A stretch of 64,000 nucleotides of DNA, taken from positions 1,400 through 65,399 of the forward strand of contig NVWA01000004.1 in assembly GCA_002746535.1 (NCBI GenBank), read 5' to 3'. Below are positions 1 through 64,000 of this stretch, in pieces. Under the pieces are notes generated by a model, which did no database searches, had not been told where the DNA came from, and saw nothing but the letters and a program-made list of their open reading frames with translations. The translations under genes were made by a program, and so were the position numbers. The first letter of the stretch is position 1. Every line of letters starts with the position of its first letter. This DNA is from Planctomycetota bacterium. GTDB lineage: Bacteria; Planctomycetota; GCA-2746535.

Positions 1-949
1 TCACTCCGCATTTTGAGCAACACTTTCAACAGCTCAACCAGAGGGCCGATGCCAGAGGGAAGGACTGGAATTTCCTTGAGCGGTGGCAGGCCGTTCTTGT
101 CACGACCAAGTCCGACTTTGATGGCTTCTATCAGGCTGGCGGCCGCTCGACTGTTTGAAAACCCGCGAGGCACTGCCCTAAGATTGTCGAGGGCAGAGAC
201 GTCTTTTGGCTGTTGGTTGGCGAGCTCAAAAAGAGCGTCATCCTTCAGCACGCGGTTGCGCGGCGTGTTGCGCTCCTGGGCCTGGCGTTCGCGCCATGCT
301 GCCGCCCCGATCAGAACCGCGAAGGCTTTGGGACCCTTCACACGCATTTTCATACGTTTCCATGCGTTTTCCGGGAGTAAGGCATAAGTCTCAGGGTTTT
401 GAAGAATAGCCATTTCCTCGGCAACCACCCAACCCGGGAGCCGCCAGCGAGCTGGCGGGCCAGCGCATCATAAATTATGCGAAGATGGGTCACGTCCGCG
501 ATCGCATAGGTGAGCTGTTTTTCCGTCAGAGGACGGCGGCTCCAGTCGGTAAAGCGGGATGATTTATCCACCTGGCCATTGGCAAGCTTGCGCACCAGCG
601 TCTCGTAGCCCACAGATTCGCCAAAACCACAGACCATCGCGGCCACCTGGCTGTCGAACAACGGATCGGGGATGGCCCGGGCCTCGTGGTAAAAAATTTC
701 AATATCCTGCCGGGCGGCATGAAAGACCTTGATGACGCTCCGGTTGAGCATCAGCTCATAAAACGAGGCCAGGTCGATGCCTTTGGCGAGGGGATCGATA
801 ATGAATTCATGGTTCGGACCCGCCACCTGAATGAGGCAGAGTTTCGGCCAATAGGTCGAATCCCGCATGAACTCGGTGTCGACGGTGATAAAGGATGCCT
901 TTGAGAGGGGGACACAGGCGTCTACGAGGGCTTCGGTCGTGGTGATCAT
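1..949 (-). pseudogene. rnd: Ribonuclease D, alphaproteobacterial type, frameshifted and cut by the window edge
   Basis: Encodes the 3'-5' exoribonuclease RNase D, which trims tRNA precursors. The DEDDy exonuclease motifs are visible: Exo I VDTEFMRD near the N-terminus, Exo [12 protein letters not shown], and Exo [12 protein letters not shown] with its Tyr and Asp. Start taken as the ATG at 949 (MITTTEAL); an ATG at 955 is equally possible. The frame breaks near base 424-430: upstream reads ...SRVGW, and the continuation [25 protein letters not shown] and the rest of the HRDC region is read in another frame down to base 1, where the gene leaves the window. A single missing base would restore GWVAEEM, so a sequencing error is as likely as a real mutation. 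Base composition and codon use (GC-rich third positions) are unlike everything after base ~1,000. It most likely derives from a different organism. Confidence 0.85.
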
Positions 950-989
950 TTCCATGGCGCCCCTATAGCGCAATCTGGGGTCGATGTCG

Positions 990-1008
990 CCCCCCAGGCC
1001 GGGTAACA
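990..1008. other. Abrupt composition junction (probable chimeric join)
   Basis: GC-rich sequence (rnd upstream region, ending about gcccccagg) changes within a few bases to AT-rich sequence that is uniform for the remaining 63 kb. The join falls inside the reading frame of a hydrolase that lacks its N-terminal half. No insertion-sequence end, integrase, tRNA or direct repeat is visible at the join, which argues for an assembly or cloning chimera over a natural insertion. Confidence 0.75.
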
Positions 1009-1664
1009 ATTATAGTATCATTATCCCTGATCTTTGCGGAATGGGAGAAACTGCTGTTGATAGTGAAGTTTTTTATTTTTCAGATGAAATTACTAAAGCT
1101 GCTTTCTGCTTTCAACTAGGTACCAGCATGTATCAATTCAGAGTCTCAAATTTGTTGACCTTAATTTCTTCTATAAAAAATAAATACAAAAGTTCCAAAA
1201 TACATTTATTAGGCGACTCACTATCTAAATACAATCCAAAAGTAATTAGACAGAATCGATTATTAATAGACAAAGGATTGGACGAATTACATATTGCCGA
1301 AAGTATAGGGCCAATGATCACAATGTTTACGGCAGCTTTAAGCAATGACATTTCATCTTGTGTCTTACTCTCCCCTTTATCAGACTTTAAAGATATTTTT
1401 GAAAGTCATTATTTCTATCACATGATGTCTATATTCCCTCATGGTATTTTAAAACATATGAACACTACTGAAATATTTTCGCTAATTTCCCCTATAAATC
1501 TATTAATTGCAAATCCGGTAAACGGAAGGAATCAACTCATTACAAAAAATAATTTTAAGATTACGTCGAAACTATATAAATTATATAGAAAAAATGGAAA
1601 TAGAATCCAAGTCAAATTTAATGGCTTCCAAGACATTCAAAGATTTTTTTCTGATCAAAAATAA
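1005..1664 (+). pseudogene. C-terminal part of an alpha/beta hydrolase (acetyl-xylan-esterase-like), 5'-truncated at the junction
   Basis: The visible part begins in the strand IIPDLCGMGETA, the core DLRG.GET strand common in large secreted acetyl-xylan-esterase-like hydrolases. It continues through AESIGPM, the position of the nucleophile elbow with Ser, then SCVLLSP, and LLIANPVNGR, matching the LLxNPVDGR stretch that precedes the end of these proteins. The N-terminal region (signal peptide and first strands) is missing because the sequence left of base ~1,000 is foreign. An ATG at 984 lies in the GC-rich part and would give a meaningless fusion start. The gene is probably intact in the real genome. 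Substrate is unknown; an ester-linked polysaccharide substituent is plausible given the lyase and esterase next door. Confidence 0.6.
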
Positions 1665-1686
1665 ACAAGACATATATTACACTTGA

Positions 1687-3045
1687 TCACTTTAAGTACT
1701 CACGAAACCAAACCTTCTCTTTATATTTTTTCAACTCAGTAATTTTTGCTAAGTCTAAAAAATTTTTATATTTATTTTCTTTAAGAAGTTCTAGGACTTC
1801 TTTAACTTTTGTTTCAATAGAATTTTTTGCATAAAACCGTAATCCTTCTAATAAAAACTTGTTGTTAGCAGGATTTAATTTTATTATAAATGCTATAAAA
1901 AACTTTTGCTGCTTAATGGGGATATTCGCCTTAGGGTTAGATTGAGCCAGCTGAAAGCTCCTAATTGAATATCGATACAAGCTTCCTATTGCACCTTTGA
2001 TTAAATCTGATTTAGAGTGTTTTTCTTTATGCATAAGCAGTAAATCATCTAAGTTTTTCCAATATCGTGCAGTGTCCTGAATCAATTTTAACTTTTTCAA
2101 CTTAGCCAATAAAGCTAATTCGGTTTTTAGGTGATTTTTGTATTCACTAGAACCTTCAATTTCATTTTTTAATTTTGCAATAGGATCCTTATATTTCATG
2201 TCTGCAAACCAGTGATCTAAAAGTATCATACCAAAATATAAATTCATCCAAAATTTTTGTTTTTGATTCTTTATCATTAATCCAAGAACTCTATCAAATA
2301 CAATTTTTTCAAACTTCAGATCAAGCGATTTGTTTTGTTTTCTATAATAATATTCAAAAAATTCTATCCCATTAAAAACAAGTTCTTTAGGAGGCCATTG
2401 ATGTTTACCATCAAATACACTAATCCAATATGGTATTTTCCTTTTATCCAAAAAGGGTGTTCCTCCAACATACTCAGGAAAATTAAAACCGTTAGCTCCA
2501 ACTAACCCATATAATAAAACATCCTTATTCTTAAAATCCATTTGAGGGCTGAAAAAAGCACCGCAAGCTATAACACCTTTAAACTGATCAGAATATAATA
2601 AAGAAAAACGCAGACTTACTCTAGACCCTCCACTAAACCCAATTGCATAAAATCTTTTTTCATCTACATTATATTTACTCAACACATCTTTTTTCATTGC
2701 GGCAAAAGCTGCATTAATGGGTGCAGAAGGCCCGTTTCTGGAATTATTAGAACCTACAACTATATATCCATATTTTTCAGCACCGTCTTTGCTTAAAATA
2801 ACAGGATGCTCCCCCATTGCATTTGGGCTAAATCCAAAAATAATAGGCCATTTTTTTTTAGCATCATAATTACTTGGAATATAGAGAGCATAAGATTGAC
2901 TTTCATCACTTTTGCAAATAACTTTTTTATGGATTTTGCCTTTTTTTAATTTCGCAATTTTATTTTGAGCCGTAATAAAATCGGTATGTATAAAACAAAT
3001 AAGAAATAAAAATAATATTTTTTCAAATTTAAAAATTAATAACAC
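1687..3045 (-). CDS. Secreted alpha/beta hydrolase (esterase/PHB-depolymerase-like)
   Basis: 452 residues. Starts with a hydrophobic signal peptide (about residues 1-26, ending near TAQ). The esterase fold follows: SYALYIPSNYD and WPIIFGFSPN near the N-terminus, nucleophile elbow GFSGGSR around residue 138, and a probable catalytic His in FDGKHQWPP. The C-terminal ~220 residues are Lys-rich and helical and do not resemble a known domain. The hydrolase part resembles poly(3-hydroxybutyrate) depolymerase/feruloyl-esterase-like proteins. It is probably exported and acts on an ester in polysaccharide or polymer. It lies downstream of the heparinase-like lyase gene on the same strand (47-nt gap), so co-transcription is likely. 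Substrate unknown. Confidence 0.65.
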   Translation of the reverse strand: MLLIFKFEKILFLFLICFIHTDFITAQNKIAKLKKGKIHKKVICKSDESQSYALYIPSNYDAKKKWPIIFGFSPNAMGEHPVILSKDGAEKYGYIVVGSNNSRNGPSAPINAAFAAMKKDVLSKYNVDEKRFYAIGFSGGSRVSLRFSLLYSDQFKGVIACGAFFSPQMDFKNKDVLLYGLVGANGFNFPEYVGGTPFLDKRKIPYWISVFDGKHQWPPKELVFNGIEFFEYYYRKQNKSLDLKFEKIVFDRVLGLMIKNQKQKFWMNLYFGMILLDHWFADMKYKDPIAKLKNEIEGSSEYKNHLKTELALLAKLKKLKLIQDTARYWKNLDDLLLMHKEKHSKSDLIKGAIGSLYRYSIRSFQLAQSNPKANIPIKQQKFFIAFIIKLNPANNKFLLEGLRFYAKNSIETKVKEVLELLKENKYKNFLDLAKITELKKYKEKVWFREYLK

Positions 3046-3092
3046 AGCAACTACCTCATTTTAATAATTATTTTTATAACAATAGCACATTA

Positions 3093-4844
3093 TTAATTAC
3101 AATCAATTTCTAACGAGCCCCATTTTAAAATATTTTTCTCAACAACAGGAATATTTTTAATAGAATTCTCATCCTTACTAAATAGCCAAATAATATTTTC
3201 AACTGGTTTTTTTAATTCATGTATTAATGTTTGCAAACCTCTCGAACCTTTCAATCGATGAATATTTTTAGACTCAACGTTCGAATTTAAACACCTAAAC
3301 CATAGGTTCGAATCTTCAAAACCAACCACGGCCCAACCATTTTCAACAAACCAACCAGCATCAGGATGACCATGCCAATGATATTTGACCGAATTGACAG
3401 CATCTCCTAAAACACGATCTACTACTACTACAGAAGATTGATCGACAATCATTATTTTTCTTGTAACGCTTTTAAGTTTCAACTCTTCACTATAACAATT
3501 TGTTAAATCCAACTCTACCTTTTTATCAAGATTGCAAACATCTATTATTTCTACAGATTTTGACGCCTGTCCTTCATTATTTATTACAGGGAAATTATGA
3601 GCTGTTTCAGATAATGTAAATTCTCTTTCACTCGTCCCCATATATTGCTGATAACCAGGATCATCAATTAACCATTTTTCTTTTGCGCCAATCAAAATTG
3701 TGCCCGCATCTTTTTGAATATGGCCAGCACTCGATAAACAGGCAGAGGTGGCTACTGCAATTCCATCGTCAGACCAATCTGATCTTAAAGTCAAGGTGGC
3801 AGGCAATCTCATTACACAATCAATTGGCTCAACACTACTTTTTTTCAATAAATTATTTTGATATATCAAGCCCAACGATTCTGAACTAAATTGATTCATA
3901 GCCATATTTTTGATATACCAATTTAATTGAGAATCATTTAATTGTCCTGCAAACTTCACCATACATGAAATATGATATTTCATATTATCACTTTCAACAT
4001 CACCAATTTCTGCAACCCTACCTAAATCACCCGGAGCAGATAGAAATATATTTTGATTAATTAAATTTTTAATAAATGCATGGGACAGAAATTCTGAACG
4101 ATCACTTTTCGGTAGTATTCGAAAAGCCTCTAATATAAAATCAAACAGGTATCCATCATAAGCGACACCTTCACAAAAACCTGTTTTTTCATTTAATCCA
4201 TACAAGGCTTCAACCATAGCTGAAACTCGATTCAACCATATTGATTTCATCTCATGACCAACAACATCCAAGCACAACAGCATTCCTACACAATTGATAA
4301 AACCAATATTATGCAAGGAATGAAATTTTTCTTCATTTTCTAAGATACTGTCTGCTGTTTCAATAAATCCAAATTGTTTTTCTAAAATTGGCAAGGATGT
4401 TTCGATCAGTTTATTGCAGCCATCTTTAATTTTATTTAAAAGAGGGGCATCTAAACCCCAATCATAATAGGCATGAAAAAGCATTCGACCACAATGCCCA
4501 CTACACAAGTCACCTTTAGTAAAATATTGGCGATAACTTTTCCAATCAGCAAAAGCCTCTAGCTCTTTATGTAAAATCTCTTTACTTTCAATATCGCTAT
4601 TGATGACACTATCATATGCAAGCGTTTCAAATCTTTTTTCTAAGCGCCATATAAACCAAATAGCCCAAGGATATTCAGCATCAAATCCCCTGATAGAAAA
4701 GTCTATTTTATGTAATTCCTTTACAGGCAAATCGAATAAAACTCGTCTGCGAATTCGATAATAATCAACTAAAAGTCGATTAGCACTTTTTTCACTTTTT
4801 GATCTATTGGATAATTCATTTTCAATATTTTTTAAACTGTACAT
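3093..4844 (-). CDS. Heparinase II/III-like polysaccharide lyase
   Basis: 583 residues. The N-terminal half is an alpha-helical toroid of the heparinase II/III type, with HSLHNIGFINCVGM carrying the Asn-containing active-site helix and EGVAYDGYLFDF carrying Tyr residues. The C-terminal half is the beta-sandwich, with GHIQKDAGTILIGAKEKWLIDDPGYQQY and ETAHNFPVINNEGQ; the DAG...W..DPGY...AHN signature is characteristic of PF07940. Such lyases cleave uronic-acid-containing glycans by beta-elimination. No signal peptide is present, so it probably acts on imported oligosaccharides. Exact substrate cannot be read from sequence. It sits between a secreted esterase and a small membrane protein on the same strand. 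Confidence 0.75.
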   Translation of the reverse strand: MYSLKNIENELSNRSKSEKSANRLLVDYYRIRRRVLFDLPVKELHKIDFSIRGFDAEYPWAIWFIWRLEKRFETLAYDSVINSDIESKEILHKELEAFADWKSYRQYFTKGDLCSGHCGRMLFHAYYDWGLDAPLLNKIKDGCNKLIETSLPILEKQFGFIETADSILENEEKFHSLHNIGFINCVGMLLCLDVVGHEMKSIWLNRVSAMVEALYGLNEKTGFCEGVAYDGYLFDFILEAFRILPKSDRSEFLSHAFIKNLINQNIFLSAPGDLGRVAEIGDVESDNMKYHISCMVKFAGQLNDSQLNWYIKNMAMNQFSSESLGLIYQNNLLKKSSVEPIDCVMRLPATLTLRSDWSDDGIAVATSACLSSAGHIQKDAGTILIGAKEKWLIDDPGYQQYMGTSEREFTLSETAHNFPVINNEGQASKSVEIIDVCNLDKKVELDLTNCYSEELKLKSVTRKIMIVDQSSVVVVDRVLGDAVNSVKYHWHGHPDAGWFVENGWAVVGFEDSNLWFRCLNSNVESKNIHRLKGSRGLQTLIHELKKPVENIIWLFSKDENSIKNIPVVEKNILKWGSLEIDCN

Positions 4845-4922
4845 TGCTTTACCTCAGTCTCATTTATATGAAAAAATTATATCAACTAATAAAGGGATAA
4901 AAATATTTTACGAATACGATAA

Positions 4923-5393
4923 TTAGGAATTACCATGTATTAAAAATGAGATGACACTAAGTACATAAAAACTTAAACCTATGCCCAATGTTAATATCGA
5001 AAATTGATATAAACGCGTTTTTTTATTTCGCATTTTAATTAATTCCTCAATCGTTGTATCTAAATCGAAATGATAAATCTGTGAAATCCATCTTACTTGA
5101 AGAGGACCAGATAAAACAGTAATGATTGATAATAAGACCAACGACAAACCTATAACTAAACATCCCATTGAAAAGACGCTGCTATTAGCAATTTTTGCCC
5201 CAGAAAAACCTGTGATGGTCAAACAAATAGTTGCAAGGCTTAAGACAATTTGCGATCTAGTTTGAATAATATTAAAGCAATTCATCATGTATTGATAAAT
5301 TGATGAAATTTCAGACTCACCATAAATTTTTTTTAATAATGATAATTCATCTGAAGGTGATAAATTATTTTGAAAACCATTCTCTTCAGTCAT
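4923..5393 (-). CDS. Small integral membrane protein, function unknown
   Basis: 156 residues. A soluble N-terminal ~45 residues is followed by three predicted membrane helices: about 48-68 (IVLSLATICLTITGFSG), 75-95 (GCLVIGLSLVLLSIITVL) and 131-152 (FSILTLGIGLSFYVLSVISFLI). The second loop (RWISQIYHFDLDTTIEELIKMRNKKTR) is polar. The overall plan, with QTRSQIVLSL before the first helix, resembles a family of hypothetical bacterial membrane proteins, but no function is known to me. Only 13 nt separate it from the upstream bioB, so the two are probably co-transcribed. It shows no link to biotin. Confidence 0.55.
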   Translation of the reverse strand: MTEENGFQNNLSPSDELSLLKKIYGESEISSIYQYMMNCFNIIQTRSQIVLSLATICLTITGFSGAKIANSSVFSMGCLVIGLSLVLLSIITVLSGPLQVRWISQIYHFDLDTTIEELIKMRNKKTRLYQFSILTLGIGLSFYVLSVISFLIHGNS

Positions 5394-5406
5394 TTAATAC
5401 TACCGC

Positions 5407-6375
5407 TTATATTTCTACTGGTTCTTCTTGACCTTGCGGTACCAAACCTAGCTTTTTAAACATCTGATAATCTTTGCAAGTATCTGGATTATTAGTCGTC
5501 AATAAACGATCACCAAAAAATACAGAATTAGCTCCTGCCATAAAACACATTGCTTGCATTTCTTCAGACATAACTTCTCGCCCTGCAGATAGGCGAATTT
5601 GACTTTTAGGCATCAAAATTCTTGAGATAGCGATACATTTAATGAAATCAAAACTAGCAACCGGCTCAACTTTTTTATCAGCGAGGGGTGTTCCTGGTAT
5701 CGGAACCAATTGGTTAACTGGAACAGATTCTGGCTGAGGATCCATATTCGCTAATTCCCAAAACATACTAATTCGATCTTCTTGAGTTTCCCCTAATCCC
5801 ATTATTCCGCCACTACATACTTTGATTCCAGATTCACGAACAAGATCGATTGTATCCAACCGATCTTGGTAAGTTCTTGTAGTAATAATATCTTTATAGT
5901 ATTCACGGGATGTATCTAGATTGTGATTATAATAGTCTAATCCACTTTCATTAAAAGATTCCGCCTGGTCTCTAGTCAGACCACCTAAAGTCATGCATGT
6001 CTCCAAACCAAGCGCATTCACTTCTTCAATTATTCGCTTCAACTTTGGCATTTCTTTTTCAGGAACATTCTTCCAAGCAGCACCCATACAAAATCGAGTT
6101 CCACCATTGAGTCTTGCTTTACGAGCATTTTCAATGATTTCTTCTTCATCCATAAGGGGCTCGACCTCAAGCTTGGTGTCATACCGAGCTGATTGAGAAC
6201 AATATCCACAATCTTCAACGCAAGCACCCGTCTTAATACTTAACAAAGTAGACAATTGGACTTCCAATGGATTATGATGTTTACGATGAACTACTTGAGC
6301 TTCAAACATTAATTCAATAAATGGTTTTTCAAAATAAGCTTTAATATCTTTTTTCGAAAATTTTTCTTGTACCAT
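5407..6375 (-). CDS. bioB: Biotin synthase (radical SAM)
   Basis: Inserts sulfur into dethiobiotin, the last step of biotin synthesis, using a radical-SAM 4Fe-4S cluster and an auxiliary 2Fe-2S cluster. The radical-SAM motif CVEDCGYC lies at residues ~52-59. LSAGRE near the C-terminus carries the Arg that ligates the second cluster, and FCMGAAW and [12 protein letters not shown] match the family. 322 residues is normal length. Start chosen at the ATG at 6375, which has GAGAGG six bases upstream; two upstream TTG codons are less convincing. No other bio gene lies in the window. Confidence 0.95.
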
Positions 6376-6400
6376 CAACAACCTCTCAAAATAAATTTAT

Positions 6401-6796
6401 TTAAACAGTTACTTCTCTTTGATAATAATCATGCTTATTACAATGACTAACCGCATATACTTTTGTTCCTTTAGCCAATTTTAAATGACAACTCACTTTT
6501 GAAACACCAGATTTACTATCAATCTTTGCTGAAAATAGTTTTTTCTTATCTGAAGAATATACTTCTAAATAATCAATGAAGTGATCTTCAGATTGAGGAT
6601 GTTTAGTCGTATCTAATTCTAACTTAACCGTATCACCCGATCTTGTAGTTTTTACAACGGGAGTATGTTTGTTACCTGCATCATTTTTCCATTTACCAGC
6701 AGTATCTTTCTTTTTCTTTGAGGCCATCAATGTTCCTGAAGCTACTAGTGAAGCAGTTGCCACTCCCATGAATTTCAAAAATTCTCTTTTTTTCAT
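6401..6796 (-). CDS. Exported superoxide reductase-like (desulfoferrodoxin/neelaredoxin) protein
   Basis: 131 residues. The N-terminus MKKREFLKFMGVATASLVASG is a Tat-like or Sec signal (KR rather than RR), followed by a Lys-rich linker. The mature part carries the ferrous-iron site of superoxide reductases: His44 in KHTPVV, His66 and His72 in KHPQSEDH, and Cys119 and His122 in CNKHDYY, which together give the His4-Cys ligand set. There is no N-terminal rubredoxin-like iron site, so it is a neelaredoxin-type (class II) domain. The Glu usually before the first His (EKH) is replaced by Asn, and the final HG.W is HDYY. It may therefore be a periplasmic superoxide-detoxifying protein or a sulfur/iron-binding relative such as SoxZ-like proteins. 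It precedes bioB by 25 nt on the same strand. Confidence 0.7.
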   Translation of the reverse strand: MKKREFLKFMGVATASLVASGTLMASKKKKDTAGKWKNDAGNKHTPVVKTTRSGDTVKLELDTTKHPQSEDHFIDYLEVYSSDKKKLFSAKIDSKSGVSKVSCHLKLAKGTKVYAVSHCNKHDYYQREVTV

Positions 6797-6901
6797 TTTA
6801 ATTCCTTTGTTAAGTTAGTTGCTAATCTTAAGATGTGGGATTTTATTCAATAGGTTATTTCAGTCAAAAGAATTAAGAATCAAATTACCAAATCGAAAAT
6901 T

Positions 6902-7678
6902 ATGAGCCAGAAATTAGATTCTAAAGAATACTTAGAAAAGAAAAAATATTTCGAAAATATCATTACGATTTATGGCAGAAAACCTGTACTCGAAGCCTTT
7001 GAAAAAAACAATATTTCCATAGATAAATTACACCTCGCAAAAACTAATAAACAGGACAAAACTTTAGATTTAATTATCAAGCTTGCAAAACAGCAAAATA
7101 CCGAAATAACCTTCCATTCAAAATCAGAACTAAGTCGTATATCTAAAAATGGGAAACAAGACCAAGGCATTGCCGCAGATATATACTGCCAATTCTTAAA
7201 TAATATTGAAAGCCTAGATCCTTCTAAAGAGAAATATTTATTAGCCCTAGATCAAATTACAAATCCACAAAATATAGGCATGATTATTCGTTCCGTCACA
7301 GCTGGAAATTTAGATGGGATTATTTTACCTAAAGACGGCACTTCCCCTATAAACTCACTTGTCATAAAATCCAGTGCGGGAACAGTTTTCAAAGCTAAAA
7401 TTTTTCAATGTAAGAATCTACTAAATCATACAAATGATCTAACTAAAAAAGGATATCAACTTGCCACTTTAACAACAAGTGCAAATCAAAACTTACTAAC
7501 TTCAGAAATTAATCATCCTACCATTTTTATACTTGGCAATGAAAGCAAGGGCGTCAGTCAAAAACTACAAGATTCTTGCCAGCAAGAATTTTTTATACCC
7601 ATGCAAAACGATGTCGAATCCTTAAACGTTGCCGTTACTGCTGGAATCATATCCTACTTACCTTCATTAAGAAAATAA
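6902..7678 (+). CDS. SpoU/TrmH-family RNA 2'-O-methyltransferase (RlmB-like)
   Basis: 258 residues. The N-terminal substrate-binding domain has IYGRKPVLEAFE near residues 22-33, the usual start of RlmB. The C-terminal SPOUT domain has motif 1 DQITNPQNIGMIIRSV, motif 2 FILGNESKGVS and motif 3 IPMQNDVESLNVAVTAGI. This knotted methyltransferase probably modifies a guanosine in 23S rRNA (RlmB, G2251 in E. coli) or a tRNA. A basic N-terminal ~20 residues extends the family's usual start. It runs in the same direction as leuS, 112 nt downstream. Confidence 0.85.
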   Translation: MSQKLDSKEYLEKKKYFENIITIYGRKPVLEAFEKNNISIDKLHLAKTNKQDKTLDLIIKLAKQQNTEITFHSKSELSRISKNGKQDQGIAADIYCQFLNNIESLDPSKEKYLLALDQITNPQNIGMIIRSVTAGNLDGIILPKDGTSPINSLVIKSSAGTVFKAKIFQCKNLLNHTNDLTKKGYQLATLTTSANQNLLTSEINHPTIFILGNESKGVSQKLQDSCQQEFFIPMQNDVESLNVAVTAGIISYLPSLRK

Positions 7679-7790
7679 TTTACCTTTTTCCTTTCTTCTC
7701 TCACATACAATAATTCTTTACTTTTTAGCCCTAATACATAATATTTGCGCCATTTTTGATAAAGCAAATAAGCTTGTAGGAGCAAAATCC

Positions 7791-10199
7791 GTGGAAAACC
7801 CATTACTAGAAATAGATAAAAAATGGCAGAAATATTGGGACGAAAATAAAGTCTATCAAACTTCAAATGACTATACCAAAAAAAAGTTTTTTGGATTAAT
7901 CGAATTCCCCTATCCATCTGGCAACGGTTTACATGTGGGCCATCCTCGAAGCTACACAGCTATGGATGTCATCACAAGAAAAAAAAGACTTGAAGGCTAC
8001 AATGTATTATTTCCAATGGGTTGGGATGCTTTTGGTCTTCCAACAGAAAATTACGCAATAAAAAATAATATCCACCCCAAAAAAGTGACAAAAACAAATG
8101 TTGCGCGCTTCAAAGAACAATTACAAATGTTAGGGTTTGGTTTTGATTGGAGTCGAGAAGTTAATACAACCGATCAAGATTATTTTAAATGGACACAATG
8201 GATCTTTCTTCAAATGTTTGAAAAAGGTTTAGCCTATAAAACTGAAATGCCAGTCAATTGGTGTTTAGGTTGCCGAGTAGTATTAGCAAATGAAGAAGTT
8301 GTCAATGGCGTTTGTGAAAGATGTAGCAGTGAAGTTATACAAAAAACTCAAAGTCAATGGATGCTAAAAATAACAGAATATGCCGACAGATTAATAAGTG
8401 ATTTAGATACTGTTGATTATCTGCCTAGAATCAAAGCACAACAAAAGAATTGGATTGGCAAAAGCCATGGTGCTGAAATAGACTTTAAGGTCTTAGATAC
8501 AGATACAGTTTTAAATATTTTCACAACCAGACCGGATACAATATATGGAGCAACCTATATGGTCATTGCTCCTGAACATGCATTAGTGCAAGAACATAAA
8601 GAAAAAATCACTAATTTTGAAGAGGTCAATGATTATATTCAAAAAGCAAATCGAAAGTCAGCTCTTGAAAGAGCCGAAGATAAAGAAAAATCGGGGGTTT
8701 TATTAAAAGGTTTACCAGCCATAAATCCACTTACTGGAAAAGAAATACCTATATTTATTTCCGATTATGTTTTAATTACTTATGGGACAGGCGCTATCAT
8801 GGCAGTTCCGGCACACGATCAAAGAGACTATGATTTTGCTAAGAAATTTGATCTGCCAATAATTGAAGTTATTGAAGGTGGAGATATTTCTAAAGAAGCC
8901 TTTACGGATACTAATAAAGGTATACTGGTAAATTCAGAAATAATCAATGGGTTTTCGGTTAAAGAAGCTATTAATAAAATATTTGAACATTTAGAAAAAG
9001 AAAATATCGGCAAAAAGAAAGTTCAATTTAAACTTAGAGACTGGATTTTCTCAAGGCAACGCTATTGGGGTGAACCAATTCCAATTGTCTTCAATGAAGA
9101 AGAAGGTTATGTAGCGATTCCTGAAGACCAACTACCATTAGTCTTGCCTGATGTAGAATCTTTTGCACCAAAAGAAAATGGTGACTCAGCTTTAGCAGCA
9201 GCTGTTGATTGGGTTAACACTACTAGTCCTAAAACTGGAGCACCAGCAAAAAGAGAAATTGATACTATGCCTCAATGGGCAGGTTCATGCTGGTATTATT
9301 TACGTTATATGGATCCTAATAATAAAGATGCACTGGCATCAAAAGAAGCTTTGGATTATTGGTTGCCTATCGATTGGTATAATGGCGGCATGGAACACAC
9401 TACTCTCCATTTATTGTATTCAAGATTTTGGCATAAATTTCTTTTTGATATTGGAGTAGTACCTTGCTCAGAACCATATGCCAAAAGAACTTCTCACGGA
9501 ATGATACTTGGAGCTGATGGCACCAAAATGTCTAAATCTAGAGGGAATGTCATTAGCCCCGATGAAATTGTTTTAAAATACGGTGCCGATGTATTCAGAA
9601 CATATGAAATGGAAATGGGTGCTTTTGAAGAAGCCATACCATGGTCTATGGATATGCTCAATGGAACGTCAAAATTCATACAAAGAGTTGGACGATTAGT
9701 AGATAAATATGACGCAAAGGCAGCCGATAATAAAAACCTAGAAACCATCATTCACAAAACAATTAAAAAAGTTGGCGATGACATAGAAAAATTAAAATTT
9801 AATACCGCCGTTTCAGCTCTAAGAGTTTTTGTCAATGAATTATCAACCCTTGAGTCGATTTCAAAAAATGATTTTGAAGTGTTGTTGATATTATTTTCAC
9901 CATTTGCTCCACATCTATGCGAAGAACTATGGCACCAAATTGGAAATGACTCTACAATCATATTAGCTGATTGGCCCATATATGATGAAACAAAAATGGT
10001 AGAAGATACGGTTAAACTTCCCATTCAAGTAAATGGAAAATTGAGAGATGTTCTAGAAGTAAAAAATGGCATTTCTGAAGAAGAAGCATTTGAGTTAGCA
10101 TTAGCATCAGAAAAAGTTCAAAAATATGCTAATGAAGAAAACATTGTTAAAAAAATATTTGTTAAAGGTAAAATGGTTAGTCTTGTCGTAAAAAAATAA
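7791..10199 (+). CDS. leuS: Leucyl-tRNA synthetase
   Basis: Attaches leucine to tRNA-Leu. 802 residues, the normal bacterial size. The start is a GTG (MENPLLEIDKKWQKYW) with AGGAGC seven bases upstream. The class I HIGH motif is HVGHP within GNGLHVGHPRSYT, and KMSKS is present in GTKMSKSRGN. The zinc-site CLGC...CERC is present around residues 158-180 and the CP1 editing domain is seen in FTTRPDTIYGATY and GTGAIMAVPAHDQRDYDFA. LRDWIFSRQRYWGEPIP is the leucine-specific signature. The C-terminal anticodon-binding part ends LPIQVNGKLRD, as in the family. Confidence 0.97.
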   Translation: MENPLLEIDKKWQKYWDENKVYQTSNDYTKKKFFGLIEFPYPSGNGLHVGHPRSYTAMDVITRKKRLEGYNVLFPMGWDAFGLPTENYAIKNNIHPKKVTKTNVARFKEQLQMLGFGFDWSREVNTTDQDYFKWTQWIFLQMFEKGLAYKTEMPVNWCLGCRVVLANEEVVNGVCERCSSEVIQKTQSQWMLKITEYADRLISDLDTVDYLPRIKAQQKNWIGKSHGAEIDFKVLDTDTVLNIFTTRPDTIYGATYMVIAPEHALVQEHKEKITNFEEVNDYIQKANRKSALERAEDKEKSGVLLKGLPAINPLTGKEIPIFISDYVLITYGTGAIMAVPAHDQRDYDFAKKFDLPIIEVIEGGDISKEAFTDTNKGILVNSEIINGFSVKEAINKIFEHLEKENIGKKKVQFKLRDWIFSRQRYWGEPIPIVFNEEEGYVAIPEDQLPLVLPDVESFAPKENGDSALAAAVDWVNTTSPKTGAPAKREIDTMPQWAGSCWYYLRYMDPNNKDALASKEALDYWLPIDWYNGGMEHTTLHLLYSRFWHKFLFDIGVVPCSEPYAKRTSHGMILGADGTKMSKSRGNVISPDEIVLKYGADVFRTYEMEMGAFEEAIPWSMDMLNGTSKFIQRVGRLVDKYDAKAADNKNLETIIHKTIKKVGDDIEKLKFNTAVSALRVFVNELSTLESISKNDFEVLLILFSPFAPHLCEELWHQIGNDSTIILADWPIYDETKMVEDTVKLPIQVNGKLRDVLEVKNGISEEEAFELALASEKVQKYANEENIVKKIFVKGKMVSLVVKK

Positions 10200-10237
10200 A
10201 ACCTGACTAAGAATAGTAGGTAATCTGAATAATTGAT

Positions 10238-10879
10238 TTAGTCTATTGAAATAATGCCAATATCATTTAGCCCGCCCGCCAAAAGATTAATTTCTTTGGA
10301 TAATTTTAATTGACCATTCTGATAAATCTCAAGAGTATACGTTCCAAAAGGAATATCCGTTAATTCAAAGCCAGTATTTGTCTGTACTTTAGAAACAAAA
10401 ATTGAGTTCTTCAATTTAACCTCAACGTTCACATCGTCATTTGATTGAATGATTCCCTGAAAAGAAGCTGGAGCATCAACAATAATTGTTTGCCCTATAT
10501 AGACACTAGGTTTCTGAGAACTATTTGACTCACCAATAAAAAATACTTTTGATTTACCAAGTAAAGTTATTTCCCCTGAAGTCCATTCCACAAATAATTC
10601 GTGATCACCGGTTGAAAGACCCTCAATCAGGAAATCTCCGCCACTATCACTTTTTTTCAACAATTTACTATCACCATCTAACCAAATTTTGGCTCCTTCT
10701 AGATTAATCGTTTCCTGAGCATCCAATGATACTTTACCAGAGATTAACCCACCACTAAATTCCGTCGCATTCATATCACCTGGATCACCCGTTTCTGTTC
10801 CACCGCCAGAATTGCCGCCGCCACAACCGACCATTAGTAAGAAAAGTGTAATATTAATTATCAGCAATAGCCTGATCAT
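10238..10879 (-). CDS. Lipoprotein with Gly-rich GTETG linker and regulatory-like beta-sandwich repeats
   Basis: 213 residues. A lipoprotein signal with lipobox LMVGC is followed by a flexible GGGNSGGGTETGDPGD linker. The rest reads as two carboxypeptidase-regulatory-like (CNA-B/transthyretin type) beta-sandwich units: GKVSLDAQETINLEGAKIWLDG...GDFLIEGLSTGDHEL, then GIIQSNDDVNVEVKLKNS...GFELTDIPFGTYTLEIYQNG. Its start overlaps the stop of the upstream TIGR02147-type regulator gene by 4 nt, so the two are translationally coupled. Similar pairing of TIGR02147 proteins with GTETG-type lipoproteins occurs, to my recollection, in Fibrobacter. Function unknown; likely surface-displayed. Confidence 0.65.
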   Translation of the reverse strand: MIRLLLIINITLFLLMVGCGGGNSGGGTETGDPGDMNATEFSGGLISGKVSLDAQETINLEGAKIWLDGDSKLLKKSDSGGDFLIEGLSTGDHELFVEWTSGEITLLGKSKVFFIGESNSSQKPSVYIGQTIIVDAPASFQGIIQSNDDVNVEVKLKNSIFVSKVQTNTGFELTDIPFGTYTLEIYQNGQLKLSKEINLLAGGLNDIGIISID

Positions 10880-11721
10880 TTTTTACCTTTCTTTTTTACG
10901 GATTTTGTTAATGGAAATTCTTGAATATTTACCTGAATAACTCTCTCAGGATCTTTTGTATCAACAGCCATTTGTAATAGCTCTTCTCTAAAGCGAGCAA
11001 TTTTATCTTGGATTTCTTGTATACGATTTTCAGGTACACTTAAAGTTACTGAAGTCACATTACGAACATCTTTCTTATATCTCTCAACAGATTCGCCACC
11101 TAATCGAATCATTTCTTTATGATAATTATGAAGCATCATGCTTTTCAAACCTGCAAATCCTTTTACAACATTATGTTTTTTATGGTAGCCAACAGTTGTT
11201 TTTTCTAATAATTCCAATCGCACCAAAAGGTCGAGGCTTTCTTGAGCATCCTTTTTACTTATTTTTGGATTAACCTTCGTAACAATCCAAGCAGCAGTAG
11301 CTTTTCCATCTTCGGCCATGCCCACTAATTCTCTAACAACTGGGTGATACCATTTTTTATAATAATCAAATCCATCTGACTCAAGACTACAACTTTCTTT
11401 AAAGCCATTAAACTTCTTTAATCGAGAATAATATTTATTTCTTTGATCGATGTCTTTAGCCTGATTCATTAAAACCAGAATTTCAAAGAATGATGCTTCT
11501 GGACCTTCAATGCCAAAACCAATCATGAATTTTTTTGCACCATCTTTACTTAAATTTCTAACACCATCAATTACATGTTTCAAAAAACTAGGCGAAACAA
11601 TGCCAGCTATTTTGCAGAACTTTCGATAAGAATATTCGGGTTCTTTGAATCGTTTATATTCAAGATAATCTTTTAAGAACAAACGATAATTAGTGTATGA
11701 ATAAATGTTGATGCGTTTCAT
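10876..11721 (-). CDS. TIGR02147-family putative transcriptional regulator
   Basis: 281 residues from the ATG at 11721 (a GTG three codons upstream is possible; neither has a strong ribosome site). The N-terminus IYSYTNYRLFLKDYLEYKRFKEPEYSYRKFCKIAGIVSPSFLKHVIDGVRNLS is the family hallmark: a Y.dYR.fL.dy opening followed by a helix-turn-helix-like segment with K.AG..S...L..V..G.R.L. A winged-helix-like middle (EDGKATAAWIVTKVNPKISKKDAQESLDLLVRLELLEK) and a C-terminal helical domain follow. TIGR02147 proteins were defined mainly from Fibrobacter and are presumed to be regulators. The overlapping lipoprotein gene is its probable operon partner. Confidence 0.7.
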   Translation of the reverse strand: MKRINIYSYTNYRLFLKDYLEYKRFKEPEYSYRKFCKIAGIVSPSFLKHVIDGVRNLSKDGAKKFMIGFGIEGPEASFFEILVLMNQAKDIDQRNKYYSRLKKFNGFKESCSLESDGFDYYKKWYHPVVRELVGMAEDGKATAAWIVTKVNPKISKKDAQESLDLLVRLELLEKTTVGYHKKHNVVKGFAGLKSMMLHNYHKEMIRLGGESVERYKKDVRNVTSVTLSVPENRIQEIQDKIARFREELLQMAVDTKDPERVIQVNIQEFPLTKSVKKKGKK

Positions 11722-12058
11722 AAAATCCACAAATGTTATTCAGAGTACGGCTCGAAATTCTAAGATATGATATTTAGACTTCAATTTATTCTTAATTTGA
11801 CAGTATACTTGTTTACAATTGTTAAATAATTGGCTACTATTTTGCAAATTATGGTCATTTTCAATGAAATAATCGAAAAAGTAGGCTCTCAAATTACAGC
11901 ATTGAAACCAAGGTAAGGCAGACAATAAAACCAAAATTGAAGGTATATTCATAAATTTCAGAATACATAATCCCAAATAACTTCAACATTTTGCCATACT
12001 AATTACTCAAAATAAAAAATCTCCATACAATATCAAATTTAAATTTTAAAGGTGAAAC
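11722..12058. other. 337-bp AT-rich divergent intergenic region
   Basis: Separates the TIGR02147-type regulator (minus strand) from the exonuclease III gene (plus strand). It must hold both promoters. I see an AAAGGTGAA ribosome site just before 12059 but no convincing -35/-10 pair, riboswitch or RNA gene. A 78-codon minus-strand reading frame at 11740-11976 has no ribosome site and no domain signal. Confidence 0.5.
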
Positions 12059-12823
12059 ATGAAAATTATTTCTTGGAATGTAAACGGGGTACGTGCGATA
12101 CAAAAAAAAGGCTTTCTAGATTTTTTGACAAAAGAGAATCCTGATATTCTTTGTTTGCAGGAAACAAAAGCGCAAGAAGATCAACTAGACGAAAATCTTA
12201 TATCACCAAAAAAATATCAAACTATTTGGGCGAGTGCAGAAAAAAAGGGATACAGTGGAGTTGCTATATTCACAAAGAAAGAACCGAATAAAATAATAAA
12301 GGGATTGGGAGTTAAAAAATTAGACAGTGAAGGTCGAACTATAATTGCCGAATATGACGACTTTGTTCTTTTTAATATTTATTTTCCAAATGGACAAAAA
12401 GATGAAATACGCCTACAATACAAAATGGATTTTTATGCAGCATTCTTAAAAGTTTCAGAAAAATACCGAAAAGCAGGCAAACATGTCATCACATGTGGGG
12501 ACTACAACACTGCTCACAAAGAGATTGATCTGACTCACCCAAAACCAAATGAAAAGTATTCAGGCTTTCTTCCCATGGAAAGAGAATGGATGGACAAATA
12601 TATCTCCAAAGGATATTTAGATACCTTCCGTGAAAAAAACACTGAGCCGAAACAATATACATGGTGGACATATAGAGGTGGCGCTAGAGCTAAAAATGTC
12701 GGTTGGAGAATTGATTATTTTTTTATCAACGAAGAAATGAAAAAGAATTTAAAGGATGCTTTTATTCTTCAAGAAGTTATGGGATCTGATCATTGTCCAT
12801 TAGGAATAAAAATTAAGTTTTGA
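12059..12823 (+). CDS. Exodeoxyribonuclease III / AP endonuclease (ExoA/XthA family)
   Basis: 254 residues, usual length. Cuts DNA at abasic sites and removes 3' blocks in base-excision repair. All family motifs are present: MKIISWNVNGVRA with the metal-site Asn, LCLQETKAQ with the metal-binding Glu, CGDYNTAHKEIDL with catalytic Asp and Asn, RGGARAKNVGWRIDYFF, and the C-terminal SDHCPLGI with the catalytic Asp-His pair. The ribosome site AAAGGTGAA precedes the ATG by a few bases. The 3' end faces the small hydrolase gene convergently with a 9-nt gap. Confidence 0.95.
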   Translation: MKIISWNVNGVRAIQKKGFLDFLTKENPDILCLQETKAQEDQLDENLISPKKYQTIWASAEKKGYSGVAIFTKKEPNKIIKGLGVKKLDSEGRTIIAEYDDFVLFNIYFPNGQKDEIRLQYKMDFYAAFLKVSEKYRKAGKHVITCGDYNTAHKEIDLTHPKPNEKYSGFLPMEREWMDKYISKGYLDTFREKNTEPKQYTWWTYRGGARAKNVGWRIDYFFINEEMKKNLKDAFILQEVMGSDHCPLGIKIKF

Positions 12824-12832
12824 GCTAAAACG

Positions 12833-13438
12833 TTATTCTTTTTTCAAGCAAATAGATTCAATAAAATCAACACATGCCTTCGAATGGGTCATTGCAATTA
12901 GATGGCCCCCTTCAATAATCAAATCAGCAGTATCGGGACATTGAATTACATGATCTCTTGAACCATGTATTCGTTTAACATTCATTTCTTCACAGTAAGG
13001 ACTATTCCATTGATTCAATTCAATACAAGTACTTCTTATAAAATCCGCCTCAACACTAGCAAACATTTGACCTAAGCCACCGCCACTTTTACCAACAATG
13101 AATTGAATAAATTTTAAAGGGGTAATCTCACTTAAAGGAGCCAAGGATAATAACAAAGAATTAATTTCACTTTTGTTTATGGCGCTTCCAATAAGAATCA
13201 CTTGATTACATTTAATTTGATGAGCAATTTCAATGGCAATTATTCCACCAAGAGATGAACCTATAATATGATCCAAAGAAGTTATCTGATTTTCAGCAAT
13301 TAATTGTGATGCAATATTATCAAATGTAATTTCACCATTAATTTTTGGCCAATCCAGAAAAACGGCATCATTCAGCATTGACCATGAGTCTGAATACATT
13401 TCAGATGTTGCACCCATTCCTGGCAATACAAATCTCAT
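12833..13438 (-). CDS. Small alpha/beta hydrolase
   Basis: 201 residues, compact alpha/beta hydrolase. Visible are the oxyanion strand RFVLPGMGA, the nucleophile elbow GSSLGG near residue 82, a catalytic acid in HGSRDHVI, and the catalytic His in EGGHLIAMTHS. It resembles the esterase/BioH-like small hydrolases with a minimal cap. It begins 1 nt after the alanine racemase stop, so it is almost certainly in the same transcript. No substrate can be inferred. Confidence 0.7.
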   Translation of the reverse strand: MRFVLPGMGATSEMYSDSWSMLNDAVFLDWPKINGEITFDNIASQLIAENQITSLDHIIGSSLGGIIAIEIAHQIKCNQVILIGSAINKSEINSLLLSLAPLSEITPLKFIQFIVGKSGGGLGQMFASVEADFIRSTCIELNQWNSPYCEEMNVKRIHGSRDHVIQCPDTADLIIEGGHLIAMTHSKACVDFIESICLKKE

Positions 13439-13439
13439 G

Positions 13440-14549
13440 TTATTTTAAATACACTTTTTTTATTCTAGGACCAAAGGAACAAATGATTTCATAAGGAATC
13501 GTATTTTTCCAACATGCCCAATCTTCCACCGTAATTTTAAAAGATCCAGAATGGCCAATTAAAATAACAGGATCATTTATTTTTACATCCGGAACATTAC
13601 TCACATCAACTGAGGTATAATCCATACTTAAACGGCCTACAATTGGGCATTTGCATTCATTAATAAGAACATACCCCTCTTTATAACTTTGGTAAGGAAT
13701 TCCATCAGCATAACCAATTGGTATTGTTGCAATTTTCATAGAGTTTTTAACGATGAACTCTCGTCCATACCCAAGTGATTCCCCTGGTTTAAAATCATTT
13801 ACCTTAATCACGGATGTTTTCAACTCCAATGTTTCGGCTAAATAACCATTTTTACTTGTCTGTGATTCTTGAATTCCATAGAGATTAATTCCTGAACGCA
13901 CATGCGAAAATTCTTTATAAGATTCTGGCAAAAAGTTAATCCCATTAGAATTGCCAATATGCTTGAACGGTAATTTTAATCCATTGTTTTCCAAATCATT
14001 TATTAATGCTTTAAATTCCTTCATTTGTTGCAAAGCAAAATCGTCCTCGGCACTTTCGGCATTAGTAAAATGAGAATAGATGCCTTTAATTTCTATCCAA
14101 GGCAAATTCATAACTTCTAATATTTCTTGCTGTGCAATTTTTATTGGGATACCGGTTTGACCCATTCCTGTGTCTATGTTGAATTGAATTTTTAATTTAG
14201 TATCTCGGCAATATTGTTCCCATTCTTTTAATCTACTGATAGATGATACAGGACATATCCACCCTTTTTCAATGATTGTTTTGAGTTCAGATTCAAAAAC
14301 ATCACCCAACAAATGGATTTCAGAAAACAACCCTTTAAGCTCTATGGCTTCATTTACATCCGCTAGGCCAATCTGACTAATTCCATTTTCAGCCAGATAT
14401 TTACCAATCTGAATGGCACCTAGCCCATAAGCATCTGCCTTTAATACTGGAATTAGCTGACAATCACCAATTTGAGATTGCATTGTATTAATATTTTTAA
14501 GAACTTTTTTAAGATCAATTTTTAATTGAATTCTACAAGGTGTTTTCAA
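13440..14549 (-). CDS. alr: Alanine racemase
   Basis: Interconverts L- and D-alanine for peptidoglycan. 369 residues. The PLP-lysine motif is VLKADAYGLGA near residue 40. The second active-site region GRLSMDYTSVDVS includes the conserved MD, and YGREFIV and the Tyr in SLGYGREF are family positions. YSHFTNAE corresponds to the YTHFA.AD motif. The start ATG (MKTPCRIQLKIDLKKVLKNI) matches the family N-terminus. It is followed immediately by a small hydrolase gene in the same operon. Confidence 0.93.
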   Translation of the reverse strand: MKTPCRIQLKIDLKKVLKNINTMQSQIGDCQLIPVLKADAYGLGAIQIGKYLAENGISQIGLADVNEAIELKGLFSEIHLLGDVFESELKTIIEKGWICPVSSISRLKEWEQYCRDTKLKIQFNIDTGMGQTGIPIKIAQQEILEVMNLPWIEIKGIYSHFTNAESAEDDFALQQMKEFKALINDLENNGLKLPFKHIGNSNGINFLPESYKEFSHVRSGINLYGIQESQTSKNGYLAETLELKTSVIKVNDFKPGESLGYGREFIVKNSMKIATIPIGYADGIPYQSYKEGYVLINECKCPIVGRLSMDYTSVDVSNVPDVKINDPVILIGHSGSFKITVEDWACWKNTIPYEIICSFGPRIKKVYLK

Positions 14550-14697
14550 ATTATTTGTATGTCTGAGTAAGAATATTTTTTTTGGCTAGCATATCTTTAA
14601 ATTCAATCATGTATACTTACAGGTAATTTAGATAAATAATATTGAATCTGAATCAATATCTATAAATGAGACAACTTCGAAGTATCAAAATTAATAA

Positions 14698-16467
14698 TTA
14701 GCTGATACAAACTTTTTCAATTTCAAGAAGTGATGTAATCCCCTGGAGCACTTTGATTATCCCGTCCTGCTTTAACGTCAACATGCCATCCTCTACAGCC
14801 AGTTTACGAATTATCTCGGCTTGAGATCTGATAAAAATGTTTCTTTTAATTTCGTCTGTGGTCACCAAAAGCTCATGAATACCCATACGACCTTTATACC
14901 CACCCGAGCATTTACTACAACCTACAGCCTCATAAACATCAAAAGGTAACGCTTCATCAACCTTTGCCTTGTCCCAAGCTTCCTGGCCACCAAAGGATTC
15001 CTTGTAATAATTCAGCTCTTCCTCATCAAGTTCTTTCTTTCGTTTACAATTATTACATAACCTTTTTACCAAACGTTGTGCCAAGACGCACAAGAATGAG
15101 TCCGCAAAACTGAACGGGTCAATACCCATATCAAGCAAACGAGTAATCGTTTCTGGAGCATTATTGGTGTGTAATGTACTGAAAACCAGGTGACCTGTTA
15201 GTGCCGCTTCAACCCCAGCACCCGTTGTTTCCATATCCCTCATTTCCCCAATCATGATTATATCAGGGTCACCTCTTAGGAACGCTTTCATGGCGCGGGC
15301 GAAAGTCAAACCAACTTTCGGATTACACTGTACTTGTCGCAATCCAATTTGTTTGATTTCAACCGGATCTTCAGCAGTCCAGATTTTTGTATGAGGCTTA
15401 TTTAAATGTCCTAAAATACTATGTAAAGTCGTTGTTTTTCCAGAACCTGTTGGACCTACCACAAAAATAATTCCATATGGCTTAGATATATTTTCAAGTA
15501 ATCTTTTTTCAACATACGGATGAAAACCCATTTTTTCCAAAGGTAATGGAATAGAAGCGGCAAGTATACGCATGACCACATCTTCAATACCACCCACCGT
15601 TGGAATGGTAGCTACCCGCAATTCAATATCTTTTGGACCAAATTTTTTAAAATCAATTTTACCATCTTGAGGAACTCTTCTTTCAGAAATATCAAGATCA
15701 CACATAATTTTTATTCTGGAAACCAAGGCTGCTTTATATGATTTCGGTAATCGCATAATTTCTTTACACGTACCATCGGTTCTGTAACGAACCACTGTTT
15801 CAGAGTCCGCGTAGGGTTCAATATGAATATCAGATGCATCTTTAGAATAGGCATCCAAAATAATAGTATTGACAAGTTTTACAATAGTTGAGTCGTTTTC
15901 ATGACCTTCTTCTTTTTCTTCTTCCTCAACCATTTGCTTTTCGATATCACTCGAATCAAGATCAAGGTCACTTAGTACATCATCAACATTACTTAAAATT
16001 TCTTCTTCTGCAGATTTATAAACAGTCTCAATGGCTTTGGTTAATTGATTAACAGTCGTTAACATCGGACGAAGCTCGGATGTACCCGTAAATATTTTGA
16101 TGTCGTCCAAAGCAATAATGTCAAAAGGATTACATAAAGCTACCGTCAAACTATCACCTATTTTAGATATTGGTAAAACCCCGTAGTGTCCCGCCATTTC
16201 TTCATCAATTACATCTTTTAAATCTTTTGAGATTTCATAATTATTCAAATTGATTGGGGAAATTTGAATTTCTTCTGCTAAAGTTGATAAATACTCAGCT
16301 TCATCAAGAACTTCATTTTCAAATAATACAGCTTCTATGTGGGTTTTATTTTTTTTTGACTGAGACTGAAACTCATCGGCTTGTTCTGTCGTTATCTTAC
16401 CACTTTTAACAAGTATCGAAGCAATTTTACGATCAAAACCCGGCATTTTGTTGATCGATTGAACCAT
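14698..16467 (-). CDS. GspE/PilB-type secretion or pilus ATPase
   Basis: 589 residues. The N-terminal MshEN/GspE-II domain (about 1-150) has the repeated PFDIIALDDI-type motif. The ATPase has Walker A GPTGSGKTTT at about residue 337, the Asp box EDPVE, Walker B in DPDIIMIGEMRDMETTG and the His box TGHLVFSTLHTNNA. A C-terminal zinc finger is built from CNNC and CSKC, in which about 45 residues separate the two pairs, as in GspE and PilB. An acidic insertion (DLDLDSSDIEKQMVEEEEKEEGHEND) precedes the catalytic core. It powers type II secretion or type IV pilus assembly at the inner membrane. No other gsp or pil gene lies nearby, so the system cannot be decided. Confidence 0.88.
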   Translation of the reverse strand: MVQSINKMPGFDRKIASILVKSGKITTEQADEFQSQSKKNKTHIEAVLFENEVLDEAEYLSTLAEEIQISPINLNNYEISKDLKDVIDEEMAGHYGVLPISKIGDSLTVALCNPFDIIALDDIKIFTGTSELRPMLTTVNQLTKAIETVYKSAEEEILSNVDDVLSDLDLDSSDIEKQMVEEEEKEEGHENDSTIVKLVNTIILDAYSKDASDIHIEPYADSETVVRYRTDGTCKEIMRLPKSYKAALVSRIKIMCDLDISERRVPQDGKIDFKKFGPKDIELRVATIPTVGGIEDVVMRILAASIPLPLEKMGFHPYVEKRLLENISKPYGIIFVVGPTGSGKTTTLHSILGHLNKPHTKIWTAEDPVEIKQIGLRQVQCNPKVGLTFARAMKAFLRGDPDIIMIGEMRDMETTGAGVEAALTGHLVFSTLHTNNAPETITRLLDMGIDPFSFADSFLCVLAQRLVKRLCNNCKRKKELDEEELNYYKESFGGQEAWDKAKVDEALPFDVYEAVGCSKCSGGYKGRMGIHELLVTTDEIKRNIFIRSQAEIIRKLAVEDGMLTLKQDGIIKVLQGITSLLEIEKVCIS

Positions 16468-16717
16468 TTATTTTTTATCCAAAATTGGTTATATATTGTG
16501 CAATTACTTAGAAACCTGATTGTATTATTAAGTAGATAACGGTCAAGCAAGCAATTCACACAATAGATTGATTTTCAAGCAAAATTATGAGTAAATTGAG
16601 ATTCTTTTGGGTTGTTTTACTATTCTCGCCCTGACAAAATTGTAATGATTGGGTAATTTATGTGCAAGGAATCCTTATAGATGATAGAATTAAGTTATTT
16701 ACTTTAAGGTGTTTGAA

Positions 16718-17182
16718 ATGAAGCTTGCTGACTTTATCGATGAAGGTTTAATTTGCTGCAATATTAAACCAGAATCCAAATCTATTTTATTAGAAAACCT
16801 TTCAAAAAGAATTTGCCAAAAATATTCCGAAATTAATGAAACATCCCTTTTAGAAAATCTTTTAAAAAGAGAAGAAGAAAACTCAACCGGGATAGGCAAC
16901 TCCATTGCCATTCCACATTGTATAGAAGAAAAAATAAATAAAACGATATGCTTAATAGCTCAGATTCCTGATGGAGTGGATTTCGATGCAATGGATGATA
17001 AAAAAGTCAAAATTGTTTTTCTGCTAATAAGCCCTCCTTTAAGAATGAGCGAACACATAAGACTACTTGCAAGAATTACAAGAATCATTAAAGATCGAAA
17101 TGTTGTAACATCTTTAATAGATTCAAAAACCAATCAAGAAATATTAAATATTTTGTTACAAGAGGATGGTAGACATGTCTGA
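16718..17182 (+). CDS. PTS IIA (nitrogen/fructose-type) regulatory protein
   Basis: 154 residues from the ATG at 16718, which has AAGG eight bases upstream; an in-frame GTG at 16709 is less likely. EIIA-Ntr/Fru fold: LLKREEENSTGIGNSIAIPHC places the phospho-accepting His in IPH (consensus TGIG.GIAIPH), and KIVFLLISPP is the next family motif. Proteins of this kind receive phosphate from HPr/NPr and regulate partners instead of feeding sugar uptake. The gene opens a four-gene operon with a PII-like protein (8-nt overlap) and two cation/proton antiporters, which fits a role in controlling ion transport, as EIIA-Ntr does for potassium systems elsewhere. Confidence 0.85.
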   Translation: MKLADFIDEGLICCNIKPESKSILLENLSKRICQKYSEINETSLLENLLKREEENSTGIGNSIAIPHCIEEKINKTICLIAQIPDGVDFDAMDDKKVKIVFLLISPPLRMSEHIRLLARITRIIKDRNVVTSLIDSKTNQEILNILLQEDGRHV

Positions 17183-17534
17183 ACAGAAAAGAGTAGATGC
17201 TGAAGTACTGTTCTGCATACTAAAAAGTCAACATCATGTTGAAGAAGTGCTAACAGGTTTTATGGAGCTTGGCATTTCAGGAGCATCAATATTAGAATCA
17301 AAAGGGATGGCACAAATATTAACTGAGCAAGTTCCCATTTTTGCAGGTTTCAGATCACTGTTTGCTGGTGAAGGTAGCGATAGCCAACTTATTGTCTCCG
17401 TAATTAAAACTGATCTTGTAGAAGATGCTATCGATCTAATAGAAGAAATTTGTGGCGATTTTGTTGTGCCTGGTTCAGGTATTATGTTCACACTTCCTGT
17501 TTGCCGAGTTGCCGGACTCATCCGAAACATTTAG
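17175..17534 (+). CDS. PII-like small regulatory protein
   Basis: 119 residues from the ATG at 17175, chosen because AGAGG lies about nine bases upstream; the ATG at 17166 directly abuts that sequence. The fold looks ferredoxin-like: a beta strand EVLFCILKSQHHVEEVLTGFMELGISGASILE resembles the GlnB opening, then a mid-loop region PIFAGFRSLFAGEG and a second strand-helix SQLIVSVIKTDLVEDAIDLIEEI. There is no T-loop Tyr or canonical GlnB signature, so it is a PII-like protein, not GlnB. It overlaps the PTS IIA gene by 8 nt and ends 12 nt before the first antiporter. A nucleotide- or metabolite-sensing subunit of the transporter is the simplest reading. Confidence 0.6.
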   Translation: MSEQKRVDAEVLFCILKSQHHVEEVLTGFMELGISGASILESKGMAQILTEQVPIFAGFRSLFAGEGSDSQLIVSVIKTDLVEDAIDLIEEICGDFVVPGSGIMFTLPVCRVAGLIRNI

Positions 17535-17546
17535 AAGAATATTAAT

Positions 17547-18779
17547 TTGGAAGATTCTCTTCAAAGTTTAATTGGAATCATTATTTTGGTTACCATGGCA
17601 TATCTTGCCACACACCAAAAAATATTTCATGGTAAATATAATGCAAATTTTAAAATGTTGGCTGGTTCTGGATTAGGAATGTTAATCATTGGAATCTGTG
17701 TTGGATCAAGTGGTTTTAATATTATTACAAAAAAATTATTTTCTGACTTAGCACCATTCATCCAATTATTACTTGCATGGGTAGGCTTAATTTTCGGTTC
17801 ACAATTCAAAACATCATTAATAAAAAAAATCCCACCTCTTTATTACATCGGAATATTTTTTCAAGCGATTGCAACCTACTTTATCATTGCTACGATTTTT
17901 TATTTAATCCAAAGTTATTTCCATCTAAGCTACGGTCACTTATTTCCATTTATAATGGCATCTATAGGATGCGTTTCAGGTCCAACTATTTTATCACTCG
18001 CTATCAGAGATCAGAAAACAGTTTCACCATTAATCCGCTACTTACAAGTTGCTACATCCATAGATGCTATCGTGGGAATTGTAGCTTTTACCCTATTATT
18101 TCCTTCTACAGTAATAGAAAAACTAGATGTATCTCCAGCTATTAATTTTGGAATCATGGCAAGCTTAGCAATTTTACTTGGAATTCTATTCAAACTGTAT
18201 GTGAGGCTAACAACTAATAGAAATGAACAATTTTTATTATTAATTGGCATGCTAACCTTTACAGGAGGTATTGCATACTCTTTACATTACTCAGCAATAT
18301 TTATTAATATGATTATTGGATTTATCCTATGCAATGATAATAAGGCCGGCCCCTGGATAGATAGGCAATTGGCTGTAGGTGAAAGGCCATTCTATTTATT
18401 GCTTTTACTAGTGCTAGGAAGTCAATTTGAATACCAATACTTCACCACCATGTCTTTTACCATGATATCTATTTTTGTTTTTACAAGAATTTTAGGAAAA
18501 GTTATCAGCATTTCATTCGTAGACAAAGTATTATTTCCAGATCAAGTGATAAGTTATAAATCAGGTCTAGCCTTTACTTTTCAAGGCGGAGTATCAATTG
18601 CAATGGCAATTAGCTTTTTAACAATTTATCCAACCAATGTTAGTGGGAATCAAACCATCTTGCAAAGTATTTTATGCATTTTAATTATTTCGATAATTGT
18701 AAATGCATTAATCTCCCCTTATTTAACTAATAAGTCAATCTCAGGTAATAATAAATCTAACCAAGAGGAGACCTCTTGA
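17547..18779 (+). CDS. Cation/proton antiporter (CPA2-type), first of a tandem pair
   Basis: 410 residues, about 12 membrane helices throughout, no C-terminal TrkA-N domain. Begins at a TTG (MEDSLQSLIGIIILVTMAYLA) after AGAAG. Family positions include GCVSGPTILSLAIRD, equivalent to the TSPAV helix of Na+/H+ exchangers, SIDAIVGIVAF and FQGGVSIAMAISF. The gene overlaps the next antiporter by 4 nt, with GAGGAG before the second start. Transport of K+ or Na+ against H+ is inferred from the family. The two antiporters could form a heteromer or serve different ions. Confidence 0.75.
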   Translation: MEDSLQSLIGIIILVTMAYLATHQKIFHGKYNANFKMLAGSGLGMLIIGICVGSSGFNIITKKLFSDLAPFIQLLLAWVGLIFGSQFKTSLIKKIPPLYYIGIFFQAIATYFIIATIFYLIQSYFHLSYGHLFPFIMASIGCVSGPTILSLAIRDQKTVSPLIRYLQVATSIDAIVGIVAFTLLFPSTVIEKLDVSPAINFGIMASLAILLGILFKLYVRLTTNRNEQFLLLIGMLTFTGGIAYSLHYSAIFINMIIGFILCNDNKAGPWIDRQLAVGERPFYLLLLLVLGSQFEYQYFTTMSFTMISIFVFTRILGKVISISFVDKVLFPDQVISYKSGLAFTFQGGVSIAMAISFLTIYPTNVSGNQTILQSILCILIISIIVNALISPYLTNKSISGNNKSNQEETS

Positions 18780-20113
18780 AATTCCTGACAGTAATATGTT
18801 TATTCGGCATCATGCTCGTACTTCAAATGATCCTAAACACCAGCAACTCGGATGTTATTGAAAGAGCTCCTTTGGCTCTTGGCTTCATAATGCTAACCGG
18901 ACACCTACTTGGACACATTGCAAATAGATTTAACCTTCCACGAATTACAGGATATCTTATTGGAGGTGTTATTGCCGGTCCCTATATTGCAAAAATATTT
19001 CCAGAATTATTTTTCTTTCATGGATTTCTACAGGTTGACGTTGTCAATCAACTAAGCACAGTAGATAAATTAGCATTAACACTAATTGCATTTACCGCTG
19101 GAGGAGAATGCCGTATTGAAAGTATAAAGAAAAGTATCAAAAGTATTCTTATAATCGCTATATCCCATATGACCCTTGTTGTTTCAATTGTTGCTGGATT
19201 TTTATTTTTAATATCCTCTTACATGAATATTTTTGACGGAATGAACTCTTTTCATTGTTTTCTAGTATGTCTTCTAATTGGTGTTATCTCAAGTGCAAAC
19301 TCGCCAGCATCAATTATTGCTATCATTGTTGAAACCAAATCAAAAGGACGTCTAACTGAACTAGCCATCGGAGTAACCGTATTAAAAGATATTTTAGTGA
19401 TCATTCTTTTCACCATCTCAGTTAGCTTAATAATGCCTATTTTAGCACCTGGACACGGTGATGCTAAATCCATCATGATACTTTTAAGAGAATTATTGAT
19501 GTCTATAATCGTTGGTATTGGCATTGGATATGGAATTATTTTTTATCTCAAATCTTTTGAAAAACAAAGGACTGTATTTATATTCATCCTTTCATTAATA
19601 ATTTTAGCCATGTCAGACTATCTTCATCTCGAGTTTTTATTAGTGGCTATTGTTGCTGGCTTTGTCATTGAAAATTTTTCGAAACAAGGCATCCATTTTA
19701 TCCATTCGATTGAAAGAGCTTCTACTCCAGTTTTTTTAGTTTTCTTCGCAATAACCGGAGCGGGTCTGCACTTAGATAGCTTAATTAAATTATGGCCAAT
19801 TGCTCTTGCTATATTCGCGATAAGAATTATGGCTGTCATCTTGGCAACATGGCTATCTAACACAATTACAAAAGAAGATGACAAAATTAAAAAATACTCT
19901 TGGACAGCATTTCTTGCACAAGCTGGAGTTAGTTTAGGTTTTGCAAAATTAGTTGGAGCAGCGTTTCCGGATGAAACATTTGGAGCACAACTTGAAGGAA
20001 TTATTATAGGTGCTATAGTTCTAAATGAAATCGCTGGCCCTATTATATTTAAATGGGGATTAACAAAATCCGGAGAAGCTACTGTCCTTGATTCTACGGG
20101 CGGTGGACACTAA
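18776..20113 (+). CDS. Cation/proton antiporter (CPA2-type), second of a tandem pair
   Basis: 445 residues, starting at a TTG preceded by GAGGAG six bases away and overlapping the upstream antiporter stop. About 12-13 helices. NRFNLPRITGYLIGGVIAGP is the classical CPA2 opening (P...GYL..G...GP). FTAGGECRIESIKK and SSANSPASIIAIIVETKSKGRLTELAIGVTVLKDILVIILFTI carry the SPA...E and KD positions of the ion site. QAGVSLGFAKLVG is the C-terminal signature helix. No regulatory RCK domain is present. It is the last gene of the IIA/PII-like/antiporter operon. Confidence 0.82.
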   Translation: MKFLTVICLFGIMLVLQMILNTSNSDVIERAPLALGFIMLTGHLLGHIANRFNLPRITGYLIGGVIAGPYIAKIFPELFFFHGFLQVDVVNQLSTVDKLALTLIAFTAGGECRIESIKKSIKSILIIAISHMTLVVSIVAGFLFLISSYMNIFDGMNSFHCFLVCLLIGVISSANSPASIIAIIVETKSKGRLTELAIGVTVLKDILVIILFTISVSLIMPILAPGHGDAKSIMILLRELLMSIIVGIGIGYGIIFYLKSFEKQRTVFIFILSLIILAMSDYLHLEFLLVAIVAGFVIENFSKQGIHFIHSIERASTPVFLVFFAITGAGLHLDSLIKLWPIALAIFAIRIMAVILATWLSNTITKEDDKIKKYSWTAFLAQAGVSLGFAKLVGAAFPDETFGAQLEGIIIGAIVLNEIAGPIIFKWGLTKSGEATVLDSTGGGH

Positions 20114-20157
20114 TTGAAGGCTTATTAACACCCCTCTGATTCTAGAAAGAATTACCC

Positions 20158-21321
20158 TTGCAAATCGAAGAATTAATTACCTATATAAATCAAACTACAG
20201 ATGATCAACATAGTTCTATTCATTCAATAAAATCTCTACAAAAAAAATTACCGCAGGCAACAAATGAAGAATTAACTCTTATCGTAGAACAAGTAAAATT
20301 AAGAATTAAGGCTTCTCATAAGTTTCAACATGCAGACAAAATGATTTTTACCGGTAAATCTTTGGAGCAATGTTCATCAGAATCAATCAGCAATTTCACC
20401 GCCTCATTGTTTTATAAACCTAAAAATATTTTAGAAATTTGCAGCGGTATAGGAGGCAACAGTATTGGCTTATCGAAAAACTGTAAGAATTTAACTTGTA
20501 TAGACAGCAGCCCTCTTTTTCAATTAATTCACCAACACAATATGTCTAACTATCAATTAGATAATATTTCAAGATTAACTAAACCAGTAGAAAGAAATGA
20601 TTCCAAAGATTATGATTGTATTTTTATTGATCCAGACAGAAGAAACAATGGTAAGCGCTTATCAAATCCAAATGACCTTTCACCTCATCTGGATTTAATC
20701 AATCAAATCACTTCTACAGCTGATCAAACAATGATAAAGATGTCCCCAATGCTATCAAAGGAAGATACGCCAGAAAATTATAGCGTCAATTATATTGCTG
20801 AAGGCATGGAACTAAAACAGTGCTTGTGGCTAGGCAAACAACTTAAAACAAATACACCGGATTTTTCGATTATTGCTAACAATAAAACGATTACTAGTAA
20901 TGATTTAATCCCAAGCAATACAGATCCTAAACACAGTCATACTGGAATATTTGAATTTAACCCCGCAATATCAAAGTCGTGGAAACTGGATGAAATTGCA
21001 AATCACTATAATAAAGAAAGCCTCAACTTTAAAACAAATCATTTTATCGGTGAAGTCGAAGATCTCTATCCACTAGCAAATTGCTGGAAGATATTAGAGG
21101 AACTACCCTATCATCCCAAAAAAATAAATCAGTTATTAAAGAATTATGGTGCTTCACGATATGAATTTAAATGTTTTGGTCTCGATAATAATGAAATAAA
21201 TAAATTCTTTCAAAAATGGGGATCGGGAAAAGGGAACGCCACTACAATTTTTATTTTCAAATTAAAAGACTATAAAAAAGTTTTTATAGCTGATAGATAC
21301 CTGAAAGATTCAAACGCATAA
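20158..21321 (+). CDS. Class I SAM-dependent methyltransferase with THUMP-like C-terminus
   Basis: 387 residues beginning at a TTG. SAM-binding motif ILEICSGIGGNSIGLS near residue 97, acidic end of the second strand CIDSS, and catalytic-loop motif IFIDPDRR, where the D-P-D-R-R form is typical of a Bacteroidetes/PVC family annotated as THUMP-like methyltransferases. The C-terminal part (EVEDLYPLANCWKILEELPYHPKKINQLLKNYG) matches the THUMP-like domain. RNA methylation is likely, but the target is unknown. The 3' end meets the LacI gene convergently with a 21-nt gap. Confidence 0.7.
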   Translation: MQIEELITYINQTTDDQHSSIHSIKSLQKKLPQATNEELTLIVEQVKLRIKASHKFQHADKMIFTGKSLEQCSSESISNFTASLFYKPKNILEICSGIGGNSIGLSKNCKNLTCIDSSPLFQLIHQHNMSNYQLDNISRLTKPVERNDSKDYDCIFIDPDRRNNGKRLSNPNDLSPHLDLINQITSTADQTMIKMSPMLSKEDTPENYSVNYIAEGMELKQCLWLGKQLKTNTPDFSIIANNKTITSNDLIPSNTDPKHSHTGIFEFNPAISKSWKLDEIANHYNKESLNFKTNHFIGEVEDLYPLANCWKILEELPYHPKKINQLLKNYGASRYEFKCFGLDNNEINKFFQKWGSGKGNATTIFIFKLKDYKKVFIADRYLKDSNA

Positions 21322-21342
21322 AAGATAAGATTTTATCGCTTA

Positions 21343-22296
21343 TTATTTAGTAGTTGATCTAGCTAAATAAAATGTATCGACACTGACATTCTTAACATCT
21401 GACTCCTTATCAATTAATTTTAATAATAAAGAAATTGACTTTTCCGCCATTTCTTCAACGGGTTGACTTACAGTTGAAAAAGGCTGAGGTGACAGTTGAG
21501 TGAAATCATCATTATCAAAACCAACTATTCCTATATCCTCGGGGACAACAAAGGAACTCTCATAAACACATCTAAAAACAACAGAAGCTATACGGTCATT
21601 TGAACAAATAAACAACACACCTTTTTTCAATTCTGATTCTAAAATCTTCTGAGCCTTGTCAAAATTTCCTTGATAGTCGAAATCAAACGTGATTACTTTA
21701 GAAGGACCTTTGACCGCTTTTTTAAAAGCTAAGGTTCGGACTTCATCAGGTTTATCAGAAAAAGTCAATAAAACTTTCTTTTGATATTTTTCATTTAAAC
21801 AATTTAAAGCCTCTATCACACCTACTTCTCGATTAACTGCGACTGCTGTATCCTGTTTTGAATTTGAATCTACTAGAACAAAGGGCACTTTCAATCTACG
21901 AATAAATTTTAAATTTTTATCAAAAGGAGAATTCAGAAAAAGAACGCCATCGCATAATATTGAATATTCTTCAATTAATTTTCGTTCCGTTTCTTCTGAT
22001 CGATCGGCAAATCCAACTATCGCTCTAAAACCATTTCTTTGGGATGCTTTATGTAACGAAGAAAGCTTTCGAACATTAACCTGAAGTTCCAAGTCACTTG
22101 TAATGATCCCAAAAAGACCTGTCTTCTTTGTTTTTAAACTACTTGCTAATATATTCGGAACGTAATCAAGCTTATTTAAAGCTTTCTCTACCTTAATTTT
22201 GACTTTTTCACTAATGTGGGGTTCATTTTTTAGAACTCTAGCAACGGTTCTAATAGACACACCTGCTTCAGTTGAAATATCCTTAAGCGTAGCCAT
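21343..22296 (-). CDS. LacI-family transcriptional regulator
   Basis: 317 residues. N-terminal HTH MATLKDISTEAGVSIRTVARVLKN (DIA..AGVS..TVSRVLN form) with the hinge helix NILASSLKTKKTGLFGII. The periplasmic-binding-protein-like effector domain follows, with ICSNDRIASVVFRC and EDIGIVGFDNDDFTQLSPQPFSTVSQP as standard LacI-family blocks. It lies 51 nt downstream of the PfkB-family sugar kinase gene on the same strand and probably regulates it in response to a sugar or sugar phosphate. No clear LacI-type operator was found upstream of the kinase. Confidence 0.9.
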   Translation of the reverse strand: MATLKDISTEAGVSIRTVARVLKNEPHISEKVKIKVEKALNKLDYVPNILASSLKTKKTGLFGIITSDLELQVNVRKLSSLHKASQRNGFRAIVGFADRSEETERKLIEEYSILCDGVLFLNSPFDKNLKFIRRLKVPFVLVDSNSKQDTAVAVNREVGVIEALNCLNEKYQKKVLLTFSDKPDEVRTLAFKKAVKGPSKVITFDFDYQGNFDKAQKILESELKKGVLFICSNDRIASVVFRCVYESSFVVPEDIGIVGFDNDDFTQLSPQPFSTVSQPVEEMAEKSISLLLKLIDKESDVKNVSVDTFYLARSTTK

Positions 22297-22347
22297 CGAC
22301 GGTCCACATAATTAAAAGGTTTAAATAATAGTGGAGAAATTAAAATA

Positions 22348-23280
22348 TTAAAAATTCCAATTTGATTCGGTTAAATCAATCAGCTCATATAATTCACCAA
22401 CTCTATTTAAATCAAATTCACTTGGCATATTATTTTCACAACTAGCTACTCCACAAGCTAACCCAAATCTAAAGGCATCTTCCATATCTTTTTCTTCGAT
22501 AAAATTTTTAAACATGGTTCCTGCACCTACTGAATCTCCTGCGCCAATGGGGTTCAAGACATTAATGGTTGGTATGTTATAATCATAACGCTTATCTTTT
22601 GAAAAAAGACATGCTTTATTTGGGCCATCAGTAACGCCTAAATATTTTAAATCATATTCCTTAAAGCAAAAGCTAGCTCCGTCATTCAAATCATTTTTTG
22701 AAGAAAGCTCTTTCAATTCATTGGCATTGACTTTTAAAATATTAGGCTTCATCTTAAGTGCTTCCTCAACACCTTTATAAGAATCGATCAAAGATAATTT
22801 ATCTTTGAATTCAGTAAGAACTTCTTTATAAAAATTCAGATCCATTCCATTAGGATGAGTACCACAAATAATAATCGCACCACATTCGTCAGCTTCTTCA
22901 AATATCTTTTCTTTTAAGTTAGCTATCTCTTCTTTAGTGATTACAGGTGAGGGGTCAATTACTTCTGTTACTTGGTGAAGACTTTCTGAAATCAAAGTTG
23001 TGCAAGATCGAGTTTTACTATTTGTTTGCTCATAAATAGATTCAACACCTAAATTATTCAACTCTTTTATATATTTTACGCCACGATCCCCACCAGCAAA
23101 ACCTGCAAGTAAAGTGGGGGCATTTAGTAACTTTAATGTTTTACAATAATTAAAACCTTTACCTGAGGCACAATGCAAAGTGTTAGAAGCACGATTTATT
23201 TCACCTAATTTAAGTTCAGGTAAAATAATTATTCGTTGCCAAACAGGATTTAATCCGATAATCAATATTTTTTTAGCCAT
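22348..23280 (-). CDS. PfkB-family sugar kinase (1-phosphofructokinase/tagatose-6-phosphate-kinase-like)
   Basis: 310 residues. N-terminal MAKKILIIGLNPVWQRIIILPELKLGEINRA is the phosphofructokinase/hexose-kinase subgroup start (LNP..D....), although the usual Asp after NPVW is Gln. GSGKGFN corresponds to the GGKG.N loop, here ASGKGFNYCKTL. The catalytic signature NPIGAGDSVGAG carries the Asp base. ILKVNANELKEL is the N-E motif. It phosphorylates a hexose phosphate or hexose; fructose-1-phosphate and tagatose-6-phosphate are the best guesses. The LacI regulator follows it in the same transcript. Confidence 0.8.
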   Translation of the reverse strand: MAKKILIIGLNPVWQRIIILPELKLGEINRASNTLHCASGKGFNYCKTLKLLNAPTLLAGFAGGDRGVKYIKELNNLGVESIYEQTNSKTRSCTTLISESLHQVTEVIDPSPVITKEEIANLKEKIFEEADECGAIIICGTHPNGMDLNFYKEVLTEFKDKLSLIDSYKGVEEALKMKPNILKVNANELKELSSKNDLNDGASFCFKEYDLKYLGVTDGPNKACLFSKDKRYDYNIPTINVLNPIGAGDSVGAGTMFKNFIEEKDMEDAFRFGLACGVASCENNMPSEFDLNRVGELYELIDLTESNWNF

Positions 23281-23396
23281 GTTCGCTCGTAGACAGTCTC
23301 TTGAAATTTTGAAAGATACTACCGTATTTTAATTAAAATGAACAGTTTTGGAAATACAATTCTACTAATATTCATTAACTATATTGAAAGAAATTA

Positions 23397-24641
23397 ATGC
23401 CGGATCTCCCCTATGTAAAATTAAAAGCCAAAAGAAATTCAGTTCACCCTTGGATTTTTCTGAAAATGGTAGCTAGGCCGAATAAAAGAATCCTCCCAGG
23501 GCAACTTGTTAAAGTATTTTCAAAAGAAGATGAATTTATTGGAATTGGTTTTTATAATCGGAAAAGCAACATCAATATTCGATTAATATCTGAAAATAAA
23601 GATCAATTTATCAATGAAAAGTTTTTCTATCAAAGAATATTAAATGCCGTCAACTTGCGAACAGACATTTTAAATATTGATGCAAATAGCGATAGCTACA
23701 GAATTGTTCACGGTGAAGCAGATTTACTTTCAGGTCTAATAATAGACAAATTCAATGACACCATAGTCATCGAACCTTTTTCTGCTGGATACCTCCACAT
23801 CATGGATTGGATCATAAATTCCCTACAAAAGATTTTCCCAGATTGCCAAGTAACGGTTAGAAGTGATGAAAAAAATGGCCTAAAGGAAGGTGTAGATTTT
23901 TCTATATTAGATAAAAAATATCCCCCTAAGCACCAAGAACTCACTATTCGAGAACATAATATCAGCATGAAAGTAAACTTAGCTACTGGCCACAAAACAG
24001 GGTTCTTCCTAGATCAAAGGGACAATCGAAAATACATGTCTTCCAAAGTAAAAGATAAAGACGTCCTCGATTTATGCTGCTATTCAGGTGGGTTCGCCAT
24101 AAGTGCTGCAAAAGCAGGTGCAAAAAATGTTATTGGCGTTGACCTAGATGAAAAAGCAATAGAAATGGCTCAATTAAATGCAAAACTAAATGAAGTAGAT
24201 GTTGAATTTATTCATGCCAATACCTATGATTATTTAAGAGAAGCCATTAAAGACAATAAATCATTTGATGTTATCATTTTAGATCCACCTAAACTCGGCA
24301 GAAATAAAGAAGAATTGGGTAAAGCAAAACATAGCTATCATGACTTAAATTGTTTAGCCATGCAATGTGTGAAAGATAATGGATTATTACTAACCTGTTC
24401 TTGTACTGGCAGCTTATCTGAGCAAGAGTTTTTATCGACACTAACCGGTGCAGCCAATAATGCCGGTGTTCATATGCAATTTATTAAAATATGTGGCCCA
24501 GGTGGAGATCACCCCATAATGCACTCCTTTCCAGAAGGACGCTATTTGAAAGCCGTTTACGCTCGTATCACAAAAGCACATCGCACTTATCATTCCGTTA
24601 AGAAGGAAGATGCACCATCATCTGATAAAGGATCAAACTAA
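23397..24641 (+). CDS. RlmI-like 23S rRNA (cytosine-C5) methyltransferase
   Basis: 414 residues. PUA domain at residues ~3-75 (VKLKAKRNSVHPWIF and PGQLVKVFSKEDEFIGIGFYNRKSNINIRLIS), then the RlmI central EEHGD-like region (VHGEADLLSGLIIDKFND), and the Rossmann methyltransferase with DQRDNRKYM, VLDLCCYSGGFAISAAKAGAKNV, VIILDPPKLGRNKEEL and the catalytic-cysteine motif LTCSCTG. These motifs are diagnostic of the RlmI/YccW family acting on 23S rRNA. A ~20-residue polar C-terminal tail is extra. Transcribed divergently from the sugar kinase gene. Confidence 0.9.
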   Translation: MPDLPYVKLKAKRNSVHPWIFLKMVARPNKRILPGQLVKVFSKEDEFIGIGFYNRKSNINIRLISENKDQFINEKFFYQRILNAVNLRTDILNIDANSDSYRIVHGEADLLSGLIIDKFNDTIVIEPFSAGYLHIMDWIINSLQKIFPDCQVTVRSDEKNGLKEGVDFSILDKKYPPKHQELTIREHNISMKVNLATGHKTGFFLDQRDNRKYMSSKVKDKDVLDLCCYSGGFAISAAKAGAKNVIGVDLDEKAIEMAQLNAKLNEVDVEFIHANTYDYLREAIKDNKSFDVIILDPPKLGRNKEELGKAKHSYHDLNCLAMQCVKDNGLLLTCSCTGSLSEQEFLSTLTGAANNAGVHMQFIKICGPGGDHPIMHSFPEGRYLKAVYARITKAHRTYHSVKKEDAPSSDKGSN

Positions 24642-24801
24642 AAAATTGATCAAAGAGCCCCCGTTGTTATCAAGTTGAAAATATATTTCTTTAAATTTAA
24701 TTTATATAATAGTTTTTAGTTCTGAACTTTCCATTACGTCTTAATTATAATTAATTTAAAAAATGAATTATTGAGCATTAAATTTATGGAGCTTAAAAAT
24801 A

Positions 24802-26781
24802 ATGAGATTTAAGAATTTTATAACCCTTTTATTAATATTACTCCTTCCGTTTATTTGGATTGGATGTGGCAGCAGCTCATCAAATGAAAAAGCTACGATT
24901 ACATTTACAATTGATGACATAACAGCCACCAATCAAAAAAAACAACAGGAAAGCGGAGATAATATTAGCGAAGTTAAAGTACTCGATCTTGTAGGCAATG
25001 AAATTGGCACACTTACGCATATTGAGCTTCGAACTTACAATGTTGAACTTACAAAGGGAATTTCTTTTATTATTCAAGCTATCATAAAAAATGGTAACAA
25101 TGGTGAATTCAAATTAGAAACCATAATTGAAAAAGCAAAAACAGAAGCTGTTGATGTGAATCAGGACTCAACAGAAATTGCATCAATCATCAGAGAACGC
25201 GCAAATGAAAGAAATCAACAAATTAAAGATTTTATAAAAGAACATGAAGATGAAACGGCTAATATTATTGCAGATATAAACAATATTGAGACTAGAAAAT
25301 TTATCAACGAAGCTTTAGAAAATATAGGAAATGCAGAATCAATCGAAGAAGTTGCCAAACAACTAGAAATCATCATCAAAGAATTAGTACGAATTACAAA
25401 TATCATCGAAGAAATTAATAATAATATAAAACAGTTTAATGAAGGCTCCGGCGAAAATTTTCATCATGATGATTTTAATGAAAATGACCAGAGTCGATTA
25501 ACCACAGAAGAATTAGCGAATCAACTTGGAGGAGCACAAGACGGAGAAACCGGTGAAGAAAAGGATTTCGATATTGAAATCAATGAAGATGGTAGTGTCG
25601 TTGTAAGAAATGGTGAACTTCATGAAAATATTGCTACAAACCTAGAAACCTCCTCCATAGTAAAAGGGGAAATCACTGGTATAAGCGCAGAAGCAATTGA
25701 ATTAGGATTTCGAACAGATGAAGGAATTAAAGAGTCTAGATTTGTAAATACTGGCTCAAATTCTTTAATCAAAGAGATCCTCAACAGTTTGCATATTGGT
25801 GAAGAGATTTCTATAAAATATGAAGTTGATGGGAATAAAAAAAATATCATTAATATCTTCGGACGAGGAGTAACAACTGGAGAAGTCATAGAAAAAGGTG
25901 AAGCATTTATTCTTGTTAAAGATAAACAAGGGAATCAAACAAAATTCACTCCTCAATGGATATCTTCTGCCAATGATATTAGCATAAATGATGAACCAAT
26001 TTCGAATACTGAAAATTTGGAAGCAAATGAAGTTAATAATAATACCACTTCTTCTGCCAATGATGAGCATACAAATAAAAAGTCAAAAGGTCAACTGGAT
26101 CCTGACATTATTGCTATCATTGAAAAGATTACTCTTGGAGATAACGTAGCTGTGATTTGGGAAATTAATGAACGTAAAAGAATAATTGACATCAAATGGA
26201 CGGATAAGCTTAACATAGAGGGATCAGAAAATGACAACCCAAATGAACCAATTCAATTAAATCAAATTAAAAAGATATCAGGTAAGATTAGTGGTAAAGG
26301 TGACAATTTCTTCACAATATTACACAATACTCAAGACACAACAACTGAACCTGAATCTGTTAAAATCACTATTAACCATGATTTGGCATATCATAAAGAA
26401 ATTTTAGCTTCATTATTAAGCAATGATGAGGTCTCTGTAAAATATATTCAAAAAGAAACATTAAATTTATTAGATTCCATATTCGGGGAAGGTACATTTA
26501 AAGGCACATTAATACAAGTAGCCGAGAAGTACATTGTCATTAAGGATGAAGATGGGCACGAAATAAGATTTACACCTAACTGGGTAAAGAATTTGGAAAC
26601 TTTAACTGTTTCAGAAAATGGAGGCCTTGATCCCGAAATGTTAGCTGTATTTAAAACATTAGAACTGGAATCGACTATTTCAATTAAATGGATTTTAGAT
26701 GAAAGAAAAAGAGTCGTATCAATTATCAAAGAAACAGTGACTAAAACTGAAGAAGAAGCTAATCAAGAAACTATAGAATAA
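24802..26781 (+). CDS. Large lipoprotein with coiled coil and two internal repeats
   Basis: 659 residues; no known family recognised. Signal peptide with lipobox WIGC (Cys22). Residues 105-215 are charged and helical (RERANERNQQIKDFIKEHEDE...), a likely coiled coil. From ~285 to the end a module of about 150-180 residues occurs twice. GEVIEKGEAFILVKDKQGNQTKFTPQW (~360-386) matches GTLIQVAEKYIVIKDEDGHEIRFTPNW (~568-594), and GQLDPDIIAIIEKITLGDNVAVIWEINERKRIIDI (~430-464) matches GGLDPEMLAVFKTLELESTISIKWILDERKRVVSI (~608-642). The modules resemble small beta-barrel (OB-like) units with a DERKR end. Probably anchored at an outer or inner membrane surface. Function unknown. Confidence 0.6.
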   Translation: MRFKNFITLLLILLLPFIWIGCGSSSSNEKATITFTIDDITATNQKKQQESGDNISEVKVLDLVGNEIGTLTHIELRTYNVELTKGISFIIQAIIKNGNNGEFKLETIIEKAKTEAVDVNQDSTEIASIIRERANERNQQIKDFIKEHEDETANIIADINNIETRKFINEALENIGNAESIEEVAKQLEIIIKELVRITNIIEEINNNIKQFNEGSGENFHHDDFNENDQSRLTTEELANQLGGAQDGETGEEKDFDIEINEDGSVVVRNGELHENIATNLETSSIVKGEITGISAEAIELGFRTDEGIKESRFVNTGSNSLIKEILNSLHIGEEISIKYEVDGNKKNIINIFGRGVTTGEVIEKGEAFILVKDKQGNQTKFTPQWISSANDISINDEPISNTENLEANEVNNNTTSSANDEHTNKKSKGQLDPDIIAIIEKITLGDNVAVIWEINERKRIIDIKWTDKLNIEGSENDNPNEPIQLNQIKKISGKISGKGDNFFTILHNTQDTTTEPESVKITINHDLAYHKEILASLLSNDEVSVKYIQKETLNLLDSIFGEGTFKGTLIQVAEKYIVIKDEDGHEIRFTPNWVKNLETLTVSENGGLDPEMLAVFKTLELESTISIKWILDERKRVVSIIKETVTKTEEEANQETIE

Positions 26782-26840
26782 ATCAAATTAAGAATTTGCA
26801 TTTGGTATGTCTCTATAAAATAAGTCACATCACATGCAAT

Positions 26841-28568
26841 TCATAAAGATTCTTTTTCAATATTTAATTTTCGCCAAATCTCAAATGTTAAAAGCATCCA
26901 AAGCTTTAGCCCATAACGATTTTGGATACTTTCTAAATCATAACTCAACAATTCTTTGATTCGTTTATACTGAAAGATACCAGCATTTTCTACATCTTTT
27001 TTATTGAAGATGCTCTTTGCATAACGACGCAATTCTTTTTGAAACCAATAATGAACTGGCACACGCATACCACTTTTTGGTCTTTGTATGATCCCTTCCG
27101 GTATTTTTCCTTTATAAGCTTCTTTTAAGATAAGCTTCTCGATGCCATTTTGTAATTTATGAGAAGTCGGTATTCTAAAACTAAATTCAATCAATCTAGA
27201 ATCAAATAACGGCGATAGCGGTAATATGCCATTTGCTCCCTGCATTCTTTTTATTTTAGGAAGAATTAGATGAGCGCCTTTTAATCGAATATTGATCAAC
27301 ATAAGTTTATTTAAAAATTTATGGGGTCGTGAAGAAGAAAAATAGGGACGCAAAGGAGCCTCAAGCTCTTCCTCCACATCAAGATCTTTTAAAAAATCGG
27401 GATTGATCAATGATTCAATTTCTGAATAAGCTCTTCGATAAGATTCTAAATATTTTTTCTCTCTAAAATTTTCTTCCCTCTCATAACCATACCAATGATG
27501 CAACATCATCGGAATATTTTTTGGACCACCAAATAAAGGATCACCACCCTCTCCGTTATAGATATAATTAAATTCCTTAGAAGCAAATTTAGACAGCTCA
27601 TAATTTGGAATCGTTATGGGGTCTCCAATTGGATCATCTAAATACCATATAGCTTCTCTCAGATTTGGAAGAAATGTTTTCGGTTCCAATGAAAATGGTA
27701 TGTTTTCAACATTCATAAGATCTGCAGCTGACTTTGCAAATTCTAATTCATGGTTATATTTTTTACCAAAATATAAACTATAGCTTTTGAAAGAATGCCC
27801 TAACTCTCTTAACCCAGCCCCAACAATGGTTGAGTCTAAACCTCCACTTAAAAATAACCCTACAGAATCCGATGGATACCTATCTTCAATACATTTTAAA
27901 AATAGCTGATGAAATTCACTCACCGATTCATCTAAAGACATATCAACATCTTCTTCAATTTGATCAACAGTAGAAATCTTTTTTAGATTTGTCCTACCAG
28001 AAGAATCTATTTCTAAAACAACTCCTGCAGGAAGTTCAAAAATATTTTTCAACATTGTTGCCTTACCTGGTAAAAAGCTATAAGCAAAATAACGTGTTAA
28101 AGAACCTCTATCAATTTCTCTTTTAAATCCGGGAAGACTTAAAATCGCTTTAGCTTCAGAAGCAAAAGCGACTTGACCACTAAAGGTGCTATATACAATT
28201 GTACTTTCACCAGCCGGATCCCTACAAATAATAGTTTTTTGAGAAGTCTTAAAAAGTAAAATGAAAGATCCAGACAATTGATTAATATATTCAATGCCAT
28301 TTTTAAGAATTAAATCATATAAATCTTTTAAATTCGAAACATCCTCTGGTGCAAAAAACAACGACCCGCTAAAAGCTAGGAAGTTTTCACCCGATTCATA
28401 AACGCCCGAAAGAGGCTCCTGATGCTTTTCATGAGAAAATACCGATAATATGGCAACATCCGATTTAAATTTACTTTTTAATTTGGTGCCACGATGCGTC
28501 AATACATTTTGCATCTGATCAATATTATTTAATTTAGCATCACCAATAACTCCAAAGATTGAACTCAT
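26841..28568 (-). CDS. Asparagine-synthetase-B homologue with inactivated glutaminase site
   Basis: 575 residues. The N-terminal Ntn-type domain (1-190) keeps the AsnB fold (SSIFGVIGD, HRG, LSGSF, CRDPAGEST, FASEAKAIL, SLTRYFAYSFLPG). It lacks the nucleophile Cys2 (Ser here). The Gln-binding NGE is SGS (LAFSGSLFF), and the Asp of DG.F is Ser (LSGSF). The synthetase domain is intact: PP-loop SGGLDST at 241-247 and NGEGGDPLFGG at 338-348. It therefore adenylates a carboxylate but probably cannot use glutamine, so ammonia or another amine, or an intramolecular amidation, is expected, as in beta-lactam-synthetase-type relatives. Lies 3 nt downstream of a zinc-ribbon membrane protein gene. Confidence 0.7.
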   Translation of the reverse strand: MSSIFGVIGDAKLNNIDQMQNVLTHRGTKLKSKFKSDVAILSVFSHEKHQEPLSGVYESGENFLAFSGSLFFAPEDVSNLKDLYDLILKNGIEYINQLSGSFILLFKTSQKTIICRDPAGESTIVYSTFSGQVAFASEAKAILSLPGFKREIDRGSLTRYFAYSFLPGKATMLKNIFELPAGVVLEIDSSGRTNLKKISTVDQIEEDVDMSLDESVSEFHQLFLKCIEDRYPSDSVGLFLSGGLDSTIVGAGLRELGHSFKSYSLYFGKKYNHELEFAKSAADLMNVENIPFSLEPKTFLPNLREAIWYLDDPIGDPITIPNYELSKFASKEFNYIYNGEGGDPLFGGPKNIPMMLHHWYGYEREENFREKKYLESYRRAYSEIESLINPDFLKDLDVEEELEAPLRPYFSSSRPHKFLNKLMLINIRLKGAHLILPKIKRMQGANGILPLSPLFDSRLIEFSFRIPTSHKLQNGIEKLILKEAYKGKIPEGIIQRPKSGMRVPVHYWFQKELRRYAKSIFNKKDVENAGIFQYKRIKELLSYDLESIQNRYGLKLWMLLTFEIWRKLNIEKESL

Positions 28569-28571
28569 TGA

Positions 28572-29546
28572 TTAACCAAAATCCATGACACCCATAATTT
28601 CTGGATTTAAACCAAGTATGGCTAAGTCTGTAAGAGCAACCAATTCACCAGCTAATATCAAACTCATACTTTGTGCCAAGAAATGTGGTGGCAAAGCAGA
28701 TAATGGAATAACCTCATTTTTTCCAAACTTAAGATCTTTTAAAACTTTTATTTCGTTGACACTCTTTTCATCTAGTCCGATATCAATGTATTTACCATTT
28801 AAAAAACTCCAACAATCAGCATCCAAACCCTCGTTTTGTCTTTGCCTATTTGGATCATACCGATGAAAATAATAGACAGGTATTTCAGAAGATTTTTCAC
28901 GTATATCTTTTGCAATACCCATCAAATATGAGGGGTATCCATTTTCAGATAAAATCAAACATTGATTGCTCGTATGAGTTTCATTTTTAATCATATAGTC
29001 AACCGTTAAATCATCATCAACAATAACAATAGAATTCACACCGTAATCATAAATATCTTGTTCTTTCCAATCAGGGGGCGGATTTTCCATTGTTGTCTCA
29101 GAAATAAATTTTTCCGTTTTATAAAACTCATCCCATAATTCAAAAAACTCCAAGAACTTCGCCCTCGGATAAATTTTCTTGAATTTTTTCGTGTTTGGCC
29201 GAACCAATACACTGATAATATACAACACTGCAAAAACACCACCACACACATAAAGTTCAAATATCATAAAGCCATTCGCTAGAGCTAATATCCCAAATAG
29301 AACGGCCGTAATAATAATGATAGGTATCAAACAAGAAGTTGGTTTTAAATAAGTCCTCATAAATGTAAAATACAAATGATCAAACGTGAAAAAGTTTTGA
29401 TCCATATTAGATGCTTTTTGAACCAGAATTTTCATTTTATAATCACTTATCATATCGACTTTTGGATTTAATATAAATCTGTATCCGCAAACGCAATCGC
29501 GACCTAACTTAGCAGGATGATTTACTTCACACTTAGGACACTTCAT
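28572..29546 (-). CDS. Zinc-ribbon membrane protein, function unknown
   Basis: 324 residues from the ATG at 29546, chosen because AAGGA lies about eight bases upstream and the upstream gene stops 2 nt earlier. The protein starts MKCPKC...CVCGYRF, a four-Cys zinc ribbon. Two membrane helices follow at about residues 70-115 (LIPIIIITAVLFGILALANGF and LYVCGGVFAVLYIISVLV). The large C-terminal domain is soluble (SIVIVDDDLTVDYMIKN, CLILSENGYPSYLMGI) and not recognised; its strand order hints at a nucleotide-binding-like alpha/beta fold. It lies in an apparent operon between cobalamin adenosyltransferase and the AsnB-like gene. Confidence 0.55.
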   Translation of the reverse strand: MKCPKCEVNHPAKLGRDCVCGYRFILNPKVDMISDYKMKILVQKASNMDQNFFTFDHLYFTFMRTYLKPTSCLIPIIIITAVLFGILALANGFMIFELYVCGGVFAVLYIISVLVRPNTKKFKKIYPRAKFLEFFELWDEFYKTEKFISETTMENPPPDWKEQDIYDYGVNSIVIVDDDLTVDYMIKNETHTSNQCLILSENGYPSYLMGIAKDIREKSSEIPVYYFHRYDPNRQRQNEGLDADCWSFLNGKYIDIGLDEKSVNEIKVLKDLKFGKNEVIPLSALPPHFLAQSMSLILAGELVALTDLAILGLNPEIMGVMDFG

Positions 29547-29548
29547 AT

Positions 29549-30178
29549 TTATTTTCCTTTTAAAGGTGTATCCCAAAGAAATTCATCAGCGTTTAAAAGT
29601 TTGCTTACCCATCTGGAATAAACAAATAATAAATCCGATAATCGATTTACGTAAGCAAGTAATTGCAATTCTTGTTCAGATCTGCATTCCCATAATACCA
29701 TCAACCGCTCTAATCTTCTACAAATGGTGCGGGCCACATGGGAAAAAGCATTTAACTGACAACCCCCAGGCAAAGTAAATGAATCTAATGAACCTAAGGT
29801 CTCATTCATCAAATCAATTTTAGTTTCTAAATAAACCACGCGGGCTGTTTCATGCTCTTTTGTTTCGTCAGAATAAGAAGCTATAATTTTTTTGGCCAAA
29901 TCACTGTCTTGATTATCATTCCTAGCCGTTGCTAAAATACTTCCAATATCAAATAAATCATTTTGAATTTTCCTAAACCATTCCTCAGAACCTGCTGAGA
30001 CTTCTTCACAATCTTTCAATTCTAAGGCAATTGTTCTTATAACGCCAATTGATGAATTTAGCTCATCCACTGTCCCATAACACTCAACCTGTATATCAGA
30101 CTTGCTAACCTTACTACCACCAATTAAATAAGTTGACCCTTTATCACCAGAACGAGTATATATTTTGTCTAATCGCAT
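29549..30178 (-). CDS. PduO-type ATP:cob(I)alamin adenosyltransferase
   Basis: Forms adenosylcobalamin from cob(I)alamin and ATP. 209 residues. The N-terminal signature IYTRSGDKGSTYLIGG (consensus TRTGD.G.T.L..G) binds ATP; VECYGTVDELNSSIG and FTLPGGCQLNAFSHVARTICRRLER, then YVNRLSDLLFVYSRW, are the remaining PduO-family blocks. The active-site Arg-Glu residues appear in RRLERL. It is divergent from a FecCD/BtuCD-like ABC transporter, which would fit cobalamin uptake, but no cobalamin riboswitch is visible between them. Confidence 0.92.
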   Translation of the reverse strand: MRLDKIYTRSGDKGSTYLIGGSKVSKSDIQVECYGTVDELNSSIGVIRTIALELKDCEEVSAGSEEWFRKIQNDLFDIGSILATARNDNQDSDLAKKIIASYSDETKEHETARVVYLETKIDLMNETLGSLDSFTLPGGCQLNAFSHVARTICRRLERLMVLWECRSEQELQLLAYVNRLSDLLFVYSRWVSKLLNADEFLWDTPLKGK

Positions 30179-30354
30179 GCTAATCCTCTAAATTATTCTA
30201 TATTTGATAAAGCATTATATTAAAAACATTTATGAAAAATATTAAATTTACTATATTCAATCAATACATCTTTAATAAAATGTCCAAACATACTTTGTAT
30301 TCACTCAACAATGTTAATGATTACTCACCAATGAAATAAATGTAACTTCAATTT

Positions 30355-31347
30355 ATGACAAAAACAACTATCTATTATTTACTATTTTTATTCCTCATTC
30401 CAACGCTGTTCTACTTACACATCAATTGCGGGGAATTTGATATTGATATTACAAAATTTTTCTTAGGTGAACTAAGTGAAAATGAGTTAGTAATTCTCTA
30501 TGATCTTAGAATAACAAGAGCATTAAAAGCTATTTTTATAGGTGGCTCCCTTGCTATTGCAGGAGCACTACTTCAAGGTGTCTTTAAAAATCCACTGGCC
30601 TCACCAGGCATCGTTGGTACATCAAGTGGCGCAATGCTTGGCGCCATTTTAATCATGTTTATTGGTTGTACTCAAACTTATTTTATTTCACTTGGGGCGT
30701 TTATAGGTTCAGCAATTGCGACCTTATTAGTTTATGCTTTATCATATAGCTATTCCTCTCGCAAGAGTGATCTTACCACAATGATTTTAATTGGAGTTGC
30801 CATATCAGCTTTATGCGCCAGCGCCAGTTCATTAATTCTTTCCTTTTCATTAGAAGATTGGGAAGTTGGTAAAAGAATGGTGCTTTGGGGTTTCGGAGAC
30901 TTAGGCAATACTCAAGATTATGAAATTTATATATTACTACGTGTATTTGTGATCGGTTTAATATTTGCAATATTTCAAATTAAAAATCTCAACCTAATGT
31001 CACTAGGTCAAGACACGGCACAATCTCTTGGCGTCTCTGTAGAATTATCGAAGTTTTTTATCATCATCATAAGCTCTATGCTTGCAGGAACTGCTGTTGC
31101 ATTCGGTGGCATGATAGGTTTTATCGGATTAATTTGCCCACATATGGTAAGACTTTTATTTGGCAATAACTACAAACATATTATTCCTTTCAGTTGCTTA
31201 GCTGGTGCTACACTATTACTACTGGTAGACTTTCTTGTAAAATATATAAAGCTTCAACAAGAGTACGATTTAAAAATAGGCATCATCACCTCCTTTATTG
31301 GAGTTCCATTTTTCATTACGCTAATCATTAAGAGGAAACTTAAATGA
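30355..31347 (+). CDS. FecCD/BtuC-family ABC transporter permease
   Basis: 330 residues with about 9-10 membrane helices. Family blocks: LRITRALKAIFIGGSLAIAGALLQGVFKNPLASPGIVGTSSGAMLGA (consensus R.PR...A.L.G..La.sG...Q...rNPLa.P...G...GA), the transmembrane-loop SLGVSVE and the ATPase-contact GGMIGFIGLICPHMVRLLFGNNYKH. Imports iron siderophores, heme or cobalamin together with the ATPase encoded immediately downstream (4-nt ATGA overlap). No binding-protein or TonB receptor gene is next to it. Position beside cobalamin adenosyltransferase suggests corrinoid uptake. Confidence 0.88.
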   Translation: MTKTTIYYLLFLFLIPTLFYLHINCGEFDIDITKFFLGELSENELVILYDLRITRALKAIFIGGSLAIAGALLQGVFKNPLASPGIVGTSSGAMLGAILIMFIGCTQTYFISLGAFIGSAIATLLVYALSYSYSSRKSDLTTMILIGVAISALCASASSLILSFSLEDWEVGKRMVLWGFGDLGNTQDYEIYILLRVFVIGLIFAIFQIKNLNLMSLGQDTAQSLGVSVELSKFFIIIISSMLAGTAVAFGGMIGFIGLICPHMVRLLFGNNYKHIIPFSCLAGATLLLLVDFLVKYIKLQQEYDLKIGIITSFIGVPFFITLIIKRKLK

Positions 31348-32105
31348 TTTCCGATGAAACTATAAAATGCCAAAACCTAACTTATCTGATCAATAAGAAT
31401 AAAATTTTATCAAATATAAATTGCTCTATAAATGCCGGTCAGATCATTGCCATACTAGGGCCCAATGGCTCAGGCAAAACAACTTTCTTAAAATGTTGTG
31501 CAGGCTTAATAAAACCTTCAAGCGGAAATATCTCAATCCAAGGTGAATCTCTATCAACATTAGGTTTAAAGAAAAGAAGCCAAATGACCAGCTATATAGA
31601 ACAACATCCCGATTTTGAATTGTCATATTCAGTAAAAGAATATGTCAGTTTTGGCCGATACCCCCATAAAGGTATCATTCCGCTATTAAATAAAAATGAT
31701 TTAGAAATCATTAACAATGCCTTAGAAAATACTGACCTAACATCATTGGTCGATCGACCCATTAGCCAGTTGTCAGGAGGAGAACAACATCGAGTTGCTC
31801 TCGCTAGAGCCCTAGCAGTAAACTCAAACTTAATGCTTTTGGATGAACCTCTGGCGGCACTCGATATTCAACATACATTAAATTTTATTGAAATATTAAA
31901 ACAATTAACCCAGCAAGGCAAAACTATTTTAATATCAATTCATGACATTAATTTGGCCCTGTCTTTTTGTGATAAAATCATGCTTTTGAATGAAGGCTCT
32001 ATTGTCTTTTTTGACAGCCCAAACCAAGAATCACTATACGAAAAACTTAAAATCGCCTTCAAAGTAAATGCCAAAGAAGAGAAACAAATAACATTTTTTA
32101 AATAA
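31344..32105 (+). CDS. FecE/BtuD-family ABC transporter ATPase
   Basis: 253 residues. Walker A LGPNGSGKTTFLK, Q-loop SYIEQHP, signature LSGGEQHRVALARAL, Walker B LMLLDEPLAALD and switch His in ISIHDINLAL. The FecE/BtuD subgroup is indicated by SFGRYPH before the signature. It energises the permease encoded just upstream, whose stop it overlaps by 4 nt. The end of the gene is followed by 151 nt with no feature. Confidence 0.92.
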   Translation: MISDETIKCQNLTYLINKNKILSNINCSINAGQIIAILGPNGSGKTTFLKCCAGLIKPSSGNISIQGESLSTLGLKKRSQMTSYIEQHPDFELSYSVKEYVSFGRYPHKGIIPLLNKNDLEIINNALENTDLTSLVDRPISQLSGGEQHRVALARALAVNSNLMLLDEPLAALDIQHTLNFIEILKQLTQQGKTILISIHDINLALSFCDKIMLLNEGSIVFFDSPNQESLYEKLKIAFKVNAKEEKQITFFK

Positions 32106-32256
32106 AATATTATCTTTTTCAAAATTCGAGACTCCCCTTTCTTTAAATGGAAACGCTTCAATCTAAATGCAAGGTGCTTAAGGTAAAACTCTCATTGATG
32201 TTATTAATTAAATAGTTATATTCCTATAAAATTAATCGGATTCAGCTAGAAAATTT

Positions 32257-32721
32257 ATGGCAAAAAAAGTACAAAAAAGAGCTAGATCAAGAACAAAACA
32301 ATCCTCCGAAAAAAGCTCTGAATCAAAATCTAGATCAAAAGAAAAACCAAAAAAAAGACCAAAAGCAAAAAAACAACCAATACAAGAAGATGATTCAAAT
32401 CAAGATGTTATCGTTCCACCTATACCAGATAAAATCGAATGTGAATGCGGATTTAAATTTAAAAAATTAGTAGAAGAAACTTATGGGTCTTTTAAATGTC
32501 CCAAATGTGACAAATTTACTAGCTTAGAGGTAGAAGAAAAAATATTTCTCAATAACAAGAATATAACAGTAATGGTGGTCGCTTTTGTCTTATGTTTCGT
32601 ACTTTATTTTGGTGTCGAAATCGCAATGGGTGTTTGGAATCAAGATAAACCAACTACCTTAAAATTATTCGATGAAGATAAAAAACAAATTTTCGAAATA
32701 TTTCCGACGGAGGAGGATTAG
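32257..32721 (+). CDS. Basic, zinc-ribbon, single-helix membrane protein
   Basis: 154 residues, no family recognised. The first ~45 residues are extremely Lys/Arg/Ser rich (KKVQKRARSRTKQSSEKSSESK...). Residues 61-85 form a Cys4 ribbon (CECGFKF...FKCPKC). One membrane helix lies near 103-123 (VMVVAFVLCFVLYFGVEIAMGV), followed by a short acidic tail. It is 3 nt upstream of a gene for another zinc-ribbon membrane protein, preceded by GGAGGA. A two-component complex at the membrane is a reasonable guess; function unknown. Confidence 0.55.
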   Translation: MAKKVQKRARSRTKQSSEKSSESKSRSKEKPKKRPKAKKQPIQEDDSNQDVIVPPIPDKIECECGFKFKKLVEETYGSFKCPKCDKFTSLEVEEKIFLNNKNITVMVVAFVLCFVLYFGVEIAMGVWNQDKPTTLKLFDEDKKQIFEIFPTEED

Positions 32722-32724
32722 CAT

Positions 32725-33774
32725 ATGAGCTCTGAACCCCTTTGTTATATCTGCCCATGCCAAAAAATGTATGACTTAAATGAAAGCTACCATGGTAAAA
32801 CAATAACATGCAATAATTGTTCCACAAAAACGTTTATTGAAATTATTAATGGTAGTTTAAAGGCCACATTAGTAGGAGCCAATGACCTCTTAGATCTTGA
32901 AGAAGTTGAAGTTAAAAAGAAGAAAAAAGAACCTGAAGAAGAAATTGTCACCAAAAAAAGATGGGGTAAAAAAGAGAAACCACATTTATCCAATATTAAA
33001 AGAGAACAAATCCAAAGAATTCAAAAAGAGAAACTCGAAGAAGAAGAAGAAATACGTAAAGAAGAGAAATTTACTCGGTGTCCAAATTGTCGCGATAAAG
33101 ATTTCGATCTTTCAAAAGTATGTTCAAAATGTCACTACTCAACCTTTGGATACTATGACAGAAATTTAAAGCCTGTCATCATAGAATACACCGTTTTAGT
33201 TCTATGTATAACCATTTCATTATTTTTCGGATACCTAGGTTTTCAAAATGGGTTAACAAATAGACCTTCTATTAAAAAATCAATTGCCAATACTGAACCA
33301 TTCAAATTAGAAGATAAAGACAAAGACTTTATGAAATTATTTTTCATCAAATCTGATATCGCCTCAATGAATAATCACGATGATGAAGAATTCACAACAG
33401 GAATTATCATTGAAAAAGGCAAATGTCTAATCAAATTAAAAAAAGATTATAAAAAAGCTATCTGGATTCATTATGATAAACGTAAATATTTATGCAATAT
33501 AACAAAGATTGAAAAGTGGAACGACACCACAAAACTTGTTCATTTTGAAGACCCAAAATCTAGTCGAACTCCATGGGAAATCAAACAAATGACTCCAATA
33601 AATGAACCTATGCATCTCCTCAAACAAATAAATCTATTATTCTACTATTATGAAGAAGTAATCTTTTATCAACCATTTGAATTTAACAAAGAATTAGAAT
33701 GGCCCTACAAAGATTTTATATTTTTCGACTATGACAAGAAAATAGTATACGAGACAATAAAACAGACCGAATAA
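32725..33774 (+). CDS. Double zinc-ribbon, coiled-coil, single-helix membrane protein
   Basis: 349 residues, not recognised. Opens with a Cys4 ribbon (CYICPC...CNNC), then a highly charged, probably coiled-coil segment (residues ~65-115, Lys/Glu rich), a second Cys4 ribbon (CPNC...CSKC), one membrane helix near 152-174 (VLVLCITISLFFGYLGF) and a C-terminal extramembrane domain of ~165 residues with no match. The domain order (ribbon, charged, ribbon, helix) parallels the preceding small gene, suggesting related roles. The start ATG is preceded by GGAGGA from the end of the upstream gene. Confidence 0.55.
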   Translation: MSSEPLCYICPCQKMYDLNESYHGKTITCNNCSTKTFIEIINGSLKATLVGANDLLDLEEVEVKKKKKEPEEEIVTKKRWGKKEKPHLSNIKREQIQRIQKEKLEEEEEIRKEEKFTRCPNCRDKDFDLSKVCSKCHYSTFGYYDRNLKPVIIEYTVLVLCITISLFFGYLGFQNGLTNRPSIKKSIANTEPFKLEDKDKDFMKLFFIKSDIASMNNHDDEEFTTGIIIEKGKCLIKLKKDYKKAIWIHYDKRKYLCNITKIEKWNDTTKLVHFEDPKSSRTPWEIKQMTPINEPMHLLKQINLLFYYYEEVIFYQPFEFNKELEWPYKDFIFFDYDKKIVYETIKQTE

Positions 33775-33816
33775 TATTTAAGCTCCATTTAACTTTAGCA
33801 AAAAGAGAAAACCAAA

Positions 33817-34866
33817 ACGAATTCTATTATATTAAAATTAACCTTTCTGATTTTTTTATTCAATGGCCTATGGGCTCAAGAAACTAATCTTAAAAAAAAG
33901 AAAATTGGAAAATTCATAGGCATCTGGCATTTTAATGATGCCAGCGGTGCCGAAATAAAAAACCATAGCCCAGAATATAAAAAAATAAAAGGGAACTTAA
34001 AAGAATTTAATGCGGAATCATTAGAAAAAGTAGACGCCAACTTAGTCGATTTTTCCATTTCAAGAACCTTTCCAAAGCCCTATCAAAATATTGCCAAAGT
34101 TAACAAATCTGGCTGGTCAAGTTTCAAAGGCATTAAAGACAATGGACTCAACGAAGGCGTTAACACTCCTGTAGGCCCTGTTGCATTAAGCTTACTTTCC
34201 AATAAACCAGGTAATTGGATACATTTCCCGGGTATGGCCACCGCATTGGTTAATAGGCCTAAAGGTTCGGTGAGAACTTTTGGTATTTCAATTTGGCTTT
34301 TATTTCAAACAAAAATGGGCGAAAAACATAATCAATTCTTAACAAAAAATAACAATGCCATATTTCGATTTGGCAAGCAAGACTTTAGGCTCATGACCTA
34401 CAAGGCTGTCGACCGTATATATACTGAAGATGTCGGTAATGGCCTAGGTGGCGGTCATGGATATAAATTACATTGGAAAAACAGAGACGATATGGCCGCA
34501 AGATGGTTTAATATTGTGATCTCTGCCGATGCTCAAGCAAACACCTTTAAAATGTTTGTTAACGGAAAGGTTGTCGAATATGCCCACAAAGATAGTAAAG
34601 AAACTCACTTCCCCTGGCCGATAGGTGGTGGTTTCCAAATAAATTATGAAAAGAACACTGATCAAGATGGTCTAGTTATGGGTAGATGGCTTGGTGGTTA
34701 TGCAACTTCTGGATACACAAGTGGTGTTGCAGGTTTTATTTTAGCAAAAGACATGGTCTTTGATCAAAAAAGAGCCCAATACCTATATGAATTAGGAAAA
34801 CGTGGAATACCTTTTGACGGAATCTGGCATGAAAAAGTTCCTGAATTAAAAGAAATTAAAAAATAA
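33817..34866 (+). CDS. Secreted LamG/concanavalin-like protein with a non-canonical start codon
   Basis: 349 residues. The reading frame is open from 33799 but has no ATG, GTG or TTG until 34234. The upstream 139 residues are clearly coding: ACG at 33817 is followed by NSIILKLTFLIFLFNGLWA then QETN, a clean signal peptide and cleavage site, then KIGKFIGIWHFNDASG, the first strand of a LamG-like jelly roll. The rest matches that fold: NWIHFPGMATALVN, TFGISIWLLFQTK, RWFNIVISADAQANTFKMFVNGKVV and GVAGFILAKDMVF. AAAGAG precedes the ACG by about ten bases. An ATT at 33826 is an alternative rare start. Either the start is non-standard, it has mutated from ATG, or there is a base error. Probably binds or presents glycans outside the cell. 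Confidence 0.65.
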   Translation, partial: TNSIILKLTFLIFLFNGLWAQETNLKKKKIGKFIGIWHFNDASGAEIKNHSPEYKKIKGNLKEFNAESLEKVDANLVDFSISRTFPKPYQNIAKVNKSGWSSFKGIKDNGLNEGVNTPVGPVALSLLSNKPGNWIHFPGMATALVNRPKGSVRTFGISIWLLFQTKMGEKHNQFLTKNNNAIFRFGKQDFRLMTYKAVDRIYTEDVGNGLGGGHGYKLHWKNRDDMAARWFNIVISADAQANTFKMFVNGKVVEYAHKDSKETHFPWPIGGGFQINYEKNTDQDGLVMGRWLGGYATSGYTSGVAGFILAKDMVFDQKRAQYLYELGKRGIPFDGIWHEKVPELKEIKK

Positions 34867-34884
34867 TAAATTTTCAGTATCTCT

Positions 34885-35940
34885 TCAATCTAAATTCAAT
34901 ATCTCTCTAATTACTGGAGAAAGAACTTCTGCCATCTTAACAGAACCTAAACTATTCGGATGAACACTATCCGTAGTATACTCATGAAAGTCCGGACCTA
35001 AAAGTTCATGCCATCCTTTAAAATATAAATGAGGATCTGACTGTCTATTAAGATTAATGTATTCTTTTTGTTTTTCAAACATAACCATCCGAGCATTTAA
35101 TGCTTTAGACTGATGAATCTCTGTTGAAAATGGAGGGCGACTTAAAAGTAATATTGGAGTCTCTGGATATACGTTCCTGAGCTTTTCTATAAATGGAGGA
35201 ATTGTATCCATGTAATTTTCATCAGTACAATTCGCTTCATAATCTAATATAAAGATTGAGACGTCAGATATTCCTGAGAGAGCTGTTGCAATCGAAAGGT
35301 CTCCTTTTGCGTTTCCATTGAAACCAAAATTAACTAATTCTTTATTTAATGTTCGCGAAATTTTATTCGGATATATCAACCCAGGTCTAGCTACGCACAA
35401 TCCATGTGTAATAGAAGTACCATAAAAAACTATTTTACCATCAGTATCATAGGGCATTGGCTCTAACAATTCACAACCCTTCTCCAATCCTACTTCAAAT
35501 GAAAGGACTTCTTTTTTCAATGGAAAATTAAGAACAAAGTTTCGAATACTTTTTTCATCATGTTCAAATAAATGACAACAATAATTAACCTCTTCAGTCC
35601 CCCAACGGCTAGCAAGATAAAAAGTTTGCTTTCCCGGAGGCCCAACATAAAGATCAAAGCCCCCTGTTGCTGTCAACGGCATGGTTTCAGCCTGATCAAC
35701 ATCCGCTAATTTCACTTTTACATATATAAAACTTGAATCTGATTGAAAAGCAATTTGGCCACCTGTCGGATATTTTCCTAATTGAATTAATTCTTCTCTA
35801 AATTCCAACTTGGTTTCTGTAGGCAGTCGATTTAACTTTTTCTCTTTAGAGTACCATGGAAATCCCGTCAAACGAAAACCCACTTCATCTACAGTATGCC
35901 AAGAAACATTTTTTATTTCATCAGGATTAATCATTGCCAT
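34885..35940 (-). CDS. SGNH/GDSL-family hydrolase
   Basis: 351 residues. The N-terminal ~165 residues form a beta-sandwich typical of the two-part SGNH proteins of PVC bacteria (GFDLYVGPPGKQTFYLASRW). The catalytic domain has block I IVFYGTSITHG with the nucleophile Ser, block II-III GFNGNAKGD with Gly and Asn, and block V DSVHPNSLG with the Asp-His pair. Likely deacetylates or de-esterifies carbohydrate. No signal peptide, so the protein is probably cytoplasmic. Faces the LamG-like gene convergently and is divergent from the GH94 gene. Confidence 0.85.
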   Translation of the reverse strand: MAMINPDEIKNVSWHTVDEVGFRLTGFPWYSKEKKLNRLPTETKLEFREELIQLGKYPTGGQIAFQSDSSFIYVKVKLADVDQAETMPLTATGGFDLYVGPPGKQTFYLASRWGTEEVNYCCHLFEHDEKSIRNFVLNFPLKKEVLSFEVGLEKGCELLEPMPYDTDGKIVFYGTSITHGLCVARPGLIYPNKISRTLNKELVNFGFNGNAKGDLSIATALSGISDVSIFILDYEANCTDENYMDTIPPFIEKLRNVYPETPILLLSRPPFSTEIHQSKALNARMVMFEKQKEYINLNRQSDPHLYFKGWHELLGPDFHEYTTDSVHPNSLGSVKMAEVLSPVIREILNLD

Positions 35941-36186
35941 AAATCAAACGACTCCTTTTAATAGTATTTACTAATTAATAAACTCTTTATGAAAATAAAT
36001 TACAACCGTGAGTTAAAGCAAAAGCAGTACACTGGCTGTGCAATAGAACAAGCTAATACACCAATAATTAAATTCAATATACACAACTGCAATAGTATAT
36101 GTCGGATTCTTCAAGTTCAATTTCATTTATAACTTGATTTAAAGATAGACCGAATAAAATTTGAACTTTTTAAAGGGAAATTCTAA

Positions 36187-38583
36187 ATGATTGCAAAAGA
36201 TAAGTACGGCTATTTTGATGCCAAAAATAAAGAGTATGTAATTACTCGACCAGACACACCAAAACCTTGGTTCAACTATTTAATGAATGATCGCTATGTG
36301 GCTTTAATTTCAAATACTGCCGGTGGAGTAAGTTACGATTATGATTGTGAAATTTACCGACTACTGCGTTATCGATATCAAAATGTACCATATGACAGAC
36401 CAGGTAGGTACATCTATATAAAAGATCATGATACTGGTAAATACTGGTCAAGCACTTGGGCCCCAGTTCACACTCCATTAAATAAGTGTACTTACTCATG
36501 CCAAGTTGGTCTTGGTTACAATATTATGAATTTTGAAACCGAAGGTATAAAAACATCCGTAAAATATTTTGTACCTAGAAAAGGTTCATTAGAAATATGG
36601 GATTTAAAAATCACCAACACTAGCAATAAGACAAGAAACTTATCAACATTCAGTTACGCTGAATTTGCCTTCTGGGGTGCTATGCGTGACTTGATGAACA
36701 TTGATAACTGTCCAAATATTTCTAGACAACATCATGAAGATGGAGCTATACTCCACTATAGTTACAACGATATAGGTTCAGGCCTTCACGGAATGAACTT
36801 TGTACAAAACTTTGGTTTCCACACAAGTTCCGAAACACCTGCCGGCTATAACGGTGATCGCGATAAATTCATTGGTAAATATAGAGATGAAAAAAATCCA
36901 ATTGTTTTAGAAAAAGGCTCATCAACAAATTATTGCGAATGGGGCGGATACCCTATAGGCTCTTTAGAGCATAAATTTAAATTAAAACCCGGACAAAGCA
37001 AAAGAATCGTATATCGTACAGGTGTAAGTAAAAACAAATCAACGATTAAAAAAGATCTAAAGCAATACGCTAAGTTAAATGAAATTGATGCTGCATTCAA
37101 AGAATTAAAACAATACTGGAACGATCGAATTTCTAGATTTCAAATCAAAACACCTGATCCTGAATTTGATGTTCTCGCAAATTCATTTATACAATATCAA
37201 TCATTCATAACCATGAAACTCTCACGTTCTATCTCACCTTTTAGCTGGGGGGTTGGCCGAGCATTAGGATTTCGAGATTCCTGTCAAGATCAAATGGGCC
37301 TAGTGCATGCATTCCCAGAATTAGCCAAGCAAGTAGTCTTGTGGTTAGCACAAGCTATAAGTGAAAAAGGCGGAGCAAGTCATGCCTTTAATCCAAGAAG
37401 AAATACGTGGGAAGGTAAAGATACCATTGGTCTCTTTTACGACGATCATAACTGGTTTGCCTTAACAGTAGAATCATATATCAAAGAAACCAACGACCTA
37501 AAAATCTTAAAACAAAAAGTACCCTTTCAAAATTATAAAAAAACCGGCAGTGTCTTCGATCGATTAATTTTAGCACAAAATAATGCTTGGAAATTAAGAG
37601 GCAAAAATGGTCTTATGCAAATTGGTAGTGCCGACTGGAATGATTCTCTTAACCCTGGTGACCGAGAAACTGAAAGCTGCTTTACGAGTGCTCTATATTG
37701 CGCCTCTACTCTTAAACTGATCGAAATTGCCAAATTAATTGGCGAAACAAAAAAAATAAGTGAGTGGGAAAAAAGATATCAAACTATCAAGAAAATCATG
37801 AACAACAAAGGTTGGGATGGTGGCTGGTATAAACGTATGATAAAGAAAAATGGTGAAACCTTAGGTTCCAAATCAACAAAAACCTATGGCACAATTTTCT
37901 TAGAACCGCAACCATGGGCAATCATGGCCAATCTTCCAGACAAAGATCAAGCAATCAAACTTTTGGACAACGTTGAAAAAGAACTAGGGACACTTGATGG
38001 CCATCGCATTATGAACAAACCGTTTAAAATATTTGATATGGATGCAATTGGATCAGCAGGTATCTACCCTGAAGGTGTCAAAGAAAATGGCTCTGTTTTT
38101 AATCATGCATCTAGCTGGATGATTCCCGCAGAATGCTTAGTTGGCAGAGGTGATAAAGCCATGGAATATTTCAAAAGAATGTGCGGAACAACAAAAAATC
38201 ATATGGCTGATATTTATGAATCAGAGCCCTACACCATTTGTCAGTTTGTAACCCAAGAGCCATTTAATAAACCGAGACAAGGCAAAAACTCATGGTTAAC
38301 AGGTACAGCAGGCTGGATAGCACAAGGTGTATGCAAATACATCATGGGAATACAAGCTGATGGCAATGGTCTCATAATTGATCCCTGCGTACCGGCCGAA
38401 TGGGATAAATTCGAAATCAAGAGAACATTTCGAGATAATCAATATATTATTCAAGTCAAGAATCCAAACAATGTCTCTAAAGGAGTTACTAAAATTACTG
38501 TAGACGGTAAAGAAATTAAAGGCAATCGAATCACCTATAAAAAAAGTTCAAAACCTATAAAAGTAAGTGTCACCCTAGGGTAA
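36187..38583 (+). CDS. GH94-family glycoside phosphorylase (cellobiose-phosphorylase-like)
   Basis: 798 residues, the usual size. Cleaves a beta-glycosidic link with phosphate to give a sugar-1-phosphate. N-terminal supersandwich (GYFDAKNKEYVITRPDTPKPWFNYLMNDRYVALISNTAGGVSY), then the (alpha/alpha)6 barrel with SWGVGRALGFRDSCQDQMG, where the RDS.QD motif binds substrate, and GSADWNDSLN with the catalytic Asp483 of DWND. EPQPWAIMAN and GVKENGSVFNHASSWMI contain the phosphate-site His and Ser residues. It is intracellular. Likely substrates are cellobiose, cellodextrin, chitobiose or laminaribiose types, which cannot be separated by eye. Start ATG preceded by AAAGGGAAA. Confidence 0.88.
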   Translation: MIAKDKYGYFDAKNKEYVITRPDTPKPWFNYLMNDRYVALISNTAGGVSYDYDCEIYRLLRYRYQNVPYDRPGRYIYIKDHDTGKYWSSTWAPVHTPLNKCTYSCQVGLGYNIMNFETEGIKTSVKYFVPRKGSLEIWDLKITNTSNKTRNLSTFSYAEFAFWGAMRDLMNIDNCPNISRQHHEDGAILHYSYNDIGSGLHGMNFVQNFGFHTSSETPAGYNGDRDKFIGKYRDEKNPIVLEKGSSTNYCEWGGYPIGSLEHKFKLKPGQSKRIVYRTGVSKNKSTIKKDLKQYAKLNEIDAAFKELKQYWNDRISRFQIKTPDPEFDVLANSFIQYQSFITMKLSRSISPFSWGVGRALGFRDSCQDQMGLVHAFPELAKQVVLWLAQAISEKGGASHAFNPRRNTWEGKDTIGLFYDDHNWFALTVESYIKETNDLKILKQKVPFQNYKKTGSVFDRLILAQNNAWKLRGKNGLMQIGSADWNDSLNPGDRETESCFTSALYCASTLKLIEIAKLIGETKKISEWEKRYQTIKKIMNNKGWDGGWYKRMIKKNGETLGSKSTKTYGTIFLEPQPWAIMANLPDKDQAIKLLDNVEKELGTLDGHRIMNKPFKIFDMDAIGSAGIYPEGVKENGSVFNHASSWMIPAECLVGRGDKAMEYFKRMCGTTKNHMADIYESEPYTICQFVTQEPFNKPRQGKNSWLTGTAGWIAQGVCKYIMGIQADGNGLIIDPCVPAEWDKFEIKRTFRDNQYIIQVKNPNNVSKGVTKITVDGKEIKGNRITYKKSSKPIKVSVTLG

Positions 38584-38614
38584 ATAGTATTTCAGTTCGT
38601 TAAATTTAAATAAT

Positions 38615-38645
38615 CCAGGAAGTGAGACTTTAGTCTTGCTTCGCT
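38615..38645. repeat. Dispersed hairpin repeat, copy 1
   Basis: CCAGGAAGTGAGACTTT (38615-38631) and CTTGCTTCGCT (38635-38645) recur downstream of the next gene at 39920 and 39980. The stretch 38619-38642 folds as an 11-bp hairpin, with arms GAAGTGAGACT and AGTCTTGCTTC separated by TT and two imperfect pairs. It sits just after the GH94 stop and may act as a terminator or REP-like element. Confidence 0.55.
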
Positions 38646-38729
38646 GATCACAATAGTACTATCAAGTAAAATAATTTTTTTAAATTGCCTCTCATACAAT
38701 GTTCAACTATATATACAATTGGAGATTAA

Positions 38730-39845
38730 ATGTTTAATTTAAAAAATCATCCTCATTTTAAAAGCTGGGTTGATCCTAAAAGTGGCGCCGAAAGCTTTAT
38801 TTTAAATAAACGGGTTGCACCAGTACAACAGTCTTTTTATTTCACAAACTCTGGCATTTCAAATAATGAACAATGGTTATGGTTTTATACTGCCTTTCCT
38901 CCAAACAAACAAAGAACTTTAGCGGCGGTAAGTCTTGATCCTGATAATCCTGAAATTAAATTATTTCCACAAGCTGGATTTACAAGTGTCTCACCACTTG
39001 TTGCGCCAGAAAATGATGGGGTTTATTTCTGCATGGGTGCAAGTGTCTACAAATTATTTTTAGATGGATCGACCGAAATAATATGTACTGTTCCAGAAGA
39101 CTTTATCGGCAATCGGCAATTTAATCGCATTTCTACACACTTATCTATTTCAGCTGATAAAAAACATTTATTACTCGATGGCGATTTAGGAGATTTCTGG
39201 TGGGTCGGAACGGCAGATTTAAAAACTGGGAAATTTACCCTTTTAAAGGAATTCGGATGTCACCACAATCACGCTCAATTTTCAACGACTGATCCTGATT
39301 TATTAGTCATTCCAGAAGATTGGTGGTTTGATAAAAGTAGCGGTAAAAATTTTAATCTCGATCATAGGCTTTGGTTGATGAACCTTCAACAAACACGCTA
39401 TGAAATTGTAAGTCCAAAAAATTGGGACGGTGACAAAACTTCTAATGCTTCACATGAATGGTGGTCTCAAGATGGTTACCTATGCTGGAATGATTATAAG
39501 TTAGGAACTTTTGAATGTGATCCAACAACATTAGAATCAAAAAATATCTGGAAGAAACCATTATGCCATGCCCATTGTAATTCTGATCGTACTCTATGGT
39601 GCGCCGATGAAAGCCCGTACAAATGGGAACAAACACCAGTAGAAATATTATTTTACGATCGCGAAAAAGATAAAGAAGTCCAAATAGTTTCTGCTATGCC
39701 TAAACCACCTATGCATCGAAATACATATCATTTAGATCCACACCCTCAATTTTCACCACAGGATAACTTCATTTCTTACACCACAATGGTCAATGGATGT
39801 GTTGACGTAGCTGTTTGCCCTATAGCTCCATTACATGATCTCTAG
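38730..39845 (+). CDS. PL22-like (oligogalacturonide lyase-type) beta-propeller protein
   Basis: 371 residues, all-beta propeller. Blade motifs such as HLSISADKKHLLLDGD, HNHAQFSTTDPDLLVIPEDWW, ASHEWWSQDGYLCWND, HAHCNSDRTLWCAD and HLDPHPQFSPQDNFISYT are the family positions for the Mn-binding His and Gln cluster (HPQFSP) of oligogalacturonate lyase. Such enzymes split short unsaturated uronide oligosaccharides in the cytoplasm; no signal peptide is present here. Together with the heparinase-like lyase and sulfatases it suggests uronide catabolism. Substrate need not be pectin. Confidence 0.65.
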   Translation: MFNLKNHPHFKSWVDPKSGAESFILNKRVAPVQQSFYFTNSGISNNEQWLWFYTAFPPNKQRTLAAVSLDPDNPEIKLFPQAGFTSVSPLVAPENDGVYFCMGASVYKLFLDGSTEIICTVPEDFIGNRQFNRISTHLSISADKKHLLLDGDLGDFWWVGTADLKTGKFTLLKEFGCHHNHAQFSTTDPDLLVIPEDWWFDKSSGKNFNLDHRLWLMNLQQTRYEIVSPKNWDGDKTSNASHEWWSQDGYLCWNDYKLGTFECDPTTLESKNIWKKPLCHAHCNSDRTLWCADESPYKWEQTPVEILFYDREKDKEVQIVSAMPKPPMHRNTYHLDPHPQFSPQDNFISYTTMVNGCVDVAVCPIAPLHDL

Positions 39846-40120
39846 ATTACCAAGCCCTAATAATCTACTCATGATTCTTTCTCACAAAACTGCAATGACA
39901 ACAATTAAAACCACATAACCCAGGAAGTAAGACTTTCCACTTACCCGTCCGACCATAGTCGGAAAGCCGATCAAGTAGACTTGCTTCGCTCTACAAAATA
40001 ATTCACAATCAATGTCCACATAACCAAATTGAAATAATTAAACTTTGCAAACCCTCCCTATAAGAAAAATTTAATTTCGATTTTATTAATAGGGATAAGT
40101 TTTCTTGGAAATATAGTTTT
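39846..40120. other. 275-bp intergenic region with repeat copy 2
   Basis: Between the PL22-like gene and the solo winged-helix gene. The stretch 39920-39994 is the second, longer copy of the dispersed repeat. No open reading frame or RNA gene is supported. Both flanking genes end here, so it may serve as a bidirectional terminator. Confidence 0.5.
39920..39994. repeat. Dispersed hairpin repeat, copy 2 (long form)
   Basis: Carries CCAGGAAGTAAGACTTT (one mismatch from copy 1) at 39920-39936 and the identical CTTGCTTCGCT at 39980-39990, separated by a central insert. The insert holds a hairpin TCCGAC-CATA-GTCGGA (39948-39963). GC content is higher than the surroundings. Looks like a mobile palindromic intergenic element. 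Confidence 0.55.
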
Positions 40121-40438
40121 CTAAGCATTTTCATTTAAAATATAATAAGAAGATCTAGGGGAATCAGTAGGATATACTTTTTTTAAATACCCAGCTGCTT
40201 CTAAACTCTTCAAATCTTTAGTAGCAGTATTGGCAGCACAACCTAAAAACCTAACCACCATTACTATTGTTAATAATCTGTGCTTCTGAAATAATATTCG
40301 TAATTGTTGTCTTCTGTAATCGCTATAATTCTTGACACCTTCTTCTAATGAGATATACGTTTGCGAAAGAATTTTTTCTTGTGTAAAGGGGTTGCTTGAT
40401 TCAGTCTTCTGATTTATTTTATTTTCATCTAAAAACAA
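40121..40438 (-). CDS. Stand-alone winged-helix (DeoR-like) DNA-binding protein
   Basis: 105 residues from a TTG; no ATG or ribosome site precedes it. Residues ~40-105 are a paralogue of the C-terminal DNA-binding domain of the sigma-54 activator at 50120: TATKDLKSLEAAGYLKKVYPTDSPRSSYY here against TVTKDLKLLIEQDYIKKVMPSKSPRSHYF there. The rest of such an activator is absent; only 53 nt separate this gene from dapL upstream. It is either a small regulator or the remnant of a degraded activator. Target unknown. Confidence 0.55.
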   Translation of the reverse strand: MFLDENKINQKTESSNPFTQEKILSQTYISLEEGVKNYSDYRRQQLRILFQKHRLLTIVMVVRFLGCAANTATKDLKSLEAAGYLKKVYPTDSPRSSYYILNENA

Positions 40439-40491
40439 TGAGGGATTCTATAAAACGGAAATGGGCGAACATGGTTGCTCGCCCATAAAAA

Positions 40492-41721
40492 TTATAGAGA
40501 AAGGTTTTTTTGCATTCTTTCAACAGCTTCAAGAATATTTTCGCGGTGACCAAAGGCACTTAGTCTGAAATAACCTTCACCACTAGGTCCAAAGCCGGAT
40601 CCCGGTGTGCCGACTATATGACAGTCGTTCAATAGTTTGTCGAAAAATTCCCAACTAGATACATTACCTGGAGTTTTCAACCAAACGTATGGGGCATTAA
40701 CGCCACCATAAACTTCAACACCCAATTTAGATAAAGCATCACCAATGATTTTTGCGTTTTCCATATAAAAGCTGATGATCTCTTTGACTTCTTTACGACC
40801 TTCTTCAGAATAAACTGCCGCAGCCGCTTTCTGAACAGCATAAGAAGCACCATTAAATTTTGTAGAATGTCTTCGATTCCAAAGCTGATGGATTGATATT
40901 TCTTCGCCAGCCTCAGTCGTACCTTTTAATTCTTTTGGAACTACTATTAATCCACATCTAACTCCTGTGAAACCAGCCGTTTTAGAAAAACTTCTAAACT
41001 CAATCGCACATTCTTTAGCGCCTTCAATTTCATAAATACTATGAGGTACATCGTCATCAGAAATATAAGCTTCATAGGCAGCATCAAATAAAATGATGGC
41101 TTTATTTTTCTTGGCATACGCTACCCAGTTTTCTAAGTCAGCTCGTTTCAACGCCATACCTGTTGGATTATTCGGAGAACATAAATAAATTAAATCCACC
41201 GCTTCTTCGGGAGGTACAGGAGTAAAATCATTTTCTACAGTTACTGGCATATAAACTAAACCTTCGTAATAACCATTGGCATCGGCATTACCAGTTCGGC
41301 CAGCCATAACATTTGTATCCACATAAACGGGATAGGCTGGGTCAGAGATAGCAATTACATTATCCATTCCAAAAATTTCTTGGATATTGCCAGAATCACA
41401 TTTTGAACCATCACTAATAAAGATCTCATCACTAGAAATACCTAGATTAGGGAAATCATTTTCTACAACCAAGTCTCTTAAAAAGGCATATCCATTTTCT
41501 GGGCCATAACCTTTAAAAGTAGATTCATCAGCCAGTTCATCAATTCCTTCATGAAACGATTTCACAACACTTGGCACTAAAGGTTTCACGACATCGCCAA
41601 TACCCAAGCGAATAATTTTAGCATCAGGGTTTTTCTCACTAAATGCATTAACTCTTTTTGAAATTTCAGGAAACAAATATCCTGCTTGAAGCTTTAAATA
41701 ACTTTCGTTAACTTTTACCAT
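40492..41721 (-). CDS. dapL: LL-diaminopimelate aminotransferase
   Basis: Converts tetrahydrodipicolinate directly to LL-diaminopimelate, the short lysine/peptidoglycan route found in plants, Chlamydiae, Lentisphaerae and relatives. 409 residues. Family start [22 protein letters not shown], then [56 protein letters not shown]-lysine [14 protein letters not shown] and [16 protein letters not shown]. These match dapL closely. Its presence supports a PVC-type organism. Confidence 0.95.
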
Positions 41722-41807
41722 AATTGAAACCTTTATATTAAAACAATAATTTATTAATTTTAAAAGGCAGGGAATTTATCAACTTCAGTTTATTTGTGAA
41801 GAGAATT

Positions 41808-42848
41808 TTAGGAATTAAGACCACCAATTTTCTCTTTGGCAAGTTGCCCACAAGCCGCGGCAATATCCTGCCCTCGACTACTTCTAATTGTTGCTACTAA
41901 ACCTAGCTTTTCTAAAGAGTTTTTAAAAAACTGAACACGACTGGAAGTTGGTGCTTTGAATTCACTATCTTTATGATCATTAAAAGGGATCAAGTTTAAT
42001 TTAGCCGGAAAATCTATCAGTTTTCTTAATTCTTGCGCATGCTCTTTTAAATCATTTACCCCTGCTAGCAACACATACTCAAAGGTTACTATTCTATTTG
42101 TTTTCTGATTAAAATACCTGGCAGCTTCAATGATTTTAGACATTTGCCAATTATCATTGACTGGCACAATAGAATCTCGAACAGCATCATTAGAAGCATG
42201 CAAACTAATAGCCAGATGAAATTGCTCGGCTTCATCTGCATATTGCTTGATCACATGCGGAACACCTACCGTTGATATAGTTATTTTACGTGCCCCTATT
42301 CCAAACCCTGCGGGGTCATTCATTATTCTCGCGGATTGAATTACATTATCATAATTCATAAAAGGCTCACCCATCCCCATATAAACAATATTGTTCGGTA
42401 ACTGCCCTGTAATTTTTTTTAATAAAAATACTTGTGATAAAATTTCACCCGCAGTTAGGTTTCTTTTGATACCAAGTTTACCTGTAGCACAAAATCGACA
42501 ACCCATGGCACAACCTACTTGACTTGATATACAATAAGTTATTCGACTAGCTGTAGGAATCATCACACACTCAACTTGCTGACCATCATCATATCTTACT
42601 AATAATTTATAAGTGCCATCTTTCGAAATTGCTTCAAAAACAACTTGGCCTAACAATATAGGATAATTCTCTAACTTATTTTTGAGAGTTTCCGAGATAT
42701 TGGTCATATTCGAAAAGTCATCTACGCCTTTTTCAAATATCCATTCCTTCAACTGCCCACTTCTGAAACTTTTTTCATCTAGCAATTCCATCAATTCTTG
42801 CCATTGATCTTTTGAATATCCGATTAATCCATCTATTATGTTATTCAT
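41808..42848 (-). CDS. rlmN: Dual-specificity 23S rRNA/tRNA adenine-C2 methyltransferase
   Basis: 346 residues. Radical-SAM motif CAMGCRFC at residues 113-120 (CxxxCxxC). The two mechanistic cysteines are present: one in the C-terminal RGQDIAAACGQL, the other as the radical-SAM-domain methyl-carrying arrangement expected in RlmN. QVECVMIP, GCRFCATGKLG, NIVYMGMGEP, ISTVGVP and AISLHAS are standard blocks. Methylates A2503 of 23S rRNA and A37 of some tRNAs, improving decoding accuracy. Lies upstream of dapL on the same strand (86-nt gap). Confidence 0.94.
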   Translation of the reverse strand: MNNIIDGLIGYSKDQWQELMELLDEKSFRSGQLKEWIFEKGVDDFSNMTNISETLKNKLENYPILLGQVVFEAISKDGTYKLLVRYDDGQQVECVMIPTASRITYCISSQVGCAMGCRFCATGKLGIKRNLTAGEILSQVFLLKKITGQLPNNIVYMGMGEPFMNYDNVIQSARIMNDPAGFGIGARKITISTVGVPHVIKQYADEAEQFHLAISLHASNDAVRDSIVPVNDNWQMSKIIEAARYFNQKTNRIVTFEYVLLAGVNDLKEHAQELRKLIDFPAKLNLIPFNDHKDSEFKAPTSSRVQFFKNSLEKLGLVATIRSSRGQDIAAACGQLAKEKIGGLNS

Positions 42849-42966
42849 TGAAACCTATATTGAAAAATACCTTCAATTTCTTCAAAATTCCCTCGTCATA
42901 AAAACAATCTTACTGTAAAATCAAAAAACAAAAGAAAATACAATTTTTTTAAAAAGATATTGAGGA

Positions 42967-43902
42967 ATGCCTGCAGAATTATTGAAGACCAGTATTCTTA
43001 TTCTTGGTGCAGAATACTTTCAACTACCAATTGAAGATATTAAGCTACATTTAATACAAAACAGCCTGTTTTATGACACTTATATCATGTCAGCACAAAC
43101 AGATCCCGTCTTCATCAAAATTGCCCATCCATATATATGTGAATCAAAGTTGCTCAGTCAATATTCTTTAGCTACAGAAGCATATACTAGACAATTATTA
43201 AACTCGAAAACAAAATTAAAACTACCAAGCTTAATAGAATTTAATAAGTCTCATGACCTTCTACCAAATGACTATATGATTTTAGAATCAATATCTAGTA
43301 CTTATTTGCCAGAAAATTTTCAACCAAATCAAGAATTTAAAAGTGACATTGATCTATATCTTGAAAAATGTTATCAAGTCTCCAATTCAACTTTTGGAAA
43401 TTTCCAAGAAGAAAATCAATTTAAAAACTGGGAAAACTTTTTCGAATTTCGCTGGAATTTATTATTGAACGAATTAACAACTTTAGATATTTTTGATCAG
43501 GAAGAAATTGAATTTGCAGAAACTTTTTTTCAATCTTTGCAAGAAGTATTAGAAGAAGAGTCCTCACCAGTTCTAACAAATCTTGGGTTGGCAAATCACC
43601 AATTTTCTCACCAAAATAAAATCCTAGATTGCATCAATGACTTTTCACAATGTCTTTGGGCAACTCCAGAATTTGAACTAGCTAAACGTGATTTTTTAAA
43701 ATCTATTGAAACTCCACAGTTACTGTCATACAAACAAAGTATAAAAGATGATATTACAACAAAAGCAAAATACTTTTTATACTTAGTTTACTTTCTTTGC
43801 GAAGATTGTTTAATCCAACATTCCCTTGGACATTCCTTGACACATTACCAAAACAATAAAATTTTAGGATTAACCTTAATGAAAAGTGCATTGCAACAAT
43901 AA
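42967..43902 (+). CDS. APH-fold pseudokinase (aminoglycoside-phosphotransferase-like), catalytic Asp lost
   Basis: 311 residues. Reads as an aminoglycoside/choline-kinase fold. PVFIKIAHP has the ATP-binding Lys, and ATEAYTRQLLNSKTKLKLPSLIEFN the helix-C Glu and following strand. LLPNDYMILESI is the hinge, and the C-lobe resembles a phosphotransferase catalytic loop. At the catalytic loop the expected HGDLHPGN is VLTNLGLANHQF, so the His and Asp are replaced by Asn and Gly. The metal-binding I.D.E segment is CINDFSQCLWATPEFELA. A catalytically dead kinase fold is therefore likely; a binding or regulatory role is possible. Ends 90 nt before the FHA-SpoIIE gene on the same strand. Confidence 0.5.
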   Translation: MPAELLKTSILILGAEYFQLPIEDIKLHLIQNSLFYDTYIMSAQTDPVFIKIAHPYICESKLLSQYSLATEAYTRQLLNSKTKLKLPSLIEFNKSHDLLPNDYMILESISSTYLPENFQPNQEFKSDIDLYLEKCYQVSNSTFGNFQEENQFKNWENFFEFRWNLLLNELTTLDIFDQEEIEFAETFFQSLQEVLEEESSPVLTNLGLANHQFSHQNKILDCINDFSQCLWATPEFELAKRDFLKSIETPQLLSYKQSIKDDITTKAKYFLYLVYFLCEDCLIQHSLGHSLTHYQNNKILGLTLMKSALQQ

Positions 43903-43992
43903 TTGCATTGGCTTTCTAGGACATTCTATTCGATTTAACTCCAAAATCAGATATAATGCCAGCCCAAATTTTTCTTCAAATTCAGGAGTCAT

Positions 43993-45732
43993 ATGGCCAC
44001 TTTAAAAGCAATCGGCGGTAATTTTCATGGTCGATCTTATGAAATAACATCAAGCTTAGTTATTGGAAGAGGCATCAATACAGAAATCCAAATATTGCTT
44101 CCGGGAATTTCACGAAGTCATTGCAAGGTTACTATTGAAGATGACAACTTTTGGGTGGAAGATTTAAAATCCAGAAATGGCACCAAAGTTAACGGCAAAC
44201 CTGTCACTAAAAAGCAACTTGAAGCAAATGATGTAATTCAAATTGGTCGCGTTAAGTATGAATTCATGAATGAATCATCCTTAAAAGTTTCCAGCGCTAG
44301 AGGCAGCACACAAATTATGCGAAAAGACCTCTCTGAACAAGGAGGCACATCAGCTTTTTTCAAATATGAAGAAATTGAAAAAATGACCAAACAAGATTTG
44401 GTCGAGAAACTAAATGTAATCGTTTCTATAGCGCAAGATATCTCGACATCATTAAATATGAATACTTTATTAATTAAACTGATAGATAAAATATTGGGGT
44501 TTTCAGATATTACAGATTTATGTGTGGTCATTTTACGAAACAGCAATGGAGAATACCTACCCCAACATATTAGATATGTAAATGACCAGAAGATTCCTTT
44601 TCATGATATTTATTTAAACCAAGTCATAAAAAAATGTGACAGCATTATTAAAAATATTACCATAAAAGTAGATGGGGAAAGCCACGCTCAATCTTTATTA
44701 TTAGTTCCTGTTTTATATCGAGAAGATTTAATGGGAGTTATTCAACTACAGTCTAAATTAGGCAGCAAACCATATACAAAAGAAGAAAAAACAATTGTGG
44801 GTGCTATTGCTTCTTTAGTTTCTACAGCTATAGCAACCGCTAAACTGCATGAGGAAATTCTTAAACAACAAAGAACTCAGCAGGATCTTGAAATCGCACA
44901 GAGAGTTCAATTAAATTTCTTGCCAAGTAAAGATCCCCGAATTAAAGGCTATAAGCTTTCTAGCTGCTACCTACCGGCCCTTCAAGTCGGTGGTGATTTT
45001 TATAATTATATTGAAAAAGAAAATGAGATTTTTGTTACCCTTGGAGATGTTAGTGGCAAAGGCATACCGGCAGCATTAGTGATGGCAAAACTTACATCAG
45101 AAATAAAATTTATTTCAACCTTTAATGATTCTCCTGGAAAAGTTTTTTACACAGTCAACAGAATATTTGAAAAAGAATGTTCCGATGATTTTTTTGCAAC
45201 AGCACTTTTATTAAAAATAAATACTGAAACCGGTTTAGTGACATTTGCCAACGCTGGTCACCACCAACCACTTATTTATAGAAATGGTGGTGAATTAGAA
45301 GAAATACCTGGAGGTGACATACCTTTAGGAGCAGATGGCAATACTGAATTTGAAGAAACAACCTTTACCTTAGAATACGGAGATCAAATTATTCTTTATA
45401 CAGATGGTGTAACTGAAAGTATGAATAGAACCCATCGAGAATTTGGCATGACTGGCCTAACGGGCGCCATTAACAAGAATGCCGAATCTCCAAAAAAACT
45501 TGTGAAACAAATCCTGACTGACATGAAAGCTCAAAGAGATGGAGCAAATCAAAAAGACGATATTACAATAGTTTGTATTTCTAGAGATTTACAAGAAGTT
45601 GAAGTTGAAACGTCTAGAAATGATCCTTCTTCTGAATCTAACATTGATGATGATACTGGATTGATTGATATTGAAAATGCCCCATTTGCTGATTTCACAG
45701 AAGAAGAAGATGGAAGCAAAGAGCAAGCATGA
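43993..45732 (+). CDS. FHA-GAF-SpoIIE (PP2C) protein phosphatase
   Basis: 579 residues. FHA domain at ~1-92: VIGRGINTEIQI, SRSHCKV, SRNGTKVNG, the phosphothreonine-binding Arg, Ser, and Asn sites. GAF-like sensor at ~140-290 (DISTSLNMNTLLIKLIDKILGF...). PP2C/SpoIIE phosphatase at ~305-540: AQRVQLNFLP, LQVGGDFYNYI, GDVSGKGIPAALVMAK, FATALLLKI, GHHQPLIY and DQIILYTDGVTE carry the metal-binding Asp residues. It reads a phosphothreonine partner and removes serine/threonine phosphates, probably in a partner-switch cascade. It overlaps recJ by 4 nt. A 25-residue acidic tail closes the protein. Confidence 0.9.
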   Translation: MATLKAIGGNFHGRSYEITSSLVIGRGINTEIQILLPGISRSHCKVTIEDDNFWVEDLKSRNGTKVNGKPVTKKQLEANDVIQIGRVKYEFMNESSLKVSSARGSTQIMRKDLSEQGGTSAFFKYEEIEKMTKQDLVEKLNVIVSIAQDISTSLNMNTLLIKLIDKILGFSDITDLCVVILRNSNGEYLPQHIRYVNDQKIPFHDIYLNQVIKKCDSIIKNITIKVDGESHAQSLLLVPVLYREDLMGVIQLQSKLGSKPYTKEEKTIVGAIASLVSTAIATAKLHEEILKQQRTQQDLEIAQRVQLNFLPSKDPRIKGYKLSSCYLPALQVGGDFYNYIEKENEIFVTLGDVSGKGIPAALVMAKLTSEIKFISTFNDSPGKVFYTVNRIFEKECSDDFFATALLLKINTETGLVTFANAGHHQPLIYRNGGELEEIPGGDIPLGADGNTEFEETTFTLEYGDQIILYTDGVTESMNRTHREFGMTGLTGAINKNAESPKKLVKQILTDMKAQRDGANQKDDITIVCISRDLQEVEVETSRNDPSSESNIDDDTGLIDIENAPFADFTEEEDGSKEQA

Positions 45733-47465
45733 TACAAAAATCCTGGCGCATCAAAAATCCTACTAAACAAAAAATTGATCAAATCAAAAGTGTAACAAAT
45801 CTTTCATTAATCAGTTCTACACTTTTATCTAATTTAAATATCAATGAAACAAATGAAATCAAATCATTTGTGAAACCTGATCTCGATACTATTCATAGTC
45901 CTATGCTTTTTAAAAATATGGACAAAGCTCTTCAACGAATTGAACAAGCCTTAAATAATCAAGAAAAGATATGTTGCTACGGCGATTATGATGTTGATGG
46001 CATTACAGGCAGTTCTCTCCTATATAATTTTTTTGATTTTATCGGCGGGAATGCACGTCATTATATTCCGGATAGAATAAAAGAAGGTTATGGACTAAAT
46101 AAGTTTGCGATTGAAAAAGTATATAACGAGGGTTGTAAGCTATTAATCACAGCTGATTGTGGGATAAGAAGCATTGAGGAAGTTGACTTTGCAAAAAGTA
46201 TTGGATTAGATATTATCATTACAGACCACCATGAACAAGGTGAGCTACTACCAAATGCTTGCGCCATCATAAATCCGAAATTACATGAATGCAATTACCC
46301 CTTTAAAGGAATTTCAGGTTCTGGTGTTGCACTTAAATTAGCCTGGGCGATTGCTGAAGGATTAAATAAGCATCTTAAAATTAAACAGGCATTTTCTGAT
46401 TTCTTAATTGATTCGCTTTCATTCGCAACTCTAGGAACGATAGCTGATATGGTTCCACTATTAGATGAAAACCGTGTAATAGTAAAATTCGGACTAGAGT
46501 CTATCAGGCAATCATCGAATGTTGGCATTCAGGCACTTCTTGAAGTTTCCGTCGACAATGATACACCCATTACTACTGAAACGGTTGCTTTTCAGATTGC
46601 CCCTAGAATAAATGCCGCTGGTCGCCTTGGAAGATCTGATCTTATCAGTGAATTATTTACGACAAAATCCAGGCAAAAAGCCTTGGAGCTAGCCCGTGAA
46701 CTCAATGAGCTTAATATATCTAGACGTGAAATTGAATTAGAATATTCCAAAGAGGCTTTTTTACAAGCAGAAGAAATTGTAAAAAAATATAGCCATACGA
46801 TTGTATTGGATGGTGATGATTGGCATAGTGGGATTATTGGTATCATAGCCAGTAGAATTTTAGATAAATATTATCGACCAACCTTTATCATTAGTCATCA
46901 CGGCGAGGACAAAACAATTGGCAAAGGTTCGGCTAGGTCTATAGAAGGTTATAGCTTGCCAAGTGCATTGGAATTTGCTAAAGATCATTTAGTGCAATTC
47001 GGTGGTCATGATATGGCTGCAGGTTTTGTTATTAAAAGAGACCGTGTTCAAGCCTTTAGAGATGCCATTGAAACTGATGGTAAATCCAAATTAAATAAGG
47101 AACTTCTAGTACCTATTCTGAGAGTCGATATTGAAATAGATTTAGACTCATTAAACATGGACTTGCTCGAAGATATTGATCGATTAGCCCCCTTTGGTTG
47201 CGCAAATCCCAATCCAATGTTCGCCACTAAAAATGTAAATGTAATTGGATCCCCTAGAGTAATAGGTAAGAAAAAAACGCATTTAAAGTTCAAAATTGTG
47301 AAAAATGGAACTGTTTGTAACGTTATCGCCTTCAATTTTGCAGAAAGATTAAATGAACTATTGTCTTATCAGATGATAGATGTAGCATTTGTTCCATATC
47401 TAGAGAAATGGAACGGTCGTAAATCAGTTGACCTTCGATTAAAAGACTTTAGAGAAGCAAAATAA
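45729..47465 (+). CDS. recJ: Single-stranded-DNA-specific exonuclease RecJ
   Basis: 578 residues, normal length. DHH-superfamily motifs: CCYGDYDVDGITGSSLL (DxD), LITADCGI, ITDHHEQGELLPNACAIINPK (DHH), ATLGTIADMVPL, APRINAAGRLG and the DHHA1 part GKGSARSIEGYSL plus FGGHDMAAGF. The C-terminal OB-fold-like part ends LAPFGCANPNPMFATKNV. Acts 5'-3' on single strands in RecFOR repair and mismatch repair. It starts within the stop of the SpoIIE gene (ATGA). Confidence 0.95.
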   Translation: MIQKSWRIKNPTKQKIDQIKSVTNLSLISSTLLSNLNINETNEIKSFVKPDLDTIHSPMLFKNMDKALQRIEQALNNQEKICCYGDYDVDGITGSSLLYNFFDFIGGNARHYIPDRIKEGYGLNKFAIEKVYNEGCKLLITADCGIRSIEEVDFAKSIGLDIIITDHHEQGELLPNACAIINPKLHECNYPFKGISGSGVALKLAWAIAEGLNKHLKIKQAFSDFLIDSLSFATLGTIADMVPLLDENRVIVKFGLESIRQSSNVGIQALLEVSVDNDTPITTETVAFQIAPRINAAGRLGRSDLISELFTTKSRQKALELARELNELNISRREIELEYSKEAFLQAEEIVKKYSHTIVLDGDDWHSGIIGIIASRILDKYYRPTFIISHHGEDKTIGKGSARSIEGYSLPSALEFAKDHLVQFGGHDMAAGFVIKRDRVQAFRDAIETDGKSKLNKELLVPILRVDIEIDLDSLNMDLLEDIDRLAPFGCANPNPMFATKNVNVIGSPRVIGKKKTHLKFKIVKNGTVCNVIAFNFAERLNELLSYQMIDVAFVPYLEKWNGRKSVDLRLKDFREAK

Positions 47466-47502
47466 TCATAAGGTATCAATTCGATTAAAGAAGGTAAAGG
47501 TC

Positions 47503-48534
47503 ATGCAAAAAAAGATCAAGGCTGGTATCATCGGCGCTACAGGGTTAGCAGGTGAAGGCGTTTTAGATATACTCATAAAACATCCAAATGTAGAAGTTAC
47601 GGTACTAACATCTGACTCTTCCACAGGGAAAAATATTACTGATGTATTTCCAAAATATAAAGACATCATCGATATTCCTTTGGTAGCAATTGATCTAGAC
47701 ACAATTTCTAATCAATGTGAACTAATTTTTTTAACTAAAAAAGACCCTGCTAGCATGAATCTAGTCAAACCATTAATAGATAATAATGTAAAGGTAATTG
47801 ACTTAGGTGGTGAATTTCGCTTAAAAGATTTTAAAGAATATGAAAGCTGGTATGGTCATGAACACTTGGCCAAAGATTTATTATCACAAGCTTCTTATGG
47901 ATTGAGTGAATTAAATCGAGAAGAAATTAAAACGGCTAAACTCATCGCAAATCCTGGTTGCTATCCAACAGGTAGTATTTTAGGTTTAACGCCATTAATT
48001 AAAAACAACCTTATTGACCTCAATACCATCACTATTATTTCTTATTCAGGTATTTCTGGAGCAGGACGCGCACCTAGTAATGGCAACACCTTTATTAACT
48101 GTAATGAAAATATCAAAGCCTATGCTGTTGGAGGTTCTCATAAGCATACTCCAGAAATAGAACAAGGGTTATCAATGTATTCAGGGCAAGAAGTAAAGGT
48201 ATCATTTACACCTCACTTAGCACCAATGGAACGAGGTATATTTTCTAGCATTTCGTCCAATGCAATTAATGGAGTAACACAAGAAAAATTAGTTGAAGCT
48301 TTAAAAAGTGCTTATGAAAATGAACATTATGTTCGTGTATTTGATGATCCTTCACAAATCCAAATAAGTAATGTCAAGAACACTAACTTTTGTGATTTAG
48401 GTGTTGCTCTTGATTCAAGAACAAACCGAGTATTATTATTTACGGCTTTGGATAATTTAACAAAAGGGGCGGCGTCACAAGCAATTCAAAACATGAACCT
48501 CATGTTTGGCTTTGATGAAAGCACTGCTATATAA
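47503..48534 (+). CDS. argC: N-acetyl-gamma-glutamyl-phosphate reductase
   Basis: 343 residues. Third step of arginine synthesis: NADPH reduction of acetyl-glutamyl phosphate. KAGIIGATGLAGEGVLDIL is the nucleotide-binding start, LANPGCYPTGSILGL holds the catalytic Cys (NPGCYPT), and GGSHKHTPEIEQGL holds the conserved HKH.PEI. Located 37 nt downstream of recJ on the same strand. Confidence 0.95.
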   Translation: MQKKIKAGIIGATGLAGEGVLDILIKHPNVEVTVLTSDSSTGKNITDVFPKYKDIIDIPLVAIDLDTISNQCELIFLTKKDPASMNLVKPLIDNNVKVIDLGGEFRLKDFKEYESWYGHEHLAKDLLSQASYGLSELNREEIKTAKLIANPGCYPTGSILGLTPLIKNNLIDLNTITIISYSGISGAGRAPSNGNTFINCNENIKAYAVGGSHKHTPEIEQGLSMYSGQEVKVSFTPHLAPMERGIFSSISSNAINGVTQEKLVEALKSAYENEHYVRVFDDPSQIQISNVKNTNFCDLGVALDSRTNRVLLFTALDNLTKGAASQAIQNMNLMFGFDESTAI

Positions 48535-48738
48535 GATAAGCTTTTGTTGATAAACCTTTGACACCCTAGAGACGCAAGGCCGTGCGTATCAAATTCCGGG
48601 AACCTAAATTAATAACCTTAGTCAAATTTCAGAATTCTATCTTTGATTATTTTAATAATTGTGCAATGTCTAAAGGCATGTTTATACATGCACGTCCGTG
48701 CGTCTCTAAGTCAAACTGGTTTCTACAGCATTTAATTT
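48535..48738. other. 204-bp intergenic region holding an inverted-repeat element
   Basis: Convergent region between argC and the DUF2892-like gene. Nothing coding is supported. It contains the element 48567-48708 described separately. Confidence 0.5.
48567..48708. repeat. 142-bp element bounded by 21-bp imperfect inverted repeats
   Basis: Left end TAGAGACGCAAGGCCGTGCGT (48567-48587) and right end, read on the minus strand, TAGAGACGCACGGACGTGCAT (48708-48688) agree at 18 of 21 positions. Outside them, TTTGAC occurs inverted on both sides. The interior has no reading frame. It has the shape of a MITE-like or REP-pair element placed between two gene ends. Confidence 0.6.
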
Positions 48739-49074
48739 TCATATCACTGACAAATTCAAATCTTTTTGAATTTCTTTAGGTTTAACCATATCAGCAGAAT
48801 TTTTACTTGGAAAATCGGCTTCACCTGGAAAACCTAATTTTATCAGTAAATCTTTGATCAAACATTGATTCGTTATTCCAGATTGAACAAGATTTATTCC
48901 AATACCAGCAAGACCTATGTAAAATAGAGGATGAATCAACAATGCTAATATTACAGTAAAAATTACAGATACACCGGCAAGAATCCTACCAACTCTTTCG
49001 TGAGATATTTTTCTAGTGATAAAAATATTCACAAACCTTTGACTATCACTTTGACTAAATCTATTCGTATTCAT
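48739..49074 (-). CDS. YgaP/DUF2892-like two-helix membrane protein
   Basis: 111 residues. ERVGRILAGVSVIFTVILAL (helix 1, ~28-46) and IGLAGIGINLVQSGITNQCLIKDLLIKLG (helix 2, ~50-68, then the conserved Cys71). The E.RVgR..aG...l opening and sG.t..C....lL..LG end are typical of DUF2892/YgaP inner-membrane modules. The same module forms the N-terminus of the protein at 62617, where DRYGRLISG and SISDKCIVHDFLIQLG align. GGAG precedes the ATG by five bases. It is 23 nt downstream of a FeeM-like synthase gene, so the two form one operon. Confidence 0.7.
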   Translation of the reverse strand: MNTNRFSQSDSQRFVNIFITRKISHERVGRILAGVSVIFTVILALLIHPLFYIGLAGIGINLVQSGITNQCLIKDLLIKLGFPGEADFPSKNSADMVKPKEIQKDLNLSVI

Positions 49075-49097
49075 AGCTACTCCAATCTATTCTTAAA

Positions 49098-49925
49098 TTA
49101 TAAAACACAAGAAACGGCAGGTCTATACATTTCAAATTCTTCTTCTGTCCAAGAAGAATCTTTCCCTTTTAAGAACGCCATAACTTTATTTTGAGCCGCT
49201 TCACCATAAAAATTTCTAGCAAATCTTGGAATTTTTGAATCTCCATTATTTTTATTATCTCTAAACTTTTTAACTTGATTTGATAAATATTTTAGCGAAG
49301 TCGATAACAAAATCCCCGGACTACCATTAACTCTTTCGCAAGGTTTGGCTTCACCAATTTGCTGAAAACAAAATAGTTTAGTATAAAATTTTAAATGTCT
49401 TGGGTGCACTTCTACAAGAAAGTCCGTTTGCTTCATATTGTGAAAAGCATGGATGAAAATAAAATGAAACATTCTCAACAAAATAGTCTTTGATGTTCTA
49501 TATTCCGGTGCTATTGCTAGACGAGTAATCTCCGCTAATCGACGATTCATTTTTCTTAATGAAAATAATTCCTCATTAAAAATTTGATCACATGGTAACC
49601 CGTCACCAGCTTCAAAATTTAAAGTTACAGTGCCAACGGCTTTTCCTTCTTTGGTTTCTACCAATAATGTAAAAACGTTTTTACCACCATCAAAACTATT
49701 TACACAAACTTTATCTTCATTATGAATATATCCTGATTCGTTGTACACTTTGTAACCCAATTCATAGGCCTTTCGTCTAGAATCAATGTCCGTAGCGACA
49801 ATAAAATTAAAATCTTCTTCATCATTTAAGTCAACTTTTAGCACAGGTTTTTTAGCAGTAGCGCTAATTATTTTTATGACTTGTGAAACAGCTGAAATTC
49901 TTCTTTTTTTATTTGAAGCAATCAT
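49098..49925 (-). CDS. FeeM-like (N-acyl amino acid synthase/LuxI-type) GNAT protein
   Basis: 275 residues from the ATG at 49925, chosen because AGGAG stands seven bases upstream and an upstream frame extension has no ribosome site. GNAT fold resembling the N-acyl amino acid synthase FeeM group: SRRKAYELGYKVYNESGY is the N-terminal LuxI-like helix, GLPCDQIFNEELFSLRKMNRRLAEITRLAIAPEYRTSKTILLRMFHFIFIHAFHN the acyl-carrier-binding middle, and VEVHPRHLKFYTKLFCFQQIG plus PCERVNGSP the C-terminal signature. FeeM transfers acyl groups from acyl-ACP to an amino acid. A related group is the PEP-CTERM/exosortase-associated acyltransferases; no exosortase gene is in view. It is preceded by a sigma-54 promoter and followed by a DUF2892 gene. 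Confidence 0.7.
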   Translation of the reverse strand: MIASNKKRRISAVSQVIKIISATAKKPVLKVDLNDEEDFNFIVATDIDSRRKAYELGYKVYNESGYIHNEDKVCVNSFDGGKNVFTLLVETKEGKAVGTVTLNFEAGDGLPCDQIFNEELFSLRKMNRRLAEITRLAIAPEYRTSKTILLRMFHFIFIHAFHNMKQTDFLVEVHPRHLKFYTKLFCFQQIGEAKPCERVNGSPGILLSTSLKYLSNQVKKFRDNKNNGDSKIPRFARNFYGEAAQNKVMAFLKGKDSSWTEEEFEMYRPAVSCVL

Positions 49926-49963
49926 TTTATTTCTCCTGTGATAATAAACATATTGAGTATAAA

Positions 49964-49978
49964 GCATTTAGTATGCCG
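49964..49978 (-). promoter_or_regulatory. Sigma-54 (-24/-12) promoter of the FeeM-like gene
   Basis: On the minus strand: CGGCATACTAAATGC. GG and GC are ten bases apart, as sigma-54 requires; GGCA matches the -24 core and ATGC three of four -12 bases. The GC lies 39 nt upstream of the ATG at 49925, leaving a short leader with the AGGAG site. The divergent neighbour encodes a sigma-54 activator. Confidence 0.6.
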
Positions 49979-50067
49979 AATATTCACTATTTCATAAATA
50001 CAGTATTTTCAATGGGTTAGAATATTACAGAGAAAAGATGGATAATTATTTTGACTTCAGTCGTTTA

Positions 50068-50082
50068 ATTATTACTAATAAT
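50068..50082. repeat. Short AT-rich palindrome in the divergent promoter region
   Basis: ATTATTACTAATAAT, perfect 7-bp arms around one base, about 90-104 nt upstream of the sigma-54 promoter on the minus strand. Distance suits an activator site, but AT-rich palindromes arise easily by chance and it does not match the inverted repeat at 63927. Confidence 0.25.
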
Positions 50083-50119
50083 ATCTCTATATTTTCTCTA
50101 TTGATTATAGGCAATTATA

Positions 50120-52498
50120 ATGGCTTCAAAAAATAAAACGTATCATCCATTGATTGCCGCTTTTATTGAAAAGCTACATTGGTGGGACACCTTAGAAAAA
50201 ATAAAAAAAAAGCTAGACACAGATGTATATAATATTTTCAAGCTACATGAAGATCTTCACAAGACACCTCGTGAAAATATAGAGCAATTAGCAGAGAAAT
50301 TCAAAAAGGCCATTCCACTCTTTAACAATTTTCTTAAAAAAAAATGTGACCCAGACCTTCAGTTTTTATCGCTACTCTATTGGTTTGAGGACTGCATGAA
50401 AGTTGGGACATTTATAGATGCAGATTTCGTAAAAAATCATTTAGAAAAAATTCTTAATAAAAATACTCCTGATGAATTGCAAAGTATTTTCTATGGACAT
50501 ACTGGAGTTTATTATCGGAAAAAAGGAAATGCCTCTAAAGGAAATGAATATTTATTAAAATGTGTTCAATGCCTGAAACCAGATAATCCAAGATTCATTC
50601 CCGTTTTAATTAATTATGGAAATATCACTAGCTATTTTGGTACGTATCCAAAAATTAAAAATGACATTGAGCTATATTTAAAAGATACAGACAAAGATTT
50701 TAAACATTGGGGTGATCTATTACTATTTTTTTATTCTATTGAAATGGGTCATTTAAAACAAGCATGGGATGCCTTAAAAAATGTTCCAGAAAATGCACCT
50801 GGAGTGCTATTTTATTATCATAAATTCAAAATTCATTCGTTTGCCATCGCTTTAAATAAAATGATTCAAAATTGGAATATCACTGATTTTTCAAAAGTTG
50901 AAAAACAGGAAATTGATGAATTCATTCGCGACAGGTATAATCCAGGGAGTTTCGATCGAGGGTATAATATAAAGATTGAAATATTAGATAATATCTATTC
51001 AGGTAATAGCGATGAAGTAATTAAATTGACTCAAGAGGATAAATTAAGAAACAGAGATCATTGGGAATCAAGTTGGTTTTATTGCTCTCAAATTAGAATT
51101 GAACTCATGGCGGGCAATATTGAATCAGCCGAAATATTATTAAAAAATCTCATTTCAATTGGATATGAATTTATATGGAACGACTGGTTTATGACACGAA
51201 TTGAGCTAGCCAAAAAAAATATCGATGCTGCAAAATATTATTTTCAGAAATTATTAAAATCAGTACAAAAACATAATGCTGAAGATCGCTTTAACTTTGA
51301 GGTCAAAATAGCCCATGAAATAAAGGCAACCGATTTAATTCTATTATCAGACAATAAGAATTTAAAAATTAAAAAGCCCTCAAAGACCAAAATAAATTTA
51401 GATATTGACAGAATGCCGGCAATCATTGGAATAAGCAAACAGGTAATTAAATTAAAAGAATCAATATCAAAAGTTGCCCCGCATGACATCAATGTTTTAA
51501 TTCTAGGAGAGACAGGTACAGGTAAAGAGGTAGTCGCAAAATCACTGCACAATTTAGGCCCAAGAAAAAAAGAACCATACATTGCAATCAACTGTGCCGC
51601 CATTTCAGAAACATTACTTGAATCTGAATTATTTGGCCATCAGAAAGGTGCTTTTACGGGGGCAACAGAATACCATAAAGGTGTTTTTGAACAAGCGGGT
51701 AAGGGTACCGTTTTTTTGGATGAAATTGGTGAGATCAGCTCCAACATTCAAAGTGCTTTATTAAGAGTTTTAGAAACTAAAGATATTAAGCCGATCGGAT
51801 CATCTAAATCTTTAAAAATTAATTGTCGTATCATCGCTGCAACTAATGCCAATCTAGAGTTGAAAGTAAAAAATAACGAATTTCGAATGGATCTTCTGCA
51901 TCGCCTTAACAGAGTAGTCGTACATACAAATCCACTAAGAAAAAAAATCGAAGACATCCCCCACTTAAGCCAATATTTCTTAAATCAAAATCCGAACTTC
52001 ACAAAAGAAGCGAATCTAACCTTTGAGGCTATTGAAGCTTTAAAAAAATACCCGTGGCCAGGTAATGCTAGAGAACTTAAAAATGAAATGGAAAACCTTC
52101 GGATTTTCAATTATGAGACATCCCTTTATGATCTTCAAGATTTAGATCCAAAATTTCATGGCCGAGCGGAATCCACTGAAAAAGCAGAAGCCCTATCCCT
52201 TTCAAGTCTGCAAAGCTCCGAAAATAAACACGCGAAACCAACGGAGATAATTGATAGAGAACAAATCTTGGCAACTGAAGTTTTGTCAAACAATAAAATT
52301 TTCTTTCGAAGAATCGAAAAAATCAAAAAACTTTTTGATATTCATAACATATTAACACGAGCAGAATTAATAAAAATCATGGGAGTTTCTCACTTGACAG
52401 TAACAAAAGATTTGAAGCTATTAATTGAACAAGACTATATTAAAAAAGTCATGCCGAGTAAATCTCCACGTTCACATTATTTTGAAAAACTACCTTAG
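50120..52498 (+). CDS. Sigma-54-dependent activator with TPR-like sensor and C-terminal winged helix
   Basis: 792 residues. N-terminal ~410 residues are helical and repetitive (SKGNEYLLKCVQCLKP, GNIESAEILLKNLI), resembling TPR-like repeats instead of a receiver, GAF or PAS sensor. The AAA+ domain (~430-670) is complete: Walker A GETGTGKE (463-470), the sigma-54 contact GAFTGA (510-515), Walker B VFLDEIGE (531-538), RMDLLHRL arginine finger and WPGNARELKN. The usual Fis-type HTH is absent. Instead a winged helix at ~722-790 (ILTRAELIKIMGVSHLTVTKDLKLLIEQDYIKKV) resembles DeoR/MarR-type DNA binding. Transcribed divergently from the FeeM-like gene whose promoter it probably activates. Confidence 0.85.
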   Translation: MASKNKTYHPLIAAFIEKLHWWDTLEKIKKKLDTDVYNIFKLHEDLHKTPRENIEQLAEKFKKAIPLFNNFLKKKCDPDLQFLSLLYWFEDCMKVGTFIDADFVKNHLEKILNKNTPDELQSIFYGHTGVYYRKKGNASKGNEYLLKCVQCLKPDNPRFIPVLINYGNITSYFGTYPKIKNDIELYLKDTDKDFKHWGDLLLFFYSIEMGHLKQAWDALKNVPENAPGVLFYYHKFKIHSFAIALNKMIQNWNITDFSKVEKQEIDEFIRDRYNPGSFDRGYNIKIEILDNIYSGNSDEVIKLTQEDKLRNRDHWESSWFYCSQIRIELMAGNIESAEILLKNLISIGYEFIWNDWFMTRIELAKKNIDAAKYYFQKLLKSVQKHNAEDRFNFEVKIAHEIKATDLILLSDNKNLKIKKPSKTKINLDIDRMPAIIGISKQVIKLKESISKVAPHDINVLILGETGTGKEVVAKSLHNLGPRKKEPYIAINCAAISETLLESELFGHQKGAFTGATEYHKGVFEQAGKGTVFLDEIGEISSNIQSALLRVLETKDIKPIGSSKSLKINCRIIAATNANLELKVKNNEFRMDLLHRLNRVVVHTNPLRKKIEDIPHLSQYFLNQNPNFTKEANLTFEAIEALKKYPWPGNARELKNEMENLRIFNYETSLYDLQDLDPKFHGRAESTEKAEALSLSSLQSSENKHAKPTEIIDREQILATEVLSNNKIFFRRIEKIKKLFDIHNILTRAELIKIMGVSHLTVTKDLKLLIEQDYIKKVMPSKSPRSHYFEKLP

Positions 52499-52652
52499 TC
52501 CTCAACATTAACTTTTTTCAAATTAAGTATCTATATGTAAAACCGCTACAACTCATTCTGTTGTAATATTGTTTCCATACAACATATATATAGAAACACC
52601 AAATTAGAAGACTAAACTTCTTTGAAAAGAATTCAATTTGAGAATATCTACC

Positions 52653-55600
52653 ATGCATATCTTTAATACTAAATTTTTTATAGTAATTTCGGCACAAATA
52701 TTTTTACTTTTCATATCTATTCATTCTGAAGATTGGCCAATGTGGAAAGGTACCTCCGGACGCGGTGGAGTAAACAATGAGACATTACCCAGTAAAATGA
52801 ATTTGCTATGGACTCGTCAATTTCCAAAATCAAAACCAGCATGGGCTAATAACAAAAGCCAAGCAAAACTTCAGTTTGATGTATCCTTTCAACCAGTTGT
52901 TATGGGTAAAAGTATATTCGTACCTTCAAATGTTAATGATAGTGTAAGTGCATATGATACCGATAGCGGTAAGCAAAAATGGATTTTTTATTCTGATGGC
53001 CCTGTAAGATTTGCACCCGTGGCCAATGATAATAAAGTTTATTTTGTATCGGATGACGGTTACTTGTATTGCCTCAATGCAGAATCAGGAAAACTAATCT
53101 GGAAATATAATGGTGGACCTGAAAATAGGAAAATCCTTGGTCGTGATCGATTAATTTCTATCTGGCCAGCTCGTGGAGCACCAGTGCTAAAAAATAAAAA
53201 AATATTTTTTGCCGCCAGCATTTTCCCCTTTATGGGAACTTTCATTCATTGTGTGGATGCAAATTCAGGCAAAATGATTTGGAGAGATACAGGCAACGGA
53301 CCTAAATATTTTACGCAACCTCATGGTGCTGGATCTTTTGCTGGTCTTTCTCCTCAGGGATACCTTGCTGCAGGTGATAAATATTTAATCGTACCCGGAG
53401 GAAAATCTTTACCGGCTGTATATGACATTGAAACGGGGAAATTCTTATACTATTATTTGAACAGTAAGAAAGGCGGTTACAGTGTTCAAGCAGGTAAAAA
53501 CTTTTATTTTACCGGTGGTTATGCCAATCAAATTAACAAAACAGAAAAAGGCTTTTCTATCATCAATGGTATATACGCCACTTACGGAAACACCTTAATT
53601 TCAGACAAGGCCATGTATCTTTTACATAATAGTATAATTACGGCTTACCGATTCAAGCCAGAATTTGAAATGAAGGTATATAAAAAAAATAGAAAAAAAG
53701 CTTATCTTACCATGCCAGTTTTGGGCGAATTCACAATTCCTTCGCCAAAAAGTGCTGTCAGGATCAAAGCCGGGAATCAAATTATTCTATATGAGCGTTA
53801 CAAAAAACATCTTTACGCTGTTAAGCTACCAAATGAAGAAACACTATTAAAAGCAAAAGCCGGGGAATCTGTAAAACAAAACTTACCCACTATTTGGACT
53901 ATCCCGACAGGAAAAAGCCCATGGTCTGTTATTGCTGCAGATAAAAAAGTTTTTGTGGTTACACACGAAGGACTATTATCTTGTTATGGTGCAAGCACAC
54001 AAGAGGTCCAAAAACATAACATTGCCTTAACTCCATTACCAGACACTTCAAACTCGGTTGCTAAATCATTGTTAGAAGTTTTAAAAGAATTGAAAATTAA
54101 AGACGGCTATTGTGTTTTAGCAGGCTTAGGAAATGATAAATTAGCTGAAACGCTAATTAACAAAACAAACCTTTCTATAATTGCTGTCGATTCAGATAAA
54201 TCAAAAATAAATTCATTAAGACATTCAACTGATCAAGCTGGCTTTTATGGCAATAGAATGTCAGTACATGAAGGCGATCCCCTTTCATATCCACTCCCAC
54301 CCTATTTCGCAAACATAATAATTATAACAAATTTAAGCAAACGTTTTTTATATAGTAAATCTAACTTAAAAACTTTATTTAATTCACTACGTCCTTATGG
54401 TGGCACAGCTTTCTTTAAAGTATCTCCATCAGATATTGATAAAGTTAAAGCTCTATCTACAAAAGCAGGTCTTATTAATGCTGAAATAAAAGCTTCAAAT
54501 GGATGGATGCTCTTAATTCGTAAGGGCGCACTTCCTGATTCTGCAGAATGGTCCCACCAGTATGCCGATTCATCAAATAGTATATTTGGCAAAGATAAAC
54601 TTGTCAAACTACCCCTAGGATTATTATGGTTTGGCGGTCCTCCAAATACAAATGTTCTACCAAGACATGGTCATGGTCCATCCCCTCAAGTGGCAGGCGG
54701 CAGAGTTATTATAGAAGGTCAGAATATGTTAAGGGCTGTTGATGCTTACACAGGCAGGTTACTTTGGGAACTTAAGTTAAAAAATCTAGGATATTATTAT
54801 CGACATACGGGCCATCATCCTGGTGCTAATGAAATTGGAGGAAATTACGTATCATTACAAGACACTATATATGTTGCTTATGGGAAAGATCTTTTATTTT
54901 TAGAAGCAGCTACAGGCAATTTGTTAAAAAAAATAAATTACAAAGAAAATGATAGCGACAAAGAATCTAAAACATGGGGTCATATTTCTGTTCACAAAAA
55001 TTATTTAATTACAACAACCTCACCAATTACATTTAAAATACAAAAAGATAAAACAGCTATAATAAATAAAAATGCAAAGTATTCTTCTGGAAGTGAACAA
55101 ATAATAGTACTTAATCGCAAGACGGGAAAAATACTCTGGAAACGAAAAGCCAAATTCAATTTTAGGCACAATGCCATATGCAGTGGCGATGGTGTCTTAT
55201 TTTGCATTGACTCTTTCTCAAAAAGTAAATTTAATTATTTAAGAAACCAAGAAGAGAAAATCGGAAAACTATTAGCACTTGATATCAAAACTGGGAAAGA
55301 AATTTGGTCCAGTAATGAAAATATAACAGGAACCTTTTTAAATTATTCTGATAAACACAAAGTCCTTCTCCAGGCCGGTAGCTCCAACCGAGACAGGGCC
55401 AGAGATGAGACAAAAACAGGCATGATAGTTTATCAAGCTAAAGATGGAAAAGTAGTCTGGCAAAATTTAAAAATAAAATACGGAGGCCCATTAATTATCC
55501 GACACAAAGAAATCATTACCAATGGTGGTGGTGGCACAGGAATTGATTTACTTTCAGGCAAAGCCACAAGTTTTAAGTGGAAACGAAACTACGGATGCAA

Positions 55601-56342
55601 CACCGCTATTAGTTCAGAACACCTACTGACCTTTCGATCAGGGGCAGCAGGTTTTTATGATTTAACTAATAGAGGCGGAACAGGAAACTTCGGTGGTTTT
55701 AAATCCAGTTGTACATCAAATCTTATTCCAGCTGATGGAATACTAAATGCTCCCGATTATACCAGAACTTGTTCATGTGCTTATCAGCTCACTGTCTCCT
55801 GTGCTTTGGTCCATATGCCTGATGTAGAGTACTGGACATTTAAAGCTGATGCTACTCCTGGAAAATGGGGATTCAATATTGCTGCATTAGGAGATAGGAA
55901 AGTCCCCAATGGTTCTTTGTGGCGAAAATTTGACATTTTAAAAAACAGAAAATATATACGATCAACTTCTGGCAAATTAACACCGTTCAGAGTTCATTCA
56001 GGCTACGTTAAAGGAGAAAAGTTTAAATGGGTTGCTTCCTCTGGAGTAAAAGGTTTAACTGATTTAAACATCAATGTTAAGGGAGCTACCAAAGGTACCG
56101 TTAGGCTAATTTTCATGGAACCAGACAAACTCAAAATAGGAGATAGAATCTTTGATATATCATTGCAGGGAAAAGAGTTAATTAAAGGGCTTGATATAAT
56201 CAAAGAATCTGGAGGACAAAATCATGTCCTGATCAAAGAATTTAAAGATATCGAATTAAACAATTCATTAAAAATTATATTTAAAGCATCCACAAAGAAC
56301 CCACCTATTCTCAGCGGAATAGAAATTATCAAAACAAATTAG
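52653..56342 (+). CDS. Secreted double PQQ-type beta-propeller protein with an inserted methyltransferase-like domain
   Basis: 1,229 residues from the ATG at 52653; an in-frame TTG at 52638 is also possible. Signal peptide (FNTKFFIVISAQIFLLFISIHS) then DWPMWKG..GRGG, the usual start of exported PQQ-like propellers. Propeller 1 spans ~30-455 with repeats of the form AYDTDSGKQKW, CLNAESGKLIWKY and DANSGKMIWRD. A Rossmann-like domain at ~465-625 (YCVLAGLGNDKLAETL, IIAVDSDKSKINSL, ANIIIITN, FNSLRPYGGTAFFKV) resembles a class I methyltransferase but lacks a clear GxGxG motif. Propeller 2 (~635-1,085) has AVDAYTGRLLWELKL and similar units. A C-terminal beta domain follows. Occurs in PVC bacteria; function unknown. 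Confidence 0.7.
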   Translation: MHIFNTKFFIVISAQIFLLFISIHSEDWPMWKGTSGRGGVNNETLPSKMNLLWTRQFPKSKPAWANNKSQAKLQFDVSFQPVVMGKSIFVPSNVNDSVSAYDTDSGKQKWIFYSDGPVRFAPVANDNKVYFVSDDGYLYCLNAESGKLIWKYNGGPENRKILGRDRLISIWPARGAPVLKNKKIFFAASIFPFMGTFIHCVDANSGKMIWRDTGNGPKYFTQPHGAGSFAGLSPQGYLAAGDKYLIVPGGKSLPAVYDIETGKFLYYYLNSKKGGYSVQAGKNFYFTGGYANQINKTEKGFSIINGIYATYGNTLISDKAMYLLHNSIITAYRFKPEFEMKVYKKNRKKAYLTMPVLGEFTIPSPKSAVRIKAGNQIILYERYKKHLYAVKLPNEETLLKAKAGESVKQNLPTIWTIPTGKSPWSVIAADKKVFVVTHEGLLSCYGASTQEVQKHNIALTPLPDTSNSVAKSLLEVLKELKIKDGYCVLAGLGNDKLAETLINKTNLSIIAVDSDKSKINSLRHSTDQAGFYGNRMSVHEGDPLSYPLPPYFANIIIITNLSKRFLYSKSNLKTLFNSLRPYGGTAFFKVSPSDIDKVKALSTKAGLINAEIKASNGWMLLIRKGALPDSAEWSHQYADSSNSIFGKDKLVKLPLGLLWFGGPPNTNVLPRHGHGPSPQVAGGRVIIEGQNMLRAVDAYTGRLLWELKLKNLGYYYRHTGHHPGANEIGGNYVSLQDTIYVAYGKDLLFLEAATGNLLKKINYKENDSDKESKTWGHISVHKNYLITTTSPITFKIQKDKTAIINKNAKYSSGSEQIIVLNRKTGKILWKRKAKFNFRHNAICSGDGVLFCIDSFSKSKFNYLRNQEEKIGKLLALDIKTGKEIWSSNENITGTFLNYSDKHKVLLQAGSSNRDRARDETKTGMIVYQAKDGKVVWQNLKIKYGGPLIIRHKEIITNGGGGTGIDLLSGKATSFKWKRNYGCNTAISSEHLLTFRSGAAGFYDLTNRGGTGNFGGFKSSCTSNLIPADGILNAPDYTRTCSCAYQLTVSCALVHMPDVEYWTFKADATPGKWGFNIAALGDRKVPNGSLWRKFDILKNRKYIRSTSGKLTPFRVHSGYVKGEKFKWVASSGVKGLTDLNINVKGATKGTVRLIFMEPDKLKIGDRIFDISLQGKELIKGLDIIKESGGQNHVLIKEFKDIELNNSLKIIFKASTKNPPILSGIEIIKTN

Positions 56343-56374
56343 GCAACAGTCGTAGGTTGGGCTGCAGACTATTT

Positions 56375-57211
56375 TCAATCGCCAGAATCGATTAAACCTA
56401 CCGTGTCAATTCCCAGTAGTTGATTATCTAGCCACTGCATTACACTTGGCCACAATTTCTGTGTCCAATCGTTTTGAGGATTATAAAAAAATCCATGGCC
56501 AGAATTGGGGCTAGGTATAAAAGTGACTGGTCTCTCATTTTTCATTAATGCGTTAGCAAGAATTAAGGATTGATCATAAGGAACCGTTTCATCAAAAGGA
56601 TCGTGCACAATATACATAGGTGAAGAATTTTTATCAACATGCAATGCTGGAGAAGCTTGGACATATACTTCTTCAATTTCTTCAATGGTACCACCTAAGA
56701 AATGAGCTCTTTTATTTTTTGTTTTTTCATAATTATTTTCTAGATAAACAAAATCATGAACTCCATGAACATCAACCACACAATTAACTTTAGCAGAGAC
56801 CCCATCATGCTCTTGGCCAAATACACCTAGGCAAGCAACTAGATGCCCTCCGGCAGAACTGCCGATGGCACCAATCTTATCAACACTGATTTTAAAGCGA
56901 TCTGCATTTTTACGAAACCAAACAACAGCTGACTGACAATCGATTAAAGCAGCAGGAAACACAGCCACTTGGGATAGTCGATAGCTAATTGTACAAGCAA
57001 CATAACCGTGTAAAGCAAGACGATGAGCATGCCATAAAAATTGATTTCGATCGCCAGCATTCCAGCCCCCGCCATGCACTAAGATGATACCGGCGCCATT
57101 TTGTTTTTTTTCACTAGGTAGGAATACATCTGCAGTAAGTTCTGTTTCGCCATAAATGGCAAAGACCTCGGAAAGATCGGGGTCAGGAAACTCTTTTTCG
57201 TAATATGTCAT
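56375..57211 (-). CDS. Alpha/beta hydrolase, acetyl-esterase/lipase (BD-FAE-like) type
   Basis: 278 residues. ADVFLPSEKKQNGAGIILVHGGGWNAGDRNQF carries the HGGGW oxyanion hole. Nucleophile elbow GSSAGGH, acid DPFDETVPYDQS, and His in SGHGFF complete the triad. ALIDCQSAVVWFRKNADRF is the family helix preceding the elbow. No signal peptide. Likely de-esterifies sugar or xylan-type substituents. Its 3' end faces the PQQ gene. Confidence 0.88.
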   Translation of the reverse strand: MTYYEKEFPDPDLSEVFAIYGETELTADVFLPSEKKQNGAGIILVHGGGWNAGDRNQFLWHAHRLALHGYVACTISYRLSQVAVFPAALIDCQSAVVWFRKNADRFKISVDKIGAIGSSAGGHLVACLGVFGQEHDGVSAKVNCVVDVHGVHDFVYLENNYEKTKNKRAHFLGGTIEEIEEVYVQASPALHVDKNSSPMYIVHDPFDETVPYDQSLILANALMKNERPVTFIPSPNSGHGFFYNPQNDWTQKLWPSVMQWLDNQLLGIDTVGLIDSGD

Positions 57212-57247
57212 TTATAACTTTCTTCAGTAATACAATGAAAAATAAAC

Positions 57248-57263
57248 ACAAAGCATGCTTTGT
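57248..57263. repeat. 16-bp perfect palindrome, likely half of a dispersed hairpin element
   Basis: ACAAAGCATGCTTTGT, followed by CTCTAC. The GTCTCTAC end resembles the GTCTCTA end of the 48567-48708 element, so this may be a related intergenic repeat. Lies between the esterase and the metallophosphoesterase, which are divergent. Confidence 0.35.
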
Positions 57264-57340
57264 CTCTACAAAAATATATTGATAGATGATTCTCTCAAAT
57301 ATAATATGATTTCCAATAAATAACTTAAAGAAAAACGGCA

Positions 57341-58207
57341 ATGACAAAGTTCATCTATATTTCAGATACTCATTTTGGTGCCAATCCTATGAATTATCAT
57401 CAACAGGAAGGTTATCCAGAAAAGCTTCCAGAAATTATTTTAAAATTAAATGAATTCATCAAAAACAGAGACGATATAGATTTTGTTCTTCATGGTGGGG
57501 ATATGATTGATAGTGTTTCTGAACAAACCATTTCAATGGCAAGCAAGTATTTTAAATTTGATGTTCCTATTTACCTTTGTCTTGGCAATCATGATTTAAC
57601 CGAATTGAATTCGTTGGATCTTTGGCTCAAAATTGCTCCTCAATATTTTAACGATACAAATAAACCTATCTTCACTATTACAACAAAAGATTGCCTCATC
57701 CATGTCATCCCTAATCACTGGGAGGAAATCCCTTATTACTGGAGTGAAACTCAAGAGGCCTATTTATCGGAAGAACAAATTAATAATCTTTCACACGAAC
57801 TAAACAAATCAACCGATTTTCCTCATATCGTTTTAACACATAGTCCCATTTTTGGCTTACCCACTGAACAAACAGGACAAGAAGAAATATACCACTCCCC
57901 AAATGAAAATTTCAGGAAGACCTTAACTTCTCTAGCACAGAATCACAAGACTATCAAATGTATCCTTGGTGGTCACAACCATTTGAATATGAATTTAAAA
58001 CATGAGAATGTTCAGTATGTTACAGCTAGTTCTTTTTCAGAAGCACCCTTTGACTTCAAACTTTTTGAAGTTTCAAAAAACTCAATCACAATGGAAACAA
58101 TAAACCTAGCTGACTCACTTGATTTTAATATTGAATACAACTCAGAAAAATCGTATGTTCAAGGTCGACCAATTGACCGAAAGTTCGCAATAAACTTTGA
58201 TTTATGA
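57341..58207 (+). CDS. Calcineurin-like metallophosphoesterase
   Basis: 288 residues. The dimetal motifs are all visible: YISDTHFG (D.H), LHGGDMID (GD..D), LGNHD (GNHD), VLTHSPIFG (H) and LGGHNHLN (GHNH). Resembles the CpdA/3',5'-cyclic-nucleotide phosphodiesterase-like group. Substrate unknown. Overlaps the propeller glycosidase gene by 6 nt convergently. Confidence 0.85.
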   Translation: MTKFIYISDTHFGANPMNYHQQEGYPEKLPEIILKLNEFIKNRDDIDFVLHGGDMIDSVSEQTISMASKYFKFDVPIYLCLGNHDLTELNSLDLWLKIAPQYFNDTNKPIFTITTKDCLIHVIPNHWEEIPYYWSETQEAYLSEEQINNLSHELNKSTDFPHIVLTHSPIFGLPTEQTGQEEIYHSPNENFRKTLTSLAQNHKTIKCILGGHNHLNMNLKHENVQYVTASSFSEAPFDFKLFEVSKNSITMETINLADSLDFNIEYNSEKSYVQGRPIDRKFAINFDL

Positions 58208-59287
58208 ATTACCATAAATATGTTTCTTTTGGTCTGTATGATTTAACTCTACTCTGTTTTTCGAATCCATATTAATCGTACCAATAGCACTCATAACAGT
58301 ATTAGATGTTCCTCCATCTTTAGCACCAACATATACTAAATGATACTTCTCATCAATTAAAATTGAACTAGGAGATGCGAGTTCTTCAGAATCATTATCA
58401 TCCATTGAACCTCTAGCTAAAACATTTTTACTTTGGTGTGTAAGCGTAACACCATCATCGGCTAAATATATTTCATAAAGTTCAACAAAACGAGCCATGC
58501 CTCCACTAGCTCTATTTCCAACTCCGCAGATTGCAGCATAACCGCCATCATCTAAGACTCGGATTGAATTCGGATCAAGCTCATGCCAAATAATCATCCG
58601 ATCTTCTTCAACTGATTGACCTTCAATAGGTTCTAATACATGAAGCCTTTTCCAGTTAATCGCATCATCAGAACCCCAAAGAGCTGAATAATAATCATTC
58701 CCACCCCCATGAAGCGAATAACCAATATACTTATTTTCAATTCCAGAAAAAGGATTCTTACTCCAACGGAAATATCCGGTATGACCATCACCTGGATCTT
58801 CATCCGGATTATATTTTAATATAACAGAATCCTCGTCGCCATTAATTCTAGAAAAACTAATACCATCATCTGAAGTAGCTAATAAAGTTGCCTGACTTGG
58901 ACCAATACCATTTTTGTGATAAGATAAAAATACTTTTCCATCAACTACATTGGCATGTGGTGTTTCCGTATGGCCATCTCCTTGTACATTATCAAAATAA
59001 ATCGGATTCGATAATGGCTTTATTGCAATGTGATCAAACGCACCTTCCCCTAAAACATCATCATAAGACTTCCAACTTTTCGCTTCAGATGGCACCCCAT
59101 TACAAACATATAGCCAAATACCACCGTCTTTACTATTATGATCCGTTGAAAAATACATTGCATAATCAAACGGAAAGGTCTCAATGTTTTTCATGTCAAT
59201 TAGTGTTGTATAATAAGGTCCTGGTGCCGGCATATCATCAGGGCGAAATATAATACTACCCACTTTTGAAAAGGTGTTATTACTCAT
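58202..59287 (-). CDS. Five-bladed beta-propeller glycoside hydrolase-like protein
   Basis: 361 residues, all-beta. FRPDDMPAPGPYYTTLIDM and YAMYFSTDHNSKDGGIWLYVCNGV open the propeller, and DGHTETPHANVVDGKVFLSYHKN, TSDDGISFSRI, WSKNPFSGIENKYIGYSLHGGGNDYYSALWGSDDAINWKRL continue the blades. It resembles GH43/GH32/GH117-type propellers, but family cannot be fixed by eye. No signal peptide, so a cytoplasmic glycan-processing enzyme is likely. Lies in a cluster with two sulfatases, 30 nt downstream of the first. Confidence 0.6.
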   Translation of the reverse strand: MSNNTFSKVGSIIFRPDDMPAPGPYYTTLIDMKNIETFPFDYAMYFSTDHNSKDGGIWLYVCNGVPSEAKSWKSYDDVLGEGAFDHIAIKPLSNPIYFDNVQGDGHTETPHANVVDGKVFLSYHKNGIGPSQATLLATSDDGISFSRINGDEDSVILKYNPDEDPGDGHTGYFRWSKNPFSGIENKYIGYSLHGGGNDYYSALWGSDDAINWKRLHVLEPIEGQSVEEDRMIIWHELDPNSIRVLDDGGYAAICGVGNRASGGMARFVELYEIYLADDGVTLTHQSKNVLARGSMDDNDSEELASPSSILIDEKYHLVYVGAKDGGTSNTVMSAIGTINMDSKNRVELNHTDQKKHIYGNS

Positions 59288-59317
59288 TTTATTCTTCTTT
59301 CTAAAATATTTGTCAAT

Positions 59318-60937
59318 CTATTTAACAATAAACTCAGCACTTGTCTCTTCGCTCTCCGCAAAACCAATTCGAATAGATTTAGTTCTAATTCGATAACTAC
59401 CTTTTTCTAACATTAAAGGTTCATGATACAATTGCCATTTAATATTTTCTCCATTTTCAAACGTGTAGGCAATTGAGGCTCCCTGAGTCATGCAAACTAA
59501 TTGAACTCGAGTTGGTGAAGAAAACTCTCCTCCCATTGGTGTCAATTCAGACTCTAACTTGTTTTTATCTAGCGGGAAAAATTTCACGACACTAGTTTGT
59601 GGTTGCTTACCATCAGGATACCAATTTCTTACCATTTCTTCTTCAGTTATTTTTCCTAAATCTCCAATATCAAACATCCATTGATCAAGAGCTTTACGCA
59701 ATCTTTTTATTTCAATTTTGTATTTAGAATCTTTTGCTAAATTATTGACTTCATGGGGATCTTCTACAATATCATATAATTCTTCTGAAGGTTTTTTTTC
59801 AAACATTAATTTCTGCACATCATTCAGCTCATCACTAAAATACAAACGATGCATCTCCTGAACTATGGGATGACGATTACAATAAGGTGTAAAAGGCAAA
59901 TAAGGAGAATGAAGATCATAATGTCTCATATATTTAAATTTTTTATCTCGAACAGCTCTCACCATATCATAACTTTCATCGTGCCTATCCCGATGAGCAA
60001 AAATATATTCTCGGGCGTCCTCTTTTTCGTTTCCTAAGAACGCTTGGCCTTGCATATACTGAGGGATCTCTAGTCCTGCCAAGGACATCATCGTTGGTCC
60101 AAGATCAACTGAACTAATCAAGTCCTCATTTATTGAATCTGGCTTAACGTTCTCAGGATATCGAATGATCATAGGTATATGAATTCCAGAATCATAAGGC
60201 CAACGTTTACCGCGAGGCATTGGACCATGATCACTCCAATGTACTACGATGGTATTTTCAGCCAAGCCATCTTCGTCCAATTCTTTTAAAAGATTGCCTA
60301 ATTGTTGATCCGCCCATTCAATGTTAGCATACATTTGAGTCATAGACTCTCTAACTTTTTTAGTATCAGGAAAATAAGGTGGCAAGACCATATCATCAGG
60401 ATTAAAATTATTTTCACACCATTTATTCTCTGGCCACATGCCACTTTCATGCGTTAACATCGGATTAAATACTGCGAAAAAAGGCTGTTCTGTATTCGGA
60501 CGATTTCTCCAATGAGCCTCTTTTCCTAATTCATCCCAAGCCGTAACGGGTGATTCAAATTGATAATCAGTCTTATGATTATTAGTACAATAATATCCGC
60601 TTGCTCTAAAATATTCTGTAAAACATTTTACATAATGAGGCAACTTAGCATCATAGGGCGTGGGAAGCTCTCTACAGTTATCATTATTATGTGTCGTTCG
60701 CATATGATGAGTACCAATAGAAGTCGGATACATCCCTGTGATTACCGCTGACCTTGACGGAGAACAAACACCCGATGGCGCGAATGCATTGGGCCAAATA
60801 CAGCCATCTTTTGCAAGCTGATCAACTATTGGAGTACGGGCAACCTGATCACCATAACATCCATAAAATGGATTCGAATCTTCAAAAGATACCCATAAGA
60901 TATTCGGCCTGTTCTTAGCATTACTATTCTTACTCAT
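59318..60937 (-). CDS. Formylglycine-dependent sulfatase, cytoplasmic form
   Basis: 539 residues from the ATG at 60937 (GGAA upstream). Family start RPNILWVSFED with metal Asp positions, then SGVCSPSRSAVITGMYP: Cys58 in CSPSR is the residue converted to formylglycine. Later HWSDHGPMPRGKRWPYDSGIHIPMIIRYP carries the remaining metal ligands (DHG). The protein has no signal peptide. A C-terminal beta domain (~450-539) follows the catalytic part. Hydrolyses a sulfate ester on an oligosaccharide. The maturation enzyme is not in the window. Probably co-transcribed with the propeller glycosidase downstream. Confidence 0.9.
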   Translation of the reverse strand: MSKNSNAKNRPNILWVSFEDSNPFYGCYGDQVARTPIVDQLAKDGCIWPNAFAPSGVCSPSRSAVITGMYPTSIGTHHMRTTHNNDNCRELPTPYDAKLPHYVKCFTEYFRASGYYCTNNHKTDYQFESPVTAWDELGKEAHWRNRPNTEQPFFAVFNPMLTHESGMWPENKWCENNFNPDDMVLPPYFPDTKKVRESMTQMYANIEWADQQLGNLLKELDEDGLAENTIVVHWSDHGPMPRGKRWPYDSGIHIPMIIRYPENVKPDSINEDLISSVDLGPTMMSLAGLEIPQYMQGQAFLGNEKEDAREYIFAHRDRHDESYDMVRAVRDKKFKYMRHYDLHSPYLPFTPYCNRHPIVQEMHRLYFSDELNDVQKLMFEKKPSEELYDIVEDPHEVNNLAKDSKYKIEIKRLRKALDQWMFDIGDLGKITEEEMVRNWYPDGKQPQTSVVKFFPLDKNKLESELTPMGGEFSSPTRVQLVCMTQGASIAYTFENGENIKWQLYHEPLMLEKGSYRIRTKSIRIGFAESEETSAEFIVK

Positions 60938-60987
60938 TTTATTATTTCCAATTAAAATAATTGATATCACATGCTAGTAGTCATATG

Positions 60988-61074
60988 GTAGCACAAGCTT
61001 CCAGCATGTAACTAAAATGCTGATTATAGAATATAATATGAAAAAATTCACAACAAGCTAGAAGCTTGTACTAC
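60988..61074. repeat. Pair of inverted 22-bp repeats with nested hairpin
   Basis: Left GTAGCACAAGCTTCCAGCATGT (60988-61009) and right, read on the minus strand, GTAGTACAAGCTTCTAGCTTGT (61074-61053) agree at 19 of 22 positions. Each arm folds on itself; the right one has perfect ACAAGCT-AGA-AGCTTGT. Lies in the gap between divergent sulfatase genes. Resembles a REP/MITE-type intergenic element with 43 nt between arms. Confidence 0.6.
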
Positions 61075-61183
61075 ATAAATATTTCAATTTAAAATTTTAT
61101 TATCAAGATTGAGACATTCATTGCAATCTATGAAATATCACTATAACCATTTATACTTTTGATCACAATAATGAGGAACAATC

Positions 61184-62551
61184 ATGTCGGAGAAACCAAA
61201 CATAATTTTAATCAATTGCGATGACCTAGGTTATGGTGACCTAGCCTGTTATGGATCAAAAGTTAATAAGACTCCAGCACTTGATAAGCTGGCAGCCGAA
61301 GGAATTAAATTCACTGATTTTTATATGACATCACCTGTCTGCTCACCTTCTAGAGGTTCCATGCTAACAGGCTGCTATCCTCCAAGAATAGGTTTTGGAT
61401 CTTTTGTGAATGGCGGCTGGGTATTATTTCCAGGTGACGCATTAGGATTACATGAAGATGAAATTACGATTGCAAAATTATTAAAACAAGCAGACTATCA
61501 AACTAAGATAGTTGGCAAATGGCACTGCGGAGACCAAAAAGAATTTCTACCAATACGACATGGGTTTGATAGTTATTATGGCATACCCTATAGTAATGAC
61601 ATGGGACGCCAAAATGCCGATGATAAACAACCACCCCTACCTCTTTTAAAAGATGAAGAAGTCATCCAAGAACAACCAGATCAAAGAGGAATAACCGAGC
61701 GATACACCGAGGAATGCGTTTCTTTTATTCGAGATAATAAAGACAAACCATTCTTTTTATACCTAGCCCATATGTATGTTCATTTACCCATTTATGTACC
61801 AAAACAATTTCTCGATAAAGCTGAAAATGGACCTTATGGTGCTGCCGTTGAACACATTGATTGGGTTACTGCTGTTCTAATGGATGAACTTAAAAGGCAA
61901 GGCATAGACGATAATACATTAATCGTCTTTACCAGCGACAATGGATCTCGCGCTCAAGGGGAAGGTGGCAGCAATGCTCCACTAAGAGGACGTAAAACCC
62001 AAACCTGGGAAGGTGGCCAAAGATTACCATGCATTATGCGTTGGCCAAGAAAAATAAAATCAGGTCTCGTCAATAAAGAAATCACCTCATCTATGGATTT
62101 CTATAAAACATTCGCTGCCCTGGCAGGTGTAGAAATACCAACAGATAGAATTATTGATGGTAAAGATATTCGACCAATGCTTTTTAATGAGCCAGATGCC
62201 AAAAGTCAATACGATGCTTTTTTTTATTATAAATGCAATGATTTAGAAGCCGTTCGCTCTGGAAAATGGAAGCTACATGTGTCAAGAGACAAAGTAAAGG
62301 TTGAAGAATTATACAATTTAGAGTCTGACATAGGCGAACAAACAAACCTCTTTAATCAAGAACCTGAAATAGTCAAAGACTTAATGATAAAAATTAAAGC
62401 ATGTCAAAAAGATATCGGTGATGAAGCCGCTGGTATAAAAGGGGAGAATATACGCCCTATCGGAAAAGTTGACAGCCCTGATACGCTAACTCACTACGAT
62501 CCCGAGCATCCATACATTATTGCATTATACGATTTAAAAGAACGTGGTTAG
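61184..62551 (+). CDS. Formylglycine-dependent sulfatase (arylsulfatase-A-like), cytoplasmic form
   Basis: 455 residues. PNIILINCDDLGYGDLACYGS is the Asp-pair metal motif; Cys53 in PVCSPSRGSMLTG is the formylglycine site; IVGKWHCG carries Lys and His; FTSDNGSRAQGEGGSNAPLRGRKTQTWEGG carries DN and K. The standard arylsulfatase A fold appears complete. No signal peptide. A GAGGAA ribosome site is six bases before the ATG. Divergent from the other sulfatase. Substrate unknown; sulfated polysaccharide breakdown is inferred. Confidence 0.92.
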   Translation: MSEKPNIILINCDDLGYGDLACYGSKVNKTPALDKLAAEGIKFTDFYMTSPVCSPSRGSMLTGCYPPRIGFGSFVNGGWVLFPGDALGLHEDEITIAKLLKQADYQTKIVGKWHCGDQKEFLPIRHGFDSYYGIPYSNDMGRQNADDKQPPLPLLKDEEVIQEQPDQRGITERYTEECVSFIRDNKDKPFFLYLAHMYVHLPIYVPKQFLDKAENGPYGAAVEHIDWVTAVLMDELKRQGIDDNTLIVFTSDNGSRAQGEGGSNAPLRGRKTQTWEGGQRLPCIMRWPRKIKSGLVNKEITSSMDFYKTFAALAGVEIPTDRIIDGKDIRPMLFNEPDAKSQYDAFFYYKCNDLEAVRSGKWKLHVSRDKVKVEELYNLESDIGEQTNLFNQEPEIVKDLMIKIKACQKDIGDEAAGIKGENIRPIGKVDSPDTLTHYDPEHPYIIALYDLKERG

Positions 62552-62616
62552 GACAATTCACTTAATTAAATATATTCGCTTCATATGTCAAGCCTATGTG
62601 CATATGTTAATTCCAC

Positions 62617-63792
62617 CTAAGCAAGAACAAGTTCATGTTCAACACCAAAGTAACACATTTCATCTACACTCATTGGTCTACTTGATTCACGAATAAAATC
62701 ACCAATATAGGCTTCCTGCATTTCTAAAACAAAATAGTTGTACAATGTTTTTCTCCCAACTCTTGCTGTTGTATTTCTACCAGCAATTATTTTTTCTTCA
62801 GCTTTACCAAGATCTAGTTTTAATAAGACGGCAGGAGCTCCTTGAACCCTTCCACAAGGCTTAGAGTCACCAATTACTTCAAAACATAAAAGTCTTTTGT
62901 AATAGCCAACATGTCGAGGGTTAACCTCAATCAACATATGATCAGATGCAAGGTTTTTATATGCATGTATATAAACAAAGTTCATAAGATTTTTAATTAG
63001 GTTTCGAGAGTTCCTATAGCTTTCATCAACAACCAATCGAGTTATCTCCACCATTTTTTTATTTTGATTATTCAACTCACTTAATTCGTCTTTAAATATT
63101 TTCTGACAAGGAATATCGCCATGAACATTTGACACTACTGAAATAGAAGCCACAGAATTTCCATTTTCGTCTTCTGCTAAAAAAGTAATTGTATCCGGCC
63201 TTGCATCGTCACTATTAACAAATAATTTATTTCGATCTTGAGATGAATAGCCACACTGACCATATACTTTTTGAGATAATTGATAAACTTTCTCTCTATC
63301 AACTCGATTAGAAGCCACACTAATTCTAAAGTTGATCTTTTCAGATATCTCCCATTTTGGAGAACCAATTTCTACTTCTTCTTTTAATACCCATAGTGCT
63401 TGAGAAGTTGCTGAACGTTTTTTCTCTTTGATTTGATGCTTTTTCTCAATCTCATCTCGCACTTCAATTTTTTCACTCTTCAATACCTGTTTTAATTTTC
63501 CGCCTGAGAGAAAAATATCCTCTCTATCCTTTGCACCCAATTGAATTAAAAAATCATGAACAATACATTTATCAGATATAGAAGTTAACACTAATGAAAG
63601 ACTAACGACTAAAGCTCCCAAATTCCAATAAGGGTTGTACATACTCATGAGTAGAAAAATAGAAATTAAAAACCCACTGATTAGTCTTCCATATCTATCC
63701 ACACTCCAGTGACTAAAACTTTTAGACAAAGCTGCTTTAAAACCATTTAAATGATTGTTCAGTTTTGGGGTCTGAATCGCTGAAATACTCAT
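62617..63792 (-). CDS. Fusion of a YgaP/DUF2892-like membrane module and a FeeM-like synthase
   Basis: 391 residues. The N-terminal part (~30-90) is a two-helix DUF2892-like module: RYGRLISGFLISIFLLMSMY, LGALVVSLSLVLTSISDKCIVHDFLIQLG. A charged linker (~95-150) follows. The C-terminal GNAT part (~154-330) resembles FeeM: KVYQLSQKVYGQCGYS, IPCQKIFKDELSELNNQNKKMVEITRLVVDESYRNSRNLIKNLMNFVYIHAY, LIEVNPRHVGYYKRLLCFEVIGDSKPCGRVQGAPAVLLKL. It thus joins the two separate proteins of 48739-49925, but with the membrane part in front. Preceded by a sigma-54 promoter and GGGAGAAAG ribosome site. Probably anchored on the cytoplasmic face of the membrane. Confidence 0.72.
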   Translation of the reverse strand: MSISAIQTPKLNNHLNGFKAALSKSFSHWSVDRYGRLISGFLISIFLLMSMYNPYWNLGALVVSLSLVLTSISDKCIVHDFLIQLGAKDREDIFLSGGKLKQVLKSEKIEVRDEIEKKHQIKEKKRSATSQALWVLKEEVEIGSPKWEISEKINFRISVASNRVDREKVYQLSQKVYGQCGYSSQDRNKLFVNSDDARPDTITFLAEDENGNSVASISVVSNVHGDIPCQKIFKDELSELNNQNKKMVEITRLVVDESYRNSRNLIKNLMNFVYIHAYKNLASDHMLIEVNPRHVGYYKRLLCFEVIGDSKPCGRVQGAPAVLLKLDLGKAEEKIIAGRNTTARVGRKTLYNYFVLEMQEAYIGDFIRESSRPMSVDEMCYFGVEHELVLA

Positions 63793-63832
63793 TGTCTTTC
63801 TCCCATTAAATATCTGAATTAAATCTTCTAAT

Positions 63833-63847
63833 GCAAATCACAAGCCA
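63833..63847 (-). promoter_or_regulatory. Sigma-54 (-24/-12) promoter of the DUF2892-FeeM-like fusion gene
   Basis: On the minus strand: TGGCTTGTGATTTGC. TGGC and TTGC are full matches to the -24 and -12 cores, with GG and GC ten bases apart. The GC lies 41 nt upstream of the ATG at 63792, nearly the same as at the other FeeM-like gene (39 nt). Confidence 0.7.
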
Positions 63848-63926
63848 AATTTCAATAAATCGTAAGTTCCTAATTTTAAAAGAGTTATGATAAATGCTCA
63901 ACATTTAGCACTGGAAATAATTGACT

Positions 63927-63962
63927 TATATAGATCAATTAAAACTTAAATTGATCTATATA
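63927..63962. promoter_or_regulatory. Perfect 14-bp inverted repeat, candidate activator-binding site
   Basis: TATATAGATCAATT (63927-63940) and AATTGATCTATATA (63949-63962), separated by 8 nt. Centre is about 97 nt upstream of the sigma-54 promoter, a typical distance for a sigma-54 enhancer site. A two-fold symmetric dimer site fits the winged-helix activator class, but binding is untested. Confidence 0.45.
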
Positions 63963-64000
63963 GATTATTACAATTCCTAATATACAATAAGTAATAAAAA

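Follow-up and report, generated by a model that had tools for sequence, protein, structure and literature searches.

The window, as we call the whole stretch of 64,000 nucleotides analysed (positions 1,400 to 65,399 of the forward strand of contig NVWA01000004.1, assembly GCA_002746535.1), carries at two places, near 49 kb and near 63 kb, the same two modules: a FeeM-type GNAT domain and a YgaP-like two-helix membrane module. They are encoded by neighbouring genes at the first locus and by one gene at the second.

48739-49074, minus strand: YgaP-like two-helix membrane protein of 111 aa (PF11127 at cut-off), 23 nt 3' of the synthase gene
49098-49925, minus strand: FeeM-family putative N-acyl amino acid synthase of 275 aa (PF21926, 6.4e-42); FeeM domain at residues 52-208, window 49302-49772
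49963-49978, minus strand: -24/-12 (sigma-54 type) promoter CGGCATACTAAATGCT, 53 nt before ATG 49925
50120-52498, plus strand: divergent TPR-type sigma-54 activator of 792 aa with GAFTGA motif and C-terminal winged helix (Sigma54_activat, 9.7e-65)
62617-63792, minus strand: fusion protein of 391 aa, consisting of a YgaP-like TM module (residues 30-81, window 63550-63705), a linker and a FeeM domain (residues 169-327, window 62812-63288)
63832-63847, minus strand: -24/-12 promoter TGGCTTGTGATTTGCA, 55 nt before the fusion gene
64021 in window numbering (65420 of the contig), just outside the window: start of the divergent sigma-54 activator of the fusion locus

The start of the separate synthase is probably ATG 49925, which is preceded by an SD-like CAGGAG and gives the protein of 275 aa; it is preferred because the ATG further upstream, at 49967, is overlapped by the sigma-54-type promoter (49963-49978). 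As the preliminary description had it, the synthase comes first at 49 kb and the membrane module comes first in the fusion. The latter order, with the membrane gene leading, is the commoner one, and the 49-kb pair has the rarer reverse arrangement. The two loci had been presented as unlinked occurrences of the same modules; both exist, but they are not isolated: the genome holds 34 FeeM loci, and five of these, the two window loci included, lie on this contig. The fusion locus is adjoined by two sulfatase-like genes recognised from their translation (59318-60970, minus strand, and 61184-62551, plus strand); many planctomycetes are rich in sulfatases. A contig binned as part of a Pseudomonadales MAG (NORP220; JAESQG010000566.1, our L099) is 99.97-100% identical to window positions 48991-64000 and switches abruptly to unrelated sequence within the YgaP-like gene, which marks it as chimeric and misbinned; NORP names presumably refer to the North Pond subseafloor data set.

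The FeeM family profile PF21926 (cut-off 27 bits) matches the separate synthase with 143.5 bits (E-value 6.4e-42) and the fusion with 138.4 bits (2.3e-40), and all 34 paralogues of the genome match it as well. When a profile of the paralogues was compared with the PDB, FeeM (2g0b) was the sole sequence match (1.4e-17). The same structure was the best match by fold when the fusion was modelled with AlphaFold (TM-score 0.85 on the target), with the LuxI-type EsaI (1kzf) as a more distant one; in this model the pLDDT of the FeeM domain is mostly above 90 and the two predicted membrane helices are of low confidence. The LuxI family profile gave no match in either the synthase or the fusion (E up to 1), and the similarity to the PEP-CTERM/exosortase-associated acyltransferase TIGR03694 is weak, at 32.2 bits against a cut-off of 111.95. 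Profile and fold thus agree that the GNAT domain is FeeM rather than a member of another family. From this family and fold, which like the pairing, the regulators and the promoters described below are read from sequence, we infer FeeM-type chemistry, in which the synthase would place an acyl group, presumably supplied as acyl-ACP, on an amino acid.

The YgaP-like_TM profile PF11127 matches the separate membrane protein, which has a hydrophobic stretch at about residues 29-67, at 1.6e-5 and 25.3 bits, exactly the curated cut-off. The module of the fusion scores below that cut-off of 25.3 (0.0035, 17.9 bits) and is connected to the separate membrane protein through paralogues (6.3e-6). In the alignment of the ten YgaP-like paralogues, the fusion module included, G34, L62 and C71 are invariant. 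The conserved cysteine pointed out in the preliminary description is accordingly present in all ten; it resembles what we take to be a general cysteine of YgaP-type TM modules and, as a likely trait of the whole family, was set aside as a mark peculiar to the FeeM pair. The rhodanese domain was sought and found neither in the separate membrane protein nor in the fusion; another planctomycete, G109, does carry a true rhodanese-YgaP.

The association of the two modules extends well beyond the window. Nine of the ten YgaP-like genes of the host genome sit in FeeM operons or fusions (probability by chance about 3e-14), two of these arrangements being FeeM/YgaP-like fusions. The pairing is also present in three other Planctomycetota (G075, G323 and G109) and in two Kiritimatiellae genomes; in one of the latter the two domains follow the window's order and are separated by about 290 bp, and in the other the separation is about 1.3 kb. 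With the host this makes six genomes from two phyla, and YgaP-like modules do adjoin FeeM homologues in related genomes. The pairing was not seen at proteobacterial FeeM loci among the best 80 of a genome-wide scan; the profile for the contig scan came from a subset alignment, the family-wide alignment being too divergent. On a tree of 74 FeeM domains the label for a TM partner is distributed in a nearly random manner, changing 14 times where shuffling leads one to expect 16; at least four of the changes are forced by well-supported branches, and the partnership has therefore been formed or lost many times. In G075 C98, G075 C93 and G109 C333 a YgaP-like gene adjoins an ECF sigma factor without FeeM; the possibility that its neighbour in G075 C98 is a divergent FeeM was ruled out by profile.

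The host is a deep-branching planctomycete with a genome of 6.76 Mb in 106 contigs. FeeM is present in 54 of the 392 sampled genomes of the phylum, the host included, and the other 391 genomes hold at most 23 copies (G075 with 23 and G323 with 13 come next to the 34 of the host). Contamination was rejected as a source of these copies, as the FeeM stretches all match the window in GC (0.31-0.37) and tetranucleotide profile, and strain duplicates were rejected because the paralogues are too divergent. In G000 C43 two genes, one for a FeeM protein and one for a sigma-54 activator, are each spread over two frames (L040:8850-9613 and 16634-18934), and some cassettes may thus be decaying, or these may be sequencing errors. 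The Kiritimatiellae genome G392 (CSSed165cm_27R1), from another phylum, has a separate FeeM expansion of 15 genes in a 4-Mb draft.

FeeM cassettes take swappable partners, of which the membrane module is one of several. In the host genome it accompanies nine FeeM genes, while a FAD_binding_4 oxidase accompanies ten and ThiF two, the ThiF partner matching NCBIfam PRK08223 above its cut-off; fatty acid desaturases, NmrA-type proteins, a methyltransferase, a glycosyltransferase and TPR repeats occur as further partners, adjacent or fused. ThiF and flavin genes are missing from both window loci, and it is two other FeeM genes of the genome that ThiF adjoins. The combination of ThiF with an acyltransferase is known from the oxazolone and stieleriacine pathways (PMC12479983, PMC12856293), and this precedent supports the reading of FeeM cassettes as acyl-amino-acid cassettes. 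Two fusions, of a radical SAM domain with FeeM in G323 (L214:4878-7502, minus strand) and of a glycosyltransferase-like domain with FeeM in the host genome (L053:4948-6477, minus strand), suggest unusual acyl-amino-acid products.

About 30 of the 34 FeeM genes adjoin a regulator, which is a TPR-type sigma-54 activator in 22 cases and an ECF sigma factor in about eight. The FeeM-linked activators are proteins of about 760 aa with a helical, TPR-like N-terminus (that of the 792-aa activator at 49 kb is all-helical in a low-confidence single-sequence model); the family has about 29 members in the genome, 22 of them at FeeM loci. The elements of sigma-54-dependent regulation are all present: an AAA+ activator with GAFTGA, one rpoN gene in the genome and a -24/-12 promoter. 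The strict pattern GG-N10-GC found promoters at only 9 of 35 operons, and a second form read from the upstream regions, TTGGCAY-N5-TTTC/TTCC, raised the count to 19 of the 22 sigma-54-linked operons against none of the 11 other FeeM operons (Fisher p 2e-6); as the pattern was refined on the same upstream regions, it is the internal control of 0/11 that carries weight. A -24/-12-like element was found in 7 of 225 other genes, and 0.2 times on average after shuffling. At roughly half of the sites the usual TTGC is replaced by TTTC or TTCC. The variant -12 element occurs at some ten FeeM operons (e.g. L042 and L058) as TTGGCAT-N5-TTTCCTATAG or TTGGCAC-N5-TTTCTATAG. Distances among synthases are correlated with those among activators (Mantel r 0.51, p 0.0002, 20 pairs), and the two have therefore largely been duplicated as units.

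We consider a membrane-tethered, separately switched N-acyl amino acid cassette to be the best explanation of the window loci, and a reasonably probable one. In such a cassette the FeeM-type GNAT enzyme would move a fatty acyl group from an acyl carrier to the amino group of an amino acid or of a comparable amine. The YgaP-type two-helix hairpin, supplied by the neighbouring gene or by the N-terminal fusion, would be embedded in the inner membrane, where it would probably form a dimer as the TM domain of E. coli YgaP does, and most likely tethers the synthase there, holding it against the bilayer so that the amphipathic product may be released directly into the membrane. Transcription would start from the -24/-12 promoter and be switched by the private divergent sigma-54 activator, which has a TPR-like sensor region. 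The gene fusion and the recurrence of the pairing lead us to infer the tethering, as does the precedent set by E. coli YgaP, a rhodanese joined to a TM helix-loop-helix dimer, where the TM module carries a cytosolic enzyme (PMC4730233). Several observations count against it: 25 of the 34 FeeM genes have no membrane partner, so that an anchor cannot be a general requirement, the fusion model is of low confidence in its TM part, and YgaP-like genes stand beside ECF factors without FeeM in G075 and G109.

These last genes suit the main rival to tethering, in which the hairpin serves the regulator, acting for the ECF or sigma-54 protein as a sensor in the membrane or as an anti-sigma-like partner, and meets FeeM only through a shared operon. 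The arrangement in G075, where a YgaP-like gene sits between an ECF sigma factor and FeeM, speaks for it as well; but the module has been fused to FeeM twice and to a regulator in no case seen here, and it accompanies FeeM under both of two quite different regulator types, and we hold a regulatory role of the hairpin to be fairly unlikely. The same precedent that suggests a tether also lends something to a flippase or exporter that would move the product across or out of the membrane, as thiocyanate export has been hypothesised for YgaP (PMC4730233), cells can release N-acyl amino acids and related lipids (PMC12856293), and a small dimeric hairpin could assist in this. The protein has, however, just two helices and no match to a transporter family in the profile search, and its fusion to the enzyme fits tethering at least equally, which makes a transport function very doubtful in our opinion. 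That two common families have simply met by chance would agree with the wide distribution of the YgaP-like TM family, over its cut-off in 10 of 14 control genomes, but is refuted by the nine of ten copies in FeeM operons, the two fusions and the recurrence in six genomes of two phyla, and its probability is practically negligible. A further proposal concerns what the cassettes are for: every synthase might produce a separate acyl-amino-acid signal, tuned by the partner of that synthase, and the divergent TPR-type activator beside it might sense that product or a matching cue and switch its own operon. We think such a many-channel repertoire of lipid signals decidedly unlikely; if it were true, one cell would run more than 20 channels in parallel, in a counterpart of quorum sensing based on sigma-54.

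LuxI-type acyl-homoserine-lactone synthases offer a parallel in their related GNAT fold, in the position of the synthase beside its cognate regulator and in the co-divergence of the two, but their regulator is LuxR, whereas here it is a TPR-type sigma-54 activator and there is no LuxI family match and no sign of a lactone. The FeeM/NasY synthases of the fee cluster and of the Stieleria stieleriacine clusters (PMC7293339, PMC12479983) share Pfam family and fold (2g0b) with the enzymes described here. Stieleria genomes likewise hold several synthase copies beside ThiF, methyltransferase and oxidoreductase genes. As against 34 in our host, these papers describe four synthase genes in the cluster of S. 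maiorica and, for S. neptunia, the deletion of three predicted nasY genes; the parts consulted mention neither a membrane partner nor a private sigma-54 activator. The oxazolone pathways OxzAB, TyzACB and TrzAS (PMC10404671, PMC12856293) combine an acyltransferase with a ThiF-type cyclase, as do two host cassettes outside the window loci; the window loci themselves differ from them in the absence of ThiF and flavin genes, and the membrane module of the window has no counterpart in those pathways. E. coli YgaP resembles the window proteins in the homologous two-helix module tied to a cytosolic enzyme domain, and differs in that the rhodanese precedes the TM module, while here FeeM follows it or is a separate protein (PMC4730233).

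The enzyme family, the tailoring by ThiF and sigma-54 regulation are thus each already known, whereas the 34 copies, the swapped partners and the private regulators appear to be undescribed. Papers linking DUF2892 to N-acyl amino acids, or N-acyl amino acid synthases to sigma-54, were not found in the open-licence literature searched, in agreement with the earlier remark that no characterised system with the FeeM-DUF2892 pairing was known; the pairing has no described function. Antibiotics, surfactants and possible signals are made by FeeM-type enzymes, which to our knowledge have been met mostly as single copies or in small clusters. With its 34 FeeM genes, mostly under private sigma-54 or ECF control and with partners taken from a small set of exchangeable ones, the host genome constitutes a natural library of acyl-amino-acid chemistry, in which the effect of the choice of partner, be it membrane hairpin, oxidase, cyclase or desaturase, on the fate of the product becomes testable, and YgaP-type membrane modules that lack a rhodanese gain a candidate role.

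Follow-up and report, generated by a model that had tools for sequence, protein, structure and literature searches.

The DNA examined here, a 64-kb window that forms part of contig C3 in a 6.76 Mb draft genome (G000, 88.9% complete), carries two minus-strand genes for FeeM-domain proteins, each facing the gene of a sigma-54 activator (bEBP). FeeM1 (49098..49925, minus; 275 aa) is a homologue of FeeM-domain N-acyl amino acid synthases that scores 143.5 bits against PF21926 (cut-off 27) and remotely matches the solved FeeM 2g0b (E 3e-5). Its best start, supported by a ribosome-binding site (AGGAG), is the ATG at 49925; the ATG of the longest open reading frame, at 49967, falls within the promoter. 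The second gene of this operon (48739..49074, minus) encodes a small membrane protein with a YgaP-like transmembrane segment (PF11127, at its cut-off) that is similar to the N-terminal part of FeeM2, and separate 97-aa YgaP-type transmembrane genes stand ahead of FeeM in two other cassettes. Divergent from FeeM1 lies the gene of its putative cognate activator (50120..52498, plus; 792 aa), a member of a 29-member family that scores 217.8 bits against PF00158, has GAFTGA and both Walker A and Walker B, and matches HTH_DeoR. FeeM2 (62617..63792, minus; 391 aa) joins an N-terminal membrane segment to the FeeM domain (PF21926, 138.4 bits, cut-off 27; 2g0b, E 5.6e-5), and its putative cognate bEBP, 765 aa long and from the same 29-member family, starts 21 bp past the right end of the window (C3:65420-67717, plus). 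Judged purely by family membership, that is by PF21926 and the remote match to 2g0b, the products of FeeM1 and FeeM2 would be N-acyl amino acids.

Elsewhere in the window, two sulfatases and a protein without a Pfam match are encoded between the two cassettes (58202-62551), and a GH94-type phosphorylase lies at 36187-38583. Window positions 48991-60495 recur with 99.98% identity over 11.5 kb in bases 3095-14599 of JAESQG010000566.1 ('Pseudomonadales bacterium NORP220'). That contig is the sole FeeM-bearing contig of the NORP220 MAG, and its bases 1-3094, joined at base 3094, are unlike DNA in which a cysteine-desulfurase-like coding stretch can be made out by eye; it is therefore probably chimeric or mis-binned.

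Upstream of both FeeM genes the preliminary description had placed a site with GG-N10-GC geometry, and the exact sequence bears out position and geometry alike: CGGCATACTAAATGC at 49978-49964 (minus) forms the probable -24/-12 promoter of the FeeM1 operon, and TGGCTTGTGATTTGC at 63847-63833 (minus) that of FeeM2. The GC lies 39 and 41 nt from the start codons, ATG 49925 and ATG 63792, as had been calculated, and the -12 form is ATGC at FeeM1 and TTGC at FeeM2. Transcription would be expected to start near 49952 for the FeeM1 operon and near 63821 for FeeM2. In isolation the two sites are unconvincing, since the bare geometry occurs 98 times per strand in the window, which makes counting it uninformative as a test, and since they match the consensus TGGCAC-N5-TTGC at only 7/10 and 8/10 positions. 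They gain significance as members of a family-wide element of divergent bEBP/FeeM-type regions. With both sites held out of training, a promoter-plus-operator scan over all window positions on both strands ranked FeeM2 first (40.0) and FeeM1 second (31.0); the next match was the palindromic operator of the FeeM2 site on the opposite strand (21.2), followed by the FeeM2 site shifted by one base (15.7), and the best score thereafter was 12.2.

The two FeeM genes had been described as the only members of their family, which holds within the window but not genome-wide, where 34 FeeM-domain matches exceed the Pfam cut-off. Alongside them the genome encodes many sigma-54 activators, 29 of which belong to one unusual N-terminal family. 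At 27 bEBP loci there is a divergent neighbour. In 21 cases, which include both window genes, this is a FeeM-containing operon, and in the other six it consists of non-FeeM genes: DUF1611 with an enolase-superfamily enzyme, a thioredoxin-like protein, an MFS transporter, a beta-propeller protein, a Trp-halogenase-like flavoprotein and one unknown. Of the FeeM genes, at least 11 lack a neighbouring bEBP. There is one RpoN (a single PF04552 match), with an intact RpoN box, ARRTVTKYRE. The enzymes of the cassettes include FAD_binding_4 oxidases, either separate or fused to FeeM on either side, as well as methyltransferases, fatty-acid desaturases, ThiF and domains of the nitronate-monooxygenase-like and glycosyltransferase types. 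Small membrane proteins that resemble YgaP also occur; one cassette, at C27:160.6-165.6 kb, has the order methyltransferase-FeeM-ThiF.

Some loci depart from the common layout. At C46:116089-120596 two FeeM proteins, each about 750 aa long, are encoded in tandem without an adjacent bEBP, and the first has weak TPR-type matches behind its FeeM domain. At C43:16634-18934 a FeeM-adjoining bEBP is split into two open reading frames, with one TGA inside the AAA+ match; this is either a broken regulator or a sequence error. A FeeM-FAD_binding_4 fusion at C101:65617-68055 lies downstream of, and co-directional with, a bEBP gene. The fusion is preceded, at 38 nt from its start, by a separate CGGCATATGAAATGC site that closely resembles the one at FeeM1, so that the bEBP upstream may serve two promoters.

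We ran an unsupervised expectation-maximisation motif search on the 27 divergent regions without any prior. It returned TTGGCAY-N5-TTKCTATAGA, a -24/-12 element that is directed away from the bEBP and has no counterpart on the reverse strand. When the learned matrix is set aside and the textbook consensus is counted, matches of at least 8/10 occur in 24/27 regions, compared with a mean of 0.69 and a maximum of 4 in 200 dinucleotide shuffles, 1/27 on the reverse strand and 6/133 before unrelated genes. This answers the objection, raised in the preliminary description itself, that such sites might prove equally common before unrelated genes. One bEBP locus, C71:221818, had no clear promoter site in the region scan. 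Scanning directly upstream of FeeM gave about ten matches and missed cassettes in which FeeM is the second gene and those with TC or CC at -12, and scanning outward from the bEBP recovered both. Across the family, the start supported by a ribosome-binding site lies a median of 40 nt from the -12 dinucleotide. The family motif, the intact single RpoN and the bEBP adjacent to each gene strongly support the sigma-54 control that had been proposed for both FeeM genes.

The -24 GG is kept family-wide, whereas in 11/25 regions the -12 GC is replaced by TC, CC or GA. These regions carry a second -12 form, TTTC/TTCC/TTGA, mostly followed by TATAGA, which the GG-N10-GC rule misses for lack of the GC; TTTCTATAG represents this subtype as the counterpart of TTGC. 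Sites within one mismatch of TTGGCAYN5TTYCTATAGA number nine in 6.76 Mb, and all nine lie before cassettes and none elsewhere. The two -12 forms follow the bEBP clades in part, with 5 changes over the tree against 8.3-8.5 in shuffles. A sigma-70-type reading of TATAGA was discarded because its spacing to TTGGCA is too short.

Between bEBP and promoter we found de novo a second element, tcaTAAcTcttT-N7-AA...TTAtgAa, which spans 32 bp and ends 10-13 bp before the -24 T in about 20/25 regions; its log-likelihood was 210, compared with 87-93 for shuffled sequences. The operator matrix is self-complementary at a single centre (0.40, versus at most -0.56 for all other centres tested), which identifies the element as a dyad, TCATAA-N4-TT-N7-AA-N4-TTATGA (31 bp), centred near -55. 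In the window, the FeeM1 dyad TTCTAACCCATTGAAAATACTGTATTTATGAA (49991..50022, minus) lies 12 bp upstream of the -24 element with its centre at about -55, and the FeeM2 dyad TCATAACTCTTTTAAAATTAGGAACTTACGAT (63859..63890, minus) lies 11 bp upstream with its centre at about -54; both are putative bEBP sites. Compared with most known bEBP enhancers, the dyad is nearer the promoter and its distance varies less. An IHF site was also considered, as some members contain CAA-N4-TTR, but such an asymmetric site is inadequate for an element that is symmetrical about one centre.

The activators themselves consist of a divergent N-terminal region of about 400 aa, an AAA+ domain with Walker motifs and, in nearly all members, GAFTGA-type loops, and a C-terminal DeoR-like winged helix, which occupies residues 722-792 in the 792-aa bEBP beside FeeM1. 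Mean pairwise identity is about 19% in the N-terminal region, about 48% in the AAA+ domain and 40% in the winged helix. The C-terminus matches HTH_DeoR and not a Fis-type helix-turn-helix, and the N-terminal region matches no Pfam family at cut-off, known sensors included. Scattered weak TPR, PPR or PknG_TPR matches in a few members suggest that this region is probably a helical-repeat sensor. In NtrC-family bEBPs a Fis-type C-terminal helix-turn-helix and a receiver, GAF or PAS N-terminal sensor are usual but not obligatory.

Regulator and synthase have a linked history. Over 20 pairs, distances among the bEBPs correlate with those among their FeeM partners (Mantel r 0.54, reached in 0/5000 permutations), which indicates that the two largely travelled together; the cassettes appear to have spread through joint duplication of regulator and FeeM, with enzymes added or swapped.

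The arrangement is rare but recurs in a second genome. FeeM occurs in only 3/40 genomes of the same phylum, the source genome included, and the winged-helix family in only 10/392 genomes. One of these, G323, belongs to the same phylum but to another family, has a G+C content of about 72% and contains nine such bEBPs together with 13 FeeM matches. The layout is preserved at all seven of its bEBP loci whose divergent region could be read, and a GG- or GA-N10-GC site lies at 79-146 nt from the start of the bEBP; FeeM is directly next in six of the seven and farther along in the same direction at the seventh (C20). The operator matrix from the source genome, applied to G323 at the same distance, scores above shuffles (summed P 0.0015). 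We prefer this test to an operator pattern recognized by eye in 4/7 loci, since that pattern was chosen after inspection. The bEBP-FeeM pairing is not universal, for a third genome, G075, has 23 FeeM matches and one bEBP of this winged-helix family.

We consider it highly probable that each of these loci is a self-contained biosynthetic cassette that works in parallel with the others, and that its sigma-54 promoter is activated by the bEBP next to it. The bEBP gene would be transcribed in one direction and the FeeM-type operon in the other, from the -24/-12 promoter about 40 nt before the first codon. The neighbouring bEBP would bind the dyad operator through its winged helix, sense a cue with its N-terminal region and, through its AAA+ domain with GAFTGA, remodel the RNA polymerase-sigma-54 complex, and the operon would stay silent until that cue arrives. 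The earlier suggestion that the FeeM product is made on a specific signal would fit this scheme. Promoter element, operator, pairing, co-variation of bEBP with FeeM and conservation in a second genome are properties read from the DNA itself; protein binding at the dyad, the cue, the product and a transcription start at the site are what we infer. Against the explanation by private cassettes counts the failure of the canonical -12 GC invariant in 11/25 regions, though the conserved TATAGA stands behind it. The unusual placement of the operator, the FeeM genes that lack a neighbouring bEBP, the locus C71:221818, the single such bEBP of G075 and the draft state of the genome weigh on the same side.

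Autoinduction, in which each bEBP N-terminal domain would recognize the acyl-amino-acid product of the FeeM in its own cassette as part of a private synthase-receptor circuit, is a special case of the private-cassette explanation and compatible with it. The physical pairing and co-variation of bEBP and FeeM agree with it, as do the fast divergence and weak TPR-type matches of the N-terminal domain. Six members of the bEBP family, however, drive genes other than FeeM, among them those for an MFS transporter, a halogenase, DUF1611 and a beta-propeller protein. A FeeM product is therefore not required as the cue, and we regard autoinduction as rather unlikely. Slightly less probable still is its extension to about 20 parallel synthase-receptor circuits per cell, with bEBPs sensing the lipid of their own FeeM or of a neighbour strain; N-acyl amino acids would then serve as a sigma-54-based chemical language whose channels are private, apart from any cross-talk that the shared dyad might allow.

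The preliminary description had argued for a common sigma-54 regulon. What stands of this is the shared promoter design; a common control is too simple a reading, as nearly every cassette has a dedicated bEBP and the N-terminal halves share only about 19% identity. One or a few bEBPs that activate all FeeM operons on one global cue would account for promoters and half-sites that are alike in nearly all cassettes, and the 11 FeeM genes without an adjacent bEBP would need activation in trans, if they are sigma-54-dependent. Yet the bEBP exists in 29 copies, nearly all adjoining a target, its N-terminal half has diverged far beyond the AAA+ domain, and bEBP and FeeM co-vary as expected for private pairs. 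We therefore give a common regulon only a small chance. A single regulon is possible if paralogous bEBPs cross-activate, but the data suggest many separate switches with one promoter design, between which the shared dyad may leave room for cross-talk.

With an equally small chance, the promoter is sigma-54-dependent but another protein binds the dyad, with the bEBP acting from elsewhere or from solution. A candidate for such a repressor or competitor would be a free-standing winged-helix relative in the window (40121-40438, minus), a 105-aa DeoR-like open reading frame downstream of an aminotransferase that falls into one family with the C-terminal domains of the bEBPs linked to FeeM (E 1e-22) and is possibly a solo regulator or a remnant. 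Its existence and the unusual closeness of the dyad to the -24 element speak for such a protein. Against it stand the location of the dyad, right in the intergenic DNA between bEBP and operon, and the winged-helix domains of the bEBPs, which would suit a dyad. Chance resemblance, by which AT-rich intergenic DNA happens to hold two GG-N10-GC matches, could point to the frequency of that geometry and the mediocre consensus scores, but the 24/27 regions against 0.69 expected, the held-out ranks of 1 and 2 and the genome-wide specificity have already refuted it at the family level and leave it next to no probability.

Compared with known systems, the cassettes combine known parts in an unusual and heavily expanded arrangement. 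They share with NtrC-family/sigma-54 systems the -24 GG and -12 GC with 10-bp spacing, an intact RpoN, the AAA+ domain with GAFTGA, a divergent bEBP gene and an upstream operator, and differ in the DeoR-like winged helix in place of Fis, the N-terminus without a known sensor family at cut-off, the fixed promoter-proximal distance of the operator and the TTYC-TATAGA -12 subtype in 11/25 regions. The closest design is the PEP-CTERM regulon (PrsR/PrsK, sigma-54), where many genes likewise share a two-part upstream module, motif 1 being the activator site and motif 2 the sigma-54 site, and one regulator, PrsR (receiver plus Fis), serves the whole set (Haft et al. 2006, PMC1569441); here, nearly each target has its own bEBP of a different architecture. 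FeeM1 resembles the exosortase-associated acyltransferase TIGR03694 only distantly (32.2 bits, cut-off 111.95) and FeeM2 does not match it, so we rejected a PEP-CTERM acyltransferase identity for FeeM1. Among known FeeM/NasY clusters (fee, stieleriacine/thalassotalic acid, tyrazolone; PMC12479983), which have the FeeM-domain synthase in common with ours, the N-acyl(dehydro)tyrosine clusters resemble the methyltransferase-FeeM-ThiF cassette on C27 (PMC12479983). Stieleria neptunia has three nasY genes (PMC12479983), against 34 FeeM matches here, and fusions of FeeM to FAD_binding_4, glycosyltransferase or TPR and dedicated sigma-54 activators set the present family apart. A literature search returned no paper joining an N-acyl amino acid synthase with sigma-54.

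The arrangement provides a computable signature, consisting of operator, 11-13 bp, -24/-12 promoter, about 40 nt, start codon and divergent bEBP, that finds and delimits many small biosynthetic clusters and names the likely regulator of each; clusters found in this way would be expected to be silent in culture. The roughly 27 bEBP-promoter pairs form a natural set for studying insulation among paralogous activators, and bear as well on how TTYC-TATAGA replaces the -12 GC and on the cue of a fast-evolving N-terminal domain. The arrangement points to a bacterium that produces many related lipids and keeps each of them under a tight switch of its own.
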